Below, in pieces: positions 1-64,000 of a stretch of DNA of 64,000 nt. Positions within the stretch are counted from its first letter, which is position 1. Every line of letters starts with the position of its first letter. The notes beneath the pieces were generated by a model, which made no database searches, was not told the origin of the DNA, and worked only from the letters and a program-made list of their open reading frames with translations. This stretch comes from Flavivirga aquimarina (lineage in GTDB: Bacteria > Bacteroidota > Bacteroidia > Flavobacteriales > Flavobacteriaceae): the NCBI RefSeq assembly GCF_030540835.1, contig NZ_JAUOEK010000063.1, forward strand, positions 1-64,000, read 5' to 3'. The position numbers and the translations under genes are program-made.

Positions 1-491
1 TGGCAGACTGAAAGTCTGCTTCGTGAAATATGGTAAAACTGAATTCGTGTGAATTCGTGAAATTCGTGTCAAAAGTTTTTAGAAGCTGAAAGCGACATGC
101 ACTAAAGTACATAGTTTTAACTCCATTTGAGACCAATAAAAGATTGTCAAAATATTATAGAAGGGACTTACAATATTATTAATAGAAAACAATAAAAGAA
201 GAGTTTCGTCTTATACACATTAACTTTCAAAAGCAAATACAATAAGTTTAATATTTGCTTACCCCTTGCACCTTTCAACTAGAATTTTTTACAAATAACA
301 TGAGATACAAAAGGAATAACAAAATTTCTAAAGATAGCTATTTGTTATTTTTTTACAGTAAAAAGCTACAAAAAACAGTATTCAAACAGACCAATTATAA
401 TTTTTGTTACATTTTATTCAATTGTAACTCACTGCAATACCACACTTTTTTTAAAAATATAGGATAAAATGCAAAAAAATCGGTCAAAATG
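1..491. other. Left-edge intergenic region with small repeats
   Basis: No convincing gene lies in the first 491 bases. A perfect 7-bp hairpin (gcagact / agtctgc, 3-nt loop) sits at 3-19, and three imperfect copies of a 10-bp unit (gaattcgtgt) lie in tandem at 41-70. Both resemble degenerate intergenic repeat fragments. From 71 to 491 I see only AT-rich sequence. The short open frames here have no signal peptide, domain or start context worth keeping. Confidence 0.5.
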
Positions 492-521
492 TTGTTTTTT
501 AAGATAAATTGCATAGTTTTG
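492..521 (+). promoter_or_regulatory. Bacteroidota-type promoter for the 549-995 gene
   Basis: TTG at 492-494 and TAGTTTTG at 514-521 are separated by 19 nt, an exact match to the Bacteroidota consensus (TTG, 17-23 nt, TAnnTTTG). Transcription would begin near 528, about 20 nt before the ATG at 549. This argues against the in-frame upstream ATG at 489, which would lie before the promoter. Confidence 0.7.
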
Positions 522-548
522 TCATTAAGAATCAAGAAAATTTGTAAA

Positions 549-995
549 ATGAAAATAAAAATTATTTTATTTAGCTTTAGTTTATTTTTAATAACCGGAG
601 CTAGTTTTGCCCAAAAAAAGGATGCTCCCAAAAGTATCATTAGTGATAAAGTACGTATAAGTAAATATCACGACAAAGATGAGTTAGACCGTATGCAAAA
701 AGGACAATTGCTAGAGCTTTACATAGAGCGTATAAAGCTTCTGGTAAAAACATTGCCTTATATAGCATTCGCTACAAAACCTGGAGTTACAATGTCTACT
801 TTAGGTATTCCAAATACAAAAGATAATAGATCTATTTTAGATGATGAGATTGAAGCCTCCGATGCTTTTCTGGAAACAACACTTAATTTCCAAAGGACCA
901 TGCTGCCATACTCAGATAAAAGTAATCTAATAGCAGCTATTATATTTTATGAAGATACAATGAAAGCAATACATCAATATAGTGAATTTCATTGA
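549..995 (+). CDS. Small secreted hypothetical protein next to the spr locus
   Basis: A 148-residue protein with a clear signal peptide (basic start, hydrophobic core, cleavage after ASFA before QKK at about residue 22). The mature part is mostly helical and charged, with no domain I recognise and no type IX sorting domain, so it is probably periplasmic. I chose the start at 549 rather than the in-frame ATG at 489 because a canonical promoter lies between them and the signal peptide begins at 549. It has its own promoter and a strong terminator before the next gene. In Flavobacterium johnsoniae, as I recall it, small genes of unknown function precede sprC in the sprB operon. This may be one of them, but that is inference. 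Confidence 0.75.
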   Translation: MKIKIILFSFSLFLITGASFAQKKDAPKSIISDKVRISKYHDKDELDRMQKGQLLELYIERIKLLVKTLPYIAFATKPGVTMSTLGIPNTKDNRSILDDEIEASDAFLETTLNFQRTMLPYSDKSNLIAAIIFYEDTMKAIHQYSEFH

Positions 996-1028
996 TCTAG
1001 AATTGACTTAATATTTACTTATTGTTAA

Positions 1029-1058
1029 ATAATTTATTAAAATATTTTAATAAATTAT
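1029..1058. repeat. 30-bp perfect AT-only palindrome
   Basis: The 15 bases from 1029 are exactly reverse-complementary to the next 15, with no loop and no G or C. It lies 33 bp after the stop at 995 and 75 bp before the intrinsic terminator. It could be a cruciform, a protein-binding palindrome or a degenerate terminator. Apart from the hairpins and the promoter listed separately, the 996-1419 gap shows nothing else. Confidence 0.6.
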
Positions 1059-1133
1059 ACAAAGTTTGATAAATTAAGCTAAAATATAATAAGTTTTCTA
1101 TTGCATCTTTTTTTGTATAAGAATTAGAAGAAT

Positions 1134-1173
1134 ACTATAATAATTTGGACAAAATTATTATAGTGTTTTTTTT
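1134..1173 (+). terminator. Strong intrinsic terminator after the 549-995 gene
   Basis: A 13-bp perfect stem (1134-1146 with 1152-1164) closes a 5-nt loop and is followed by eight T at 1166-1173. It separates the small secreted gene from the sprC-sprF run, which therefore needs its own promoter. Confidence 0.75.
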
Positions 1174-1344
1174 ATTTCTATCCTCTAAATTTTCGATTTT
1201 TAAATAAAATGTTTCTGAATATACAAATCAGTATATATTAAAATTTTGGATATACAGAATACAGATAATATTTATGCATTATGTCGAACAATTTTGTAAG
1301 ATAAAACCTATTTAAAAGTGTATTTCATCGAATATATTCGCTTT

Positions 1345-1379
1345 TTGTGGAATTTTGTTATAGATTAGTTGTAAATTTG
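1345..1379 (+). promoter_or_regulatory. Candidate promoter of the sprC-sprD-sprB-sprF run
   Basis: TAAATTTG at 1372-1379 matches the TAnnTTTG element. The best upstream TTG is at 1345-1347, giving a 24-nt spacer, one more than usual. A second TTG at 1355-1357 would give only 14. It lies 41 bp before the ATG at 1420 and after the terminator. Confidence 0.45.
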
Positions 1380-1419
1380 AATATTGAAATTAAGTACAAG
1401 CTGATAATATAAAATCGTT

Positions 1420-2727
1420 ATGAAAAAAATAACCTACATGATATGGATGCTTCTTTTGGTAATAGGAAGCTCATATGCGCAACAAGAAAAAGGAATAGTT
1501 GGTTCAGATAACTGGTTAGATAACTGGACAGATTTTAATCCTAAAACTGCAGACTATGGAGAACCTAGTCAAATACTAACAGGGAACATTACAAAAGACA
1601 CTAAATTGTCTAAAAGAGACACATACCTATTAATGGGTAATGTTTTTGTTACAGACAGTGTTACACTTACAATAGAACCGGGAACTGTAATTATTGGAGA
1701 TTTTCAATCAAAAGGAACTTTAACTATTAGTAAAGGAGCCAAGATAGTGGCAGAAGGATTAGAAACAGACCCTATCGTTTTTACTTCAAATAGAAGTGTG
1801 AAAAAAGCTGGCGATTGGGGTGGTATAATTATACTAGGTGAAGCTCCAACTAATAAATTTGGAAATTCTTCTATATCATCACTTTACGGAAACCTAGACT
1901 CATCTTCTTACAGATATACTAACTATGGAGGTACAAATACTAATAGTAATTCTGGTGTATTAAGGTATGTGAGAATAGAGTATGCAGGAAAAAAACTAAA
2001 AGATAGATCAAATTTCAGCGGATTATTATTAGCTAGTGTAGGAAACGAAACAGTATTAGAAAATGTAATGATTAGTTATTGCGCAGGAGATTCTTTTAGA
2101 ATAATAGGAGGAGAAGCTAATTTAACAAAAGCAGTTTCTTATAGATCAAGCAAAAATGATTTTAAGTTCAATTATGGAGCACAATCTCAATTAACTAATT
2201 CATTAGCAATTAGAACACCATATATATCTAGTAGTAAAAAAGCTAGATGTTTAGAGATTCTTTCATATAGTAAAAAAGAAGAAATCGATTTTACAAAGAA
2301 AGGAACTACAGTACTTGCTAAAAACTTAACATTATTAAATAGCAGTAACGATTTAAACGAACATATTAAATTAGGCTTGATTAAAGAAGCTATTTTTATA
2401 GGAGAAAGCGCTTCGCTTGATATTAATAAAAGTGTTATTTCTGGTTTTAACCCAGCAGTAATACTAGATGATAAAATAATGATTAATCAAGAAAATTTAG
2501 AAAAAATAAAATTTGTTGATATGTATTTCAACAATTGTAATGGAAACATATTTAAAGAATACAATACTAATAATGAAGACTTAGAAAATTGGTATGGTAA
2601 CAGATCTTTTTATAATGTGTATGCAAAAAGTCAAAATTCTGAAACGTTTATCGATATGAAGAGCGAAAAAAGACCAGACTTTAGATTGCGTATTAATAAA
2701 ATAATTGCTGCTAATGGCAAAAATTAA
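1420..2727 (+). CDS. Secreted predicted beta-helix protein, first gene of the spr run
   Basis: A 435-residue protein with a signal peptide ending SSYAQ at about residue 21. From about residue 60 onward it has a pattern typical of right-handed parallel beta-helix proteins of Bacteroidota: short strands with repeated Val/Ile and Gly turns, a TLTIEPGTVI motif, a PIVFTSN segment and a GDWGGIIILG segment. I do not see a type IX sorting domain at the C terminus, so it may stay in the periplasm or outer membrane, or be exported by another route. It is 200 bp upstream of the SprC-like gene on the same strand with no terminator between, so co-transcription with the gliding genes is likely. Its exact function is unknown. 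Confidence 0.8.
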   Translation: MKKITYMIWMLLLVIGSSYAQQEKGIVGSDNWLDNWTDFNPKTADYGEPSQILTGNITKDTKLSKRDTYLLMGNVFVTDSVTLTIEPGTVIIGDFQSKGTLTISKGAKIVAEGLETDPIVFTSNRSVKKAGDWGGIIILGEAPTNKFGNSSISSLYGNLDSSSYRYTNYGGTNTNSNSGVLRYVRIEYAGKKLKDRSNFSGLLLASVGNETVLENVMISYCAGDSFRIIGGEANLTKAVSYRSSKNDFKFNYGAQSQLTNSLAIRTPYISSSKKARCLEILSYSKKEEIDFTKKGTTVLAKNLTLLNSSNDLNEHIKLGLIKEAIFIGESASLDINKSVISGFNPAVILDDKIMINQENLEKIKFVDMYFNNCNGNIFKEYNTNNEDLENWYGNRSFYNVYAKSQNSETFIDMKSEKRPDFRLRINKIIAANGKN

Positions 2728-2927
2728 ATAGCATTGAAAGAAAAATAAATTTTATGATTTCTTTATAATAATAAATAATAGAAAGTTATTTTATTAAACC
2801 GATAAACAAACTTAACCAATCTCTCAACCAACAAATTATTATAAAAGTGATTTTGAATTCTGGTAATATAATTATTAGAGCGATAGTTGTTTTTAAAAGT
2901 TTTGTCAACTAAAGAGAATGATGTCGT

Positions 2928-4373
2928 ATGCAAAATTTTACTATAACTAACATAATTGTCTTTATTTTTCTGTTCATAACGGGTAATGCTTGTGCGCAAA
3001 TAGAAACACCTTCTTTAGGTTTTAGTCAAGCTTGTGCGAGTCCTATTTTCAATACGTATGGAGTATCGTTTTCATTTACCGGTTCAGAGTTGGGTGGTTC
3101 TAATCAATTTATAGTAGAACTATCTGATGAGACTGGAGACTTTTCGAATCCAACAGTACTTCATACAACGGCCGTTGGTGCCATTACCACATCACCGGCC
3201 ATAATTAATGTTTCTATGCCAACTACAATAGCTGGCGAGGCATTTAGAATACGAATTAAAGGTACCGACCCAGTTGCAACGAGTGTACCCTCTATGGCTT
3301 TTCCAGCATATTACAAAATTCAGGATGAACCTTTTTCTATTAACAATTTAGTTTCAACAGGCGTGTATTGCTCCGGTGGTAGTTATTTACTAACTATAGA
3401 TAATCCCGGAACAGGAGATAACGATTCGCCATTACAATACCCTTCACTCACATTCAATTGGTTTAGAGCAACAGGACCAACCACGGAAGTTTTTGTTGCT
3501 TCAGGACCAACTTTAGAAGTTAGTGACCCTGGAATATATTTTGTTGCAATAAATTATGGACCATGTACGTCAGTAAATACAAATACTTCAAATAAAGTAA
3601 CAATAAGCGAAGCATCATCAGGAGGATCCAGTACTATAAGTTCCAGTTTAGGTAACCCATATTGTGCCAGCCAAGGTTTAACAACTTTAAGTACAGTTTC
3701 AGCTAATAGCTATCAATGGTTTAAAGATGGAAATGAAATTACAGGAGCTACAGATCAAACATATATAACAGATGAGTCTGGAACATACGCCGTAAATATT
3801 ACTTTAAATGGTTGCTCAACAAGTGCATCAATCGATTTAGACGCCAATCAATTTACAAGTAGTATAGATGTTTCTGAAGCTCCGGCAGAAAATCTGATGC
3901 CACCTGAGGGGACCTTAATAGTGACTCTTACAGATACGGCAAATACGCCAGAATATGAATGGTACTTAAATGATGTTTTAATTGCTGGAGCAAATAGTGC
4001 AAGTTATGAAGCAACAGAAATTGGTAACTATAAAGCTGTTATTTCTCAAACGGTAGGATGTATATCGTCAAAAGAATTTCTTTTTACAATAGGCGAGACT
4101 TTTCCAAATGTTGAAAACATACCTAATTTAATAAGTCCGAATGGTGACGGTACAAATGATACTTGGGTAATTCCTCAAGCATATGTAAGCGGAACAAATG
4201 CAGAAGTTATAATAATAAGTTCTCAAGGAGAAATAGTACTACAAACTAATGATTATCTGAACAATTGGCCACAAGAAGAATTAAATTTTAAAGATGTAAA
4301 CCCAGTTTACTACTATATAATAACAACTCAAGATAATAAAACACGAAAAGGATCAATAACAGTTGTAAAATAA
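2928..4373 (+). CDS. sprC: SprC-like T9SS-secreted protein with type B sorting domain
   Basis: A 481-residue protein with a signal peptide ending NACAQ at about residue 24. Residues about 240-300 and 340-385 form two Ig-like modules, each with a WF/WY core and paired Cys or Gly-Tyr motifs. The last 90 residues are a gliding-associated type B C-terminal domain with the diagnostic SPNGDGTNDTW stretch, a YYY strand and a KGSITVVK end, which marks it for export by the type IX system. The next gene starts one base after the stop, so the pair is translationally close. I name it by its place before a PorP/SprF-type gene and sprB, which matches the F. johnsoniae order sprC-sprD-sprB-sprF as I recall it. 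Direct alignment was not possible, so the symbol rests on domain type and synteny. Confidence 0.7.
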   Translation: MQNFTITNIIVFIFLFITGNACAQIETPSLGFSQACASPIFNTYGVSFSFTGSELGGSNQFIVELSDETGDFSNPTVLHTTAVGAITTSPAIINVSMPTTIAGEAFRIRIKGTDPVATSVPSMAFPAYYKIQDEPFSINNLVSTGVYCSGGSYLLTIDNPGTGDNDSPLQYPSLTFNWFRATGPTTEVFVASGPTLEVSDPGIYFVAINYGPCTSVNTNTSNKVTISEASSGGSSTISSSLGNPYCASQGLTTLSTVSANSYQWFKDGNEITGATDQTYITDESGTYAVNITLNGCSTSASIDLDANQFTSSIDVSEAPAENLMPPEGTLIVTLTDTANTPEYEWYLNDVLIAGANSASYEATEIGNYKAVISQTVGCISSKEFLFTIGETFPNVENIPNLISPNGDGTNDTWVIPQAYVSGTNAEVIIISSQGEIVLQTNDYLNNWPQEELNFKDVNPVYYYIITTQDNKTRKGSITVVK

Positions 4374-4374
4374 T

Positions 4375-7227
4375 ATGAAAAAGTACCTGTTACATATCAT
4401 TTTATTTTTTTGCTTTACGCAATTATTCAATTCTCAAGAAGGAGATGGAGTTGTTTCGTTTATATTACCTGTTAGAAATTCTTTAAAGTTTAATAGATAT
4501 GCTATAAACCCAACCTTTAGTTTTGTAAGAGAACAAAATAAATATGTTAGTTTTAATAATAAGAGACAATGGGTACAATTTGATGATGCACCACAAACAT
4601 ATTTATTAAGTTATTCTGGAAGATTTAGAGAAAACATAGGAATTGGTGTTGGATTATTTCAACAAAATTATGGTGTATTAACTACCTTTGGAGGTGTTTT
4701 AAACTTTGCTTATAATGCTGTTTTAAACCGAGATAGCAACCTAACTTTTGGTATCAATCTGGGATTTTATAAAAGTGGGTTAAACGATGGTAAAATCATA
4801 ACAAATTTCCCTGATCCGTCCTTAGAAAACATACCTTCAAATTCATTATTAACAGTAAACCCCGGAATAAATTACGGAACTGGTTTTGTAGATTTTGGCG
4901 TATCACTTAACAATATATTTCTATATAATTTGAATACATCAAAAATGGTTGAAGATGACCCGGAAAAAGGTGTTCAAGCACATGTTATGTACACGGGGTA
5001 TGTAAATAGCCGCGATTTTTTTGATGAAAGTAAGTTTTCAGGTTTAATAAGGTCTGAATTCAAGAAAGAAAAAACCGTGATTTCCGGAATGGCTATGCTA
5101 ACCGTTCCTAAAGGTATTTGGGCGCAAGCAGGTTATAATACATTATATGGTTTTTTTGGTGGTTTAGGCTTAAACATAAGTACCCAAATTTCTATAGAAT
5201 ACAGTTATGAAAAAGCTATGGGAGATTTATCCAATTTTGGAAGCTCTCATGATATTACTTTAGCTTATAAATTTAAAAATAGATACAGATATAGTTATAG
5301 TGGTGATGATGAAGAGGAGTCTATGATTATTCCTTCTAAGAGAACAAGACGAACTATAGCTAGGAGAAGAACACGTTCTAAGCCTTCTACAACAACTGTT
5401 GAAAGAAAAACAGCTGCACAAATAAAAGCAGAAGCCGATGCTAAAGCTAAGTTACTTGAAGAAACCAGAGCTAAAGAATTAGCAGAGAGACAAGCTAGAG
5501 TAGCTGCTACAGAGGCTGCAGCTAAAGCTAAAGCAGAGGAAGACGCACGATTAGCTGCCGAAGCTGCTGCCAAAGCCAAAGCCGAAGAAGATGCTAGATT
5601 AGCTGCCGAAGCCGCAGCCAAAACAAAAGCCGAAGAAGATGCTAGATTAGCTGCCGAAGCCGCAGCCAAAACAAAAGCAGAAGAGGATGCTAGATTAGCT
5701 GGAGAAGCCGCAGCCAAAGCCAAAGCCGAAGAGGATGCTAGATTAGCTGCCGAAGCTGCTGCCAAAGCCAAAGCCGAAGAAAATGCAAGATTAGCTGCCG
5801 AAGCTGCTGCCAAAGCCAAAGCCGAAGAAGACGCTAGATTAGCTGCCGAAGCTGCTGCCAAAGCCAAAGCAGAAGAGGATGCTAGATTAGCTGCAGAAGC
5901 TGCTGCCAAAGCCAAAGCCGAAGAAGATGCAAGATTAGCTGCCGAAGCTGCTGCCAAAGCCAAAGCCGATGAAGACGCTAGATTAGCTGCCGAAGCTGCT
6001 GCCAAAGCCAAAGCCGAAGAAGATGCAAGATTAGCTGCCGAAGCTGCTGCTAAAGCCAAAGCCGAAGAAGATGCAAGATTAGCTGCTGAAGCTGCTGCTA
6101 AAGCCAAAGCCGATGAAGACGCTAGATTAGCTGCCAAAGCTGCTGCCAAAGCCAAAGCTGAAGAAGATGCAAGATTAGCTGCCGAAGCTGCTGCCAAAGC
6201 CAAAGCCGAAGAGGATGCTAGATTAGCTGCCGAAGCTGCTGCCAAAGCCAAAGCCGAAGAAGACGCTAGATTAGCTGCCGAAGCTGCTGCTAAAGCCAAA
6301 GCCGAAGAGGATGCAAGATTAGCTGCCGAAGCTGCTGCTAAAGCAAAAGCTGAAGAAGAAGCTAGATTAGCTGCTGAAGCTGCTGCCAAAGCTAAAGCTG
6401 AAGAAGAAGCTGCAATTAAAACACCTGTAGATAATATTACTAAATCAATGAATGATTTATTAACAAGATTAGAAGAAACGGTAGCTAGCAGAAATCAAGA
6501 CCTTAAGGATTTAAAAGAAGAAAATGATTTAGGAGAACAGGGCATTGTTACAGCTCCTAAACCTTTTAAAAGTATAAGCGCCGAAAATGCAGCGTTAGCA
6601 TCCTTACAAACAGAACTTGAAGGTGTTATAAACACTCGAGATAAAGAAATTACAGCGTTAGAAAAACAATATAAAAACTCTATAGACCCAACTAAGTTAA
6701 AAACGTTAGATAGGTTAAAATTAGAACAAGCAGAGGCCTTAAAGTCGAGAGAAAATTTAATAGCAACATTAGAAAAAATTAAAGTAGCTACAGAAATAGA
6801 GAGAAAACGAAGAATTAAGCGTGCCGCTTATGATAATGCAGATGATAGATATTCAAAAGATATGGCAACATTAAATAGAATCAAACAAAGCACACCTGTA
6901 GGCTCAGTGCCTCCTAAAAAGGAAGATTTCGATTTTGGAGAAGAGCAAAGTAGTAACATACGAATTGTGAAAGATGTCAAGCATGCAGATAGTGGTTATT
7001 ATTTAGTAGTTGCTGTACATAGCGATGTTGATAAAAGAGATGAATTTTTAAGAAAGGCAATATCTGCCGGACAATCAAACATTAACTTCTTTTATAATGA
7101 AAGTACAAGTCAATATTTTATTTATTATGAGAAGTTCGATAATATAGGACAAGCCACAAATGGTTTACAAGCTAAAGGAAGTAAGCCTTATAATGGAAAA
7201 ATGTCTATGGTTAAAATAGAAAACTAA
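4375..7227 (+). CDS. sprD: SprD-like PorP/SprF barrel with TolA-like repeat arm
   Basis: A 950-residue protein in distinct blocks. Residues 1-20 are a signal peptide (ending LFNSQ). Residues about 22-310 are a PorP/SprF-type outer-membrane barrel, with a QWVQFDDAPQT motif and alternating glycine/aromatic strands. Residues about 325-345 are a very basic linker rich in Arg. Residues 380-679 are 18 copies plus a partial copy of a 16-residue Ala/Lys/Glu repeat. Residues 680-800 are more charged helix, and the last 85 residues resemble a small alpha/beta SPOR-like fold (GYYLVVAVHSD start). PorP/SprF proteins work with T9SS cargo at the outer membrane. The helical arm resembles the periplasm-spanning domain II of TolA. 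It sits one base after sprC and 94 bp before sprB. The SPOR-like call is tentative. Confidence 0.75.
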   Translation: MKKYLLHIILFFCFTQLFNSQEGDGVVSFILPVRNSLKFNRYAINPTFSFVREQNKYVSFNNKRQWVQFDDAPQTYLLSYSGRFRENIGIGVGLFQQNYGVLTTFGGVLNFAYNAVLNRDSNLTFGINLGFYKSGLNDGKIITNFPDPSLENIPSNSLLTVNPGINYGTGFVDFGVSLNNIFLYNLNTSKMVEDDPEKGVQAHVMYTGYVNSRDFFDESKFSGLIRSEFKKEKTVISGMAMLTVPKGIWAQAGYNTLYGFFGGLGLNISTQISIEYSYEKAMGDLSNFGSSHDITLAYKFKNRYRYSYSGDDEEESMIIPSKRTRRTIARRRTRSKPSTTTVERKTAAQIKAEADAKAKLLEETRAKELAERQARVAATEAAAKAKAEEDARLAAEAAAKAKAEEDARLAAEAAAKTKAEEDARLAAEAAAKTKAEEDARLAGEAAAKAKAEEDARLAAEAAAKAKAEENARLAAEAAAKAKAEEDARLAAEAAAKAKAEEDARLAAEAAAKAKAEEDARLAAEAAAKAKADEDARLAAEAAAKAKAEEDARLAAEAAAKAKAEEDARLAAEAAAKAKADEDARLAAKAAAKAKAEEDARLAAEAAAKAKAEEDARLAAEAAAKAKAEEDARLAAEAAAKAKAEEDARLAAEAAAKAKAEEEARLAAEAAAKAKAEEEAAIKTPVDNITKSMNDLLTRLEETVASRNQDLKDLKEENDLGEQGIVTAPKPFKSISAENAALASLQTELEGVINTRDKEITALEKQYKNSIDPTKLKTLDRLKLEQAEALKSRENLIATLEKIKVATEIERKRRIKRAAYDNADDRYSKDMATLNRIKQSTPVGSVPPKKEDFDFGEEQSSNIRIVKDVKHADSGYYLVVAVHSDVDKRDEFLRKAISAGQSNINFFYNESTSQYFIYYEKFDNIGQATNGLQAKGSKPYNGKMSMVKIEN
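5512..6411 (+). repeat. 48-bp in-frame tandem repeat in the sprD-like gene
   Basis: Eighteen full copies and a three-quarter copy of a 48-bp unit encode EAAAKAKAEEDARLAA with few substitutions (T for A, N for D, D for E, G for A). The unit is a multiple of three, so copy gain or loss keeps the frame. The repeat also creates a long open frame on the opposite strand, which is an artefact. Confidence 0.95.
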
Positions 7228-7321
7228 ACATATATATGTAACAAAATTAATAAGCCTAGCTATTCTTTATCTGATAAATGACGCCCCATTGAGGATAAAG
7301 GAGCACCAAATATAAACTATC

Positions 7322-10300
7322 ATGAAAAAACCTACTATTTTTAAAACCGAACTTATAGTTTTTCTGCTATTTTTCAGTTTACAATTGTTTGCCCAACAAG
7401 TACCATTTACCCCTAGATTTAATCAGGATATAAAAGGAGATATCTTATTAATTGGTAATAATATTTTAGGACCAAGCAATAACGCCTTCAATGATAACAG
7501 TGCATATAACAATGAGGTTAATATGCAATATATAGATATTGACGGAGACCCCACAACGTTCAGTTCGTCGAGTGCAGATTTGGAAATTCCTAATCCAAAT
7601 TGTTACGAAATTATACATGCGGGTCTGTATTGGGGAGCTGTTACAGCAGATAGTTCGAGACCCATAACCGATATAAAATTTAGTGGTCCGTCAGGAGTAT
7701 ATAATGATATTGTAGGTACTGTTCTTTTTGATAATACAGGAGGAACATCTGTAGATGGTGGCAATAGTTTTCCTTATGCTTGTTATGCCGATGTTACAAA
7801 CATAGTAAGAGGGATGGCAAGTACTATAGGAACGTATACAGTTGCTAATGTATCGTCAGCCCGAGGTGAAACAGATACTTTTAATCCAAGGAATGGTACT
7901 GGATATTCAGCAGGTTGGTCTTTATTTGTAGTTTATGAAGATCCGACATTAACAGGTAAATCGATTACCAGTTTTGATGGATTTAGTGCTATTAGTTCTT
8001 CTAACAATGCTAGCGATGATATCACGGTTTCAGGATTTAGAACAATCCCTACAGGACCAGTTAGAGCAAATTTTGCATTTGCTGCTTTAGAGGGAGATAA
8101 GCCTATTACTGGCGACCGTTTAAGAATTAATGGAACAAGATTATCTGCAACAGATCGTGGCAGAAATAACTTTTTTAATAGTTCGGTAACAGATTTAAGT
8201 GCCACGCCTGTTAATAACAGGAACCCTAATAGTACTAATACTTTAGGATTCGATACAGGGGTCATGGTAGTTCCCAATCCAACAAACACTGTAATAGCTA
8301 ATGATGATACATCTGCGGTAGTTCGTTTAGAAACTGGAGGAGATACGTATTTTCCATATTTTTTCGCATTTGCTGTTGATATTATTGCACCTAATATAGT
8401 CTTAACAAAGACGGTTGAAGACCCTTTAGGAAATGATATTGGGGGTCAATTAGTAGGTCTTGGTGAAGAATTAAATTATGTTATTGGTTTTCAAAATACG
8501 GGGAATGATGATGCTATAGGCCTTACCATTAGGGATGTGCTCCCTGTAAATATCGAATTTGACTACCCTGCAGACATGGGCTTACTACCTTCGGGCGTTA
8601 CGGTACAAAGTTATGACCCAATAGCTAGGGAAATTATTTTTGTTGTTGATGACTCTGTAGTCGAGGAAAATGATCCTGTACTGGAAATACGTTTTAAAGT
8701 GACAGTTGTGAGAGAATGTAGTCTGTTAAATAATGCATGTGACAATATTGTAAGTAATCAGGCATTTTCAGAATATGAAGGTAGGTTAGGTGGTCTAGTG
8801 ATAGAAGACGAAGCCAGCTATAACACTAACACAGGCTGTTTACTTATACCAACAGCGACTAACTTTTTGGCAGATATAGATTGTACGTTTGAAGAAGATG
8901 TGATACTCTGTGGTAATAACGTCGAATTAACGGCTGGTGATGATTATGATTCATATTCATGGTCTACAAGCCCATCAGGAACCCCAGTTATAGGAACAGA
9001 TCAATCTATAAGAGTTTCAACGCCAGGGACTTATTATGTTCGTAATACAGCAACAGCTCCTTGTCAATCTATCGATCAGATATTTAATGTCATTACTTTT
9101 GGTGCTGGAGTTACTAACCCGATAATCCCATTTGCAGATCAGGTCGTTACTTGTCCTAATGATGGGAAAGAATTACCTAACATATTTATGTGTGGGGCTA
9201 CCGATACCAGGTTTATTGATACTAACATTACCGATGCAGACACCATAGTTTGGGAAAGACTGGATGAAACAAGTTGTACAGCCGTTAGTAACATTGATTG
9301 TGCGAACGAAGATCCTTCTTGTACATGGAATCAAGTAGCAACCGGACCTGATTATCTGATAGATACAGCAGGTCAATATAGATTGACGTTAAATTATACA
9401 GGAGGTTGTTTTAATCGGTTTTATTTTAATGTTTATGAAAACGTATTGGTGCCTACAGCGACACCAAGAGATATTATTTGTACAACACCAGGAGAAATAA
9501 CTGTAGGAAATGTTCCGAGTGGCTATGAGTATAGTATTGATAATGTAACTTATCAAGCAAGTAATGTTTTTTCTATTCCTACAGCTGGTATTTATACTGT
9601 TTATGTTAGACAAATAGGTGTAACACCTAACCCTTGTGTCTTTACGGTACCAAATATTCAAATAAGAGAAAGAAATTTTACTGTTTCAACAGCCATTACA
9701 CAACCTTTTTGTAATGGCGATCAGGGAAGTGTTTTAGTCGCTGCTAATGATGTGCTTCCACAATATTACTTTTCAATTTCAGATAGTGGTGGATTAATAA
9801 ATAGCGTAGGCCCGATAATGGCTAATAATTATACGTTTTCAAATTTAAATCCAGGAGTATATACCATTGATGTATCAACAGACGATGGTTGTGTTTATAC
9901 AGGGAATATAACAATAATTAACCCGCCGTTGTTAACAGCGACTTTAGCATTAACAAATCCTTTAACGAGTTGTCCGCCTACGCCTGCTCCAGATCCTGCT
10001 GATGACCCAATACCAGAAACTGGAGAAATTACAGTATATCCGGTAGGAGGTACAGCGCCTTATGTGTATTTTGTAAACAGTACAACTGAATTTCAATCTG
10101 CACCTGAAATTGAGGTATTAACCCCTGGAACATATAATATTAGAGTTGTAGATGTTAATAGCTGTTTTGTAGATTTATCGCTCGTAGTAGATCAAATACC
10201 GCTCCCTGATTTTAATATTACTAAAACCGATATTTTGTGTGCAGGTTCTGGTAATGTAGGAGAAATAAATATTAATGTTACGAATCCTAACGGAAATAGT

Positions 10301-13300
10301 TTACGATATAGTATAGATAATGGAGTAACATTCTTTAACTCACCTACTTTTACAGGGTTAGGTGTAGGTAGTTATGAAGTTGTGGTTGAACATACTGCAG
10401 GACCGGATGTTTGTGCTACGGCACCTCAAACTATAAGTATTGTAGAACTTTCAGCAATTACAGGAACAGCAACATTAACAACACCATATACGTGTACTAC
10501 CAATGGCGAAATAACAGTTTCTGGAGTTTCGGGAGGTACGTCACCTTATACATATAGTATTGATGGAATTAATTTTCAATCCGGACTTACATTTTCAGGA
10601 TTAACAGATGGTACTTATACAGTAACTATAAGAGATGCAAATAATTGTACGTTTGTAGCGCCACCTATAATTATAGATCCATTAGATCCACCAACAGATT
10701 TAACATTTAGTAGTACAGCTTTAACCTGTCCTTTAAATACATCAGATGTTACAATTACCGGAACCACCGGAGGTGTTGGAACGTTAGAATATCAAATAAT
10801 AGCGCCGGCAGGATCAGCTACGCCATATCAAACATCAACTACTTTTTCAGGATTAGCACCAGGAACTTATACATTTCAAGTAAGAGATGCTAACGATTGT
10901 ACATATAGTGAGTCTTATAATATAGCGCCTCTGCCACCATTAGCGGTAGTAGGACAATTAATAAATAATATTACTTGTGTAGGTGCTTCAGATGGAGCAG
11001 TTCGATTTACGGTTTCGGGAACAACAGGCTTTACTTATACGATTAATGCCGGAGCTTCAACACCGGGAACATCTCCTATCGACCTAACAGGTTTAGCAGC
11101 AGGAACGTATACTATTCTTGTAACAGATACAGCTACTAATTGTCAGGAAACAGCTTCTGTAACGGTAAATACACCGGCAATAGCGTTAAGTGTTACAGCT
11201 ACAGAGTCTCCTATTACTTGTGATGTAGATGGAAGTGTTGTTATTAATGCCGTAGGAGGTTGGGGAGGTAACACCTATACACTTACACAACCAGATGCAA
11301 CTGTTTTAGGACCTCAGGGAAGCAATACTTTTGCCGGTTTAACACAGGCAGGAACTTATACAGTTACGGTTACAGATGCGAATGGATGTACAGATACGGA
11401 TACATTTACTTTAAGTACCCCAACACCACCAACGGCTTCTATAGATGTAACATCAGATTTATGTTATGATGTGACAAATGCAGCAACGCTTGTGGTAACA
11501 GCATCTGGCGGACAAACACCTTATGAATATAATATTAATGGCGGACCGTTTGGAACGAGTGATACGTTTGCTAATTTAACACCGGGAACTTATACTATTA
11601 TAGTAAGAGATGCATATGGATGTACCGTTACTTTACCGGCACAAACTATTGCACCACAATTAACAGTAAGTACCGTTTTAACAAAAGATATAGATTGTAC
11701 AATTACACCAGATGCTTTAATTACAGGTACTATTACTGGAGGTACAGCACCATATGATTACGAAGTATCCTTAAATAATGGTGCGTATGTATCAGGAGGT
11801 ACAGGAACCCCGTTTAATCATTTAACGGCAACACCGGGAGATTACCGATTTAGAATAACCGATGCGCAAGGCTGTCAAGCAGAATCTAATGTGGTTACTG
11901 TTAACCCATCAATAAACCCAACAGCTACTGTTACTTCGGTAGATCCTACTTGTAATGGTAGTGCAGATGGTTCAGTACAGATAATACCAGCAGGAGGTAC
12001 AGGGTCTTATACTTACAGCTTTAACGGAAGTGCTACTTTTATAGGAACATCATTATACACCGGGTTAAGTGCAGGTACATATACATACCAAGTAAGAGAT
12101 AGTAATGAATGTCTCTTTAATGGTACGGTAACATTAACAGAACCTACAGCTTTAGCTGCAACACATTCAGTAACACCATTTAGTTGTAGTGTTACAAATA
12201 CAAGCCAATCGGCAACAGTAACGGTAACAGCTACAGTAGGAACTGGTACTGCAGGATATCAATATAGTTTTAATGGATCTGGTTATAGTGCTACAAATAC
12301 ATTAACAGTAAATGATAATGGTTCAGATCAAACGATTAATTATTCAGTACGAGATGCACAAGGTTGTACTTTTAACAGTTCGGTTACGATAACAGCATTA
12401 AACCCACCTACATCTGGTACTATTACTAGTACCCCTGTTACATGTATAGCTACAACAAGTACAGTTACGGTAACTCAGGCAGGAGGAACTGGAGTAGGTA
12501 CATTAACTTATGAAATTATAGCTCCAGCAGCTTCTGCAACTTCAAACGCTACAGGTGTTTTTGCAGGGTTGGCACCAGATACTTATATTTTTAGAGTAAC
12601 AGATGCAGATGGTTGTTATTATGAAGAAACTTATACCGTAGATCCTGTAATAAATATTGCAGTTACAGGGCTATTGGTTAGTGATGTAAGCTGTAATGGA
12701 GGTAATGATGGTGCAGTAGATTTTACAGTGTCTGATTTTGCAGGGACGTACAGTTATACAATTAACGCAGGAACTGCAGTAACCGGTCAATCTGCTACAA
12801 CAATTAATCAAACCGGATTAATTGCTGGTAGTTATACAATAATTGTAACAGATGAAACAACCGGATGTACAGACACATTTGCTGTAACAGTTAATGAACC
12901 AATAAATCCATTAACATTTACAGAAACCTCAACAAATATATTTTGTACTAATGATGAATCACAAATTACTGTTACAGCAGCAGGAGGGACACCAAATTAT
13001 ACCTATGCCGCTGTTATAAATGGTAATCCAGCACCCGGAGTTGGTGCTTATGATCCTAGTAATATTGTAACAGTTGATACAAATTCAGGTGCAGACCTTG
13101 TTTGGGATGTATATGTAAGAGATGCGAATGATTGTATTGAGATGAATACCGTTACTATTACTAACGATGCTTTACCTACAATAAACCCTGTTGCACAACA
13201 ATGTTATACAGGTAGTCCTTTAAATATTACGTTAACAGGAACAACATTTAATGGTTCGGCAACCTATAGTATAGGAAGTAGTTTTCAAGCAAGTCCAAAC

Positions 13301-16300
13301 TTTACAATAAGTACACCAGGTACTTATAATTTAACTATTCAAGATGATAATGGTTGTACTGCAACAACAACTTATACTGTTGAGCCACAATTGTTGGCAG
13401 ATGCGCTTTTAACCAAAAATTTAACGTGTTCTTTACCAGTAGAAGCAACTATTGATGTAACGATATCTGGTGGAACAACTGCTTATACAACTTATCAGGT
13501 TTCTACAAATGGAGGAGCGACTTATTCAGCAGTTTTACCGGCACCAGTAGGCGCTTCTTTTACATATTCGACTGCTGTAGCAGGAACCTACCAGTTTAGA
13601 ATTACAGATTCACAAGGTTGTACAGTAGAAACGAATGCTGTAACAGTAAGTACACCGGTAAATCCGGATATAACTGGTATAGCTCAAACACAAGCTATTT
13701 TATGTAATGCAGAATCAACTGCAACTATAGATATTACTATAGATACGACACAAGGGTTAGCTCCTTTTACTATAAATGTTAATAATGATACTACTACAAC
13801 AAACTATGGTACGCAAACCAGTGGTTTACCAGCAGGAACCTATACTATAACTGTAACAGATGCTAATGGGTGTACAGATACCGATACTATTGTGATTAGT
13901 GAACCGGCTGCTATTAATACGACTTTTCATGCTGTACCTATTACTTGTTTTGGTAGTGGCATATCTAGCGGATCTATCGTAGTTGATGGTGTAACTGGAG
14001 GAACTGCACCTTATAATTATTATGTTACAGGAACGAATGGCTATTCTAACTCTGAACTTAATGCTACAGGTTCTATGTCTGTTAGTTTTGATGTCGTTGA
14101 TTTTGGATTGTATCAAATTCTTATAGAGGATGACAACGGTTGTACTCAGTTAATTCAAGATGTATTAGTTGCATCTCCGCCAACCGATTTAGATATTAGT
14201 GTAAGCTCTCCACCAACACTTTGTTCTGCTGGAGGAACAGCTATAGTAACTATAGGGGGAACATTAACAGGAAATGGACCATACCATTTTGCTATTTATA
14301 CAGGCCCGGGAATGACTTATACAGCTCCAACTGCTGCGCCATGGATAGATGAAGATGCACTCGGAAGTGAGACAGGAACGTTTAACAATTTATTACCGGG
14401 AGTAAGTTATACGTTTATTATTTATGATGAACTTACACAATGTTATTATTTTGAAACATCAACTGTTCCTGTTCCAACAAACTCTACGTTAACAACGAGT
14501 GCGATAGTTGAAAATAATATTACTTGTACAGGAAGTGCTGATGGAAATGTAAGCTTTGATATAACAAGTAGTTATCTGGCTACTACAAATGTTACCTATA
14601 CAATATATGACTCACAAACATTAGTCGCTACGGCTATTTCCGGAACAGGAACAGTTCCTGCTAGCGGAACATTATCGGTGTCTAATTTGGGACCATTACC
14701 TGTTGGGAATTATTTTGTTTTAGTAGAAGAAGATCCGGGAGCTACTAATGCGGGATGTAGTGTTACAACAACAACATTTAGTATTACAGAATCGGTTGCT
14801 TTATTAACTATTAATGCTTCTGTTTCAGCAAATGCGAATTGTAATGATCTGGGTACTATTACCGCAATTGCACAGAATGGAACAGCACCTTATGAATATC
14901 AGGCCGTAGTGACAGGAGCACCTGTAGTGCCAGGTAACTGGGGGAGTGCAAATACGTTTAATTTAGCTGGTAGCATTACTTACGATATATATGTAAGAGA
15001 TGCCTATGGTTGTGAACAGCTTCGTACTATAGCTTTACCAACCGATCCTATTCCAACAATAGATCCAGTAACACAGCAATGTTATGTAGGAAGCCCATTA
15101 AGTATCACCTTATCAGGAACAACATATAATGGAGCAGCGACATATAGTATAGGAGGTGCTTACCAAACAAGTCCAACATTTACAATAAATGCGCCAGGAA
15201 CCTATACAGTTAGTATACAAGATGATAACGGTTGTATAGCTACAACGACTTACGATGTAGAACCTCAATTATTATTAAATGCTAATTTAACACAAGACTT
15301 AACATGTACGGTAGATGCTAGTATTACGATAACCCCTTCGGGAGGAACAGGAACATACGGAGCTTTAGAAGTTAGATTTAACAGTGGAGCGTTTGGTCCT
15401 GCAGCATCTCCTTATATAACCAGTACAGATGGAGACTATGAATTTAGAATTACAGATTCACAAGGATGTCAAGTGATATCTAATACCATTACAGTAACAC
15501 CAAGAACAACACCAACACTTACAGAAGTGCATACGGATGTAAGTTGTAATGGAGGAGCAGATGGTAGTATCGTAATAACCGCAGCTAACGGAATATCACC
15601 ATACCAATATAGTATTGATAACGGAGGAACGTTCCAGGCATCTAATGTATTTACGGGACTAAATGCAGCCGGAAGCCCTTATAATGTGGTCGTGAGAGAT
15701 GCTAAAAATTGTGACTCAGCAATAACAATTGTAAATATTACAGAGCCTAACAATATTACAGGAACCTTAGATTTAACTCAAGGATTAACATGTGGTGTAT
15801 CTAACGCAACACAAGATGCAATTTTAACAGTTACAGGAGCAACTGGGGGAACAGGGGCGTATACCTATAGTTTTGATGGTGGTTTAAATTTCACGTCAAA
15901 TAATACGTATACAACTAATACTCCAGGACTAGTATCTGTTATAGTTAGAGACGCAAATGGATGTTTAAGTGGTGCAATAACACAAACAGTTCCAGTATTA
16001 GACCCACCAACAGATTTAGATTTCTTATCTACACCAATAACATGTTCAGCATTAACAACTAATGTTACTTTAACAACAACAGATGGAGTAGGTACATTAT
16101 CCTATGCGATTTTATCGCCAGCAAGTGCTACAGGAAATATTACCGGAGCAGCTAGTGGAATATTTACAGGTTTAACCCCAGATATTTATTTATTTGAAGT
16201 AACTGATGCTAACGGTTGTACATACCAAGAGTCGTACACGATAGACCCAGTAACCAATATAACAGTAACAGGAGCATTGGGTAATGATGTTAGTTGTAAT

Positions 16301-19300
16301 AGTGGCTCAAATGGAGCAGTAAATTTCACAGTTGGAAATTTTGCAGGAACATATAGCTATACTATTAATGCAGGTGTGCCAGTTGTAGCCCAATCGGCAA
16401 CAACCATTAATTTAACAGGATTATCGACAGGAAATCAAATTATAGTTGTAACAGATGAAATAACAGATTGTACAGACACATTTACTGTATTTGTTGATGA
16501 ACCAACCCAAGTAACGCTTACAGAGACAATAAATATAAACGCGAATTGTAACCTTAATGCCCAAGTAACGGTAGAAGCAAATGGAGGGACAACAGGTTAC
16601 ACTTATGCTTTTGTTCAGGATGGGGCTACCCCAGTAGCAGGAGATTATGGAAATAGCCCTAGTGCTGTTTTAGATCCAACTGTAAATACAGATTGGGATG
16701 TTTATGTACTAGATGCTAATGGGTGTCCAGCACAAATAGATGTTACTATTGCCACAGATGCATTGCCAACAGTAACAGTTCCGGCATTGGCTTCAAATCA
16801 ATGTAACTTAAGTGGAGACCCATATACATTTACAATAGCAAGTAGTTCTGGAGTAGGGCCTTTAGAGTATTCTATAGGAACCGGTTTCCAATCTAGTGGA
16901 ACGTTTACGGTTTCTGCACCAGGAACATATTTTGTAACAGTAAGAGATGATAATGGTTGTACAGCTGTTAGTCCGACTTCTGTAACTGTTTATGAGCCTT
17001 TAGGCATAACACCAACTATAACAGCGTTACCAACATGTTCTAATGATGATGGCGTTATTGTAATAAATGCTACAGGAGGATCAGGGCCAGGGTCTTATAC
17101 CTATGCTATAAGTCCGAATCCAGCATCAATAAGTTTAGCCGGAAATGTATTTTCTGGTGTACCATCTGGAACTTATACTGTTACAATAACAGATGCAACG
17201 ACAACATGTACAAATAATGTTTCAGTAACCTTATTGGCTGCTACACCAGTAACATTTACAACGTCTGTGGTAGATGTAAGTTGTAATGGTGGCAGCGATG
17301 GTGTAATAACTGTAAACTTACCTATAAGCAATGATAATCCAGTTTACACTTATGAGCTTATAGCACCTTCACCTATGGTGAGAGCTGCACAGACCTCAAA
17401 TGTTTTTACTGGGTTAATAGAAGGAGATTATACAGTATTAGTAACTTCTGGTAGAGGGTGTTCTGACACTCAAGTAGTTAATGTTTCAGAACCTTCACTT
17501 TTAACAGTTACGGGAACAGCAACAGCATATACCTGTGCACCTGATAATTCTGTAAATACATCAACACTTACTATTACCGAAGGAGCAGGTACAGGAACTG
17601 CACTATATGCTTATAGTATTGATGGGACTAATTATTTCCCTACGAATACATTTGATATAATTGATACAGGAAGCCCACAGGTCATTAATATATTTGTAAG
17701 AGATGATAATGGATGTATAGCAACTAATACGGTTAATATTGCACCATTACCAACCTTAACGGCAGCTACAGTAGCTGTAGTAACACCTATAGATTGTGAT
17801 GGAACTGGTTCGGTTGATATAACAGTTACTGGAGGTTCTGGTAACTTTGAATTCGTTATGTTACCAAGTGGTACGCCTCAGGCTTCAAATATATTTGCTA
17901 TAACAGCTCCTGGAGATTACTATTTCCAAGTAAACGATTTAACTACGGGTTGTACTATAGCAACACCACGATTTACTGTAGCACCTTTCGATACGATTGA
18001 TGCAGTAATAACTCCAACAGTAGCTGTTACTTGTTTTACAGATACAAATGGTGAATTTGAAATTAATGTAACTGGCTATACAGGGCCTTATACTTACGAT
18101 ATATTAGATAGTTTAGGAGCTTCAGTAAGAGGTATTACGGCTGCTAATACATCAACAAACCCTGAAGTAGTAACGGGAATGACGGGAGGTAATTACACGG
18201 TAGTAGTAACAGAAACAGCAAGTCCGTTCTGTACAACAACATCGAATGTGATTACTATAGATTCTCCTGCCTCACCATTAACAGTGACAGCTACAGAAAC
18301 AGCTAGTGTAACCTGTGATAATAATGTAGGAACCATTACAGCAACTGCCAGGGGAGGAAGAGGATCTTATGAATATGAATTAACAGGAGCCGCTACGGTT
18401 GCGTATTCACCAAATGGAATGTTTAGTAATTTATCGGCAGGTTCTTATATAGTAAATGTTAGAGATGCAGGAGGTTGTATTGCTTCCGATCCGATTACTC
18501 TAAATATCCCAATACCAATTACAGCTACAGTAACACCAAGTACAAACTTATTATCTTGTTTTGGTGATACTAATGCTAGTATAACAGTAAGTCTTGCAAA
18601 TGGTGGACAAGGAAGTAACTATTCTTATACACTTAATATGGTGTTACCAACAGTAACATCGTCTGGTCCTCAAGCATCGCCTGTATTTAACGATTTAGGA
18701 GCAGGGACTTATAATGTTACTGTAACCGATGGCTACAATTGTGTGTTTAATTCACCTAACATTGTTATAAGTGAACCTACTCAAGTACAAACAACGTTGG
18801 CATTGAGTACGTCGTTAACCTGTACAGCTAGTGCAGAATTAACATTAAGTGCCACAGGTGGAACAGGACAATATACATACAGTGACACCCCTAATTTTGT
18901 AACAACATTAGGAGCGTTTGCAACATCAACAACATTCCCTGTAACAACAGGAACACATGCTTATTATGTTAGAGATGCCAATGGTTGTGATGCGAATATT
19001 TCCAATGAAGTTACTATAGACCCACTTCCTGCTTTAGTAGTTAATTTAGATTCTACGAATCCAACTATAAATTGTGCAGGTGATGATACAGGAGTTATAA
19101 CCGCAACAGCTCAAGGAGGTTTAGGTAGTTATATTTATACCTTACAAGATACGTCGGGAACTAATATAACACCAGTAACACAAAATAGTCCAGGTGTTTT
19201 CACCAATCTTGTTGCCGGAAGTTATCAGGTAAGAGTAGATAGTGGCGATTGTTTAGTTACTTCAGCAATAATTAATATTACTGAGCCTACTGCACCGTTA

Positions 19301-20518
19301 ACAGCAAGTTTTGTGACAAACGATGTAACCTGTCCGGGTATTAATGACGGTACTTTACAGATAAATGCATCTGGAGGTACAGGAATTATTAGATATGCTA
19401 TTTCGCCTAGATTAGATCAGTTTTTCGAAACATCTTTGTTTGAAGGTCTGGCTCCGGGTAGCTATCAAGCTATAGCGCAGGACGAACTAGGTTGTTTCAT
19501 CTTTGATGATACCATAGTTATTGGTTCTCCAGTTCCTGTTACGTTAAGTATTGTTCCCGGTTCAATGATACCTGAAATTTGTGAAGGTGATTTAGACGGA
19601 GAATTTAGTGTAGATATTACTGGAGGTACGTTACCATATAGTGTTACTTTAGATGATATTAATGGTGTTTATACAACAGGAACTGCACTTCAAACGCAAT
19701 TCGACTTCACTGGATTAGGTGGAGGAGATCATATCGTTTATGTTCGAGATGCGGTAGGTTGTGAATCTGCATGGAATATTACATTCCCTGTATCGGTAAG
19801 AATTAACCCAGAAGCTATTGTTGAATACGGTTGTGCGGGTAATATATCTACCAATACTGTTACCGTAACAATAGATGACAGTATAACAAACCCTGCAGAT
19901 ATAGATTACTCTTTAGATGGAAGACCATATCAAGCCAGTAATGTATTTGTTAATGTACCGGCAGGATTAGATCATTATATAGATGTAAGACACACGAACG
20001 GTTGTACACAAAGAACCGAAACTTTCGATATTTCTCAATTTGACCCATTATCTCTTGTTTTAGAAGATGGGGGATTAAATGAAATCGTTGCTGTAACTAA
20101 TGGCGGTGCTGCTCCATACGAATACACACTTAATGGTGAGGCTTATGGAGATACAGATACGTTTATTATTTACGAATCTGGAGATTATACAGTTACTGTA
20201 ACAGATAGCAATGGGTGTGTGATTTCGGCTACTAGATATTTCGAATATATTGATGTATGTATTTCTAATTACTTTACTCCAAATGGAGATGGTGACCAAG
20301 ACGAATGGGGACCAGGTTGTACATCGCAATATAAAGATCTTACTTTCGATGTTTTCGATAGATATGGCCGAGCAATAGCAACATTACGTGTAGGAGAAAA
20401 ATGGGATGGTAAATATAATGATAAGGAACTTCCAACAGGAGATTATTGGTATATTTTAAAACTTAATGATCCAAAAGATGATCGCGAATTTGTTGGACAC
20501 TTTACACTTTATAGATAA
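7322..20518 (+). CDS. sprB: SprB, giant gliding adhesin secreted by the type IX system
   Basis: A 4398-residue protein with a signal peptide ending QLFAQQ at about residue 26. Residues about 30-350 form an N-terminal domain without a clear family. Residues about 353-490 form a DUF11-like module, followed by an Ig-like module at about 525-580. Residues about 700-4230 hold roughly forty SprB-type repeats of 70-85 residues, each with a CxG..DG start, a GGT.PY.YS core and a GTYT..V.D..GC end. The last 88 residues are a type B C-terminal domain (YFTPNGDGDQDEW, then DRYGR and LPTGDYWYILKL). SprB is the mobile cell-surface adhesin of gliding flavobacteria. The F. johnsoniae protein is longer, about 6500 residues. 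SprF, which supports its secretion, follows 15 bp downstream. The modules form a higher-order repeat described separately. Confidence 0.95.
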   Translation: MKKPTIFKTELIVFLLFFSLQLFAQQVPFTPRFNQDIKGDILLIGNNILGPSNNAFNDNSAYNNEVNMQYIDIDGDPTTFSSSSADLEIPNPNCYEIIHAGLYWGAVTADSSRPITDIKFSGPSGVYNDIVGTVLFDNTGGTSVDGGNSFPYACYADVTNIVRGMASTIGTYTVANVSSARGETDTFNPRNGTGYSAGWSLFVVYEDPTLTGKSITSFDGFSAISSSNNASDDITVSGFRTIPTGPVRANFAFAALEGDKPITGDRLRINGTRLSATDRGRNNFFNSSVTDLSATPVNNRNPNSTNTLGFDTGVMVVPNPTNTVIANDDTSAVVRLETGGDTYFPYFFAFAVDIIAPNIVLTKTVEDPLGNDIGGQLVGLGEELNYVIGFQNTGNDDAIGLTIRDVLPVNIEFDYPADMGLLPSGVTVQSYDPIAREIIFVVDDSVVEENDPVLEIRFKVTVVRECSLLNNACDNIVSNQAFSEYEGRLGGLVIEDEASYNTNTGCLLIPTATNFLADIDCTFEEDVILCGNNVELTAGDDYDSYSWSTSPSGTPVIGTDQSIRVSTPGTYYVRNTATAPCQSIDQIFNVITFGAGVTNPIIPFADQVVTCPNDGKELPNIFMCGATDTRFIDTNITDADTIVWERLDETSCTAVSNIDCANEDPSCTWNQVATGPDYLIDTAGQYRLTLNYTGGCFNRFYFNVYENVLVPTATPRDIICTTPGEITVGNVPSGYEYSIDNVTYQASNVFSIPTAGIYTVYVRQIGVTPNPCVFTVPNIQIRERNFTVSTAITQPFCNGDQGSVLVAANDVLPQYYFSISDSGGLINSVGPIMANNYTFSNLNPGVYTIDVSTDDGCVYTGNITIINPPLLTATLALTNPLTSCPPTPAPDPADDPIPETGEITVYPVGGTAPYVYFVNSTTEFQSAPEIEVLTPGTYNIRVVDVNSCFVDLSLVVDQIPLPDFNITKTDILCAGSGNVGEININVTNPNGNSLRYSIDNGVTFFNSPTFTGLGVGSYEVVVEHTAGPDVCATAPQTISIVELSAITGTATLTTPYTCTTNGEITVSGVSGGTSPYTYSIDGINFQSGLTFSGLTDGTYTVTIRDANNCTFVAPPIIIDPLDPPTDLTFSSTALTCPLNTSDVTITGTTGGVGTLEYQIIAPAGSATPYQTSTTFSGLAPGTYTFQVRDANDCTYSESYNIAPLPPLAVVGQLINNITCVGASDGAVRFTVSGTTGFTYTINAGASTPGTSPIDLTGLAAGTYTILVTDTATNCQETASVTVNTPAIALSVTATESPITCDVDGSVVINAVGGWGGNTYTLTQPDATVLGPQGSNTFAGLTQAGTYTVTVTDANGCTDTDTFTLSTPTPPTASIDVTSDLCYDVTNAATLVVTASGGQTPYEYNINGGPFGTSDTFANLTPGTYTIIVRDAYGCTVTLPAQTIAPQLTVSTVLTKDIDCTITPDALITGTITGGTAPYDYEVSLNNGAYVSGGTGTPFNHLTATPGDYRFRITDAQGCQAESNVVTVNPSINPTATVTSVDPTCNGSADGSVQIIPAGGTGSYTYSFNGSATFIGTSLYTGLSAGTYTYQVRDSNECLFNGTVTLTEPTALAATHSVTPFSCSVTNTSQSATVTVTATVGTGTAGYQYSFNGSGYSATNTLTVNDNGSDQTINYSVRDAQGCTFNSSVTITALNPPTSGTITSTPVTCIATTSTVTVTQAGGTGVGTLTYEIIAPAASATSNATGVFAGLAPDTYIFRVTDADGCYYEETYTVDPVINIAVTGLLVSDVSCNGGNDGAVDFTVSDFAGTYSYTINAGTAVTGQSATTINQTGLIAGSYTIIVTDETTGCTDTFAVTVNEPINPLTFTETSTNIFCTNDESQITVTAAGGTPNYTYAAVINGNPAPGVGAYDPSNIVTVDTNSGADLVWDVYVRDANDCIEMNTVTITNDALPTINPVAQQCYTGSPLNITLTGTTFNGSATYSIGSSFQASPNFTISTPGTYNLTIQDDNGCTATTTYTVEPQLLADALLTKNLTCSLPVEATIDVTISGGTTAYTTYQVSTNGGATYSAVLPAPVGASFTYSTAVAGTYQFRITDSQGCTVETNAVTVSTPVNPDITGIAQTQAILCNAESTATIDITIDTTQGLAPFTINVNNDTTTTNYGTQTSGLPAGTYTITVTDANGCTDTDTIVISEPAAINTTFHAVPITCFGSGISSGSIVVDGVTGGTAPYNYYVTGTNGYSNSELNATGSMSVSFDVVDFGLYQILIEDDNGCTQLIQDVLVASPPTDLDISVSSPPTLCSAGGTAIVTIGGTLTGNGPYHFAIYTGPGMTYTAPTAAPWIDEDALGSETGTFNNLLPGVSYTFIIYDELTQCYYFETSTVPVPTNSTLTTSAIVENNITCTGSADGNVSFDITSSYLATTNVTYTIYDSQTLVATAISGTGTVPASGTLSVSNLGPLPVGNYFVLVEEDPGATNAGCSVTTTTFSITESVALLTINASVSANANCNDLGTITAIAQNGTAPYEYQAVVTGAPVVPGNWGSANTFNLAGSITYDIYVRDAYGCEQLRTIALPTDPIPTIDPVTQQCYVGSPLSITLSGTTYNGAATYSIGGAYQTSPTFTINAPGTYTVSIQDDNGCIATTTYDVEPQLLLNANLTQDLTCTVDASITITPSGGTGTYGALEVRFNSGAFGPAASPYITSTDGDYEFRITDSQGCQVISNTITVTPRTTPTLTEVHTDVSCNGGADGSIVITAANGISPYQYSIDNGGTFQASNVFTGLNAAGSPYNVVVRDAKNCDSAITIVNITEPNNITGTLDLTQGLTCGVSNATQDAILTVTGATGGTGAYTYSFDGGLNFTSNNTYTTNTPGLVSVIVRDANGCLSGAITQTVPVLDPPTDLDFLSTPITCSALTTNVTLTTTDGVGTLSYAILSPASATGNITGAASGIFTGLTPDIYLFEVTDANGCTYQESYTIDPVTNITVTGALGNDVSCNSGSNGAVNFTVGNFAGTYSYTINAGVPVVAQSATTINLTGLSTGNQIIVVTDEITDCTDTFTVFVDEPTQVTLTETININANCNLNAQVTVEANGGTTGYTYAFVQDGATPVAGDYGNSPSAVLDPTVNTDWDVYVLDANGCPAQIDVTIATDALPTVTVPALASNQCNLSGDPYTFTIASSSGVGPLEYSIGTGFQSSGTFTVSAPGTYFVTVRDDNGCTAVSPTSVTVYEPLGITPTITALPTCSNDDGVIVINATGGSGPGSYTYAISPNPASISLAGNVFSGVPSGTYTVTITDATTTCTNNVSVTLLAATPVTFTTSVVDVSCNGGSDGVITVNLPISNDNPVYTYELIAPSPMVRAAQTSNVFTGLIEGDYTVLVTSGRGCSDTQVVNVSEPSLLTVTGTATAYTCAPDNSVNTSTLTITEGAGTGTALYAYSIDGTNYFPTNTFDIIDTGSPQVINIFVRDDNGCIATNTVNIAPLPTLTAATVAVVTPIDCDGTGSVDITVTGGSGNFEFVMLPSGTPQASNIFAITAPGDYYFQVNDLTTGCTIATPRFTVAPFDTIDAVITPTVAVTCFTDTNGEFEINVTGYTGPYTYDILDSLGASVRGITAANTSTNPEVVTGMTGGNYTVVVTETASPFCTTTSNVITIDSPASPLTVTATETASVTCDNNVGTITATARGGRGSYEYELTGAATVAYSPNGMFSNLSAGSYIVNVRDAGGCIASDPITLNIPIPITATVTPSTNLLSCFGDTNASITVSLANGGQGSNYSYTLNMVLPTVTSSGPQASPVFNDLGAGTYNVTVTDGYNCVFNSPNIVISEPTQVQTTLALSTSLTCTASAELTLSATGGTGQYTYSDTPNFVTTLGAFATSTTFPVTTGTHAYYVRDANGCDANISNEVTIDPLPALVVNLDSTNPTINCAGDDTGVITATAQGGLGSYIYTLQDTSGTNITPVTQNSPGVFTNLVAGSYQVRVDSGDCLVTSAIINITEPTAPLTASFVTNDVTCPGINDGTLQINASGGTGIIRYAISPRLDQFFETSLFEGLAPGSYQAIAQDELGCFIFDDTIVIGSPVPVTLSIVPGSMIPEICEGDLDGEFSVDITGGTLPYSVTLDDINGVYTTGTALQTQFDFTGLGGGDHIVYVRDAVGCESAWNITFPVSVRINPEAIVEYGCAGNISTNTVTVTIDDSITNPADIDYSLDGRPYQASNVFVNVPAGLDHYIDVRHTNGCTQRTETFDISQFDPLSLVLEDGGLNEIVAVTNGGAAPYEYTLNGEAYGDTDTFIIYESGDYTVTVTDSNGCVISATRYFEYIDVCISNYFTPNGDGDQDEWGPGCTSQYKDLTFDVFDRYGRAIATLRVGEKWDGKYNDKELPTGDYWYILKLNDPKDDREFVGHFTLYR
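10685..19486 (+). repeat. Seven-module higher-order repeat within sprB
   Basis: A recognisable lead module with a PPT linker recurs at 10685, 12401, 14174 and 16001, and in weaker form near 17744. The spacings are 1716, 1773, 1827 and 1743 bp. Between lead modules the other six follow in similar order. Examples are the ITC/VSC..DGAV module second, the QCYTGSPL / QCYVGSPL module fourth (blocks 2 and 3, near 13200 and 15078), and a module with a TSQ/ATQ or NTS segment seventh. The right limit is approximate. Confidence 0.75.
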
Positions 20519-20533
20519 TGAAAATAAAGCATT

Positions 20534-21538
20534 ATGATAATGAAAATTAAAATGATACGGATACAAAAATTATTCATATATGTATTTCTCTTGGTTATAG
20601 CTAATAGCTATAGCCAAGAGTTAAACTTGCCTGTATTAACACAATATTTGGCAGAAAATAATTTTGTAGTCTCTCCGGCTTATGCAGGAATTGGAGATAA
20701 CCTAAAGGTCAGAGCTAACGGATTAACACAGTGGGTCGGTATAAAAGATGCCCCACAGAACCAATCTATTTATGCAGATTTTAGAATAGCGGACCGCTCT
20801 GGGATAGGAGTATCGTTTTATAATGATAGTAATGGAAATACCATCCAAAAGGGTGCTAAATTCTCGTTTGCGCATCATCTTATTTTAGATTATTATGCTA
20901 AAATGTATTTATCGTTTGGTATTTCTTATAACCTAAATAGTTTTAGAATTAATGTAGAGAACTTTGTAAATAATGGAGACCTAGGCGGTAATATTCCAAC
21001 AGATGACAGAGCAATTACAAATAATAACTTTGATGTGAGTGCCTTGTATCGATTTAAAGGATTTTTTATGAGCTTTAATGCCAATAATATTTTAGGTAAG
21101 GGTGGCAGTTTTGAAGAAACAATTAGAGCTTTGGATGAACCTAACTTACTTTTAAATTTTCAAATTTACTCAGGATATACCTTTAGAGGTCCTAAAAAAA
21201 GTGGTTTAGAATACGAGCCGTCTGTTTATTATCAATTGTTTAGTAGTGATGGTAGATCAAGTACAGATGTAAATTTTAAGTTTAGAAAATTTAATAGAAA
21301 AGAAGACTATTATTGGGCAGGAATATCATACCGTTTTCTTAACGATCAATTTTTTAAACCTTTAAATATTGGCCCCATGATCGGTTTTAAAAAGTCCATA
21401 TTCTATATGGGATATGCCTATCAAATAACAACGAATAACTTATCTGGTTTCAACTCAGGAACACATATGATTACTATTGGTTTTGACTTTTTACGTGGTA
21501 TTAGTAACTGTCCATGTACGCAAAGTCCAGTACATTAA
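20534..21538 (+). CDS. sprF: SprF, PorP/SprF-family T9SS membrane protein
   Basis: A 334-residue outer-membrane beta-barrel protein with a signal peptide ending NSYSQ. The PorP/SprF family signature is present: a short QYL segment, FVVSPAYAGIGD, then QWVGIKDAPQNQSIYADF, followed by strands rich in Gly and aromatics and a C-terminal GFDFLRG strand. In F. johnsoniae SprF is required for delivery of SprB to the surface. Here it is 15 bp after sprB, so the two are surely co-transcribed. The start is ambiguous between the ATG at 20534 and in-frame ATGs at 20540 and 20552. All give a usable signal peptide. Confidence 0.92.
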   Translation: MIMKIKMIRIQKLFIYVFLLVIANSYSQELNLPVLTQYLAENNFVVSPAYAGIGDNLKVRANGLTQWVGIKDAPQNQSIYADFRIADRSGIGVSFYNDSNGNTIQKGAKFSFAHHLILDYYAKMYLSFGISYNLNSFRINVENFVNNGDLGGNIPTDDRAITNNNFDVSALYRFKGFFMSFNANNILGKGGSFEETIRALDEPNLLLNFQIYSGYTFRGPKKSGLEYEPSVYYQLFSSDGRSSTDVNFKFRKFNRKEDYYWAGISYRFLNDQFFKPLNIGPMIGFKKSIFYMGYAYQITTNNLSGFNSGTHMITIGFDFLRGISNCPCTQSPVH

Positions 21539-21588
21539 TTATTATGCAGAATATGTTGTTTATTTAAATTGCTATTAAGACAACATTA

Positions 21589-21613
21589 AAAGTAAATTAA
21601 AACTATTTACTTT
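21589..21613 (+). terminator. Possible weak terminator hairpin after sprF
   Basis: A 9-bp perfect stem (21589-21597 with 21605-21613) with a 7-nt loop lies 51 bp after the sprF stop. It has no T run, so factor-independent termination is doubtful. A further 7-bp inverted repeat (21553-21559 with 21580-21586) lies just before it. Confidence 0.3.
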
Positions 21614-21840
21614 CTCTCACACTATACACTTTTTATCAAATTTCTTAAAGTTTTAAATAGAAATTTATTAGGGTTTTAAATAACCTATACTCACTTTATT
21701 CAAAACAAATTTTTCTTTTATTTATAGCTTTCGTTACGATAATAAGTCTGGTAAGAAGACTTCCATAAATTATCTGTTCAGATAAACCAATTTAATCGAA
21801 ACGATATATATATTCCTTCATTTTGTTTTTTCATAACGGT

Positions 21841-21866
21841 TTACACATTCGTTATGTGTAATTTTG
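21841..21866 (+). promoter_or_regulatory. Inverted repeat overlapping a TAnnTTTG element before the M16 gene
   Basis: TTACACA (21841-21847) and TGTGTAA (21855-21861) form a perfect 7-bp inverted repeat with a 7-nt centre. Its right arm overlaps TAATTTTG at 21859-21866. No TTG lies at the usual upstream distance. This could be an operator on the promoter of the 21969 gene. The rest of the 21539-21968 gap shows nothing else I can name. Confidence 0.4.
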
Positions 21867-21968
21867 TAAATAATTAATATATAACCCACCCTCTAGAGCT
21901 TTTTGTTGTTAATTTAAAATAGGACTTTCATTAAAAACACAAAATATAAAGAGAAAATAAGATAAAAT

Positions 21969-24833
21969 ATGTACTTAAATAAATATAAAAAGCGATTAAA
22001 AATTAGTAAAAAGCATATTAAAGTAATTACATTTTTACTTCTAATAACAAGTATAAAAACTAGTTTATTGGCGCAGAATGTAACAGAAAATATAGATTTA
22101 AGTGCTGTATTACCAGTAGACCAGAGTATTAAAAAAGGTGTGCTTCCTAATGGTTTAACCTATTATCTAAAAAGTACAGATGTTACTAAAAATGTAGCGA
22201 GCTATTATATTATCCAAAATGTAGGCTCTGTTTTAGAAAATGATGACCAACAAGGTTTAGCTCATTTTTTAGAACATATGGCATTTAACGGCACCCAAAA
22301 CTTTGAAGGGAAGGGTATTTTAAACACGATGCAAAAACAAGGGTTGGTTTTTGGAAAAGATATTAATGCCTATACGTCTTTTGATGAAACAGTATATAAT
22401 ATAAATAACATTCCTACTACACCAGAACTCATTGACACAGGCTTATTGATATTGCATGATTGGTCAAACTATTTATTGCTTACAGATGAAGAGATTGATG
22501 CAGAAAGAGGTGTTATTAAAGAAGAATGGCGAACAAGACAGAGTGGGGGCATGCGAATTTTACAAAAAAATATAGGAACTATGTTTAATGATTCAAAGTA
22601 TGCACAACGCTTACCAATTGGATTAATGAACGTTGTTGAAAATTTTGAATACAAGGCACTACGCGATTTTTACCATGATTGGTACAGAACCGATTTACAA
22701 GCTATTGCTATTGTGGGAGATATAGATGTTAACCAGGTTGAAGAAAAAATCAAGACCTTATTCTCAAAAATCCCAGCAGTAAATAATCCTAAAGAACGTT
22801 TTATTGTTACTATTCCAGATAATGATACTATGCTATATTCTATGGCTATGGATGAAGAAGTTTCTACATCCGGTATAAGTTTTGGAATAAGACATCCGAA
22901 ACCTTTAAAAGAAGAGACAGTAGCAAGCTTAAAAGTGTCTTTGTTAAACAATATGGCTATTAGTATGCTATCTGCAAGAATTAATGAACTATCTAAAAAA
23001 CCAGACGCTACATTTTTGGCTGCACGTATCAATTATGGAAGCCATTCAAGGTCAACAAAGGCCTTTAATGTATCTGTGTATCCAAAACCAAATCAACAAC
23101 ATGCTGCGTTTAAATCAGTTTTAACAGAAGTTAACAGAGCAGTAAAATTTGGCTTTGCTAAAGCAGAGGTAGACAGAACCATTACAGATTTTATAAGTTA
23201 TTACGAAAATCAGATTAGTAAAAAAGAAGATATGTCTCATGGACGTATTGTTAAATTAATTCAAAATGATTATTTGAATCATATAACCATTACAGATATT
23301 GAAAAGGAATTTGAGGTTGTAAAAACAATTTTTAATACGTTAAAACCTAACGAAATTCATGAGGCAATAAAAGAATTATATACCAATAAAAACAGATTTT
23401 TAACAGTAACAGGCGTAGAAGGTAATAATAACCTAACAAAAGAAGATGCTTTAGGCATTATTAATAATGTAGAAAATGATATTTCAATAGAAGCCTATAC
23501 AGATGAATTTGGAGGAAAAACATTAATATCTGGTATAGAAATAAAAGGCGGTACTATTATTTCTGAAGAAGAAAATAAAACATTAAACTCTACAACTTTT
23601 ACTTTAGATAATGGTATTAAAGTGCATTACAAATATGCCAACAAAAATGCTAATGATGTCAAATTAGAAGCTATTAGTAAAGGAGGTACTTCTTTATTGA
23701 AAGATGCCGATTTACCTTCAGCAGATTTATTAGGGAATGTGATTCAATTTTCTGGGTTAGGGGATTATTCTGCTACAGATTTACCAAAAGTACTAGCAGG
23801 TAAAACTGCGAATACCTCTATTAGTGTTTCAGGTCTATCAGAAAAAATTTCAGGGTCGTCTGTAACAAAAGATACAGAAGCGATGTTACAAATGGTATAC
23901 CTTCGTTTTGTGAAACCTCGTTTTGATGAGGATGGATACAATGTAATTATGCAAAATGTAGAAAACTACAAAATAAGAAGAAAGGAAAACATTGCCGAGA
24001 AAATGAAGGATAGCATGACGGTTACTTTGTATGGGGCTAATAATCCTAAACGTCGCATATTTAACGATAATTTTATAAAAGATATCTCTTTTGATAAAAT
24101 AAAAACTATTTATAACGATCGATTTGGCAATGCGGCAGATTTCGAATTTTTTATAGTAGGTGATATTCAAAAAGATGCTTTAAAGCCTTTATTAGAAAAA
24201 TATATAGCAGGTATACCTACCAATAATATAAAAGAAGTTTGGAAAGATAATTCTACAGCATGGTTAAGTGAAAAGATAGATAAAGACATTTATCTAAAAA
24301 TGGAAGATCCAAAAAGTTCGGTAAGAATATCATATAAAAATGATTATAAATATAGCCTAAAAAATGCATTGATAGCTCGTACATTAGGAGATATGTTACA
24401 GTTAAGATATACAGAAACTTTAAGAGAAGAAGAAGGAGGGACTTATGGAGCGAGTGCTAGAGCTAGTTTGTCTAAAAGGCCATTACAGAAAGGCTCCATT
24501 TCTGTAAATTTTGATTGTAATCCAGAAAAAGTAGAAACGTTAATAGCCATTGTACATGAGGAAATAAAAGAAATAGCAGAAGGGCGTGTTATTCAAGTAG
24601 ATTTAGATAAAACATTAACAAATTATTTAAAGGAAAGAAAACAGCAAAAAGACTACAATAGTTATGATATGAGTTTGTTAAAACGTTTTTATCGTGAAGA
24701 TTATAATATGAACGATTCTAAGAATTTTGAAGATATTATTAATAACATAACGATTAAAGACATTCAGAATTTTGCTAAAAACTTTTTAAAAGATTCAAAA
24801 TCATACGAAATTGTATTCAAACCAGAAATTTAG
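21969..24833 (+). CDS. M16-family zinc metallopeptidase (insulinase/pitrilysin type)
   Basis: A 954-residue protein with an N-terminal signal sequence ending LLAQN at about residue 36. The inverted zinc motif HFLEH is at residues 99-103 (His99, Glu102, His103), with the third ligand probably Glu179 in the DAERGVIKEE segment. This gives a complete M16 active site in the N-terminal half. The second half (from about residue 520) repeats the fold without the zinc motif and carries the usual R/Y-rich segment (RYTETLREEEGGTYG) near residues 810-830. This two-half layout is normal for secreted M16 proteases of Bacteroidota, which degrade peptides in the periplasm or at the cell surface. It stands alone between sprF and the dsbD-type gene. 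Confidence 0.92.
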   Translation: MYLNKYKKRLKISKKHIKVITFLLLITSIKTSLLAQNVTENIDLSAVLPVDQSIKKGVLPNGLTYYLKSTDVTKNVASYYIIQNVGSVLENDDQQGLAHFLEHMAFNGTQNFEGKGILNTMQKQGLVFGKDINAYTSFDETVYNINNIPTTPELIDTGLLILHDWSNYLLLTDEEIDAERGVIKEEWRTRQSGGMRILQKNIGTMFNDSKYAQRLPIGLMNVVENFEYKALRDFYHDWYRTDLQAIAIVGDIDVNQVEEKIKTLFSKIPAVNNPKERFIVTIPDNDTMLYSMAMDEEVSTSGISFGIRHPKPLKEETVASLKVSLLNNMAISMLSARINELSKKPDATFLAARINYGSHSRSTKAFNVSVYPKPNQQHAAFKSVLTEVNRAVKFGFAKAEVDRTITDFISYYENQISKKEDMSHGRIVKLIQNDYLNHITITDIEKEFEVVKTIFNTLKPNEIHEAIKELYTNKNRFLTVTGVEGNNNLTKEDALGIINNVENDISIEAYTDEFGGKTLISGIEIKGGTIISEEENKTLNSTTFTLDNGIKVHYKYANKNANDVKLEAISKGGTSLLKDADLPSADLLGNVIQFSGLGDYSATDLPKVLAGKTANTSISVSGLSEKISGSSVTKDTEAMLQMVYLRFVKPRFDEDGYNVIMQNVENYKIRRKENIAEKMKDSMTVTLYGANNPKRRIFNDNFIKDISFDKIKTIYNDRFGNAADFEFFIVGDIQKDALKPLLEKYIAGIPTNNIKEVWKDNSTAWLSEKIDKDIYLKMEDPKSSVRISYKNDYKYSLKNALIARTLGDMLQLRYTETLREEEGGTYGASARASLSKRPLQKGSISVNFDCNPEKVETLIAIVHEEIKEIAEGRVIQVDLDKTLTNYLKERKQQKDYNSYDMSLLKRFYREDYNMNDSKNFEDIINNITIKDIQNFAKNFLKDSKSYEIVFKPEI

Positions 24834-24891
24834 AGTGATTTTTAATAGTTAAATAAAATATAAAATTAAAATATAGAAAAATCTTTCTTGA

Positions 24892-24899
24892 TACTTTTG
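24892..24899 (+). promoter_or_regulatory. Candidate -7 element before dsbD
   Basis: TACTTTTG matches TAnnTTTG, but no TTG is found 17-23 nt upstream. If used, transcription would start near 24906 and read through the hairpin at 24961 before the ATG at 25015. Confidence 0.3.
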
Positions 24900-24960
24900 T
24901 TTTTGTGTTAATTATATTCGAGTTAGTCATTTGAAATATAATATTTAAAAGAAAGATAAC

Positions 24961-24994
24961 AAAAAGGGGCGTTTTTATAAAATAGCCCTTTTTT
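24961..24994 (+). terminator. Hairpin with A/T flanks between the M16 gene and dsbD
   Basis: A gggc/gccc core extended by an A5/T5 flank and one G-T pair forms a roughly 10-bp stem (24961-24970 with 24985-24994) with a 14-nt loop. This is a possible intrinsic terminator for the M16 gene. Its closeness to the dsbD start (20 bp) also allows an attenuator role. Confidence 0.45.
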
Positions 24995-25014
24995 AAAATA
25001 CGTTAAAAAATATT

Positions 25015-27501
25015 ATGAAAAAACTTGTCCTACTTTTAGCCTTATTTTCTTTAAACATGGGGAATTCTCAAATTTTTGAGCCCGTAAAATGGATCACTTC
25101 GGTAGAGAAAATATCTAATAACAAATATAAATTAATCTCCAAAGCAAGTATAGAGTCTGGTTGGCATTTGTATTCTCAAGATGTTCCTGAAGACGGTCCT
25201 GTTCCAACAACATTTACATACGATGATAAAAATGGAACTTTTAAAATAATAGGTAAAACCTTAGAAGAAGAAGGGCATACTATAGATGATCCTATTTTCG
25301 GGATGAAAATAAAATTTTTTGAAGACCAAGCAGTTTTCGAGCAAATAGTAGAGGTATTAGCCGATGAAAGAACAGTTAATGCTACGGTTGAATTTATGGT
25401 ATGTGATGATACCAAGTGTTTGCCTCCTACAGAGGTAGATTTGGTGTTTAATTTACCATCTAAATCATTAAGTGTACCTGTTAAAACGGAAAAAAATGAG
25501 CCCGCTAAAACTAAAAATGCATCTACTAGTACAAATGCACAAGGGATATTAGATCCAGTAAAATGGGATTTTCAGACTAAAAAGATTGGAGATAAAGAAT
25601 ACGAGTTAATATTTGTTGCTAATATTGATGAAAATTGGGCATTATATTCTCAGTTTATTGAAGGAGAAGGACCTATACCGACTACATTTACTTTTCAAGA
25701 GAATAATGATTATATTTTAGAGGGAGATGTCATAGAAAGTGATAAAAATAAGGTCACTAAAAAAGAACCATTATTTGATAATATTAAAGTAGGAAAGTTT
25801 TATAATCAAGCAGTTTTTACCCAAAAAGTAAAAATCGATAATATTAATACTGTTATAAAAGGTAACCTTCAATATATGGCTTGTGATGATAGCAAATGTA
25901 TATTCCCGCCAGAAGAGCCTTTTCTATTTAATTTTACTAAATTAGAAATAGATGTTTCAACGAATAAAGGTTTTGAAAACAATAATTCTTCGGTGAACAA
26001 TTTATTATATGGAATGTCTACTGAAGATTTAAAGAGGTCTGAAATAGAATGTGATAATGAAGCTGTTAATAACGCTTCTGAAGTAAAAAATAGTAGTAAT
26101 TCGCTGTGGCGTATTTTTGGATTAGGTTTTTTAGGAGGTTTATTGGCATTATTAACCCCATGTGTATTTCCAATGATTCCACTCACAGTTAGTTTTTTTA
26201 CTAAAAAAGGAGGAGAAAGCAAAGGAGCTGGTATTTCGAAAGCATTACTTTATGGGTTTTTTATATTTGCAGTATATATTTTACTAAGTGTTCCATTTCA
26301 TTTATTAGATTCAGTAAACCCTGACATTTTAAATGAAATTTCTACCAACATTTGGCTTAATGTTATCTTTTTTGTGATTTTCTTATTTTTTGCTTTTTCG
26401 TTTTTTGGATATTATGAATTAACATTACCATCTAATTGGACAAATAAAACGACCCAAGGCGAAAACGTAGGAGGTTTAGTGGGAATCTTTTTTATGGCAC
26501 TAACGTTAGCTTTGGTATCATTTTCATGTACAGGTCCTATATTAGGTTCTTTACTAGCTGGTTCGTTAACTGCTGATGGAGGTGCATGGCAACTTACTGC
26601 CGGTATGGCCGGCTTTGGAGTATCTTTAGGTTTACCTTTTGCATTATTTGCAATGTTTCCAAATATGATGAATGCTTTACCAAAATCGGGAGGCTGGTTA
26701 AATACAACAAAAGTTATTTTAGGCTTTTTAGAATTAGCGTTAGCTTTTAAGTTTTTATCGAATGCAGATCTAGTAGCTCATTGGGGAATTTTAAAAATAG
26801 AACCATTTTTAATTATATGGATAATTGTTTTTGGAGGTTTATCGCTTTACTTATTTGGTAAAATAAAATTCCCTCATGATTCTCCAATTAAAAAGTTGTC
26901 TTTTTCAAGAATATCAGGAGGAATATTAGTTGCAGCCTTTACAATTTATTTAGTGTCTGGATTCAGAGTAAACAAAGATACTAAGACTTTTACTCCATTA
27001 ACCCTATTAAGTGGTTTAGCGCCTCCTGTAGGTTATAGTTTTTTATATCCAAATGATTGCCCTAACAACTTAAACTGTTTTAAGGATTTAAAAGAAGGAT
27101 TAGCTTATGCGAAGAAAGTTAATAAACCTATAATGATTGATTTTACAGGTTTGGCTTGTGTTAATTGTAGAAAAATGGAAGAACATGTATGGCCATTAAA
27201 AAAGATCGATAATTATCTTCGAAATGATTACGTCCTTATCTCGCTTTATGTTGATGATAAAAAAGAATTACCAGAAGCAGAGCAAGTTGAAGTTACAAGA
27301 ATAAATGGAGGGACTAGAACTCTTAAAAATTATGGACATAAATGGGCGCATTTTCAAACTCAATTTTTTCAAACAAATTCTCAGCCATATTATGTTCTAC
27401 TTAGCCCAAATGGGAAGCAAATTTTAAATCAGCCTGTTGGTTATACTCCAGATGAAAATGAGTATGCAAAATTTCTTGAATGTGGTTTAAAGAAAGAATA
27501 A
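25015..27501 (+). CDS. dsbD: Thiol:disulfide interchange protein, DsbD type
   Basis: An 828-residue inner-membrane protein that carries reducing power from the cytoplasm to periplasmic proteins. A signal peptide (ending MGNSQ) is followed by two DsbD-alpha-like domains in tandem. Both have the GPxPTTF segment and a CDDTKC or CDDSKC pair (about residues 25-150 and 180-310). A CcdA-type membrane part with about eight helices follows (residues about 360-660), with conserved Cys383 in LTPCVFPM and Cys505 in SFSCTGPILG. A C-terminal thioredoxin-like domain carries C715-V-N-C718. Two N-terminal domains instead of one is the longer form common in Bacteroidota. Its stop codon overlaps the next start (TAATG), so the desulfurase-like gene is probably co-translated. 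Confidence 0.93.
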   Translation: MKKLVLLLALFSLNMGNSQIFEPVKWITSVEKISNNKYKLISKASIESGWHLYSQDVPEDGPVPTTFTYDDKNGTFKIIGKTLEEEGHTIDDPIFGMKIKFFEDQAVFEQIVEVLADERTVNATVEFMVCDDTKCLPPTEVDLVFNLPSKSLSVPVKTEKNEPAKTKNASTSTNAQGILDPVKWDFQTKKIGDKEYELIFVANIDENWALYSQFIEGEGPIPTTFTFQENNDYILEGDVIESDKNKVTKKEPLFDNIKVGKFYNQAVFTQKVKIDNINTVIKGNLQYMACDDSKCIFPPEEPFLFNFTKLEIDVSTNKGFENNNSSVNNLLYGMSTEDLKRSEIECDNEAVNNASEVKNSSNSLWRIFGLGFLGGLLALLTPCVFPMIPLTVSFFTKKGGESKGAGISKALLYGFFIFAVYILLSVPFHLLDSVNPDILNEISTNIWLNVIFFVIFLFFAFSFFGYYELTLPSNWTNKTTQGENVGGLVGIFFMALTLALVSFSCTGPILGSLLAGSLTADGGAWQLTAGMAGFGVSLGLPFALFAMFPNMMNALPKSGGWLNTTKVILGFLELALAFKFLSNADLVAHWGILKIEPFLIIWIIVFGGLSLYLFGKIKFPHDSPIKKLSFSRISGGILVAAFTIYLVSGFRVNKDTKTFTPLTLLSGLAPPVGYSFLYPNDCPNNLNCFKDLKEGLAYAKKVNKPIMIDFTGLACVNCRKMEEHVWPLKKIDNYLRNDYVLISLYVDDKKELPEAEQVEVTRINGGTRTLKNYGHKWAHFQTQFFQTNSQPYYVLLSPNGKQILNQPVGYTPDENEYAKFLECGLKKE

Positions 27502-29012
27502 TGATTAAGACTATAAAAAATAAGTTAACACCTAAAACTAACGATTCCACTCTAGAAGATTATTTCAAGTCTTTTAGAAATAATATAGTTGGTAACAACG
27601 AATCTTTTGAGTCTCCTTACGGTAAGCAGAAAATTATTTATGCCGATTGGACAGCTAGTGGGAGGTTATATAGACCGATAGAAGAAAAGTTACTCAATGA
27701 GATTGGTCCTTTTGTCGCCAATACACATACAGAAACCTCTATAACAGGATCTGCGATGACTCTAGCATATCATAATGCCAGAAATATTATAAAAAAGCAT
27801 GTAAATGCATCAGAAGAGGACGTACTCATTACGGTTGGAACTGGAATGACAGGTGCGATCAATAAGTTTCAACGTATTTTAGGTTTAAAATTAAACGAAA
27901 ATTTAAAAGATCACACTCAAGTTCCCGAAGCCTTAAAACCAATCATTTTTGTATCACACATGGAGCATCACTCTAATCAAACATCTTGGTTAGAAACCAT
28001 TGCTAGGGTTGAAGTTATACCTTCAAACGAAGTAGGTTTGCCATGCGTAAAAAATTTAAAAAAGCTCATTGCAAAGTATCAAGATTGCCCGATAAAAATA
28101 GCCGCTATTACTGGATGTTCTAACGTAACAGGTATTAGAACCAATTATCATGAAGTCGCCAAAATTATGCATCAGAACAATGGATTATGTTTTGTGGACT
28201 TTGCATGTTCTGCACCTTATATAGATATAGATATGCACCCAAAGGACGAAGAAACGTACTTAGATGCTATTACGTTTTCTCCTCACAAATTCTTAGGAGG
28301 ACCGGGAGCTTCTGGTGTGCTGATTTTTAATAAAAAATTATATAAAAATCTGGTTCCAGATAATCCGGGAGGAGGCACCGTTTCTTATACGAACCCTTGG
28401 GGAGATCATGATTATATAGATGATATAGAAACTAGAGAAGATGGCGGAACGCCTGGCTTTTTACAAGCTATAAAAATAGCACTATCCATTGAGCTTAAAG
28501 AGAAAATGGGTGTGATAAATATTTTGGATAGAGAACACGAGTTAAATGCCATTATTTTTGACAAGCTGAGAGCTATAGAAAACCTTACCATACTAGCACC
28601 AGAGCATACAGATAGGTTAGGTGTATTTTCTTTTTATATTGAAGATGTTCATTATAATTTAATTGTTAAGTTGTTAAATGATCGCTTCGGAGTGCAAACC
28701 CGAGGAGGCTGTTCTTGTGCTGGAACTTATGGACATTATTTACTAAATGTTGATGAATCTACCTCTAAATCAATAGAACAAAAAATATTAGAAGGTTGTT
28801 TAATTGAGCGACCAGGATGGGTAAGAATGTCTATACATCCTACCATGACCAATGAGGACATTCATTTTATCTGTGATGCTATAAAAAAAGTTGCTGAGAA
28901 TTATGAAAGTTGGGGAAAAGATTATGAATACAATGCCATTAAAAATGAATTTATTCATAAAGGAAACTACAATATTGAAAAAGAAATAACAGAAGACTGG
29001 TTTAAGTTATAA
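27501..29012 (+). CDS. Class V aminotransferase fold enzyme, cysteine-desulfurase-like
   Basis: A 503-residue PLP enzyme. Lys263 in the SPHKFLGGPG segment should bind PLP, with Asp233 in VDFACSAP contacting the pyridine nitrogen. Cys404 and Cys406 in RGGCSCAG match the position of the catalytic Cys in the SufS/NifS family, which take sulfur from cysteine. At about 500 residues it is longer than SufS (about 400), so the substrate could differ. The chosen start is the ATG at 27501, which overlaps the dsbD stop by one base. An in-frame ATG at 27480 would lie inside dsbD. Overlap with a thiol-disulfide gene suggests a shared sulfur or redox role, but this is inference. Confidence 0.85.
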   Translation: MIKTIKNKLTPKTNDSTLEDYFKSFRNNIVGNNESFESPYGKQKIIYADWTASGRLYRPIEEKLLNEIGPFVANTHTETSITGSAMTLAYHNARNIIKKHVNASEEDVLITVGTGMTGAINKFQRILGLKLNENLKDHTQVPEALKPIIFVSHMEHHSNQTSWLETIARVEVIPSNEVGLPCVKNLKKLIAKYQDCPIKIAAITGCSNVTGIRTNYHEVAKIMHQNNGLCFVDFACSAPYIDIDMHPKDEETYLDAITFSPHKFLGGPGASGVLIFNKKLYKNLVPDNPGGGTVSYTNPWGDHDYIDDIETREDGGTPGFLQAIKIALSIELKEKMGVINILDREHELNAIIFDKLRAIENLTILAPEHTDRLGVFSFYIEDVHYNLIVKLLNDRFGVQTRGGCSCAGTYGHYLLNVDESTSKSIEQKILEGCLIERPGWVRMSIHPTMTNEDIHFICDAIKKVAENYESWGKDYEYNAIKNEFIHKGNYNIEKEITEDWFKL

Positions 29013-29088
29013 TCCATTTTCGATGTCATTTTAACATAGAAACTCATACTAATTTTAATGCACTTTGCATAGCTTGATAATTACTACT

Positions 29089-29119
29089 TTGTCATTCTGC
29101 GCTACGACGCAGAATCCAT
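29089..29119 (+). repeat. Left 31-bp arm, REP-like hairpin
   Basis: It is the perfect reverse complement of 29429-29459. The core 8-bp stem is ATTCTGCG / CGCAGAAT around CTACGA. It occupies the space where the leader and ribosome-binding region of the nuclease gene would be, so the hairpin could affect its translation. Confidence 0.9.
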
Positions 29120-29126
29120 ATAGATA

Positions 29127-29429
29127 ATGAGAGGGAACTATCATCAATACTATGTATATATTCTATCTAATAAGAAAAACGGAACATTATATATTGGAGT
29201 AACTAATGATTTAGAACGAAGGATTTTTGAACATAAACGAAAAATGATTTCAGGTTTTACATCAAAATATGACCTAAATAAATTAATGTATTTTGAACAA
29301 TTTCAATATGTAAATGATGCTATTAAAAGAGAAAAGCAATTAAAGAATTGGAACAGACAATGGAAAATAGATTTAATTGAAAAAACTAATCAAAATTGGA
29401 TAGATTTGTCAATAGATTGGAAATATTAA
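29127..29429 (+). CDS. GIY-YIG nuclease-family protein
   Basis: A 100-residue single-domain protein of the UPF0213/YhbQ-like GIY-YIG group. The motif appears as YVY at residues 9-11 and YIG at 22-24, followed by Arg31/Arg32, His36 and the catalytic Glu69 in the AIKREKQLKNW segment. All expected active-site residues are present, so a metal-dependent endonuclease activity is plausible. No ribosome-binding site is visible. The 7 bases before the ATG follow directly on a hairpin. The gene is bracketed by perfect 31-bp inverted repeats and reads against the following gene. Its position within a compact inverted-repeat unit suggests it acts on, or moves with, those repeats. Confidence 0.9.
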   Translation: MRGNYHQYYVYILSNKKNGTLYIGVTNDLERRIFEHKRKMISGFTSKYDLNKLMYFEQFQYVNDAIKREKQLKNWNRQWKIDLIEKTNQNWIDLSIDWKY

Positions 29430-29459
29430 TGGATTCTGCGTCGTAGCGCAGAATGACAA
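29429..29459 (-). repeat. Right 31-bp arm, REP-like hairpin
   Basis: A perfect inverted copy of 29089-29119, starting on the last base of the nuclease stop codon. As a hairpin just after the stop it may also help end or stabilise the transcript. Confidence 0.9.
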
Positions 29460-29553
29460 CATTGCATATATTGAATACACATTTTGAACATAGGCATTTT
29501 TAAATGGAACTCACGCTATTTAAAAAACCAAGAACAGCCCTTTACACCAAAGT

Positions 29554-30591
29554 TTACTGCTCAAGAATTTCCACTTCAAATAATTTATCCCAATGCTTGC
29601 CAGTTACAAAAATGGTATTGGTTTTTGGGTTGTAAGCAATGCCATTAAGCACATCTAATGTTTCATGCTGGGTGACAAGCTTTTTAAGAGGAGAAAAATC
29701 AATAACACCTATAACAGCACCATTTTTAGGGTTAATAATAGCGACACCGTCTTTCGTCCAACGGTTTGCATATATTTTACCATCTACCCATTCCATTTCA
29801 TTGATACCTACAATTTTTCCTTTATTGGTAAATACTTGAATAAACGATTCTTCAACTAAAGTTTCTGAGTTTAAGAGCCATATTTTTTCGGTACCATCAC
29901 TTTTATAAATGTTATTTTCGTTGTTGCATAGTCCCCAGCCTTCTTTACTGTTTCCATACTTGAAACTACTTATTTTATCAAACGAACTCACATCATAAAC
30001 AAAACCGATATCTTCTCTCCATGTTAGTTGATATATCTTATCATTTAAGATAGTTAATCCCTCTCCAAAATATTCGTCTGCCAAGTCAATGTTTTTTATA
30101 ATTTTCCCAGTTTTATAGTCAATTTTTCTAAGTTTAGATTTTTTATATTGACCAGAACTTTCATATAGCGTATCATTGAAAAACTCAATCCCCTGAGTAT
30201 ATGAAGTGATATCATGCGGGTATTCATTTATTATTTTATAACTATAAACTTTTGGAGGTGCATCATTTAATATGGTAACAGTTGTACTAACTGTTTCTTT
30301 TTCATCATTATTAAAGTATACAGTAGCTTTTATAGTTTGTTTTCCTAATTTAAAATTAGTTAGTTGGATAGTATCATCAACCTTAATAGCATCTAAAGTA
30401 TAAGATACAGAATCTATAGTATGTTTTTTTTTGTTTTCTAATGATAGAGATAAGGTCGTGTTTTTAGAAATATTTCCTTTATTGGCGTTTGTTTTGATAG
30501 AAAATATGCTTTTATTTTTACCAGAATTAGGGCCACAAGAAATAATTGAGGCACCTAAAAACATGATTAATAGATATTTGAATATGCGCAT
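29554..30591 (-). CDS. Glutamine cyclotransferase lipoprotein
   Basis: A 345-residue protein. Residues 1-19 are a lipoprotein signal with lipobox IISC (Cys19). Residues about 25-110 form an Ig-like region, and residues about 115-345 are a five-bladed propeller-type glutamine cyclotransferase. Recognisable motifs are YTQGIEF, ESSGQY, EGLT, LTWRE, EGWGLC, INEMEW, ANRW and LNGIAYNP near the end. The family turns N-terminal Gln into pyroglutamate. In T9SS organisms exported proteins often start with Gln after signal-peptide cleavage, as several signal peptides in this window show (AQ at the cleavage site), so they are likely substrates. The lipoprotein probably faces the periplasm. Confidence 0.88.
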   Translation of the reverse strand: MRIFKYLLIMFLGASIISCGPNSGKNKSIFSIKTNANKGNISKNTTLSLSLENKKKHTIDSVSYTLDAIKVDDTIQLTNFKLGKQTIKATVYFNNDEKETVSTTVTILNDAPPKVYSYKIINEYPHDITSYTQGIEFFNDTLYESSGQYKKSKLRKIDYKTGKIIKNIDLADEYFGEGLTILNDKIYQLTWREDIGFVYDVSSFDKISSFKYGNSKEGWGLCNNENNIYKSDGTEKIWLLNSETLVEESFIQVFTNKGKIVGINEMEWVDGKIYANRWTKDGVAIINPKNGAVIGVIDFSPLKKLVTQHETLDVLNGIAYNPKTNTIFVTGKHWDKLFEVEILEQ

Positions 30592-30645
30592 AGTTAGTTT
30601 TTAATTTGAAGCAAGATATTTATTTAAAATCAGTTTAAAAAATCA

Positions 30646-30675
30646 TTGTGAAAATTTTAAAAGATTGTATCTTTG
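30646..30675 (+). promoter_or_regulatory. Promoter of the SRP RNA gene
   Basis: TTG (30646-30648), 19 nt, TATCTTTG (30668-30675): an exact Bacteroidota consensus match. Transcription would begin near 30681, the first base of the SRP RNA outer stem. Confidence 0.8.
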
Positions 30676-30680
30676 CACCC

Positions 30681-30774
30681 GGCAAGTCCTACACAACCAG
30701 CTCCTGTTGAATCCTCCAGGTCGGGAACGAAGCAAAGGTAAATGGTCGTAGCGGTGTGATGTAGGTAGCTTGCC
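30681..30774 (+). ncRNA. ffs: Signal recognition particle RNA, small bacterial (4.5S) type
   Basis: An RNA of about 94 nt. The outer stem ggcaag (30681-30686) pairs with cttgcc (30769-30774). The conserved apical part reads caggtcg-GGAA-cgaagca, with the GGAA tetraloop at 30724-30727, the Ffh-binding hallmark. Seven T (30775-30781) follow as a terminator. It has its own consensus promoter. Together with Ffh it guides nascent membrane proteins to the translocon. The rest of the 30592-30907 gap holds only a possible TATTTTTG element at 30876-30883 without a TTG partner. Confidence 0.95.
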
Positions 30775-30907
30775 TTTTTTTGTACAATAAACTTAAATCT
30801 TGAAAGCTTTAGCAAATCAAGATTTTTTTAGTTTAATGTATTCCTATGTAGATGGGAATCTTTTAATTTTAATTGTATTTTTGATACTTCAATTATTTTA
30901 ATACTAT

Positions 30908-31711
30908 ATGTCTAAAGTCGTTTTAATTACTGGTGGTTCCTCAGGAATCGGAAAATCTATTGGAGAATATTTAATACAAAAAGATTTTAAAGTTTATGGG
31001 ACTAGTAGAAATCCAGATAGATATAAAGATAGCAAGTTTCCTATTTTAGCTTTAGATGTTAAAGAGAATAATACCATTTTAACAACAGTTCGTACTATTA
31101 TAGAAAATGAGGGCAGATTAGATGTCGTTATAAATAATGCAGGAGCTGGTATTACCGGACCTATTGAAGAAATACCAGAGGTAGAAATTAAAAACAATTT
31201 TGAAACTAATTTTTTCGGACCTATTAATGTTATAAAAGCAGTATTACCACAAATGCGTGTACAGCAGTCCGGATTAATTATAAATATAACCTCTATTGCA
31301 GGTTATATGGGGTTGCCATATCGAGGTGTTTACAGTGCTAGCAAAGGCGCTTTAGAACTTTTAACCGAAGCTTTTAGAATGGAACTTAAAGGTTTTAATA
31401 TTAAAATGACCAATGTAGCACCAGGCGATTTTGCTACAAATATAGCTGCGGGCCGTTATCATGCACCACTTCTTGAAAACTCTCCTTATAAGAAAACGTA
31501 TGGAGATACTTTAAATTTAATGGATGCTCATGTAGATAATGGAAGTAACCCAAACTTAATGGCATTGGCAGTTTATAAAATTATAAATACACAAAATCCC
31601 AAAGTACATTATAAAGTTGGGGAGTTTATGCAGAAATTTTCAATTGTTTTAAAACGAATATTACCAGATAAAGTTTACGAAAAACTATTGATGAACCATT
31701 ATAAGTTATAA
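30908..31711 (+). CDS. Short-chain dehydrogenase/reductase (SDR)
   Basis: A 267-residue classical SDR. The cofactor motif TGGSSGIG is at residues 8-15, with NNAGAG at 76-81 and the catalytic Ser129, Tyr142 and Lys146 (YSASK). An Arg shortly after the second strand (TSRNPDR) suggests NADP(H). The substrate cannot be told from sequence. It is closest in style to SDRs annotated as acting on retinol, steroids or 3-oxoacyl groups. It stands alone between the SRP RNA and a convergent lipoprotein gene. Confidence 0.88.
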   Translation: MSKVVLITGGSSGIGKSIGEYLIQKDFKVYGTSRNPDRYKDSKFPILALDVKENNTILTTVRTIIENEGRLDVVINNAGAGITGPIEEIPEVEIKNNFETNFFGPINVIKAVLPQMRVQQSGLIINITSIAGYMGLPYRGVYSASKGALELLTEAFRMELKGFNIKMTNVAPGDFATNIAAGRYHAPLLENSPYKKTYGDTLNLMDAHVDNGSNPNLMALAVYKIINTQNPKVHYKVGEFMQKFSIVLKRILPDKVYEKLLMNHYKL

Positions 31712-31747
31712 GCTTATTTGACCATATAAACTGTTTTAGGTTACCAC

Positions 31748-33169
31748 TTATTTGTTTATTAAACCTAAAAGCTGTTGCTCGAATTTTTTAGAAAAAATGT
31801 TAGTCTGGTTATTTACTATTTTTTTATTTCTGTCTACTATAATTGCTTTAGTTATAGGATGAATAGCCAGAGTCTCAATAGCTTCTTTCGGGTTTTTAAA
31901 CACATAGCCATTTTCATAAGGAAACCTGTTTGTTTTTAATGATTTTTTTGATTTTTCTAATCCATAATCATCAATATTAACAGTTATAAACACAATTTCA
32001 GGGTATTTTGCTTTTAAGGTTTTTATCTCTTTATGGGCATCTCTAAAGTGTTCGTGGTATTTATGAGACCAGAAAATTATAACAGATGGTGCCTTTATTA
32101 TTGAATTCATTTCAAATTCAACATTGTTATAATTAATAAGTTTAATAGAAGGCATATTTGCCCCTTCTTTTAAATTATTTATTGAGTTCGCGAAACGGGT
32201 TATTTTCTTTTTGCCTTTTTCATTTTCGCTTTTGCTTAAATAATATTTTAGAATAACATTGTTATTTTCTGCGTTTTTGCTTTTAGATATGTAATTTATT
32301 GCAAATTCATAAAGCAAATTATCTTTAACAGAAGTATTTGTTACCAAACTATCAATAAGCTTTAATCTATCTAAATTATAGCATAATGAATACCTGTTAA
32401 AATGTGGGCTGTCAGAATGAGTACAGTGCTTTGTTAAAGACATATTACTAAAACTGTACCTTAAAAGTTTATTATATTTATAATAGCTGCTAGAAAGGTT
32501 ATTATTATAATCTATATTTTTTCTATAACTGTAAAAATCTTCTGGAAGTGATTCTATAATAATTCTTTTATTCTTCTCATGATGTACAAATGGGTATACT
32601 TCTTTACTAGAAAAATAACTATAATCTATATTGGCTTTCGCAATTCTATTAAAAGTAGCAGATGTCTCATTTTTTCTCTTAAAAGCCTCAAATCTTTTAA
32701 CTTTAGTATTCTTTAAAGAATCTATACAATTTTGATAAAGTGTCGAAGTTAATTGACAAAGCTTAAAAATATATTTTTCTTCGTGTTCGTTTTCTAAAAA
32801 CTCATTTATTAAGTAATTATTTTTTTTAGCACCTTTGCCAGTAAAAACTAGAGATTCATCAAAATCTAAAGTATTTATTCTAAGAAGAATACTGTCTTGA
32901 GGTTCTAATAATATCATTTGATGTTTATACCCATGCTTAAATGAATACAGACCTGTTTTTAAATCATTAACTTTATATAAAAATCTGTGTCTGCTATCAA
33001 GTTCAATAGTATCGACAGTTGTTTCAGATTTAAATAACACGACATAATTTGCAGTTGGATTAATAATTTCCCCTCCAATATAAGCGTAATTAATTTCCAC
33101 GTCACTTTTGCTCTTTTTACAGCCTAAAAGTGTTAATAGAACCAATAATATTGAAACATATAACTTCAT
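31748..33169 (-). CDS. TlpA-like lipoprotein with a cysteine-free thioredoxin domain
   Basis: A 473-residue lipoprotein (lipobox LLGC, Cys17). Residues about 25-120 look like the DUF4369-type beta domain often found before TlpA in Bacteroidota. The middle is a charged helical region. Residues about 335-473 keep a thioredoxin-like fold (MPSIKL start, VIIFWSHKY, IVFITVNIDD, ITKAIIVDRN). The segment FWSHKYHEHF replaces the usual FWxxWCxxC, so both redox cysteines are missing and thiol oxidoreductase activity is unlikely. It may serve as a binding or scaffold protein, or may be degenerate. It is convergent with the SDR gene. Confidence 0.8.
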   Translation of the reverse strand: MKLYVSILLVLLTLLGCKKSKSDVEINYAYIGGEIINPTANYVVLFKSETTVDTIELDSRHRFLYKVNDLKTGLYSFKHGYKHQMILLEPQDSILLRINTLDFDESLVFTGKGAKKNNYLINEFLENEHEEKYIFKLCQLTSTLYQNCIDSLKNTKVKRFEAFKRKNETSATFNRIAKANIDYSYFSSKEVYPFVHHEKNKRIIIESLPEDFYSYRKNIDYNNNLSSSYYKYNKLLRYSFSNMSLTKHCTHSDSPHFNRYSLCYNLDRLKLIDSLVTNTSVKDNLLYEFAINYISKSKNAENNNVILKYYLSKSENEKGKKKITRFANSINNLKEGANMPSIKLINYNNVEFEMNSIIKAPSVIIFWSHKYHEHFRDAHKEIKTLKAKYPEIVFITVNIDDYGLEKSKKSLKTNRFPYENGYVFKNPKEAIETLAIHPITKAIIVDRNKKIVNNQTNIFSKKFEQQLLGLINK

Positions 33170-33319
33170 AAATCCCCCTGATTGTATTTATATTAAAACA
33201 CAGATTATTATACAAAAATATGTGTTGTATTCATAAAGTGCTGTTAATGCGTTGTTAAATATTATTATAACAGGAAATAACGAAGTTTTTTTTACTTAAA
33301 AGGGTATGGCTAAGTTTCT

Positions 33320-33346
33320 TTGTACCATTTGAATTATTTACTTTTG
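33320..33346 (+). promoter_or_regulatory. Candidate promoter of the ABC-F gene
   Basis: TTG (33320-33322), 16 nt, TACTTTTG (33339-33346), slightly short. The leader of about 100 nt contains a perfect 14-bp palindrome (ttacaaatttgtaa, 33387-33400), possibly a regulator site. Confidence 0.5.
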
Positions 33347-33455
33347 CAAAAGTTATACAATTGTAGGGTATGTCAAGGAGTAACCTTTACAAATTTGTAA
33401 GTCGATGTATACATACTTAATGAATAAAATATCTGAATAAATTAAAATAGCCTTT

Positions 33456-35081
33456 ATGTTATCAGTATCAAATCTTTCAGTTCAATTTGGAAAACGTATT
33501 CTTTTTGATGAAGTAAACACAACCTTTAATAATGGTAATTGTTACGGAATTATTGGAGCCAATGGTTCTGGAAAATCAACATTTTTAAAGATTCTTTCGG
33601 GTAAGCAAGAGCCAACATCTGGTCATGTTTCTTTAGAATCGGGAAAACGTATGTCTGTACTAGAACAAAATCATAATCTATATGATGACCATACTGTTTT
33701 AGAAACTGTTTTAATGGGGAATAAACCTTTGTTTAAGATTAAATCTGAAATAGATGCACTTTATGCAGATTATTCAGATGAAAATGCAGAAAAAATAGGG
33801 GAGCTTCAAGTACAGTTTGAAGAAATGAATGGATGGAATGCCGATAGCGATGCAGCTGCTATGTTATCTAATTTGGGTATTAAGGAAGAGTTTCATTATA
33901 CCTTAATGAGCGATTTGGACGGAAAACAAAAGGTACGTGTCTTATTAGCACAAGCATTATTTGGTAATCCGGATGTCTTAATTATGGATGAGCCAACCAA
34001 TGATTTGGATTATGAAACCATTTCATGGCTTGAAAACTTTCTGGCAAACTACGATAATTGTGTTATAGTAGTGTCGCATGACCGTCACTTTTTAGATGCT
34101 GTATGTACCCATATTTCTGATATTGATTTTGGAAAAATAAATCACTTTTCTGGAAACTATACCTTTTGGTACGAATCCTCTCAATTAGCAGCTCGTCAAC
34201 GTGCACAACAAAATAAAAAGGCAGAAGAGAAAAAGAAAGAATTAGAAGAATTTATTAGACGGTTTTCTGCCAACGTAGCAAAAAGTAAACAAGCTACTAG
34301 TAGAAAAAAGATGATTGATAAGTTAAATATTAACGATATAAGGCCAACGTCTCGTAGATATCCGGCTATTATTTTTGAACGTGATAGAGAAGCTGGAGAT
34401 CAAATTTTAAATGTAGAAGGTTTAGCGGCTATGGCTGATGGAGAAACCTTATTTAAGAATATCGATTTAAATCTAGCAAAAGGAGATAAAGTGGTTGTGT
34501 TTTCAAGAGATTCCAGAGCAACTACGGCGTTTTATCAAATAATAAACAATAAAGAAAAGGCTGATGCTGGTAAATTTGCTTGGGGAGTAACAACAACACA
34601 GTCGTATTTACCATTAGATAACAGTGAGTTTTTTAATAATGAATTAAACTTGATTGACTGGTTACGTCAATGGGCACAAACAGAAGAAGAAAGAGAAGAG
34701 GTTAACATTCGTGGTTTCTTAGGAAAAATGATTTTTAGTGGAGAGGAAGCATTTAAAAAATCTTCAGTATTATCAGGAGGTGAGAAAGTGCGCTGTATGT
34801 TATCCAGAATGATGATGACAAGAGCCAATGTACTTCAATTAGACGAACCTACAAACCACTTAGATTTAGAGAGTATTACAGCTTTTAATAATTCGTTAAA
34901 GAACTTTAAAGGTACCGTTTTATTCACCACACATGACCACGAGTTTGCACAAACGGTTGCTAATAGAGTGGTAGAACTCACACCAAACGGAGTTATAGAC
35001 AGATATACAACGTTTGATGAATATATGCAAGATGCTAAAATTAAAGAATTGCGTAATAAAATGTATGCTGTTACGGTTTAA
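33456..35081 (+). CDS. ybiT: ABC-F family ATPase, YbiT type, with one degenerate ATP site
   Basis: A 541-residue ribosome-associated ABC-F protein with two nucleotide-binding domains and no membrane part. NBD1 has Walker A GANGSGKST and Walker B LIMDEPTND, but its signature is lost (MSDLDGKQKVR instead of LSGGQ). NBD2 keeps signature LSGGEKVR and Walker B LQLDEPTNH, but its Walker A is lost (SRDSRATTAF, no GKS/T). Since each ATP site joins Walker A of one domain to the signature of the other, one site is complete and one is dead. The linker has the RRFSANVAKSKQATSR segment. E. coli YbiT, as I recall it, also has an altered NBD1 signature, but an intact NBD2 Walker A. The DUF3995 gene follows after 18 bp. 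Confidence 0.88.
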   Translation: MLSVSNLSVQFGKRILFDEVNTTFNNGNCYGIIGANGSGKSTFLKILSGKQEPTSGHVSLESGKRMSVLEQNHNLYDDHTVLETVLMGNKPLFKIKSEIDALYADYSDENAEKIGELQVQFEEMNGWNADSDAAAMLSNLGIKEEFHYTLMSDLDGKQKVRVLLAQALFGNPDVLIMDEPTNDLDYETISWLENFLANYDNCVIVVSHDRHFLDAVCTHISDIDFGKINHFSGNYTFWYESSQLAARQRAQQNKKAEEKKKELEEFIRRFSANVAKSKQATSRKKMIDKLNINDIRPTSRRYPAIIFERDREAGDQILNVEGLAAMADGETLFKNIDLNLAKGDKVVVFSRDSRATTAFYQIINNKEKADAGKFAWGVTTTQSYLPLDNSEFFNNELNLIDWLRQWAQTEEEREEVNIRGFLGKMIFSGEEAFKKSSVLSGGEKVRCMLSRMMMTRANVLQLDEPTNHLDLESITAFNNSLKNFKGTVLFTTHDHEFAQTVANRVVELTPNGVIDRYTTFDEYMQDAKIKELRNKMYAVTV

Positions 35082-35099
35082 TAATTAAACGTTTATAAC

Positions 35100-35528
35100 T
35101 TGTACATAGGTTTATCCCTAATATTGAGCTTAGTTTTTTTTATCTTAGGAATTATTCATTTAAATTTGGTTGTAGGAGGAACATTCGGATTTGCAGAATC
35201 GTTACCTACTAAAGAAACAGGAGAACGTGTTTTGAATCCAAAAAAGATAGATAGTGCTATAGTTGGGTTAGGACTTATGTTTTTTTCCTTCTTTTATTTA
35301 GTAAAAGCTGATTTTATAAATTTTAACTTTCCCGATTGGGTTTTGAAATATGGAAGTTGGGTAATACCTGCCATATTTATTTTAAGAGCTGTTGGTGAAT
35401 TTAAATATATTGGCTTTTTTAAAAAAATAAAGCATACAACTTTTGGAACGTTAGATACAAAAATCTACTCACCCTTATGTTTTTTTATTAGTATTACTGG
35501 AATTTTAATACAAATATTAAGAGGGTAA
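35100..35528 (+). CDS. DUF3995 membrane protein, TTG start
   Basis: A 142-residue integral membrane protein with about four helices. The N-terminal IIHLNLVVGGTFGFAESLP segment matches the DUF3995 pattern, and RAVGEFKYIG lies between helices three and four. The only start that keeps the first helix complete is TTG at 35100, 18 bp after the ABC-F stop, so it is probably in the same transcript. Function unknown. Confidence 0.75.
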   Translation: MYIGLSLILSLVFFILGIIHLNLVVGGTFGFAESLPTKETGERVLNPKKIDSAIVGLGLMFFSFFYLVKADFINFNFPDWVLKYGSWVIPAIFILRAVGEFKYIGFFKKIKHTTFGTLDTKIYSPLCFFISITGILIQILRG

Positions 35529-35547
35529 AAAAACATAACTTTATTTT

Positions 35548-35787
35548 TTAATCCTGTAAATCGGAAGTCATTTTTTCGACAATGATAACCGCTTTGTCAA
35601 GTTCGTCTTTATTAACGAAAACCTCTTGAAAACCAGGTATTATGCCGCCGCCAAAACCAGCTAATCGTGCAGATTCGGTAGCATCTTTAACAATAGGATT
35701 AATGTTAATAATTTCTAACTCATTAACTATACGTTGTACAATTATTAGGTTTCCTGTAAATACTTTTATATAATTTGAATCTGCCAT
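35548..35787 (-). CDS. DUF2007 small signal-transduction-like protein
   Basis: A 79-residue cytoplasmic protein. It matches the DUF2007 group: an IKVFTG strand, a VQRIVNELEIINI helix, a VKDATESARLAGFGGG segment, then QEVFVNKDELDKAVIIVE. The family is small and ferredoxin-like with unknown partners. It is convergent with the DUF3995 gene, with 19 bp between stops. Confidence 0.8.
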   Translation of the reverse strand: MADSNYIKVFTGNLIIVQRIVNELEIININPIVKDATESARLAGFGGGIIPGFQEVFVNKDELDKAVIIVEKMTSDLQD

Positions 35788-36017
35788 CGATGAAAGGATA
35801 TAGGTGTTTATTAAAGATACAAAATTATTTCATCATATAAAAATGAAATACAGTTAACTTATTGATAATAATTATTTTAAATGTTATTCTTTTAAGGTTT
35901 GTAGCTCTTTTTAAATAGGTAAATACGTTTAAAAAACGTTTTAATTTTCCTCGTTTTTATGTAAAATAAATAATATTAGACAAACGAATGCACTTTGACG
36001 TATTTATTATCCGTTAG

Positions 36018-36048
36018 TTGTTCTGTTTTTTTTTTTTTTTTATAATTG
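36018..36048 (+). promoter_or_regulatory. Promoter with a T16 tract in its spacer
   Basis: TTG (36018-36020) and TATAATTG (36041-36048, one mismatch to TAnnTTTG) are 20 nt apart. The spacer is mostly a run of 16 T (36026-36041), with the last T shared with the -7 element. Changes in T number would change the spacing, which could switch expression of the 36081 gene. The rest of the 35788-36080 gap shows no other feature. Confidence 0.45.
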
Positions 36049-36080
36049 TTCACCCTTTATTAACCCTAAATAAAATTATA

Positions 36081-36857
36081 ATGAAAAAACCTACTCTAAC
36101 CTTTATTTTGTATTGTTTTATTTCAATGACTTATGCCCAAGTTGGTATTGGAACTACAGAGCCAGACGGCTCTTCAATTATGGATGTAGAAAGTACAGAT
36201 AAGGGTCTACTAATTCCACGACTTACCAATGAACAGAAAAATGATATTGTTAACCCAGCAACTGGACTCATGGTATATGATTTAACCAATAAGTGTACAT
36301 CTGTAAATATTGGTCTCCCTTATGCACCTAATTGGGAGTGTTTAAATAAGACGGACAATTCAACAATACCTACAGTTATTGTTTCTAGTACCTCTTTGGC
36401 GATTAATGCAACAAATGATGAACAATGGCTTGATGTACCAGGCTTAAGTTCTACGTTTACACTTTTAGAAGATGAAACCATTAAAATAGATTGGACTTTA
36501 TTTTCGGGTCAAATCAATGCAACAAATACTGTAGGTGGAGCTCAAATGTTTACTGTTTTAGAAATTAATGGGGTTAATGATGCAAATTCATCTAATTATT
36601 TACTAATGACTCATAGTCCTGGAGTTAATCAGGATTCGTATTTTTATTTAATGAATAATTCTACATTTTCGCATGCTGTTAGCCTTAACGCAGGAACTTA
36701 TACCGTAAAGGTAAAAGTTTATGTAGGCTCTTTTTTGGGTTCTACTACAGGAGTATCAATAGGCTTTCGTACTACTGGCTGGGGAGGTGGAGATAATATG
36801 ACTAATAATGAAAAAAGAAATGCCGCATCAAACAAACTACTAATTACCTTTTTATAA
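36081..36857 (+). CDS. Secreted hypothetical protein with N-terminal GIGT..P motif
   Basis: A 258-residue protein with a signal peptide ending MTYAQ at about residue 20. It continues with VGIGTTEPDGSSIMDVES and KGLLIPRLT, an N-terminal motif common in Bacteroidota secreted proteins, some of them phage-tail-fibre-like. The rest is beta-rich and resembles a TNF- or C1q-like jelly roll (repeated NAGTYTVKVKV and FTVLEINGV strands), although I cannot assign a family. I do not see a sorting domain. The start at 36081 is preferred to 36018 because the latter would translate the T16 tract and its leader. Surface exposure plus the upstream T16 tract suggests a variable surface protein. Confidence 0.75.
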   Translation: MKKPTLTFILYCFISMTYAQVGIGTTEPDGSSIMDVESTDKGLLIPRLTNEQKNDIVNPATGLMVYDLTNKCTSVNIGLPYAPNWECLNKTDNSTIPTVIVSSTSLAINATNDEQWLDVPGLSSTFTLLEDETIKIDWTLFSGQINATNTVGGAQMFTVLEINGVNDANSSNYLLMTHSPGVNQDSYFYLMNNSTFSHAVSLNAGTYTVKVKVYVGSFLGSTTGVSIGFRTTGWGGGDNMTNNEKRNAASNKLLITFL

Positions 36858-36874
36858 AGTGACTATAAAATAAG

Positions 36875-36917
36875 AAAGCAACCAGATAAAGTAAATTATA
36901 ACTTTTTTGGTTGCTTT
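36875..36917. terminator. Bidirectional terminator-like hairpin between convergent genes
   Basis: A 10-bp perfect stem (36875-36884 with 36908-36917, aaagcaacca / tggttgcttt) has a 23-nt loop. On either strand the stem ends GGTTGCTTT. It lies between the convergent 36857 stop and the 37039 stop. Confidence 0.5.
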
Positions 36918-37038
36918 AACTTCCAATTTCCCATAGGAAAAACTTAGTGAGTAACTTGTTTTAGAGTTCAAGAATTATAGGTAATGGTTGAAAATTACTT
37001 TTTATAGCCCCATTAATAATTATGGAAAGCAAGAACAG

Positions 37039-37914
37039 TTAAAATGTACCTGCAACACCAATAGTATTTCCCGAAAAACAGAGTTTCCAGGAAATATGTT
37101 TCTTTTCTTTTAAAGAGTTGTTATAAGCGTTTGTATTAAACAGGAACTTGTCTATAGAATCAACAACAACAATACTTAAAGCGGCTCCTAAAGCAACATC
37201 TGTAAGCCAATGAGCTCCTGCAAATAATCTTGAAATTGGAGCTACAGAGCCTAATGTATATACTGTAACTTTAGACCATACATTGTCAAATTGTTTAGCA
37301 ATGGCATGGGCCATAGTCATAGACAAAACGGTATGTCCTGATGGGAATGAATGAAATTCAGGTTCATTTGACCAAAATCTAAATTCTGTACTTTTATAAC
37401 CATTCCCTGGGCGAGCTCTACCAAAAGCAGTTTTGCTTACACTTTGAATTAGCCCTGTTGTAAATGAAGATGAAATAATTAATACACTGGTCTTTCTAAT
37501 CTTTTCATTTTTAGTTAATAAACCGAAACCATATAGCCCTGCATTAGCAATAAAATAAACCTGTGGGCTTCCAAATCGTGTACCAGCTTCTTGAAATATG
37601 TTTGGTACATCTGGTTCTTGACGAATAAAAAAAGCACTACTCTCATCATCTATAGTAGAAAGTGCAAGAGCTCCCAATGCAATAGTTCCTAAAGTTGTAA
37701 AATCCTTTTTTTTCCAATGAAAAGGCCTCGAAAAAGCATGTTTAACACTTAAAAAAGCATGTTTTGCATCATAGACAGCTAATTGCCCTATTGAAGCAGT
37801 ATCTTTTGTTTTTTCTAGAGATATGTCCTGTGCGCTTAATTTAAAAGAAACTAGGAATATAACTATTAGAAAAAAGAATTTTAATCCAGTTTTATTATCG
37901 CAGTTCTGCACCAA
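37039..37914 (-). CDS. PAP2-family membrane phosphatase
   Basis: A 291-residue protein with a signal peptide (about residues 11-29) and several membrane helices. The three PAP2 motifs are complete: Lys161 with Arg168-Pro169; Ser192-Gly193-His194; and Arg229 with His235 and Asp239. The family removes phosphate from lipid phosphates such as undecaprenyl pyrophosphate or phosphatidate, or acts on similar compounds at the periplasmic face. Its start overlaps the end of pheT by 20 bp on the same strand, so the two share a transcript. There is no functional link with pheT beyond that. Confidence 0.9.
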   Translation of the reverse strand: MVQNCDNKTGLKFFFLIVIFLVSFKLSAQDISLEKTKDTASIGQLAVYDAKHAFLSVKHAFSRPFHWKKKDFTTLGTIALGALALSTIDDESSAFFIRQEPDVPNIFQEAGTRFGSPQVYFIANAGLYGFGLLTKNEKIRKTSVLIISSSFTTGLIQSVSKTAFGRARPGNGYKSTEFRFWSNEPEFHSFPSGHTVLSMTMAHAIAKQFDNVWSKVTVYTLGSVAPISRLFAGAHWLTDVALGAALSIVVVDSIDKFLFNTNAYNNSLKEKKHISWKLCFSGNTIGVAGTF

Positions 37915-40321
37915 GTTGTTTCTCGAAATTAGTTTGTAACTTATTCATTATTTTGTCTATTTGCTTGTCGGTAAGGGTTTTGTTTTCGTCTAATAAAGTA
38001 AAACTAACAGCGTAACTCTTTTTGCCTTTTGGCAGGTTTTTACCTTGATACACATCAAAGAGGTTAATATTTTTTAGTAATTGTTTTTCACTTTGTTTTG
38101 CTATTTTATAAATAGATTCAAAAGAGACTTTTTCGTCTAGCAATAACGCAAAATCACGTCGTACTTCTGGATATTTGGGAATCGCTTTAAATTTAATTCT
38201 GTTATGTTTAACTAAATCCAAAATGGCATCCCAATTAAAATTTGCAAATAGGACTTCTTGAGAAATATCAAAATGTTTTAGTATTGGTTTTTTGATTAAT
38301 CCAAAGTCAACCAGTTTCGTTTTCCCTAAGCTCAATTCCAAGCCTTCACTAAAAAAATCGTTGTTTACAGGGCTTTCGTTAAATCTTGAAATACCCAAGC
38401 GTTGAAGCACAGCAATAATATATCCTTTAACAAAAAAGAAGTCGCTTTTTTTGTTTGTATTATGCCAATTTTCTGGTGTTTTGTTTCCAGTTACAAAAAG
38501 CGATAAATGTTTAAATTCTTCTCTTTTATCACCAAAACCATGATATGTTTTACCATATTCAAACAGTTTTAAATCGGCGCGTTTTCTATTAATGTTAAAT
38601 GATATAGCTTCTAAACCAGAAAACAATAAAGACTGTCTTAAAACAGATAAATCGTTACTTAAAGCATTTAATATACTAATATTATGTTCGTCCTTTAATT
38701 GTTCACTTAGCGTAGTGTAATCTGGAGTTGTTAATGAATTAGAAAGAATTTCATAAAACCCTTGCGAGGCTAATTGATTGCCTATAATATTTTGTAGTTT
38801 ATAATCTTCAAACCTTGATGTAGAGGAAATGGAGGCATTTAATTTTTTAGTAGTTTTAATATTGTTGTATCCGTATACACGCAATATTTCTTCAATAATA
38901 TCTGCTTCTCGTTGTACATCATTTCTATAAGCAGGTACTGTTAAACCTAACCCTGTTTCTGTAACGTTATTTACTTTGATATCTAATGATGCTAAAATAC
39001 GTTTGATAACCTCTTTAGGAATCTCTTCGCCAATTAGTTTTTTAGCATTATCAAAACTTAATCGAACCTCAAAATCTTTGATTTTTTTTGGATAAAGATC
39101 AATTAAATCACTAGTAATTTCACCACCTGCTATTTCCTGAATCAATAGGACAGCACGTTTTAATGCGTATTCTGTAATATTTGGATCGATACCACGTTCA
39201 AATCTAAAAGAGGCATCGGTGTTTAATCCATGTCTTTTAGCCGATTTACGAATACTAACCGGATTAAAATAAGCACTTTCTAGAAAGATGCTGGTTGTTG
39301 TTTCTGTAACCCCGGAATGAATACCTCCAAAAACACCTGCTATACACATAGGTTTTTCGGCATCACAAATCATTAAATCATCTTCATGTAATTCACGTTC
39401 TATACCATCAAGAGTAGTGAATTTTGTTCCTGTAGCCAGTGTTTTTACTTCAATTTTGTTGCCCGAAACCTTTACAGCATCAAAGGCATGTAAAGGTTGG
39501 CCTAAATCGTGCAATACATAGTTTGTTGCATCAACAATATTATTTATTGGACTTAAACCTATAGCTTTTAGGCGGTTTTGTAACCAAGCGGGAGATTCTT
39601 TAACTTTTAAACCGGATATGGTAACACCACAATAACGGGGTGCTAAATCTTTGTTCTTTACATCAATATCGATTTTCAAGGTGCGATTATCTACCTGAAA
39701 TGCACTTACCGATGGTGTTATAAGTTCTAAATTAATATCTTTTTGTACCAGTCCGGCTTTTAAATCGCGGGCTGTTCCAAGATGACTCATTGCGTCTGCT
39801 CTATTAGGGGTAAGCCCAATTTCGAATACATGATCGTTTTCTATGTCAAAAATATCGGCAGCAAGTGTTCCGACTTTAGTGCCAGCATCTAACACCATGA
39901 TACCATCATGAGATTTCCCTAATCCTAATTCATCCTCGGCACAAATCATTCCATGGCTTTCTTCACCACGTATTTTACCTTTCTTTATAGTCCAAGATTC
40001 ACCTTCTTCAGTATATAAAGTCGTTCCAATGGTAGCAACCGGTACTTTTTGTCCAACCCCTACATTAGGGGCACCACAAACTATTTGTAAAGGAGAAGAG
40101 TCTCCTATATTTACTGTAGTTATTTTTAGCTTATCGGCATTAGGGTGTTTAACACAGGTTAAAACTTCTCCAACTATAACCCCTTCAAGACCTCCTTTAA
40201 CAGATTGATAGGTTTCAATACCTTCTATCTCAAGCCCTAAATCTGTAAGTAATTCACTAGTCTGTTCTGGTGTCCATTCAGTTTTTAAAAACTGTTTTAA
40301 CCAATTGTATGAAATCTTCAT
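37895..40321 (-). CDS. pheT: Phenylalanyl-tRNA synthetase beta subunit
   Basis: An 808-residue protein with the full beta-subunit layout: an N-terminal tRNA-binding OB-fold (about residues 40-155, with the PNADKLKITTVNIG segment), B3/B4 editing domain (about 215-385), B5 (about 405-475), a catalytic-like domain, and the C-terminal FDX-ACB anticodon-binding domain (about 715-808, starting KYPEVRRDFALL). Together with PheS it charges tRNA-Phe. pheS is not in the window, which is common in Bacteroidota. It has a consensus promoter 24 bp upstream of its start, and its 3' end overlaps the PAP2 gene. Confidence 0.97.
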   Translation of the reverse strand: MKISYNWLKQFLKTEWTPEQTSELLTDLGLEIEGIETYQSVKGGLEGVIVGEVLTCVKHPNADKLKITTVNIGDSSPLQIVCGAPNVGVGQKVPVATIGTTLYTEEGESWTIKKGKIRGEESHGMICAEDELGLGKSHDGIMVLDAGTKVGTLAADIFDIENDHVFEIGLTPNRADAMSHLGTARDLKAGLVQKDINLELITPSVSAFQVDNRTLKIDIDVKNKDLAPRYCGVTISGLKVKESPAWLQNRLKAIGLSPINNIVDATNYVLHDLGQPLHAFDAVKVSGNKIEVKTLATGTKFTTLDGIERELHEDDLMICDAEKPMCIAGVFGGIHSGVTETTTSIFLESAYFNPVSIRKSAKRHGLNTDASFRFERGIDPNITEYALKRAVLLIQEIAGGEITSDLIDLYPKKIKDFEVRLSFDNAKKLIGEEIPKEVIKRILASLDIKVNNVTETGLGLTVPAYRNDVQREADIIEEILRVYGYNNIKTTKKLNASISSTSRFEDYKLQNIIGNQLASQGFYEILSNSLTTPDYTTLSEQLKDEHNISILNALSNDLSVLRQSLLFSGLEAISFNINRKRADLKLFEYGKTYHGFGDKREEFKHLSLFVTGNKTPENWHNTNKKSDFFFVKGYIIAVLQRLGISRFNESPVNNDFFSEGLELSLGKTKLVDFGLIKKPILKHFDISQEVLFANFNWDAILDLVKHNRIKFKAIPKYPEVRRDFALLLDEKVSFESIYKIAKQSEKQLLKNINLFDVYQGKNLPKGKKSYAVSFTLLDENKTLTDKQIDKIMNKLQTNFEKQLGAELR

Positions 40322-40344
40322 AAACTATTGCTCTTTTAAGGGTG

Positions 40345-40374
40345 CAAAGATAAAATATTGAAGTTAGCATTCAA
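40345..40374 (-). promoter_or_regulatory. Promoter of pheT
   Basis: On the minus strand TTG (40374-40372), 19 nt, TATCTTTG (40352-40345): an exact consensus match. The start of transcription is about 15 bp before the ATG. Confidence 0.75.
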
Positions 40375-40539
40375 ACATTGCTTTGTAATATATAAAGTAA
40401 AAAGCTGTTTTTGTTATAAATATAAAAATGGACAATACATAGTTGTAGTTACTTAGAACATACATCATAGATAAAAATTAACTTTAATGTACTATTTTAA
40501 AGAAATGATTTTAAGATTTTGTTTAGCGTATTGTTTTAA

Positions 40540-41454
40540 TCAATTGAAAGAAGCTCTAAATTCGGTAGGTGAAATATTTGTTTTTGATTTGAACAATTTA
40601 CTAAACGACTGTGAATGTTCAAAACCAAATTCATAAGCAATTTCACTAACAGATAAATTAGTAGTTGATAATTTTTCTTTCGCTTTTTCGATAAGTATTT
40701 CGTGAATATATTGTTGTGTATTTTGTCCTGTTAAGTTTTTAAGTAAACTACTTAAATAATTAGGAGATACATGTAATGTTTCTGCCACATGTTTAACAGT
40801 TGGTAAACCCTTATCAATTAAATTTTCGTCATTAAAATGCTTAGTTAAAATTTCTTCTAGACGACTTAAGATTTTATGATTGCTCTTCTTTCGTGTAATA
40901 AATTGTCGTTGATAAAATCTTTCAGAATATTGAAGTAGTAATTCAATTTGAGCAATAATGATGTTTTGACTAAAAGGGTCAATATTGGTTTCTATTTCTT
41001 GTCTGATATTTTGAAAAATTCCTTCAATAATAAGCTCTTCTTTTTTAGACATGAAAAGCGCTTCGTTTATTGAATAATTAAAAAAATCATAATGTTTAAT
41101 TGTTTTTGCAAGCGAAGTGTTCCAAATAAAATCTGGATGTATAAGCAATAACCAACCTGAAGATTTTAAACCTGCTTTAGTATTTGGTTCAATACTCAAT
41201 AGTTGTCCAGGTGCAATAAAAGACATTAGCCCCTCATTGAAATCATATTTTTGTTGGCCATAGCGTAATGTTCCAACATGGCGTTTTACCCCAATAGAAT
41301 AAAAATTAAAGTGCCAATATTCACCGATATGTTCTGAAAGTATTTTTGTCAGTCCATAATCAATTAGACTCACTAATGGATGTAGTGGGCTTGAAAGCCC
41401 TCTTATTTTATGAAAATCATGTATGGTTTCTATTTTACGAATGTTGTTTTTCAT
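40540..41454 (-). CDS. AraC-family transcriptional regulator
   Basis: A 304-residue regulator. The N-terminal part (about residues 1-190) is a beta-rich cupin-like sensor domain, with a GQLLSIEPNTKAGLKSSGWLL-type core. The C-terminal 100 residues are a double helix-turn-helix of the AraC type, with VKHVAETLHVSPNYLSSLLK and LSVSEIAYEFGFEHSQSFSKLFK, ending TEFRASFN. It follows the SDR gene at 14 bp on the same strand, so it probably regulates that gene or is expressed with it. Ligand unknown. Confidence 0.9.
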   Translation of the reverse strand: MKNNIRKIETIHDFHKIRGLSSPLHPLVSLIDYGLTKILSEHIGEYWHFNFYSIGVKRHVGTLRYGQQKYDFNEGLMSFIAPGQLLSIEPNTKAGLKSSGWLLLIHPDFIWNTSLAKTIKHYDFFNYSINEALFMSKKEELIIEGIFQNIRQEIETNIDPFSQNIIIAQIELLLQYSERFYQRQFITRKKSNHKILSRLEEILTKHFNDENLIDKGLPTVKHVAETLHVSPNYLSSLLKNLTGQNTQQYIHEILIEKAKEKLSTTNLSVSEIAYEFGFEHSQSFSKLFKSKTNISPTEFRASFN

Positions 41455-41468
41455 TACTCTTTTTTCAT

Positions 41469-42230
41469 TTATAACATAATACCTCCTGATGCTTCAATGC
41501 GTTGCCCATTGATCCAACGAGCTTTATCTGTGCATAAAAAAGCAATAATACCACCTATATCTTCTGGATTGCCTATCCTGTTTAAAGCCGTTAAACTAGA
41601 AACTATATTTATTTTTTGTTCGTTATTTTTATTTTCTCCACCTCCAAAATCTGTAGCAATAGCTCCTGGCGCTACAACATTGGCTGTTATTTTTTTATGT
41701 CCAAGCTCTTTTGCTAAATAACGAGTAAATATCTCAATAGCTCCTTTTACAGACGCATAGGCAGAAGAATTAGGAAAAGAAAATCTCGAAAGGCCAGATG
41801 AAATATTGATAATTCGGCCACCATTATTCAATAAAGGAATTGCCTTTTGTGTAAAAAAATAAACACCTTTAAAATGAATATTGACCATATCATCAAATTG
41901 TGCTTCGGTAGTTTCCATAAAAGGTTTATAAATTCCTGTTCCTGCATTGTTTACAAGAAAGTCAAAGTTTGGATTTCCATATTCTTTTGTTAGATACGAG
42001 GAAACTTGACTAAAAAACGTATCAAACATTTTAGTATCACCTATGTTTAATTGAATTGCTTTGGCTTTCTGCCCAATTTTTTCAATAGTCTTAACCACGT
42101 CATCTGCAGCTAATTGGTTAGAATGATAAGTAAAGATGATATCAATACCTTTTTGTGCTAGATTTATAGCCATATCTCTACCTAATCCACGACTTCCACC
42201 TGTTACTAATGCGATTTTATGTTTTTTCAT
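41469..42230 (-). CDS. SDR-family oxidoreductase next to an AraC regulator
   Basis: A 253-residue classical SDR. TGGSRGLG is at residues 10-17, with NNAG at 94-97 and catalytic Ser145, Tyr158 and Lys162. A C-terminal GGIML tail follows the WINGQRIEASGG segment, as in FabG-like SDRs. The start at 42230 (MKKHKIALVTGG) is chosen because the upstream in-frame ATG at 42263 would add 11 residues before the cofactor strand. It lies 14 bp before the AraC gene. The substrate is unknown. Confidence 0.88.
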   Translation of the reverse strand: MKKHKIALVTGGSRGLGRDMAINLAQKGIDIIFTYHSNQLAADDVVKTIEKIGQKAKAIQLNIGDTKMFDTFFSQVSSYLTKEYGNPNFDFLVNNAGTGIYKPFMETTEAQFDDMVNIHFKGVYFFTQKAIPLLNNGGRIINISSGLSRFSFPNSSAYASVKGAIEIFTRYLAKELGHKKITANVVAPGAIATDFGGGENKNNEQKINIVSSLTALNRIGNPEDIGGIIAFLCTDKARWINGQRIEASGGIML

Positions 42231-42327
42231 TTTGTAAAAATTTTTATTTCTACAAAGTTTCACAAAAGCTAGATTATGGGTGTAGCCAAATCTAAGAATA
42301 TGGTAGTTGAATTCAGGGTTTTTATTA

Positions 42328-43215
42328 CTAGCTTAGTTTTTCTTTAAAAAAGTCTATAGTTCTACTCCAAGCTAAATTCGCAGCTTTTTTGTCATAACGA
42401 GGTGTTGTGTTATTATGAAACCCATGATTTACACCGGGATAAAAATGTGCTTTATAGTCTATATTATTGGCTTTAAGCACAGCTTCAAAATCTGACCAAC
42501 CAGCATTAACTCTGGTGTCTAATTCAGCATACTGCAATAGCAGTGGTGCTTTTATTTTGGCAGCATCTTCATCACTAGGTTGTCTACCATAAAAAGGAAC
42601 TGCAGCTAAAAGTTCGGGAACTCTAACCGCCAGCATATTGGAGATCCAACCACCAAAACAAAACCCGACAATACCAATCTTTCCATTACAGTGTTCATGA
42701 GACTTTAAATACTCAAAGGCAGCAATAAAGTCTTCGAGCATCTCATTTCGGTCACGCTTTTTTTGTAAAGCCCTGCCATCATCATCATTTCCCGGGTAAC
42801 CGCCTAATGGTGTTAAAGCATCTGGAGCCAGTGATATAAACCCATCTAAGGCAGTGCGTCTGCCTACGTCTTCGATATACGGATTTAGACCTCTGTTTTC
42901 ATGAACCACAATAACACCGGGAAATTTGGTGTTTGTATCGTTGGGTTTAGACAGTAACCCACGAATTGAACCTCCTCCTTTTGGAGACTTGTAGGTAATA
43001 TAATCCGAATGTAACCTTGGATCATCCTGTTTTACTGTTATGGTATCTTTGTAATTAGGCGACATAAAGCTTAAAAGTGATGCGACTGTAATACCACCTA
43101 TGGCGTAAGTAGATAATTTTTCTATAAATTGACGTCTTCCAATTTCGTTATGTGCATAGTCATCATATAAATCAAAAACTTCCTGACTTATAGCTTCTTT
43201 TTTTAATGGTTCCAT
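42328..43215 (-). CDS. Dienelactone hydrolase-family protein with Tat signal
   Basis: A 295-residue alpha/beta hydrolase. Arg27-Arg28 in GRRQFIEKL, followed by a hydrophobic stretch (residues about 36-50), suggests Tat export or membrane anchoring. The catalytic triad is Cys186 in GFCFGG, Asp233 and His264 in NHGFH. Glu106 in HENRGL matches the conserved Glu of dienelactone hydrolase. The family hydrolyses ring-opened lactones, but many Bacteroidota members are of unknown role. It is upstream of the SDR on the same strand, 97 bp away, so a small oxidoreductase-hydrolase group is possible. Confidence 0.88.
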   Translation of the reverse strand: MEPLKKEAISQEVFDLYDDYAHNEIGRRQFIEKLSTYAIGGITVASLLSFMSPNYKDTITVKQDDPRLHSDYITYKSPKGGGSIRGLLSKPNDTNTKFPGVIVVHENRGLNPYIEDVGRRTALDGFISLAPDALTPLGGYPGNDDDGRALQKKRDRNEMLEDFIAAFEYLKSHEHCNGKIGIVGFCFGGWISNMLAVRVPELLAAVPFYGRQPSDEDAAKIKAPLLLQYAELDTRVNAGWSDFEAVLKANNIDYKAHFYPGVNHGFHNNTTPRYDKKAANLAWSRTIDFFKEKLS

Positions 43216-43459
43216 GGGTATTTGTTTGAGTGAGCAACTAATTTAGTAAATAAAAATGAACTTGTCTGTTAACAAGTATAAAATATATTGGTGATTATGA
43301 GTGCTGGTTAAAAGGCGTGGTTTATGCTAATTTAATTTCAATTTGGTAGGAGGTCGGGGTTATAGCTGGTTAAATTCAGACCTACCACGTTTTTTAAACC
43401 TTGCAGGTCTAGTTCGTATTAATTATTTGTAAATTTATTTTATAACCTAAGGCTTAAAT

Positions 43460-43930
43460 TTATAGACCATCTATCATGACATTATAATCATACTGTAAAT
43501 CTTCATGTAATTTTGAGATGATCTTTTTAGAAAGTAGTAGTTGCCTGTTGTACATATTTTCTAACTGAACGCTTCTTTTTATACTTGGTTTGAAGTCTTT
43601 TAGTTTTTTACAAAAGTAGAGGAGGAGTTCTATTTCGGTTTCTTTGTTTTGTGAATAACGAATGTACTTTTTTATATTTCTTAAAATTTTCCTTGTACTT
43701 TTTCTAATATAAAAATAACTGTCTCGGTTAATTAATTCAAATTCATCATCTATATAGCTTTTTACACTTTCTATATAACCAGATTCGTTGTGAGATTCGA
43801 ATAGTAAATAGGTGAGGAGTTCTTTGTTTTCTTTTTTAAATCTTGCTAAACGCAGGCAAAGTTCCTGAGTTTCTTGTGTTGAAAGCGTGTTTAATTCCTT
43901 TTTAATCTCTCTTAGTGTTACTGCTTTCAT
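43460..43930 (-). CDS. Conserved hypothetical, helical cytoplasmic protein
   Basis: A 156-residue protein starting MKAVTLREIKKEL. It is charged and all-helical, with no signal peptide or known domain. I take the ATG at 43930 because the alternative at 43981 adds 17 residues unlike the rest. The gene lies 82 bp downstream of the E1 gene stop on the same strand, so it may be in its transcript. I do not recognise the family. The 43216-43459 gap after it holds a small inverted repeat (tggtagg at 43344, cctacca at 43381) but nothing else. Confidence 0.65.
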   Translation of the reverse strand: MKAVTLREIKKELNTLSTQETQELCLRLARFKKENKELLTYLLFESHNESGYIESVKSYIDDEFELINRDSYFYIRKSTRKILRNIKKYIRYSQNKETEIELLLYFCKKLKDFKPSIKRSVQLENMYNRQLLLSKKIISKLHEDLQYDYNVMIDGL

Positions 43931-44012
43931 TGAAAATATAATGATTGGTCCATAAATATATAAAAACCATTGCAGGTGCAACGGTTTATATAATTTTTAT
44001 TAAAAAACAGTG

Positions 44013-46424
44013 TTATCGCAATTTAGGAAAATCTGTAGGATTTAATTCGTGCATCATCTCATAAACAGCTTCAAAAATATCTTCTGCTGAAGGTTTAGAG
44101 AAGTAGTCACCATCATTTCCGTATGCAGGTCTGTGTGCTTTTGCAGTTAGTGTTTTTGGTTGGCTATCTAGATGCTGGTAAGCATTTTGAATATTTAGTA
44201 TTTCGTTTAATATATATGCTGAAGCCCCACCAGGAACGTCTTCATCTATTATTAGAAGACGGTTTGTTTTTGCAACACTCTTTACAATATCTTGATTTAA
44301 ATCGAAGGGTAATAATGATTGTACGTCTATAACTTCTGCGTCTATACCAATAGCTAAAAGGTCTTTTGCTGTTTGCTCGACTATACGTAAAGTTGACCCG
44401 TAAGATACTAAAGTAATATCGGTACCTTCTTTAACGGTTTCAACAACGCCTATAGGTGTTTTTATAGCGTTTAAGTTATTTGGCATTTTTTCTTTTAGCC
44501 TATACCCGTTAAGACATTCTACAACAATGGCCGGATCGTCTCCTTGTAAAAGTGTATTGTAAAAACCAGCAGCTTTGGTCATATTTCTTGGCACTAAAAC
44601 GTTTACTCCTCTTACTAAATTTAAGATACCACCCATTTGTGAGCCGGAATGCCAAATACCTTCAAGTCTGTGTCCTCTGGTTCTTATTATTAAAGGTGCT
44701 TTTTGTTTGCCTTTTGTTCTGTAGTGTACTGTTGCCAGATCATCACTAATAATCTGTAATGCATATAAAATATAATCGAGATATTGAATTTCTGCAATAG
44801 GTCTTAAGCCACGTAAAGACATGCCAATACCTTGTCCAATAATGGTAGCTTCTCGTATACCTGCATCTGCTATTCGTAATTCACCGTGCTTTTCTTGTAA
44901 TCCTTCTAAACCTTGATTAACATCACCTATATTTCCAGTGTCTTCACCAAAAACAAGTGTTTCTGGGCGGTTACTAAAAATGGCATCAAAATTATCGCGT
45001 AGAATAATACGGGCATCAACCAATGCAGCATCGCTATCGTAAGTTGGCTTTACTTCTTTTACAAGTGTGTTAGATGTATTGGTTTCTGAATATAAATGCG
45101 AACTAAATTCTGGTTGCATTTTTTCAAAAATGTTATTAATCCAATCGCCAAGTTCTCGTTTCTCTTTAGATGTTTCTCCTATAAGATACCTTAAGGCTTT
45201 TCTTGCTCCTGATAAGATGTCTTTTCTGGTAGGCTCATCGATAAGAGCCAGGTTATCTTTTATTTTAGAGATAAATACACCATTAGGACTCGATGAAGCT
45301 ACTTTTGTTAATATAGAAATTAATTCTTTTTTCTCTTTTAAAATGGGTTTTAAGAAAATGTTCCATGCATTTTTCTTGGCTTCTCGTACTTCCCTTTTAA
45401 TAGCTCTTTCAATCTCTGTAAGTGCTTCATGGGTAGAAATACCACTTTCTATAATCCATTCACGCATTTTTAAATTACAATCATGTTGCGCTTCCCATTC
45501 TAAACGTTCTGCATCTTTATATCTTTCATGAGATCCGGAAGTTGAATGTCCTTGCGGTTGTGTTAATTCTAATACATGAATAAGTACGGGTACATGTTCT
45601 TCTCTGGCAATTGTAGAAGCTTCTTGATATGTTTCTATAAGATTAGGATAATCCCAACCTTTAACACGTAGTATTTCGTAACCCTTGCCTTTATCGTCTC
45701 GCTGAAATCCTTTTAAAATTTCAGATATATCTTCTTTTGTTGTTTGGTGTCTGGCATGAACCGAGATACCATATTCGTCGTCCCAAACACTTATAACCAT
45801 TGGGACTTGCAATACACCTGCAGCATTAATAGTTTCAAAAAACAACCCTTCACTGGTACTGGCATTTCCTATGGTGCCCCAAGCGACTTCATTCCCATTA
45901 ATAGAGAAGTTGGTTGCATTTATATTATTAACATTTCTGAATATTTTTGATGCTTGTGCTAAACCTAGCAAACGGGGCATTTGCGCTGCAGTAGGAGAGA
46001 TGTCCGCACTGGAGTTGTATTGCGCTGTAAGGTCTTTCCAATTGCCATCTTCATTTAAACTGTGCGTTACAAAATGACCTCCCATTTGTCGACCGGCAGA
46101 CATGGGTTCCAGTTCTAAATTAGTGTTAGCATATAAACCAGCAAAAAATTGCTCGATAGTTAATTCGCCAATAGCCATCATGAATGTTTGATCTCTATAA
46201 TAGCCAGATCTCCAATCGCCTTTTAAAAAAGCTTTAGCCATTGCTAGTTGAGGAACTTCTTTGCCGTCCCCAAAAATTCCAAACTTTGCTTTACCGGTTA
46301 ATACTTCGCGTCTACCTATTAGGCTACATTCACGACTTTTAACAGCAATTTTGAAGTCGTTAATAACTTCTGCTTTAAAATCGTCAAATGATATGTCTTT
46401 CTTTGAATTTTGGATAGTTTGCAT
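44013..46424 (-). CDS. 2-oxoacid dehydrogenase E1, fused alpha and beta subunits
   Basis: An 803-residue fusion. The alpha-like part (about residues 15-400) contains the YYRDQTF segment, the SAGRQMGGH segment and a thiamine-diphosphate motif of the form GNASTSEG (residues 186-193) with Asn200, where most E1 alpha subunits have GDGAxSEG. The beta-like part (about 455-803) has LVFGEDTG, RIADAGIREATIIGQGIG and EIQYLDYI, with the C-terminal DEDVPGGASAYI transketolase tail. It decarboxylates a 2-oxo acid, probably branched-chain by family resemblance, and feeds an E2 not in this window. The Asp-to-Asn change in the motif seems shared by flavobacterial relatives, as I recall them, so it is probably functional. 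Confidence 0.88.
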   Translation of the reverse strand: MQTIQNSKKDISFDDFKAEVINDFKIAVKSRECSLIGRREVLTGKAKFGIFGDGKEVPQLAMAKAFLKGDWRSGYYRDQTFMMAIGELTIEQFFAGLYANTNLELEPMSAGRQMGGHFVTHSLNEDGNWKDLTAQYNSSADISPTAAQMPRLLGLAQASKIFRNVNNINATNFSINGNEVAWGTIGNASTSEGLFFETINAAGVLQVPMVISVWDDEYGISVHARHQTTKEDISEILKGFQRDDKGKGYEILRVKGWDYPNLIETYQEASTIAREEHVPVLIHVLELTQPQGHSTSGSHERYKDAERLEWEAQHDCNLKMREWIIESGISTHEALTEIERAIKREVREAKKNAWNIFLKPILKEKKELISILTKVASSSPNGVFISKIKDNLALIDEPTRKDILSGARKALRYLIGETSKEKRELGDWINNIFEKMQPEFSSHLYSETNTSNTLVKEVKPTYDSDAALVDARIILRDNFDAIFSNRPETLVFGEDTGNIGDVNQGLEGLQEKHGELRIADAGIREATIIGQGIGMSLRGLRPIAEIQYLDYILYALQIISDDLATVHYRTKGKQKAPLIIRTRGHRLEGIWHSGSQMGGILNLVRGVNVLVPRNMTKAAGFYNTLLQGDDPAIVVECLNGYRLKEKMPNNLNAIKTPIGVVETVKEGTDITLVSYGSTLRIVEQTAKDLLAIGIDAEVIDVQSLLPFDLNQDIVKSVAKTNRLLIIDEDVPGGASAYILNEILNIQNAYQHLDSQPKTLTAKAHRPAYGNDGDYFSKPSAEDIFEAVYEMMHELNPTDFPKLR

Positions 46425-46446
46425 TTAGCGGTGCCTTTTGCTCGTG

Positions 46447-46477
46447 CAAAAGTAGTAAATCTTTATCGTTTTTGCAA
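46447..46477 (-). promoter_or_regulatory. Promoter of the E1 alpha/beta gene
   Basis: On the minus strand TTG (46477-46475), 20 nt, TACTTTTG (46454-46447). The expected start of transcription lies about 15 bp before the ATG. Confidence 0.7.
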
Positions 46478-46587
46478 TTATATTGTTGCTTAAATACTTG
46501 ATGTATATTTAATAATAAACAAAAAAACAATTAAAAAATACGAATTATTCAGTAAAAAAGGTAAAAAAATAATTATTATTCAAAATA

Positions 46588-49434
46588 TTAATACCATCTT
46601 CTTCTAAATAAGCCTAAAAGGATTTGTGGGTCTACAGTAAATTTAAATCTGATTTTTTCATCATATTTACGTTGGCCTATTTCCCAACCTAAGTTTGAAT
46701 ATACAGGAAAGTAAATTTCGAAATAATCTGTAACCAAATTAACCCGTACACCGGAATCGTATACGAAATGTGGATCGTCAAACTTGTTTTTAATAAATCC
46801 AATGTCGCCATATGCCAATATGTATTTCCATAATGTTGTACTGGCATTAAGAGTTGTAATCCATTGGTTGGAAAAAGGGGTTTCTAGCTTAGATTTAAAT
46901 CCGCCTTCTGCGTCTATATATTGCTGACTAAAGATACCTGATGATTCAGAACGTCCTAAATAAGGGTAATCGAACATGTAATCTGTTGGCCTGTCTAAAG
47001 CAAAACTAAAATAGTCTGAGTTTATATCTGTTTTATTCTTTATAAAAGCACCTGCAAATACACGCAAGTTTAATTGCCTATTACTTTCAAATAAATACCT
47101 GTATTCATAATTAAAGGCTATTTTACTGAACTTTTCTCCAATTTGAAAATCGGTATACCATTTATTAAAATGTATTAGATTGTCGTTAGAGTTTCTATAG
47201 CGGATATTGAAAACTTTATAATTGGGCCTAGAGGTAGGAGAGATATTATTTACATCTTCATCTCTTTTTATATCTAAATACCTAAAGGTTAATATTTGTC
47301 TTTTGTTTGAGCGAAGATCGTTACTTCTTCTAAAATATAGTGATATTGAGGGCTCTATTTGTCTAACAAATAAGTCTTCTGCATAAGATGTATAGCTTCC
47401 CCCAATTCCGTATTTTATGCTATATAGATTGTTGTTTTCGAAATAATGCGTTTTAGATAGGGAAGCAGAACCTGTTATAGTTTTGGATTTGAAAGCGTAT
47501 GATGGTTCTATTTTATATTTAAATAGTTTTCTTAAGATAGTCGTGTTATAGGCTCGCATTCCTAAGGTTAATCCATCATAAATATTATTAAACTCCACAA
47601 TAGGCATAAGGAATACCTGGTTATAGTAAGGGTCTTCTATATCTTTGAAAAGTCTAAATTGTAATGGTTTGTTGTTAAAAAAGAACCCTTTTAATGATTT
47701 CCAATTATCTCTGGTATTGATTTCCGGAACGAATTTTTCGTAATTTAAAACGAGCTTATTTGTATTGTTTTTAGGTATTGTAAGGGTTTTGTTTTTTGTA
47801 ATGTTTTCTACCCACGTTTTAGATATAATACTATCATTATTTAAAGCATATAAGGAAATAGGCATGCTATTATTTTGCTTATTCTTTATTGTAAGTGTTA
47901 TGGAGTCTTCTGTTTTAATTACTTTTTTTATTTTGAAATCTATTTTTTTACGAGTGGCTATATATTCGTTAAAAAACCAATCGATGTCTTTGTTTGTTTT
48001 AGATTTTAAATAGGTTTCAAAGTCTTTAGTTGTGGTGTATTTTAATTTATTATTGGATAAAAACGAGGTGATGCTATTTTCTAATATTTGACCGTTTATA
48101 AAATCATCTAAATACTTGAACCCAATACCTGCTTTGTATTTACCGGCAATATTAACATTAAATTTTAGTAGAGAGTCTTTTTGCATGGCAAGCGGCTGGT
48201 CTCTGTTTGTTCTTGCCGAAGACATGGCAGCTAATGTATATTTATCATTAAATTTAGTATCTGAAATATGAAAAGATCTAATTCCCCAAATCTTAGCCAA
48301 AGTTCCAAGGAATTTCATGTCTGGATAGTGTATTTCAACATATTTCATTAAATAATATATTTGGATACCATCCATTAGCCATTGTTCTTTTCTTGGATTT
48401 ACCAGTAGTGTATTTTCTAAATAATTTTGTAGCGCAACTTTTAATAATTTAAGTTCGTATTGAAAATGCCTTGGGTAAGTTCTTATGAATTTTGGTAAAA
48501 AATTTAAGCCATAAACTGGTGCTTTTACATTATCAATTTCTGTTAATAAGAGCTTTTTATGCGGGTATTCTCCAAAGTTATTTTGAATGAATTTTGTGAT
48601 TTTCTCTGTAATTAATACTTTGTCTATCACTTCTAGCCCTTCGTCATCTATGTTGGAAACTATGGCGAAATCTTCAGATTGGATGGTGTTGAAATCTGAT
48701 CTTTTACTTAAAAATAATTTGTTGTTATTTCTGTTTTTTCCTTTTAACTTAACTATTTGTTTATCTGGTAGTTGTGTTTTATTAATTAAATCTAATTCTG
48801 AAGTTAAAACATAAGCGTTTGGATGCTCTATTTCTAATGAAATATCTGATTTAGGAATGAATAAGTCATCTAAATTTTTATTGCTATAATATTGCCATTC
48901 ACCATTGTAAATAGCTGGTGTAATATACCAGTATCTTAAATTTACATCGCCAGAATTTGTAATACCATAGCTTGTAAATTTGGCATTTGGGATTTGAGCG
49001 ATATATTCTAACTCAATTGTATAAGAATCGTTAGGTTTTAAAGGGGCACTTAATTCCACTTTAACAATATCTATTTGACCTTTGAGTTGCTCAAATACTA
49101 AATCGTGATTATCTTGTTTAATGGAAGTAATAACAGAGAAGCCCCTGTCTTTATTTTTTGCTAAATGAAAGACATTTTTGTATTCGTCTGCTAACCGGAT
49201 GGCTAGGGGTGTTTTTTTTGTTGCGTAACTATTATTCCAATCGTTTAAATAGATTGTTTGCAACTCATCTTGCGTCGTATTTTGATATTGAATGGTTTGA
49301 GATATTTTGATTTGTTTGTTCTCAATATCAAAAACCGCCTTTACGTCAATCTTATTTTGACTGAAGCTTGTGAAGCATATTAGTGCATAAATAATACAAT
49401 TAAAAAGGCGTAATTTCAATTTACTGTTTAACAT
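46588..49434 (-). CDS. M1-peptidase-like domain fused to an outer-membrane barrel
   Basis: A 948-residue protein with a signal peptide ending TSFSQ at about residue 26. Residues about 27-270 match the N-terminal beta domain of M1 aminopeptidases. Residues about 270-500 match the catalytic domain, but the zinc motif HExxH is not present where expected (near 326-338, which reads YELKLLKVALQ), and only WLMDG at 352-356 recalls the WLxEG helix. Residues about 590-948 are a beta-barrel rich in aromatic and glycine turns, ending in RRRWY, a typical final barrel strand. This suggests an inactive peptidase-like module carried at the outer membrane. Substrate or partner unknown. Confidence 0.75.
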   Translation of the reverse strand: MLNSKLKLRLFNCIIYALICFTSFSQNKIDVKAVFDIENKQIKISQTIQYQNTTQDELQTIYLNDWNNSYATKKTPLAIRLADEYKNVFHLAKNKDRGFSVITSIKQDNHDLVFEQLKGQIDIVKVELSAPLKPNDSYTIELEYIAQIPNAKFTSYGITNSGDVNLRYWYITPAIYNGEWQYYSNKNLDDLFIPKSDISLEIEHPNAYVLTSELDLINKTQLPDKQIVKLKGKNRNNNKLFLSKRSDFNTIQSEDFAIVSNIDDEGLEVIDKVLITEKITKFIQNNFGEYPHKKLLLTEIDNVKAPVYGLNFLPKFIRTYPRHFQYELKLLKVALQNYLENTLLVNPRKEQWLMDGIQIYYLMKYVEIHYPDMKFLGTLAKIWGIRSFHISDTKFNDKYTLAAMSSARTNRDQPLAMQKDSLLKFNVNIAGKYKAGIGFKYLDDFINGQILENSITSFLSNNKLKYTTTKDFETYLKSKTNKDIDWFFNEYIATRKKIDFKIKKVIKTEDSITLTIKNKQNNSMPISLYALNNDSIISKTWVENITKNKTLTIPKNNTNKLVLNYEKFVPEINTRDNWKSLKGFFFNNKPLQFRLFKDIEDPYYNQVFLMPIVEFNNIYDGLTLGMRAYNTTILRKLFKYKIEPSYAFKSKTITGSASLSKTHYFENNNLYSIKYGIGGSYTSYAEDLFVRQIEPSISLYFRRSNDLRSNKRQILTFRYLDIKRDEDVNNISPTSRPNYKVFNIRYRNSNDNLIHFNKWYTDFQIGEKFSKIAFNYEYRYLFESNRQLNLRVFAGAFIKNKTDINSDYFSFALDRPTDYMFDYPYLGRSESSGIFSQQYIDAEGGFKSKLETPFSNQWITTLNASTTLWKYILAYGDIGFIKNKFDDPHFVYDSGVRVNLVTDYFEIYFPVYSNLGWEIGQRKYDEKIRFKFTVDPQILLGLFRRRWY

Positions 49435-49545
49435 TTAAAGGTTAATGATTCAATATAAAGGCATTGCAATATAACAAATATGGTGTTTTTAAAACTCACC
49501 AATGTTTTTGATTCTAAACTATTAGTCGTAAAAAGATTGAAAAAT

Positions 49546-50235
49546 TTAGAAGTTAGGACTTAATCCAGATTCTTTATAGAATGAGTCAAGAATAGTTATG
49601 ACTTCTTCTTCGGTATCTACTAAATGAATTAAATCCAGATCTTTTGCACTGATATTTGAAAATGAATCTAGCAATGTTTTTTTTATCCAGTCTAACAGAC
49701 CTTCCCAAAAATCTGTTCCTACAAGTATAATTGGAAATTTACCTATTTTATGTGTTTGTATAAGGGTTAAGGCCTCAAACAGTTCATCTAAGGTGCCGAA
49801 TCCACCAGGCATAACTACAAAACCTTGAGAGTATTTAACAAACATGACTTTGCGAACAAAGAAATAATCGAAATCTAAGCTTTTATCATGGTCTATATAT
49901 GGATTGTCGTGTTGTTCGAAAGGTAAATCAATATTTAGTCCAACAGATGTACCGCCTCCTAAATGAGCTCCTTTGTTACCCGCTTCCATAATTCCGGGGC
50001 CACCACCAGTTATTACACCATACCCTGCTTCTACAATGTTTTTTGCGACTTTTTCTGCTAGTTTATAGTATTTGTCTTCTGGTTTGGTTCTGGCCGATCC
50101 AAAAATAGACACACAGGGGCCTATTTTACTCATTTTTTCAAATCCATTAACAAACTCGCCCATTATTTTAAAAATAGCCCAGGAATCGTTTGTTTTTATT
50201 TCATTCCACCCTTTATGATGTTGTTCTTTTCTCAT
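49546..50235 (-). CDS. LOG-family Rossmann protein (TIGR00730)
   Basis: A 229-residue protein. GGGPGIMEAGNKGA near residues 77-90 and PGGFGTLDELFEALTL near 142-157 are the two defining motifs of the LOG / lysine-decarboxylase-like family. Characterised members split nucleotide 5'-monophosphates at the ribose (cytokinin-type phosphoribohydrolase). It is cytoplasmic. It lies between uvrA and the M1-like gene on the same strand. Confidence 0.92.
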   Translation of the reverse strand: MRKEQHHKGWNEIKTNDSWAIFKIMGEFVNGFEKMSKIGPCVSIFGSARTKPEDKYYKLAEKVAKNIVEAGYGVITGGGPGIMEAGNKGAHLGGGTSVGLNIDLPFEQHDNPYIDHDKSLDFDYFFVRKVMFVKYSQGFVVMPGGFGTLDELFEALTLIQTHKIGKFPIILVGTDFWEGLLDWIKKTLLDSFSNISAKDLDLIHLVDTEEEVITILDSFYKESGLSPNF

Positions 50236-50300
50236 ATATAAAAATTTATATGTTTATTCGTATGTTTTATTTTTATTGAATAAGCTTAATATCATTTTTT

Positions 50301-50335
50301 CAAATGTAACTATTTTTTCACTCGATTTCCTACAA
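50301..50335 (-). promoter_or_regulatory. Candidate promoter of the LOG-family gene
   Basis: On the minus strand TTG (50335-50333), 24 nt, TACATTTG (50308-50301), one over the usual spacer. It lies about 65 bp upstream of the start. Confidence 0.4.
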
Positions 50336-50391
50336 ACTACTTTCGCTTACTGTTTGCTGTCTACCAACCACTGCTTTCTGAACCAAACCCA

Positions 50392-53223
50392 TTAACCCAG
50401 TTCTTTTTTAAGAAACTTAGCGGTATAACTTTTTTTATGTTTAATAACGTCTTCCGGTGTTCCCTCAACAATAATTTGTCCGCCACCTTGTCCTCCTTCA
50501 TACCCAATATCTATAATGTGGTCTACGGTTTTTATAACATCTAAATTATGCTCGATAATAAGTACTGTGTTGCCTTTATCTGCGAGTTTGTTAAGTACAA
50601 TCATAAGCACTCGTATATCTTCAAAATGCAAACCTGTAGTTGGTTCATCAAGTATATAAAAGGTATTTCCTGTATCTCGTTTGCTTAATTCTGTAGCAAG
50701 TTTAATACGTTGTGCCTCTCCACCCGAAAGCGTTGTGCTTTGTTGTCCTAAAGTGATATAGCCTAAGCCTACATCTTTAATGGTTTTTAATTTGTTATAG
50801 ATTTTGGGAATGTGTTCAAAAAACTCGACAGCTTCATTAATAGTCATGTTTAATACATCACTAATAGATTTTCCTTTATAACGAATTTCTAATGTTTCTC
50901 TGTTAAAACGTTTACCTTGGCAGGTTTCGCATTCTACATATACATCTGGAAGAAAATTCATTTCAATAACACGTAATCCACCACCTTGACAGGTTTCGCA
51001 TCGTCCACCTTTTACATTAAAACTAAAACGTCCAGCTTTATACCCACGTATCATGGCTTCGGGTATTTTAGCATATAAGGCTCTAATTTCACTAAAAGTG
51101 CCTGTATATGTAACCGGGTTGCTTCGTGGGGTTCTTCCAATGGGGGATTGGTTTATATCAATCACTTTGTCTATATGCTCTAAGCCTTTAATACTTTTGT
51201 ATGGCATGGGTATTTTTACACCATTAAAATAATGAGCATTTAAAATAGGGTAGAGGGTTTCGTTGATTAATGTTGATTTCCCACTACCTGAAACTCCTGT
51301 GACTCCTATCATTTTTCCTAACGGGAATTTTACGGATACATTTTTTAAGTTGTTTCCTGTACAGCCTTTTAGTTCTAAAAAGTTGCCGTTACCCGTTCTG
51401 CGTTTTTTTGGGATTTCTATTTCTTTAGTACCTTTTAAATAATCGGCAGTTAAAGTATCATGTGTTTTTAACTCATCAGGATTACCTATGCTAATTATTT
51501 CACCACCATGTTTTCCGGCTTTTGGTCCGATATCAATAACATAATCAGCACGTTCGATCATGTCTTTGTCATGTTCTACTACGATAACCGAATTTCCTAT
51601 ATCTCGAAGTGATACTAAAGAGTTAATGAGTTTTTCGTTATCTCGTTGATGCAATCCAATACTGGGTTCGTCTAAAATATATAATACGCCTACTAATTGT
51701 GAGCCTATTTGAGTAGCCAAGCGAATGCGCTGTGCTTCACCACCGGATAAGGACTTAGAACTTCTGTTAAGTGATAAGTAATTTAATCCTACGTCTAATA
51801 AAAATTGCAGTCTGGATTTTATTTCTTTTAAAATTTCTTCGGCAATCTTAAGTTGTTTTTCCGATAAATGTTCGTGTAAATTGTTAAACCAGGTTGCTAG
51901 TTCAATAATATCTGTGTTTGCAAGCTCTGCTATATTTTTATTGTTTATTTTAAAATAAAGGGACTCTTTTTTTAATCTGGAGCCATGACATTCCGGACAT
52001 TCAATTTTGTCCATATACTCTTTTGCCCAACGTTTTAAAGAGGTAGATTCGGCTGTTCTATATTGATTGTCAATAAAATTAGCAACACCTTCAAAATCTA
52101 TTTTATAATCGCGGGTAACCCCAAGTGTTTTGCTTTTTACTGAAAATTTTTCGTTTCCGCCATACAAAATCATTTGTTTGGCTTCTTCGGGAATATCTTT
52201 ATAGGCATCTGTGAGTTTAAAATTGTAACGCTGTGCTATGGTTTCAAACTGTTTAAATATCCAACTGTTCTTTTCTGGTCCATGAGGCGCTAAGGCACCA
52301 GCTTTTATTGACAAGCTATTGTCTGGAATAATTTTATTTTCGTTTACTTGGTACAACTCTCCAATACCATTACAATTTGAACAAGCTCCTTTAGGGGAGT
52401 TGAAAGAGAAATTATTTGGCTCCGGATTTGGATATGAAATCCCGGAAGAAGGACACATTAGGTTTCTACTAAAATAACGCGTTTTGTTAGTATCCTGATC
52501 GATAACTAAAAGGACATCATTACCATGATACATAGCGGTATTAATGGTTTCGTTAAGACGTTTATCATTATCTGCCGACTCATCAATAACCAACCTGTCA
52601 ATTACAATTTCTATGTCATGTGTTTTATAACGGTCTAATTTCATACCCTTTGTAAGGTCTTTAATGTCACCGTCTGTTCGTACTTTTACAAAACCTTGCT
52701 TCCCAATTTGTTCGAATAATTCGCGGTAATGTCCTTTACGAGACCTTACTACTGGAGCTAGTATATTGATGCGTTTTCCACTAAAATCACTAATAATGAG
52801 TTTTTTTATTTGCTCATCACTATAGCTTACCATTTTGTCTCCCGTATTGTAACTATAGGCATCACTCGCTCTCGCAAATAACAAACGCATAAAGTCATAA
52901 ATCTCTGTAATAGTTCCAACGGTAGAGCGTGGTGATTTACTGGTTGTTTTTTGTTCGATGGCAATAACAGGAGATAGCCCGTCAATTTTATCAACATCCG
53001 GCCTTTCTAAACCACCTAAAAATTGTCTTGCATAGGCCGAAAATGTTTCAATGTAACGTCGTTGTCCTTCGGCATAAATAGTATCGAATGCCAGCGATGA
53101 TTTCCCACTACCAGATAGTCCTGTTATAACAACAAGTTTTTCTCTTGGGATAGATACATCTATATTTTTAAGATTGTGTACGCGGGCACCTTTTACTTCT
53201 ATAATATCATCAAATTGGCTCAT
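50392..53223 (-). CDS. uvrA: Excinuclease ABC subunit A
   Basis: A 943-residue damage-sensing subunit of nucleotide excision repair. Both Walker A motifs (GLSGSGKSS and GVSGSGKST), two LSGGEAQRI signatures and two Walker B segments ([11 protein letters not shown] and [11 protein letters not shown]) are intact. Zinc-finger pairs CPECHG and CETCQG...CETCQG are present. Its size is that of standard UvrA. It is not clustered with uvrB or uvrC here. Confidence 0.98.
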
Positions 53224-53361
53224 AAAATCGCAAAATTGCGAAGTTACGATTTTAGATGTTAATTTCTTGTGAAGTTTTATCCCAGATTTGTTATAATTGT
53301 AGTGAAGAAAAATTAAATAATTTTCTTCTTTATGAAAATGATTAAAATTTTGTTTAACATT

Positions 53362-53521
53362 GAACTCGTTTAAACTTTTTCAATTTGCTAAAAAATTGCT
53401 GTTTTCAACTCTGTTTTTGTCTTTTTTTCCTTCCGTAGCTCAGCTATGCAACTCAAAAAAGCCTTCAACAGAACTAAAAACTTCTAATTTTCGCTTAAAT
53501 CCAAAAAGTTTAAACGAGTTC
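53362..53521. repeat. 160-bp MITE-like element with 19-bp perfect terminal inverted repeats
   Basis: The 19 bases at 53362-53380 are exactly reverse-complementary to 53503-53521. The interior (122 bp) is T- and A-rich and has no gene. It lies between uvrA and the 53562 gene. No clear target-site duplication was found. The short open frame through it is an artefact of a TTG start. The rest of the 53224-53561 gap shows nothing else. Confidence 0.6.
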
Positions 53522-53561
53522 GTTAATAAATTCCTTCCTTCGAGGGAATACTATATTATTT

Positions 53562-54086
53562 ATGAAATTATTAGGAATAGGCTCAAGGATTAATCACCCG
53601 GAATATGGGAAAGGTGTAGTAACCAATGTAACGACTCAGCATTATTGGGTAACGTTTATTGACAATGGACTGGAGACGATTGATTTAGATAGTGAATTTG
53701 AGGTTATTGAAGCTGCCGACGGTGATGTGGATACGGTTAGTTTTTTTGATGTTGAAAGTAGTTTGGTAAGCATTTTAAAGAAATGGAGTGATGCTAGTGA
53801 AGTGGTGCCTATTGCAGATAAATACAAAGGCGGAAGGCTCATTTTAGAACCGGCTGATGCTGGTTTAAAATCTTATGAATTACCAATAGATACGTTTTTC
53901 CATAAAATAACGATGGTTAGAGATCGATTGCGTGTTATGGAGCAACGTATAAACTCAAGCGATTTGGATGAACAGGGTAAAATAGATTTACAACAATATA
54001 TTACCAGAATTTATGGTAGTTTGACTAGTTTTAATGTATTGTTTAAATCTGATACACATAAGTTTGTAGGGCAGAGGAGTAAGTAA
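53562..54086 (+). CDS. Conserved Bacteroidota hypothetical with N-terminal SH3-like motif
   Basis: A 174-residue cytoplasmic protein. Residues 7-20 (GSRINHPEYGKGVV) resemble the start of CarD/KOW-type SH3-like barrels, and the segment that follows (YWVTFIDNG) is also strand-rich. The rest is mixed, with helices rich in charged residues (DRLRVMEQRINSSD) near 115-160. There is no signal peptide. It starts 40 bp after the MITE-like element, so its leader may come from it. A role in transcription or RNA binding is conceivable, but not shown. Confidence 0.7.
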   Translation: MKLLGIGSRINHPEYGKGVVTNVTTQHYWVTFIDNGLETIDLDSEFEVIEAADGDVDTVSFFDVESSLVSILKKWSDASEVVPIADKYKGGRLILEPADAGLKSYELPIDTFFHKITMVRDRLRVMEQRINSSDLDEQGKIDLQQYITRIYGSLTSFNVLFKSDTHKFVGQRSK

Positions 54087-54140
54087 ATTTATAAAAGTAT
54101 ATACAAGGGTAGTTTGATAATGTGCTTATCTTTAAACAAT

Positions 54141-55463
54141 TTAGTTTGATAAGGTTTTTATATAGTTATTGATGGCAGATTTTCTTTTTCCAGAAGATAA
54201 TATCGGAATTTCATCAACGTATTCTATTGTTATTAGAGCGTCTTCGCCTAGATAGCTTTTAAACTCTTTAATAATTTTTACTTCACCTTTAAATTCATCA
54301 GTTATATTTAACTTTAAAGTATATTCTTTTTGCGTTTCCTGAATGAGTTGGCCTTGTATTATTCCTTTATATGAAGAGACATTTGCTATAATAAAACTGG
54401 TTACTATATCTCCTTTAGTATTTAATATAATATCTGTTTTTCTCCCTTCAATTTTTTTAAAGGTTGGAGGCGAAACATTATAGTTTATAGAACCGATATC
54501 TCCGGTGTCGTATCTAATCATTGGCATCGAATAGTTAAATAGGTCTGTAACAACAATTCGTCCTATTTCTCCAGATTTTGCTGATAGGTCTTTGTCAAAT
54601 TGTAATACTTCTATATAGTAACTTGCCCAGTTAATAGTAAAATCATCATTTGTTTCATTGAGCTGTTGTGCAATTATCCCGTTTTCGGTATTTGAATATC
54701 TTGAAAAAACAGGTGCATTGAAATATTTTTTGATGGATTGCTTTGTGTAAGTGTTAATTTGTTCAGAAACAGTAATTATAGATTTTATATTAGCATGTAT
54801 TGGGCTGGCGTTGTTTTTATCTAAATACTTACAAATTAATTCAAAACCAGAAGGGTATCCCTGCCAAATTTTAGTAGAGGAATCGTTTTTGATTTTATTT
54901 ATTGTGTTAGAAATATATGCATCACTTAAATTCAACACTTCTAATTCGACTATATTATTCTTCCAATTGACTAATTTTGTTTTTCGCAAATCATCATCCC
55001 AATGCCTAAAAAATAATATTTGATAACCAATTTTAAAACCAACTAATCCGGAAAAGTATATTACATCTGCAAAATTTCTAAGGATTTTATTTTTATTATG
55101 TTCAATTTTGAGCACAGCTCCGGTAGACCCACTTGTGCTTGCTGTTTTCGTTTTACAATTTATAAAGGAAACAGATTTAAACTGATTAATGTTTTCGTTT
55201 ATAGTACTTTTATTTATTACCGGAAAGTCTTTTATATCGGTATAATTCTTATATTTTTTATAAAAAGGGGTGGTTTCTACAGCATGTTTTAATATATTAT
55301 CGATGCTTTTTTTTCTTATAAGTTTTGCCTTTGGGTTGGAAAAATTTTCTAAAACAAAAGTTATGTTTTTTACATGGTTTTTTATTTTTGATCCTTTTAA
55401 AAAATCGAGAAACCAAAAAGTTATGTATCGCGCATATTCTAATTGCTTTTTCATTTTACTCAC
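54141..55463 (-). CDS. CapK/PaaK-like adenylating enzyme
   Basis: A 440-residue protein of the phenylacetate-CoA ligase (PaaK)/CapK family. The AMP-binding motif TASTSGSTG is near residues 107-115, RYDTGDIG near 318-325, and a C-terminal Lys in SSGKRKSAIN fits the catalytic lysine. CapK members act in polysaccharide clusters, and other members activate aryl acids. Its start overlaps the end of the 55456 gene by 8 bp, so the two are probably co-translated. The true substrate is unknown. Confidence 0.82.
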   Translation of the reverse strand: MSKMKKQLEYARYITFWFLDFLKGSKIKNHVKNITFVLENFSNPKAKLIRKKSIDNILKHAVETTPFYKKYKNYTDIKDFPVINKSTINENINQFKSVSFINCKTKTASTSGSTGAVLKIEHNKNKILRNFADVIYFSGLVGFKIGYQILFFRHWDDDLRKTKLVNWKNNIVELEVLNLSDAYISNTINKIKNDSSTKIWQGYPSGFELICKYLDKNNASPIHANIKSIITVSEQINTYTKQSIKKYFNAPVFSRYSNTENGIIAQQLNETNDDFTINWASYYIEVLQFDKDLSAKSGEIGRIVVTDLFNYSMPMIRYDTGDIGSINYNVSPPTFKKIEGRKTDIILNTKGDIVTSFIIANVSSYKGIIQGQLIQETQKEYTLKLNITDEFKGEVKIIKEFKSYLGEDALITIEYVDEIPILSSGKRKSAINNYIKTLSN

Positions 55464-56175
55464 TTTTAATATGGTTTATCTCCAATCCTAAAATAAGTAG
55501 TTTATGAAATGTTGGTAATTGGGCACCACTTTCTGTAGTCATCCAATCGCTCCATGTAGCCTTTAAACCATCAATAGGAAGCTTAGATGTCCACATTTTA
55601 AAGGCAGTTGGTTTTCCAGAATTATCAAGTAACCATAAATAGGAGTCCCCTGGGGCTAATCCTCCAGAGGAGAAAGTAACTAAAAGTGCTTGATCCCCAT
55701 TATCAAGTATTACAAGTCTACGTTCAGCATCTTTATTAAATACTCTATAAGGCGCAACCAACCAAAACGAATCATTCTTAAAGTATTTGGTTGCCTTTTT
55801 TATGAGGCCTTTAGATATATCACTTTCAGCTTTAAAGCTATGAACAAAAGCTTTATTTTGAGTATGGTCGTTTAAATCTAAACTAACCTTGAAGTCTTCC
55901 CAATAAACTTCACAGATGTTGTTTACTTTGTCCCATTGGTAGTGATGTCGCTTCTTGAATGTCCATTCAATATAATCGGTGTTATTAAAAGCTTCATAAT
56001 CTAAAGCCTTTAACATTTTATAAGCTAACGCATCTGCTTCTTTGCCTTGAACACCATTAGGCAAATCTTCATCATACTTAAAGAAAAGGAAAGCAAAGAA
56101 TAGCAAACTAGGCAAAGTGAGAAATATAAATACCCCAGATACTATCTTAAATACTTTTTTTGATTTTTTCTCCAT
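55456..56175 (-). CDS. Membrane-anchored conserved hypothetical protein
   Basis: A 239-residue protein with an N-terminal transmembrane anchor (residues about 10-33, KIVSGVFIFLTLPSLLFFAF) and a periplasmic alpha/beta domain. It has WDKVNNICEVYWEDFKVSLDL near 75-95 and a GLAPGDSYLWLLD segment near 172-184. I recognise no catalytic motif. Coupling to a PaaK/CapK-like gene by 8-bp overlap suggests a shared lipid or polysaccharide-related role, but this is inference. Confidence 0.7.
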   Translation of the reverse strand: MEKKSKKVFKIVSGVFIFLTLPSLLFFAFLFFKYDEDLPNGVQGKEADALAYKMLKALDYEAFNNTDYIEWTFKKRHHYQWDKVNNICEVYWEDFKVSLDLNDHTQNKAFVHSFKAESDISKGLIKKATKYFKNDSFWLVAPYRVFNKDAERRLVILDNGDQALLVTFSSGGLAPGDSYLWLLDNSGKPTAFKMWTSKLPIDGLKATWSDWMTTESGAQLPTFHKLLILGLEINHIKSE

Positions 56176-56248
56176 AAAATTGCTAAGTAACTTTTAACAA
56201 ATAGAGTTCTAAATTATTAAATACTAACGGAGTAATAAAAGAAAAACT

Positions 56249-57937
56249 TTAAAAACCGATAGCTGTATCATCCCCTCGATAATCTGCACCACCCTCTAGC
56301 GATTCATCATCTAAAACAAGTATTCCGTCGACCTTGCCAATTACGGGTGAATCTTTTTCATTTATAGAATACCCTAGTTTTTCAAGTTGAAGTATTAAAG
56401 TAGCTTCGAATGAATTTGGTTCCATTCTAATGTCATCTGGTAACCATTGGTGATGAAAACGCGGTGCATCTACAGCTTCTTGCATGGTCATATTATACTC
56501 ATGCACATTGAGTATGGTTTGTAAAACAGATGTAATAATGGTAGACCCTCCCGGAGTTCCTACTACCATGAATAGTTTTCCTTTTTTTTCAACAATAGTC
56601 GGTGTCATGGCGCTTAACATCCGTTTTTCAGGGGCTATACTATTAGCAATACCTCCTATAAGTCCAAACATATTTGGAACACCGGGTTTGCTACTAAAAT
56701 CGTCCATTTCGTTGTTTAAAAAGAATCCTAAATCAGAGCAGTATAGTTTAGATCCGTAAGCACCATTTATCGTGGTAGTTACAGATACAGCATTACCAAA
56801 TTGATCGACGATAGAGTAGTGGGTGGTTTCATCACTTTCTATTACTTGCACATTGCCATGTGATACATCTTTAGATGCTGTCGCTTTTTCGAAAGAAAAA
56901 GAATTCATTCTATCTTTTAGATAAGATTTACTTATTAATGTATCTCCCGGGATGTTAACAAAATCGGGATCTCCTAAATAAAAGCTTCTATCTGCATATG
57001 CACGGCGTTCTGCTTCTGTTATAATCTGAATCGATTTAACCGAGTTGTGTCCAAATTTATCTAAATCATAAGGTTCAATCATAAGCATTATTTGTGCTAA
57101 GCAAATACCTCCACTGGAAGGCGGTGACATAGATATAATTTTTAAATCATCATACATAAATGTAGTTGGAGTACGCCATTTAACAGTATAATTTGCTAAA
57201 TCTTCTTCGGTTATAATACCACCATTTTCTTGAACAAACTTTGCCAGTTTTTTAGCGGTTTCACCTGTGTAAAATTCATTTTTTCCATATTGTAAAATAC
57301 GTTCCAGTGTTTTTGCTAGTACCGGATACTTTATGGTATCACCGGTTTTCCATTTTTTACTAAATAGAATGGAATCTTTATTAGCTTTTAAGAAAAGTGG
57401 CTGGTATTTTTTTATCCTGGCCTCTTGCTTCTTTGTTACTATTATGCCTTTGTAAGCCAGATTAATTGATGGGTTTATAATATCTTCTATAGGCAGGCTT
57501 CCAAATTTTTCATGAACAGCAAAAATGCCAGCTACAGACCCGGGTACGCCAACTGCCATACCTCCTAAGGTGCTTTTTTCGGGTATAACATCCCCATTTT
57601 CATCTAGGTACATATCTTTTGTAGCTTCTAATGGTGCTTTTTCTCTATAATCGAGTGCTCCAATGTCGCCATTAGATTTTCGGTAAACCATAAAACCACC
57701 ACCACCTATGTTTCCGGCATATGGATAAGCGACAGCTAAGGCCAATTGTGTTGCTGCCATAGCATCAAAAGCATTGCCTCCTTTTTTAAGAATATCACTG
57801 CCAATTTTTGAAGCTTCTGCCCGTGCAGAAACTACCATAGCATGTTTGGTTATTAAACCAATTTTTTTAGGCTCAGTGGTTTTTTTGCAAGAAACAAAAA
57901 GGAGAAATAAGAAGATAGCGTATTGGAGTTGTTTCAT
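56249..57937 (-). CDS. ggt: Gamma-glutamyltransferase lipoprotein
   Basis: A 562-residue Ntn hydrolase that cleaves the gamma-glutamyl bond of glutathione and related peptides. A lipoprotein signal (FVSC, Cys17) places it at the membrane facing the periplasm. Substrate Arg98 lies in REKAPLEAT. Thr371 in ETTHYSIVD is the expected autocleavage site and nucleophile by homology with E. coli Thr391. The GTPGGSTIIT oxyanion segment lies near residues 465-475. Its length is normal. Its start overlaps the AcpH-like gene by 4 bp, so the two are likely translationally coupled. Confidence 0.95.
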   Translation of the reverse strand: MKQLQYAIFLFLLFVSCKKTTEPKKIGLITKHAMVVSARAEASKIGSDILKKGGNAFDAMAATQLALAVAYPYAGNIGGGGFMVYRKSNGDIGALDYREKAPLEATKDMYLDENGDVIPEKSTLGGMAVGVPGSVAGIFAVHEKFGSLPIEDIINPSINLAYKGIIVTKKQEARIKKYQPLFLKANKDSILFSKKWKTGDTIKYPVLAKTLERILQYGKNEFYTGETAKKLAKFVQENGGIITEEDLANYTVKWRTPTTFMYDDLKIISMSPPSSGGICLAQIMLMIEPYDLDKFGHNSVKSIQIITEAERRAYADRSFYLGDPDFVNIPGDTLISKSYLKDRMNSFSFEKATASKDVSHGNVQVIESDETTHYSIVDQFGNAVSVTTTINGAYGSKLYCSDLGFFLNNEMDDFSSKPGVPNMFGLIGGIANSIAPEKRMLSAMTPTIVEKKGKLFMVVGTPGGSTIITSVLQTILNVHEYNMTMQEAVDAPRFHHQWLPDDIRMEPNSFEATLILQLEKLGYSINEKDSPVIGKVDGILVLDDESLEGGADYRGDDTAIGF

Positions 57938-58533
57938 AATATATCCTCATTTAGTGTTTTAAGTTTTTGTTTAGAAAAGGCAATCAATTCATTAAAAAAT
58001 ACTGTAAATTCATTTTCAAATTCCTTATAAAATGCTTCAAGTTCAACTATGGCTTCGTCCATTCCAGATCTATTTTTAGTTCTTCTGTTCATACCATCTA
58101 AAACTCTGGAAATACCATTGATGGATGCGTAACTTAAAAGCCAGTTATCTGCTATCATATACGGCATCATTTTTTGTATTCGTAGCGGGAGTATATTATA
58201 ATGAGCTTCTAAGGAATCGTAAAAAGTATCTACATATGTCTCTAATGGTACGGTACTATATTTGTTCCAGTTTTTAGCAAGAAAATGGTCGTAAAGAATA
58301 TCTACAATGATACCTGAGTAATGTCCGTATTTTTCGTGTAATCTTTTAGTACTTAATCTAACTGTTTTGTGGGCATCTGTATAGGTGTCTATATTTCGAT
58401 GTAATAAAATACCAATTTGAATGTCTTTAGGGTATTTTTTATAATCTTTTCCTTTAATCCCATCGGCAATAAAATTGCCAATAGTTATCAAGTCATTTTC
58501 TCCAGAGAGATAAATGTGTGCTAAGTAATTCAT
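57934..58533 (-). CDS. ACP phosphodiesterase (AcpH) family protein
   Basis: A 199-residue protein of the AcpH/DUF479 family. It begins MNYLAHIYLSG with a conserved HxxxxxxxxxxxxGNFIADGIKG segment near residues 6-26, followed by a helical HD-like domain with LLHRNIDTYTDAH (44-56) and VDILYDHFLAKNW (77-89). E. coli AcpH removes the phosphopantetheine arm from acyl carrier protein. The activity of this protein is not established by sequence. It is divergent from glmM, with an 82-bp intergenic region. Confidence 0.85.
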   Translation of the reverse strand: MNYLAHIYLSGENDLITIGNFIADGIKGKDYKKYPKDIQIGILLHRNIDTYTDAHKTVRLSTKRLHEKYGHYSGIIVDILYDHFLAKNWNKYSTVPLETYVDTFYDSLEAHYNILPLRIQKMMPYMIADNWLLSYASINGISRVLDGMNRRTKNRSGMDEAIVELEAFYKEFENEFTVFFNELIAFSKQKLKTLNEDIL

Positions 58534-58540
58534 TTGTGAA

Positions 58541-58588
58541 ATTTACGAATTCTGATTTACGAATTCCAACTTTGTAATTGTATATTTG
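58541..58588 (+). promoter_or_regulatory. Direct repeats next to a TATATTTG element before glmM
   Basis: A 12-bp sequence (atttacgaattc) occurs twice in direct orientation (58541-58552 and 58555-58566), followed by TATATTTG at 58581-58588. No TTG is present at the right distance, so the repeats may bind an activator or be an operator. It lies in the divergent acpH-glmM gap. Confidence 0.4.
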
Positions 58589-58615
58589 CATTTTTAATAT
58601 TGAAACTAAATAAAT

Positions 58616-60010
58616 ATGACACTTATAAAATCAATTTCAGGAATTAGAGGAACCATTGGAGGGCAAGTTGGCGAAAACCTAACACCCATTGATGCTGTAA
58701 AGTTTGCTGCTGCTTATGGTACTTGGTTAAAACAGCACAGAGAAAAAGAAAATTACCGCGTAGTTGTTGGTAGAGATGCTCGTATTTCTGGAAAAATGAT
58801 TCAAGATTTAGTAATGAATACATTGGTAGGTTTGGGAATTCATGTTATTGATTTAGGGTTATCTACAACACCTACGGTAGAAGTTGCCGTACCTATGGAA
58901 CATGCAGATGGAGGTATTATATTAACGGCAAGTCACAATCCAAAACAGTGGAATGCCTTAAAGTTGTTAAATGAAAAAGGCGAGTTTTTAGATGCTGTTG
59001 AAGGGGCAAAAATTTTAGAATTAGCAGAAAGCAATACCATGAATTTTGCAGATGTTGATAGCCTAGGAAAAATAACGAAGAACAAAGCATATATAGACTT
59101 ACATATCATAGAAGTTTTAGACTTACCATTAGTAACCGTAAAACCTATTGAAGCTGCACGTTTTAGGGTTGTGGTAGATGGCGTGAATTCTACAGGAGGT
59201 ATTGCTATTCCACTACTTTTAGAACGTTTAGGGGTAGATGTTATAAAATTATACTGTGAACCTAATGGGCATTTCCCTCATAACCCGGAGCCTTTAAAAG
59301 AGCATTTAACAGATTTGTCTGATGCTGTAAAGAAACATAAAGCTGATTTTGGAATTGTAGTAGACCCAGATGTGGATCGTTTGGCGTTTATGGATGAAAA
59401 CGGAGAGATGTTTGGAGAAGAGTACACCTTGGTAGCTTGTGCTGATTATGTATTGAGTAGAACCCCAGGAAATACTGTTAGTAATATGAGTTCTACAAGA
59501 GCCTTAAGAGATGTTACTGAGAAGTATGGCGGAACTTATGAAGCAAGTGCTGTTGGCGAGGTGAATGTTGTAAAGCTTATGAAAAAGAATAAGGTTGTTA
59601 TTGGAGGTGAAGGTAATGGAGGTATTATTTATCCGGAGTCTCATTATGGTCGTGATGCCTTGGTGGGAGTTGCTTTATTTTTGAGTTTGCTAGCTGATAA
59701 AAATATAAGTGTTAGTGAACTTAGAAAAACATATCCTAATTACTTTATGAGTAAAAAGAAGATTGAATTAACGCCAGATTTAGATGTTGACGGTATTTTA
59801 AAAGCCATGGAAGAGCGTTATCAAAATGAGCAAATAACAACTATAGATGGTGTTAAAATAGACTTTCCTGAAAGTTGGGCTCACTTACGTAAAAGTAATA
59901 CTGAACCTATTATTAGAATTTATACAGAAGCAAAATCGCAACAAGAAGCAGATACTTTAGCTGATAAGTTTATTGAGGAGATAGGCCATGTTGCCAATGC
60001 CTTAGTTTAA
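58616..60010 (+). CDS. glmM: Phosphoglucosamine mutase (GlmM type)
   Basis: A 464-residue enzyme of the alpha-D-phosphohexomutase family. It converts glucosamine 6-phosphate into glucosamine 1-phosphate on the way to UDP-GlcNAc for peptidoglycan and LPS. The phosphoserine Ser106 lies in TASHNP. The metal-binding DPDVDR is at residues 250-255 (Asp250, Asp252, Asp254), and the sugar-binding EGNGG near 336-340. The length fits GlmM. PMM/PGM activity cannot be excluded. The 60013 gene starts 2 bp after its stop. Confidence 0.9.
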   Translation: MTLIKSISGIRGTIGGQVGENLTPIDAVKFAAAYGTWLKQHREKENYRVVVGRDARISGKMIQDLVMNTLVGLGIHVIDLGLSTTPTVEVAVPMEHADGGIILTASHNPKQWNALKLLNEKGEFLDAVEGAKILELAESNTMNFADVDSLGKITKNKAYIDLHIIEVLDLPLVTVKPIEAARFRVVVDGVNSTGGIAIPLLLERLGVDVIKLYCEPNGHFPHNPEPLKEHLTDLSDAVKKHKADFGIVVDPDVDRLAFMDENGEMFGEEYTLVACADYVLSRTPGNTVSNMSSTRALRDVTEKYGGTYEASAVGEVNVVKLMKKNKVVIGGEGNGGIIYPESHYGRDALVGVALFLSLLADKNISVSELRKTYPNYFMSKKKIELTPDLDVDGILKAMEERYQNEQITTIDGVKIDFPESWAHLRKSNTEPIIRIYTEAKSQQEADTLADKFIEEIGHVANALV

Positions 60011-60012
60011 CA

Positions 60013-60201
60013 ATGTATCCGTATCATAACAAAATAAAGCAGCGTATAAATAATAACGAATTGGTTAGATATGAATATGTGGAGAAATACAAAAATATAG
60101 CACCTTGCTTATTATTATATTTTAATACGGAACCAAAAATAAGACCAATCCGAGAGCATCGCTTTGAAGTATATGAAGCTCTTTTTAAGAGTTTATTATA
60201 A
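60013..60201 (+). CDS. Small conserved hypothetical downstream of glmM
   Basis: A 62-residue charged, mainly helical protein with an internal segment VRYEYVEKYKNIAPCLLLYFNTEPKIRPIREHRF. It starts 2 bp after the glmM stop, and so is probably co-translated. It has no signal peptide or known domain. I recognise no family, but the tight spacing supports a real gene. Confidence 0.65.
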   Translation: MYPYHNKIKQRINNNELVRYEYVEKYKNIAPCLLLYFNTEPKIRPIREHRFEVYEALFKSLL

Positions 60202-60322
60202 AATAAGGAGTCGATTTATAATCAGTATCCATGATTATTATTTTAATAAACTGTTTTTAGTTATTTGTTATTTAGATATTTAACGGCAGGGCATGATATT
60301 AAGTTAAGGCTGAAATGTCAGT

Positions 60323-60496
60323 CTGAGACCCGTGTTAAAATTTAACTAGCGTAAGCAATGACGTAGTCGAAATGATAGTTTCATTGTCCTCCTGAGCGCA
60401 GTCGAAGGACTTGTTAGTTATTACCTTTAAAGCGTTTCGACTGCGCTCGAGGAGACATTACGTCATTATTCCGCTTGAGAATTTTTTTGGTCTCAG
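60323..60496. repeat. REP-like nested palindrome of 174 bp
   Basis: Three nested perfect inverted repeats share one centre: ctgagacc (60323-60330 with 60489-60496), aatgacgta (60357-60365 with 60459-60467) and gagcgcagtcgaa (60394-60406 with 60436-60448). The core reads GTCCTCCTGAGCGCAG... and resembles the GTCATTCTG-type arms of the 29089-29459 unit. It looks like a REP pair in head-to-head orientation (REPIN-like). It lies between convergent genes, and the remainder of the 60202-60515 gap has no gene. Confidence 0.65.
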
Positions 60497-60515
60497 GTCT
60501 CAAAATAACAATTAA

Positions 60516-62576
60516 TTACTCCCTAAAAACAGGCTTATCAAACAAATACCATTTAAAGCGTACACCAATTTCTGTAAATGTAAAACCTGCAGCAGTAGCA
60601 GACGCTATGTTACTGCGTGTACCAAATATATTCGCCAAACAACGTTTTGAAAATTTATAGCCTAGTTTTCCTTGTACGCGGTAAGTACTTTGACTTTTAT
60701 CATTTTCAATAAATTGTAACCCGGTGGCAGCGGTTAATTCGTAAAACCATTCGTTTGGTTTGGTGATGGCTTCATTTTTAATCAGGTTTATAAAAATTTC
60801 ACCAGCATTAAAAGTAGACGGGCTAAAATAAATAGTAGGTACTTGATTTTTAAACGTAATGTATTGGTAGTTTAAACCTGCTTTTAATGCTGGTTTGCTT
60901 AAAATGTTATAATATAACGATGTGAATAATAAATTTCTGGTGTTATCGTCGTTTTGAGATGTATAAAAATACTGTGTAAACCATCCCAAGTTAAAATTAG
61001 TACTAACATTATAATTGGCATACAAATGATTCATCACAATTTCTCTGTCTAATAAATCGGCATTAAAGCTTTGAATCTCTCGTTTGTAACCAATATCTAG
61101 AACTTGTAATTTAAAAGGTCTTATATTAAAAGAGATATCGGTTAATAATTGTGTGTAATTATCAGTTTCAACTTTTGCTGACGTAATACCTCCTGTTCCC
61201 TTAAATGTAATATTGGGTAATAACTGATAGCTTAGGCCTAAAGAAACATTGTTGGATGTCGCTTTGTTATCGGTTATCGAGTTACTTGTCGTTCTATAAC
61301 CGTAATTTGCTAGCCATTTAAATTTGGTGGAGGTTGGAAATTCTAAATTGATCTGAAAAGAAAGGGCTTCATTATCACCATTATCGAACGTATAAGACCC
61401 TTTTGTTTCTATAAAAGGTGTAAAACTTGTATTTAAATCTTTTATAAAGTTAGTAGCATCTTTTTGTTTGTCGTAAAACTTTAACGTGTTTTCTGCCGAT
61501 GCATAGGCACCTTTATAAACTCCTAAAGCTTTCAAAGCATTAGCTTTTCCTAAGTTACCATCAAACGATGTACTATCATTTTTTAAAATACGATTGTAAT
61601 CCGCAATACTCTTATTAAAATCACTTTTATAAATATTTAGAGTGGCACGTAAGGCTAATATCCAATTTTCGTTGGGGTGTTTAGTAATTAATTCATCTAT
61701 TAAAATTTGTGCGTTTTTATACTTTTTATTCCAGATTAAAGCCTGTATATAGCGTTCTTTAGTTTGGTTTATTAAAGTGGAGTCTTTAGTATTAGAAATC
61801 CTATTATAAGCTTGTTTACTTATTTTTAGAGCGTCTTTTTCTTTGCCTCCTAAATGCGATACTAAAGCGAGTCCGTTTAATGAAATTAATTGGTTTTTGG
61901 GTTCAGATCCAATTGTTTGGTATGTTTTTTTAGCTTTTTCAAGTTGATTTGAAATAAGATACACATTAGCAAGGTTCAATAGAGTTTCTTTATCATTTTC
62001 AAAAAGTGACAAGTTTTCTTTAAGAAGTGTTTCTGCTTTATCATAATTCTGTTGCTGTTGGTTTTGGTATGCATAGCCTAAATAGATATACTTTTTAGAA
62101 ATTAAGGCATTAGGGTTTCCGGGTAATACTTCTAAAGCTTTATTTACATTAATTAATGCTTCATCATATATTTTAAGATTGGATAGGGTGTTGGCATACC
62201 CTAAGAGAGCAGCGAAACTTTGGTTGTTTTCTTTAATAAGCCCTTCGTAGTAGTGCTTTGCATCAGGATAATTTTTACCCCAAAGTAAAGATTCAGCATA
62301 ATTTAACTTGATTTCAAAATCGTTAGGGAAAATAGTCAACAATTCTGTAAAAACAGACACGGCTTTTTCGGCATGTCCATTTAAACCAATAGCACGTCCG
62401 TAACATAATTTTGCTGTTTTGTTTTCTGGATAATCTTTTAAAATAGTTTCAAAAAAGGATTCTGCAGCTTTATAATTACCGGTTTCTAGTAAGCTAAAAC
62501 CTTCTTGCATGTTTTGAGAAATACTTAATGTGCTAATAAACAATAGTATAATGGTAAAATGTAATTTATAATTCAT
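60516..62576 (-). CDS. TPR protein with C-terminal outer-membrane beta-barrel
   Basis: A 686-residue protein with a signal peptide ending LSISQ at about residue 21. Residues about 22-380 hold roughly ten tetratricopeptide repeats (typical spacing 34, with A/G at helix contacts). Residues about 385-686 form a YaiO-like barrel with alternating aromatic strands. TPR-plus-barrel proteins such as PgaA or BcsC form the exit channel for exopolysaccharide. The divergent genes encode STAS proteins and a glycosyltransferase, so a role in polysaccharide export is plausible but not shown. Confidence 0.8.
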   Translation of the reverse strand: MNYKLHFTIILLFISTLSISQNMQEGFSLLETGNYKAAESFFETILKDYPENKTAKLCYGRAIGLNGHAEKAVSVFTELLTIFPNDFEIKLNYAESLLWGKNYPDAKHYYEGLIKENNQSFAALLGYANTLSNLKIYDEALINVNKALEVLPGNPNALISKKYIYLGYAYQNQQQQNYDKAETLLKENLSLFENDKETLLNLANVYLISNQLEKAKKTYQTIGSEPKNQLISLNGLALVSHLGGKEKDALKISKQAYNRISNTKDSTLINQTKERYIQALIWNKKYKNAQILIDELITKHPNENWILALRATLNIYKSDFNKSIADYNRILKNDSTSFDGNLGKANALKALGVYKGAYASAENTLKFYDKQKDATNFIKDLNTSFTPFIETKGSYTFDNGDNEALSFQINLEFPTSTKFKWLANYGYRTTSNSITDNKATSNNVSLGLSYQLLPNITFKGTGGITSAKVETDNYTQLLTDISFNIRPFKLQVLDIGYKREIQSFNADLLDREIVMNHLYANYNVSTNFNLGWFTQYFYTSQNDDNTRNLLFTSLYYNILSKPALKAGLNYQYITFKNQVPTIYFSPSTFNAGEIFINLIKNEAITKPNEWFYELTAATGLQFIENDKSQSTYRVQGKLGYKFSKRCLANIFGTRSNIASATAAGFTFTEIGVRFKWYLFDKPVFRE

Positions 62577-62615
62577 GAGCGATTTTTAATACGCGCAAGT
62601 TAAGCAATAGATTTC

Positions 62616-62635
62616 AACCATTCGTCTACAGTAAA
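62616..62635. promoter_or_regulatory. 20-bp site shared with 63633-63652, upstream of the STAS pair
   Basis: The 20 bases aaccattcgtctacagtaaa occur here and again at 63633, identical and in the same orientation. This copy lies between the divergent TPR-barrel and STAS genes, 94 bp before the STAS ATG. ACCATTCGT within it fits the recalled LytTR half-site pattern at 8 of 9 positions. No well-spaced second half-site is visible. Confidence 0.5.
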
Positions 62636-62728
62636 CAGTAATTCACCGAATTTTCCTACTTTAATAAAAATTCTATTCCTATATTGGGAATTGTTAACCC
62701 CAATTAATATGAATTTAAACCAAAAATT

Positions 62729-63007
62729 ATGGCACTTAAAATTACTGAAGAAAACGGAACATTTTTATTAGAAGGAGTTATTAACGCTACTACGGCAACT
62801 AACTTCAAGAATCATTTAGAATCTATTTTTAATGAGCATGAAACATTAACCATAGATATTGAAAATGTAACTAAAATCGATGTCAAAGGTATGCAAACTA
62901 TAAGAGCTCTTTATAGTAATGCTTTAACTCTTAATAAACCATTTTATATTATTGGTACTGGTTGCAAAGAAATCTATGATGATTTTGCGTTAATAAATGC
63001 AGCTTAG
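62729..63007 (+). CDS. STAS-domain protein without a phosphorylatable Ser
   Basis: A 92-residue single STAS domain. The usual DSSG at the start of helix 2 is DVKG here (TKIDVKGMQT), so the Ser that is phosphorylated in anti-sigma antagonists is replaced by Lys. It probably binds a partner constitutively. A second STAS gene follows at 33 bp. With a glycosyltransferase downstream and a TPR-barrel upstream, it may act in regulation of an exopolysaccharide locus. Confidence 0.8.
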   Translation: MALKITEENGTFLLEGVINATTATNFKNHLESIFNEHETLTIDIENVTKIDVKGMQTIRALYSNALTLNKPFYIIGTGCKEIYDDFALINAA

Positions 63008-63040
63008 TTTTATATTAAGTATCCCCAAATCTATAATATT

Positions 63041-63349
63041 ATGAATTTTGAAATAATAAACAATAAGGGTGTTTTCGAAATACACGGTGATTTCACGCAC
63101 GCACATAGTAACCAAGTTGCTAATTACTTTAATAAGCTGTTAGATAGGTATTATGAGATTGTAATTTGTCTTAAACAAGTTACATGTATGGATGAGACAG
63201 CAATGAATGTCATGCATTTTATTTCAGCTAAAGCAAAAAGAAGAAGTAAGGTGTTATTTGTTTTAGGTGAGGATAATAAAAGTATTAACAGACAATTAAA
63301 TAGCTCTAACTTGAATACCATTTTTAATAATGACTATAATAACAAATAA
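63041..63349 (+). CDS. STAS-like protein with Thr at the regulatory position
   Basis: A 102-residue STAS-like protein, 33 bp after the first. VTCMDETAMNVM corresponds to the DSSG loop, so here a Thr is at the phosphorylatable position. The last 15 residues are polar and Asn-rich, ending YNNK. The strong terminator at 63402 closes this two-gene transcript. A kinase/phosphatase partner is not present in the window. Confidence 0.7.
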   Translation: MNFEIINNKGVFEIHGDFTHAHSNQVANYFNKLLDRYYEIVICLKQVTCMDETAMNVMHFISAKAKRRSKVLFVLGEDNKSINRQLNSSNLNTIFNNDYNNK

Positions 63350-63401
63350 ATTAAAGAAAAGCCCCTTTTGAAAGCCTATTTGTAGTAGTGTTTTGGTTAC
63401 C

Positions 63402-63446
63402 CGATCGAGAATTATTTATAATGAATTAATTCTCGATCGTTTTTTT
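63402..63446 (+). terminator. Intrinsic terminator after the STAS pair
   Basis: A 13-bp perfect stem (63402-63414 with 63427-63439, cgatcgagaatta / taattctcgatcg), a 12-nt loop and seven T (63440-63446). It ends the STAS transcript, so the next gene has its own start signals. Confidence 0.85.
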
Positions 63447-63632
63447 GTGCATATACATCATTCAAACTAACATAAATTTTTCTTACCCATAGCTCATCTT
63501 AATTACTTTCGGTTTCACCTTTTATTTAAAAATATCACCTTCACCAATTGTTACTATTTTTTTCAATCAAAAAGCTTATACTGCTTTATTCTTTTAGTAA
63601 AAGATTCTTTTCAGGCTTAATCTAAAACAAAT

Positions 63633-63652
63633 AACCATTCGTCTACAGTAAA
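63633..63652. promoter_or_regulatory. Second copy of the 20-bp site, before the glycosyltransferase
   Basis: It is identical to 62616-62635, same orientation, 159 bp upstream of the ATG at 63811. The rest of the 63350-63810 gap shows only AT-rich sequence and the terminator. I see no TAnnTTTG promoter here. Confidence 0.5.
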
Positions 63653-63810
63653 TGTTGACCTACCTATAATCAGCTCTTTTTCAGTTTTAAAATTCTCAAA
63701 TTTATACTATATAAAAAAGAAACAATTTACGATATAAGATGTATCACTATTGATTTCACGACTTTATAGAAAGATTAAAAAGATTTTAAAACCCCATTAA
63801 AAATATACTT

Positions 63811-64000
63811 ATGAAACTAGCAATTGTAACAGCGTATCCGCCAAGTAAGGTCACATTAAATGAATATGCGTACCACTTAGTGAAACATTTCAGACAAAGA
63901 GAAGGTGTTAAAGAAATCGTATTATTAACAGATAGGATTAAAGGTGAAAAAGATATTGAATTTACTGAAACCGGGTGTAAAATAACCGTAAGAGAATGCT
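63811..64000 (+). CDS. Glycosyltransferase, N-terminal part, cut by the window end
   Basis: The first 63 residues of a protein beginning MKLAIVTAYPPSKVTLNEY. The Val-rich first strand, followed by a YPPS loop and an AYHLVKHF helix, is typical of the N-terminal Rossmann domain of GT4-type glycosyltransferases. The start follows a polymer-like AT-rich leader and the 20-bp site. The window ends inside the gene, so its length and family are not certain. Confidence 0.6.
   Translation, partial: MKLAIVTAYPPSKVTLNEYAYHLVKHFRQREGVKEIVLLTDRIKGEKDIEFTETGCKITVREC

Follow-up and report, generated by a model that had tools for sequence, protein, structure and literature searches.

A GIY-YIG endonuclease gene enclosed by inverted CGTC-type REP hairpins in Flavivirga aquimarina and its relatives: a candidate nuclease-plus-target cassette

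A small GIY-YIG endonuclease gene of Flavivirga aquimarina lies between two perfectly matched inverted hairpins that fit, as judged from their sequence, the CGTC superfamily of REPs. Most of the related genes compared in the Flavobacteriaceae are enclosed by such hairpins in the same orientation, the class of hairpin is specific to the subclade of the nuclease, and the number of hairpins in a genome rises with the presence of a close homologue of the gene. With moderate confidence, we view the unit as a minimal cassette of a nuclease and its target, in which the enzyme would recognize and cut the CGTC-type REP hairpins that flank its own gene and which would spread only rarely.

RESULTS

Anatomy of the unit

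The unit is located in a stretch of 64,000 nucleotides (positions 1 to 64,000 of contig NZ_JAUOEK010000063.1, RefSeq assembly GCF_030540835.1), referred to here as the window (Table 1). Its arms are 31 nt each, 100% complementary and 309 nt apart, confirming both the perfect inverted repeats around a GIY-YIG gene and the coordinates given in the original prediction, which was made from the letters of the window. The gene also fills the space between the arms as predicted, since only 7 bp separate the left arm from the ATG and the right arm begins within the stop codon, at its final base. Both arms fold as hairpins (z of -3.7 and -4.2). A chance origin of the arms is excluded by the inverted-repeat score, which is 31 at the unit, whereas none of 400 random window positions and 1 of 30 flanks of window ORFs of at least 150 aa reached a score of at least 13 in the same geometry. 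The pattern GTCATTC-N8-20-GAATCCA, which we use to define the arm class, has two matches in the window, both of them the arms, and none in 100 shuffles.

Table 1. Features of the unit, its neighbours and a second palindrome in the window
Feature	Position	Strand	Description
Upstream neighbour	27480..29012	+	Class-V aminotransferase gene, PF00266; defines the current location of the unit
Left arm	29089..29119	+	Hairpin, CGTC-type REP by sequence, tag outward
Left-arm parts			TTGTC; 8-bp stem ATTCTGCG/CGCAGAAT; 6-nt loop CTACGA; tail CCAT
GIY-YIG endonuclease gene	29127..29429	+	100 aa, ATG to TAA, intact
Right arm	29429..29459	-	Exact reverse complement of the left arm, tag outward
Downstream neighbour	29554..30591	-	Glutamine cyclotransferase gene, PF05096
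Gene-less palindrome pair	60394-60405; 60437-60448	+; -	GAGCGCAGTCGA cores within 60323-60496; different hairpin class

The second palindrome of Table 1 had been taken for a relative of the arms without a gene. It is gene-less, but its hairpin class is a different one, that of the arms of another GIY-YIG gene in the same genome (G000:C107:410822; L088); the GAGCGCAGTCGA core also flanks a distant homologue (L119). Elsewhere in the window, positions 5410-6525 and about 10100-20220 hold protein-coding repeats, consisting of tandem units of 48 nt and numerous imperfect copies of a 39-nt motif, which resemble a large repetitive surface-type protein.

The arms as CGTC-type REPs

According to the survey by Di Nocera, De Gregorio, and Rocco (2013; PMC3733652), CGTC REPs have a CGTC or TGTC tag, stems of 8 or 9 bp starting with A and T, a tail that is mostly CCA, and a loop of 4 or 5 nt in most cases and of other lengths in some species; they occur in Bacteroidetes and Proteobacteria and include dRS3 of Neisseria. 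The window arms share with these elements the tag (an unpaired TGTC preceding the stem), the 8-bp stem starting with A and T, and the CCA tail, so the earlier claim that the arms are themselves REP-type hairpins holds. They differ in the loop, which is 6 nt long compared with mostly 4 or 5 nt in CGTC REPs, and loops of 4, 5, and 6 nt all occur among relatives of the window unit.

CGTC REPs are also repeated in their genomes, and here a search of the F. aquimarina genome, as first suggested, gave a divided answer: the wider arm class has 10 matches (reversed pattern, 0), but the exact arm, allowing up to 3 mismatches, is confined to this one site. Across 12 genomes of the genus, the class is present in 6 to 28 copies per genome, compared with 0 or 1 match to the reversed pattern. 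The stem varies in sequence while its pairing is maintained. Among 47 distinct 26-mers, 92% of the inner four pairs are formed, compared with a mean of 78% and a maximum of 83.5% in shuffles; among 24 distinct 27-mers the value is 93%, compared with 69% and 77%. These shuffle tests ignore the kinship of the sequences. Pairing in the 28-mer class, to which the window arms belong, was not above that of shuffles, with 6 distinct sequences, which are too few for covariation.

The nuclease

The window protein matches the complete Pfam GIY-YIG domain (PF01541; E value, 1.7e-17; 63.9 bits against a cutoff of 22.6), and residues including Y11, Y22, I23, G24, R32, E69, and N88 are invariant in 32 relatives, some of these presumably being catalytic. 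Its sequence thus places the protein in the GIY-YIG superfamily, with conserved residues of putatively catalytic type. The predicted structure is a confident GIY-YIG model (pLDDT, 91.2). The UPF0213 proteins 1zg2 and 1ywl are its closest solved structures by both sequence and fold, at 26% and 24% identity, respectively, followed by Slx1 and the UvrC N-terminal domain; 1zg2 alone reached an E value of <0.001 in the fold search. GIY-YIG homing endonucleases share the catalytic domain and were weakly matched in PHROGs and PADLOC; unlike them, the window protein is a free-standing domain enclosed by hairpins, with no intron and no separate DNA-binding domain. A role as a defense system was considered and set aside, PADLOC having returned only a weak homing-endonuclease model (E value, 3.8e-4).

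Association of the gene with arms in Flavobacteriaceae

The association between gene and arms is real and general. We compared 137 homologous loci (80 + 30 + 27), a set that includes the window and in which several genomes are present twice. Arms of the class flank the gene on both sides in the orientation seen in the window at 83 of these loci, compared with 2 of 2,740 random positions in the same loci, and they lie close to the start and stop codons. At the remaining loci, 9 have only the left arm, 17 only the right, and 28 neither; 12 of the 137 also carry opposite-facing arms on both sides. The protein is at most 62% identical to that of the window at 24 of the 28 loci without class arms, and 14 of the 28 have an inverted repeat of at least 13, mostly of other hairpin classes (for example, scores of 29 in L126 and 24 in L197). 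The same pattern recurs within the F. aquimarina genome, where 11 of 14 GIY-YIG matches are small stand-alone genes and 8 of these 11, including the window gene, are flanked by inverted repeats of at least 13 that fall into several classes; none of the three longer GIY-YIG genes is. One of the compared loci (L072) lies on a contig titled Candidatus Nitrotoga, which is probably a stray in a metagenome bin since the protein and its flanking genes group with Flavobacterium loci.

The class of arm follows the tree of the nuclease, with more distant paralogues often carrying other hairpins. On a tree of 110 proteins, which omits 17 loci with an open frame of <80 aa and 10 with a repeated protein, loop class changes 5 times for the right arm and 4 times for the left, compared with minima of 19 and 15 in 100 shuffles. 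A 25-row DNA tree, covering part of the loci and leaving out rows whose computed frame contains a stop, has few well-supported branches. The perfect identity of the two arms, which stands for the window, is not the rule, being found in 20 of 74 distinct two-armed units; in the subfamily of the window, identical pairs occur with three different sequences. Concerted evolution of one arm with the other was therefore not borne out as a general rule, the arms of a unit being no more alike (0.855) than those of nearest relatives (0.836) to a significant degree (P = 0.21; n = 74 distinct units).

Occurrence in other taxa

A protein search of a plasmid collection gave 33 records, 15 of which were examined. 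An inverted repeat of at least 21 surrounds the gene in 10 of the 15 (eight Alphaproteobacteria, Aeromonas caviae, and Neisseria gonorrhoeae), extending to 33 of 33 nt in Rhizobium sp. CIAT894. Together with the 83 flavobacterial loci, these records uphold the original view of the GIY-YIG gene as a regular neighbor of the arms. A strict test for tagged hairpins on both sides was passed by 7 of the 15 records, compared with 1 of 2,000 random window positions. The best pair around the N. gonorrhoeae gene is in the orientation opposite to that of the window arms. The other five records (Planktothrix, Spirosoma, Photobacterium, Sinorhizobium sp. C101, and R. tumorigenes) show no inverted repeat of at least 13 at the gene; on Planktothrix agardhii plasmid p1 (L240), the homologue has an MmeI-type restriction gene on one side and drmA, a DISARM gene, on the other. 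Within the Bacteroidota, 144 of 345 genomes searched have a homologue at an E value of ≤1e-20, and 28 loci from this search were examined, with the window and G170 left out. Hairpins that satisfy the strict test lie on both sides of the gene in 6 of the 28, and the inverted repeat reaches at least 13 in 16.

Arm copy number across genomes

The number of arm-class repeats was compared with nuclease content in 249 Flavobacteriaceae genomes of 202 genera, using statistics that ignore the kinship of genomes. At least three repeats were found in 20 of 22 genomes with a close homologue (E value, ≤1e-40) and in 34 of 227 others (P = 3e-13). The proportion declines with the distance of the homologue, to 7 of 18 at E values from 1e-30 to 1e-40, 20 of 89 from 1e-15 to 1e-30, and 7 of 120 where there is none. 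When two arms per GIY-YIG match were subtracted, at least three repeats were still present in 14 of the 22 and in 20 of the 227. The predicted rise of arm copy number with the nuclease is therefore supported and is tied to close relatives of the window protein. The pairing of nuclease and repeat is supported by this correlation but is not strict: five genomes without a homologue at an E value of ≤1e-15 hold 7, 10, 10, 73, and 10 arm-class repeats, and two genomes with close homologues hold just 0 and 2. The genome with 73 repeats is G250, a member of the Flavobacteriaceae. Two outcomes had been named in advance as evidence against the association, arms restricted to a single site in all relatives and a gene mostly without arms; neither describes what was found.

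Turnover and relocation

Most units look old and syntenic, and movement of the unit is accordingly rare. The genes on either side of one locus (L003) have homologues that also flank 14 other loci (some being the same genome twice), and 20 loci form one group linked by common flanking genes, with a DUF6638 gene upstream; the unit is found on the opposite side of that gene at L006 and L013. The group includes G007, from the genus of the window, with a locus (L098) at which protein and flanks are identical to those of L004, Flavivirga sp. 57AJ16.

The window unit lies outside this usual context. It falls in none of the synteny groups of the compared loci, and its two neighbors were not found at other loci in the first locus comparison. 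Inspection by eye of the DUF6638 site in 12 genomes of the genus revealed an intact unit in G007, a short remnant with both arms in G011, a one-arm remnant in G009, and no unit in the other nine, F. aquimarina included. In F. aquimarina (contig C34; L202), inspection by eye of the position 3' of the DUF6638 gene, which is the unit site in relatives, revealed a different repeated sequence, which contains a small CCGAACTTGATTCGG hairpin and is missing from some members of the genus. Conversely, at the site now occupied by the window unit, after the aminotransferase gene, arm-class sequence was recognized by eye in at least 6 of the 12 genomes: as the window unit itself, as a broken unit in G002, as arms lacking a gene in G006 and G008, and as fragments in G001 and G004. 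Comparison of the two sites indicates that the unit has moved or was lost at one site and gained at the other, in a place where relatives also carry arm-class repeats. The window unit is away from the site of its nearest relatives. A deletion beside the unit was also considered since the two neighbors are 5.8 to 9.6 kb apart in 8 genomes of the genus; this reading was dropped because the glutamine cyclotransferase gene lies directly 3' of the aminotransferase gene in G028, which belongs to another genus.

Tandem units occur in G007 (three copies, 98 to 100% alike over the best 300 nt and about 505 bp apart), G002 (two copies, 97%), and G270 (two copies, 97%). In addition, arm pairs form arrays with no GIY-YIG gene inside, with periods of 301 to 333 bp in L256 (G007:C45:116900-118900) and 239 bp in L259 (G008:C12:208400-209039).

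DISCUSSION

In the model that we propose, the GIY-YIG endonuclease would recognize the hairpin form of the REPs (tag GTC, 8-bp stem, and tail CCA), the two inverted arms would be the ends of the unit, and solo and paired REPs elsewhere would be further targets or remnants. That the hairpin is the recognition site of the nuclease is the best-supported part of the model. Cutting of the arms would most likely take place on single-stranded DNA, with nicks near the tag or tail. Copying from a unit during the repair of nicked or cut REPs could then give rise to rare relocation and local tandem copies, and the same cut-and-repair route could lead to decay into gene-less arm pairs and to the spread of REPs.

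More tentatively, GIY-YIG genes between CGTC REPs might constitute their own class of transposase-free minimal mobile elements of about 370 bp, which would nick single-stranded hairpin ends and be copied by repair, with enzyme and hairpin coevolving by subclade; such elements would be the missing engine of CGTC REPs in several phyla. If this is true, a class of mobile elements without a transposase would stand behind the CGTC superfamily. The 2013 survey (PMC3733652) states that these REPs "apparently lack a dedicated transposase," mentions GIY-YIG 0 times, and names no enzyme partner, and the pairing of gene and arm offers a candidate enzyme for the position left open there. No published link of GIY-YIG proteins to REP-type or dRS3 palindromes was found among the titles and abstract openings of the part of the literature covered. 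Furthermore, with arm class tied to enzyme subclade, every gene brings its own predicted recognition hairpin, and specificity may be readable from the genome.

The closest known parallel in organization is the REP/RAYT system with its REPINs (see PMC2817692, PMC3116915, and PMC8266576), which likewise have small inverted palindromes around a small nuclease-type gene and further copies in the genome; for comparison, the arm class has the 6 to 28 copies per genome given above for the genus. Two defining features set the window unit apart from RAYT systems, the protein being GIY-YIG rather than HUH/Y1 and the tag TGTC rather than GTAG; it is not one of them but may work like one. The original suggestion that a GIY-YIG nuclease takes the place of the Y1 transposase is partly supported, by the association and the copy-number correlation; the cutting and transposition that it implies are predicted. 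A second parallel is Ssn of Neisseria, which is said to be a small single-domain GIY-YIG protein acting as a site-specific single-strand nuclease with a repeated genomic target; in size, single-domain structure, and repeated target, the two would be alike. If Ssn covers the Neisseria branch, our results would extend the rule to the Flavobacteriaceae and add the evidence from copy number, turnover, and relocation.

Alternatively, the nuclease may cut its REPs for the benefit of the host, limiting or editing incoming DNA or processing REP hairpins at replication, in which case the unit would not be selfish and the flanking arms would be the nearest targets of the enzyme. Such a role is reportedly that of the Ssn family of Neisseria. 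The conserved contexts of most units and a gene that is intact in most loci while the arms vary are consistent with this possibility, as is the N. gonorrhoeae homologue, which is 51% identical over 96 residues and sits among dRS3-like hairpins. An element that comes and goes would instead leave behind units in tandem, decayed units, arrays with no gene, and a patchy distribution within a genus, all of which are seen here, and we regard a host-serving role as possible but doubtful.

A reading in which the nuclease does not target the arms and they serve only as RNA hairpins, whether for mRNA stability, for end formation, or for autoregulation of the gene, appears improbable. The arms do lie close to the start and stop codons, and a single strand of the complete unit gives a strong fold (z of -9.5), though any perfect inverted repeat would do so. 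This reading is at odds with the copies of the class elsewhere in the genome and leaves the conserved unpaired GTC and CCA ends unexplained. In addition, a terminator search and Rfam both returned nothing at the unit, and assignment of the arms to a known RNA family or terminator was therefore rejected.

Finally, the possibility that a Y1 (RAYT or IS200-type) or other transposase moves the REPs, with the GIY-YIG gene as a passenger between them, might draw on the 10 Y1 matches in the F. aquimarina genome and on the tie between RAYTs and REPs of the other superfamily described in PMC3733652, but we consider it very unlikely, since the arm class tracks the GIY-YIG tree, that survey found no case of CGTC repeats bordering a tyrosine transposase gene, and at least three repeats are no more frequent in genomes with Y1 transposases (22 of 103) than in those without (32 of 146; P = 1), on which ground RAYT or Y1 was rejected as the driver of the arm repeats in the 249 genomes. 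Copy number follows the nuclease even in Y1-free genomes, where at least three repeats are present in 27 of 61 with the nuclease and in 5 of 85 without it.
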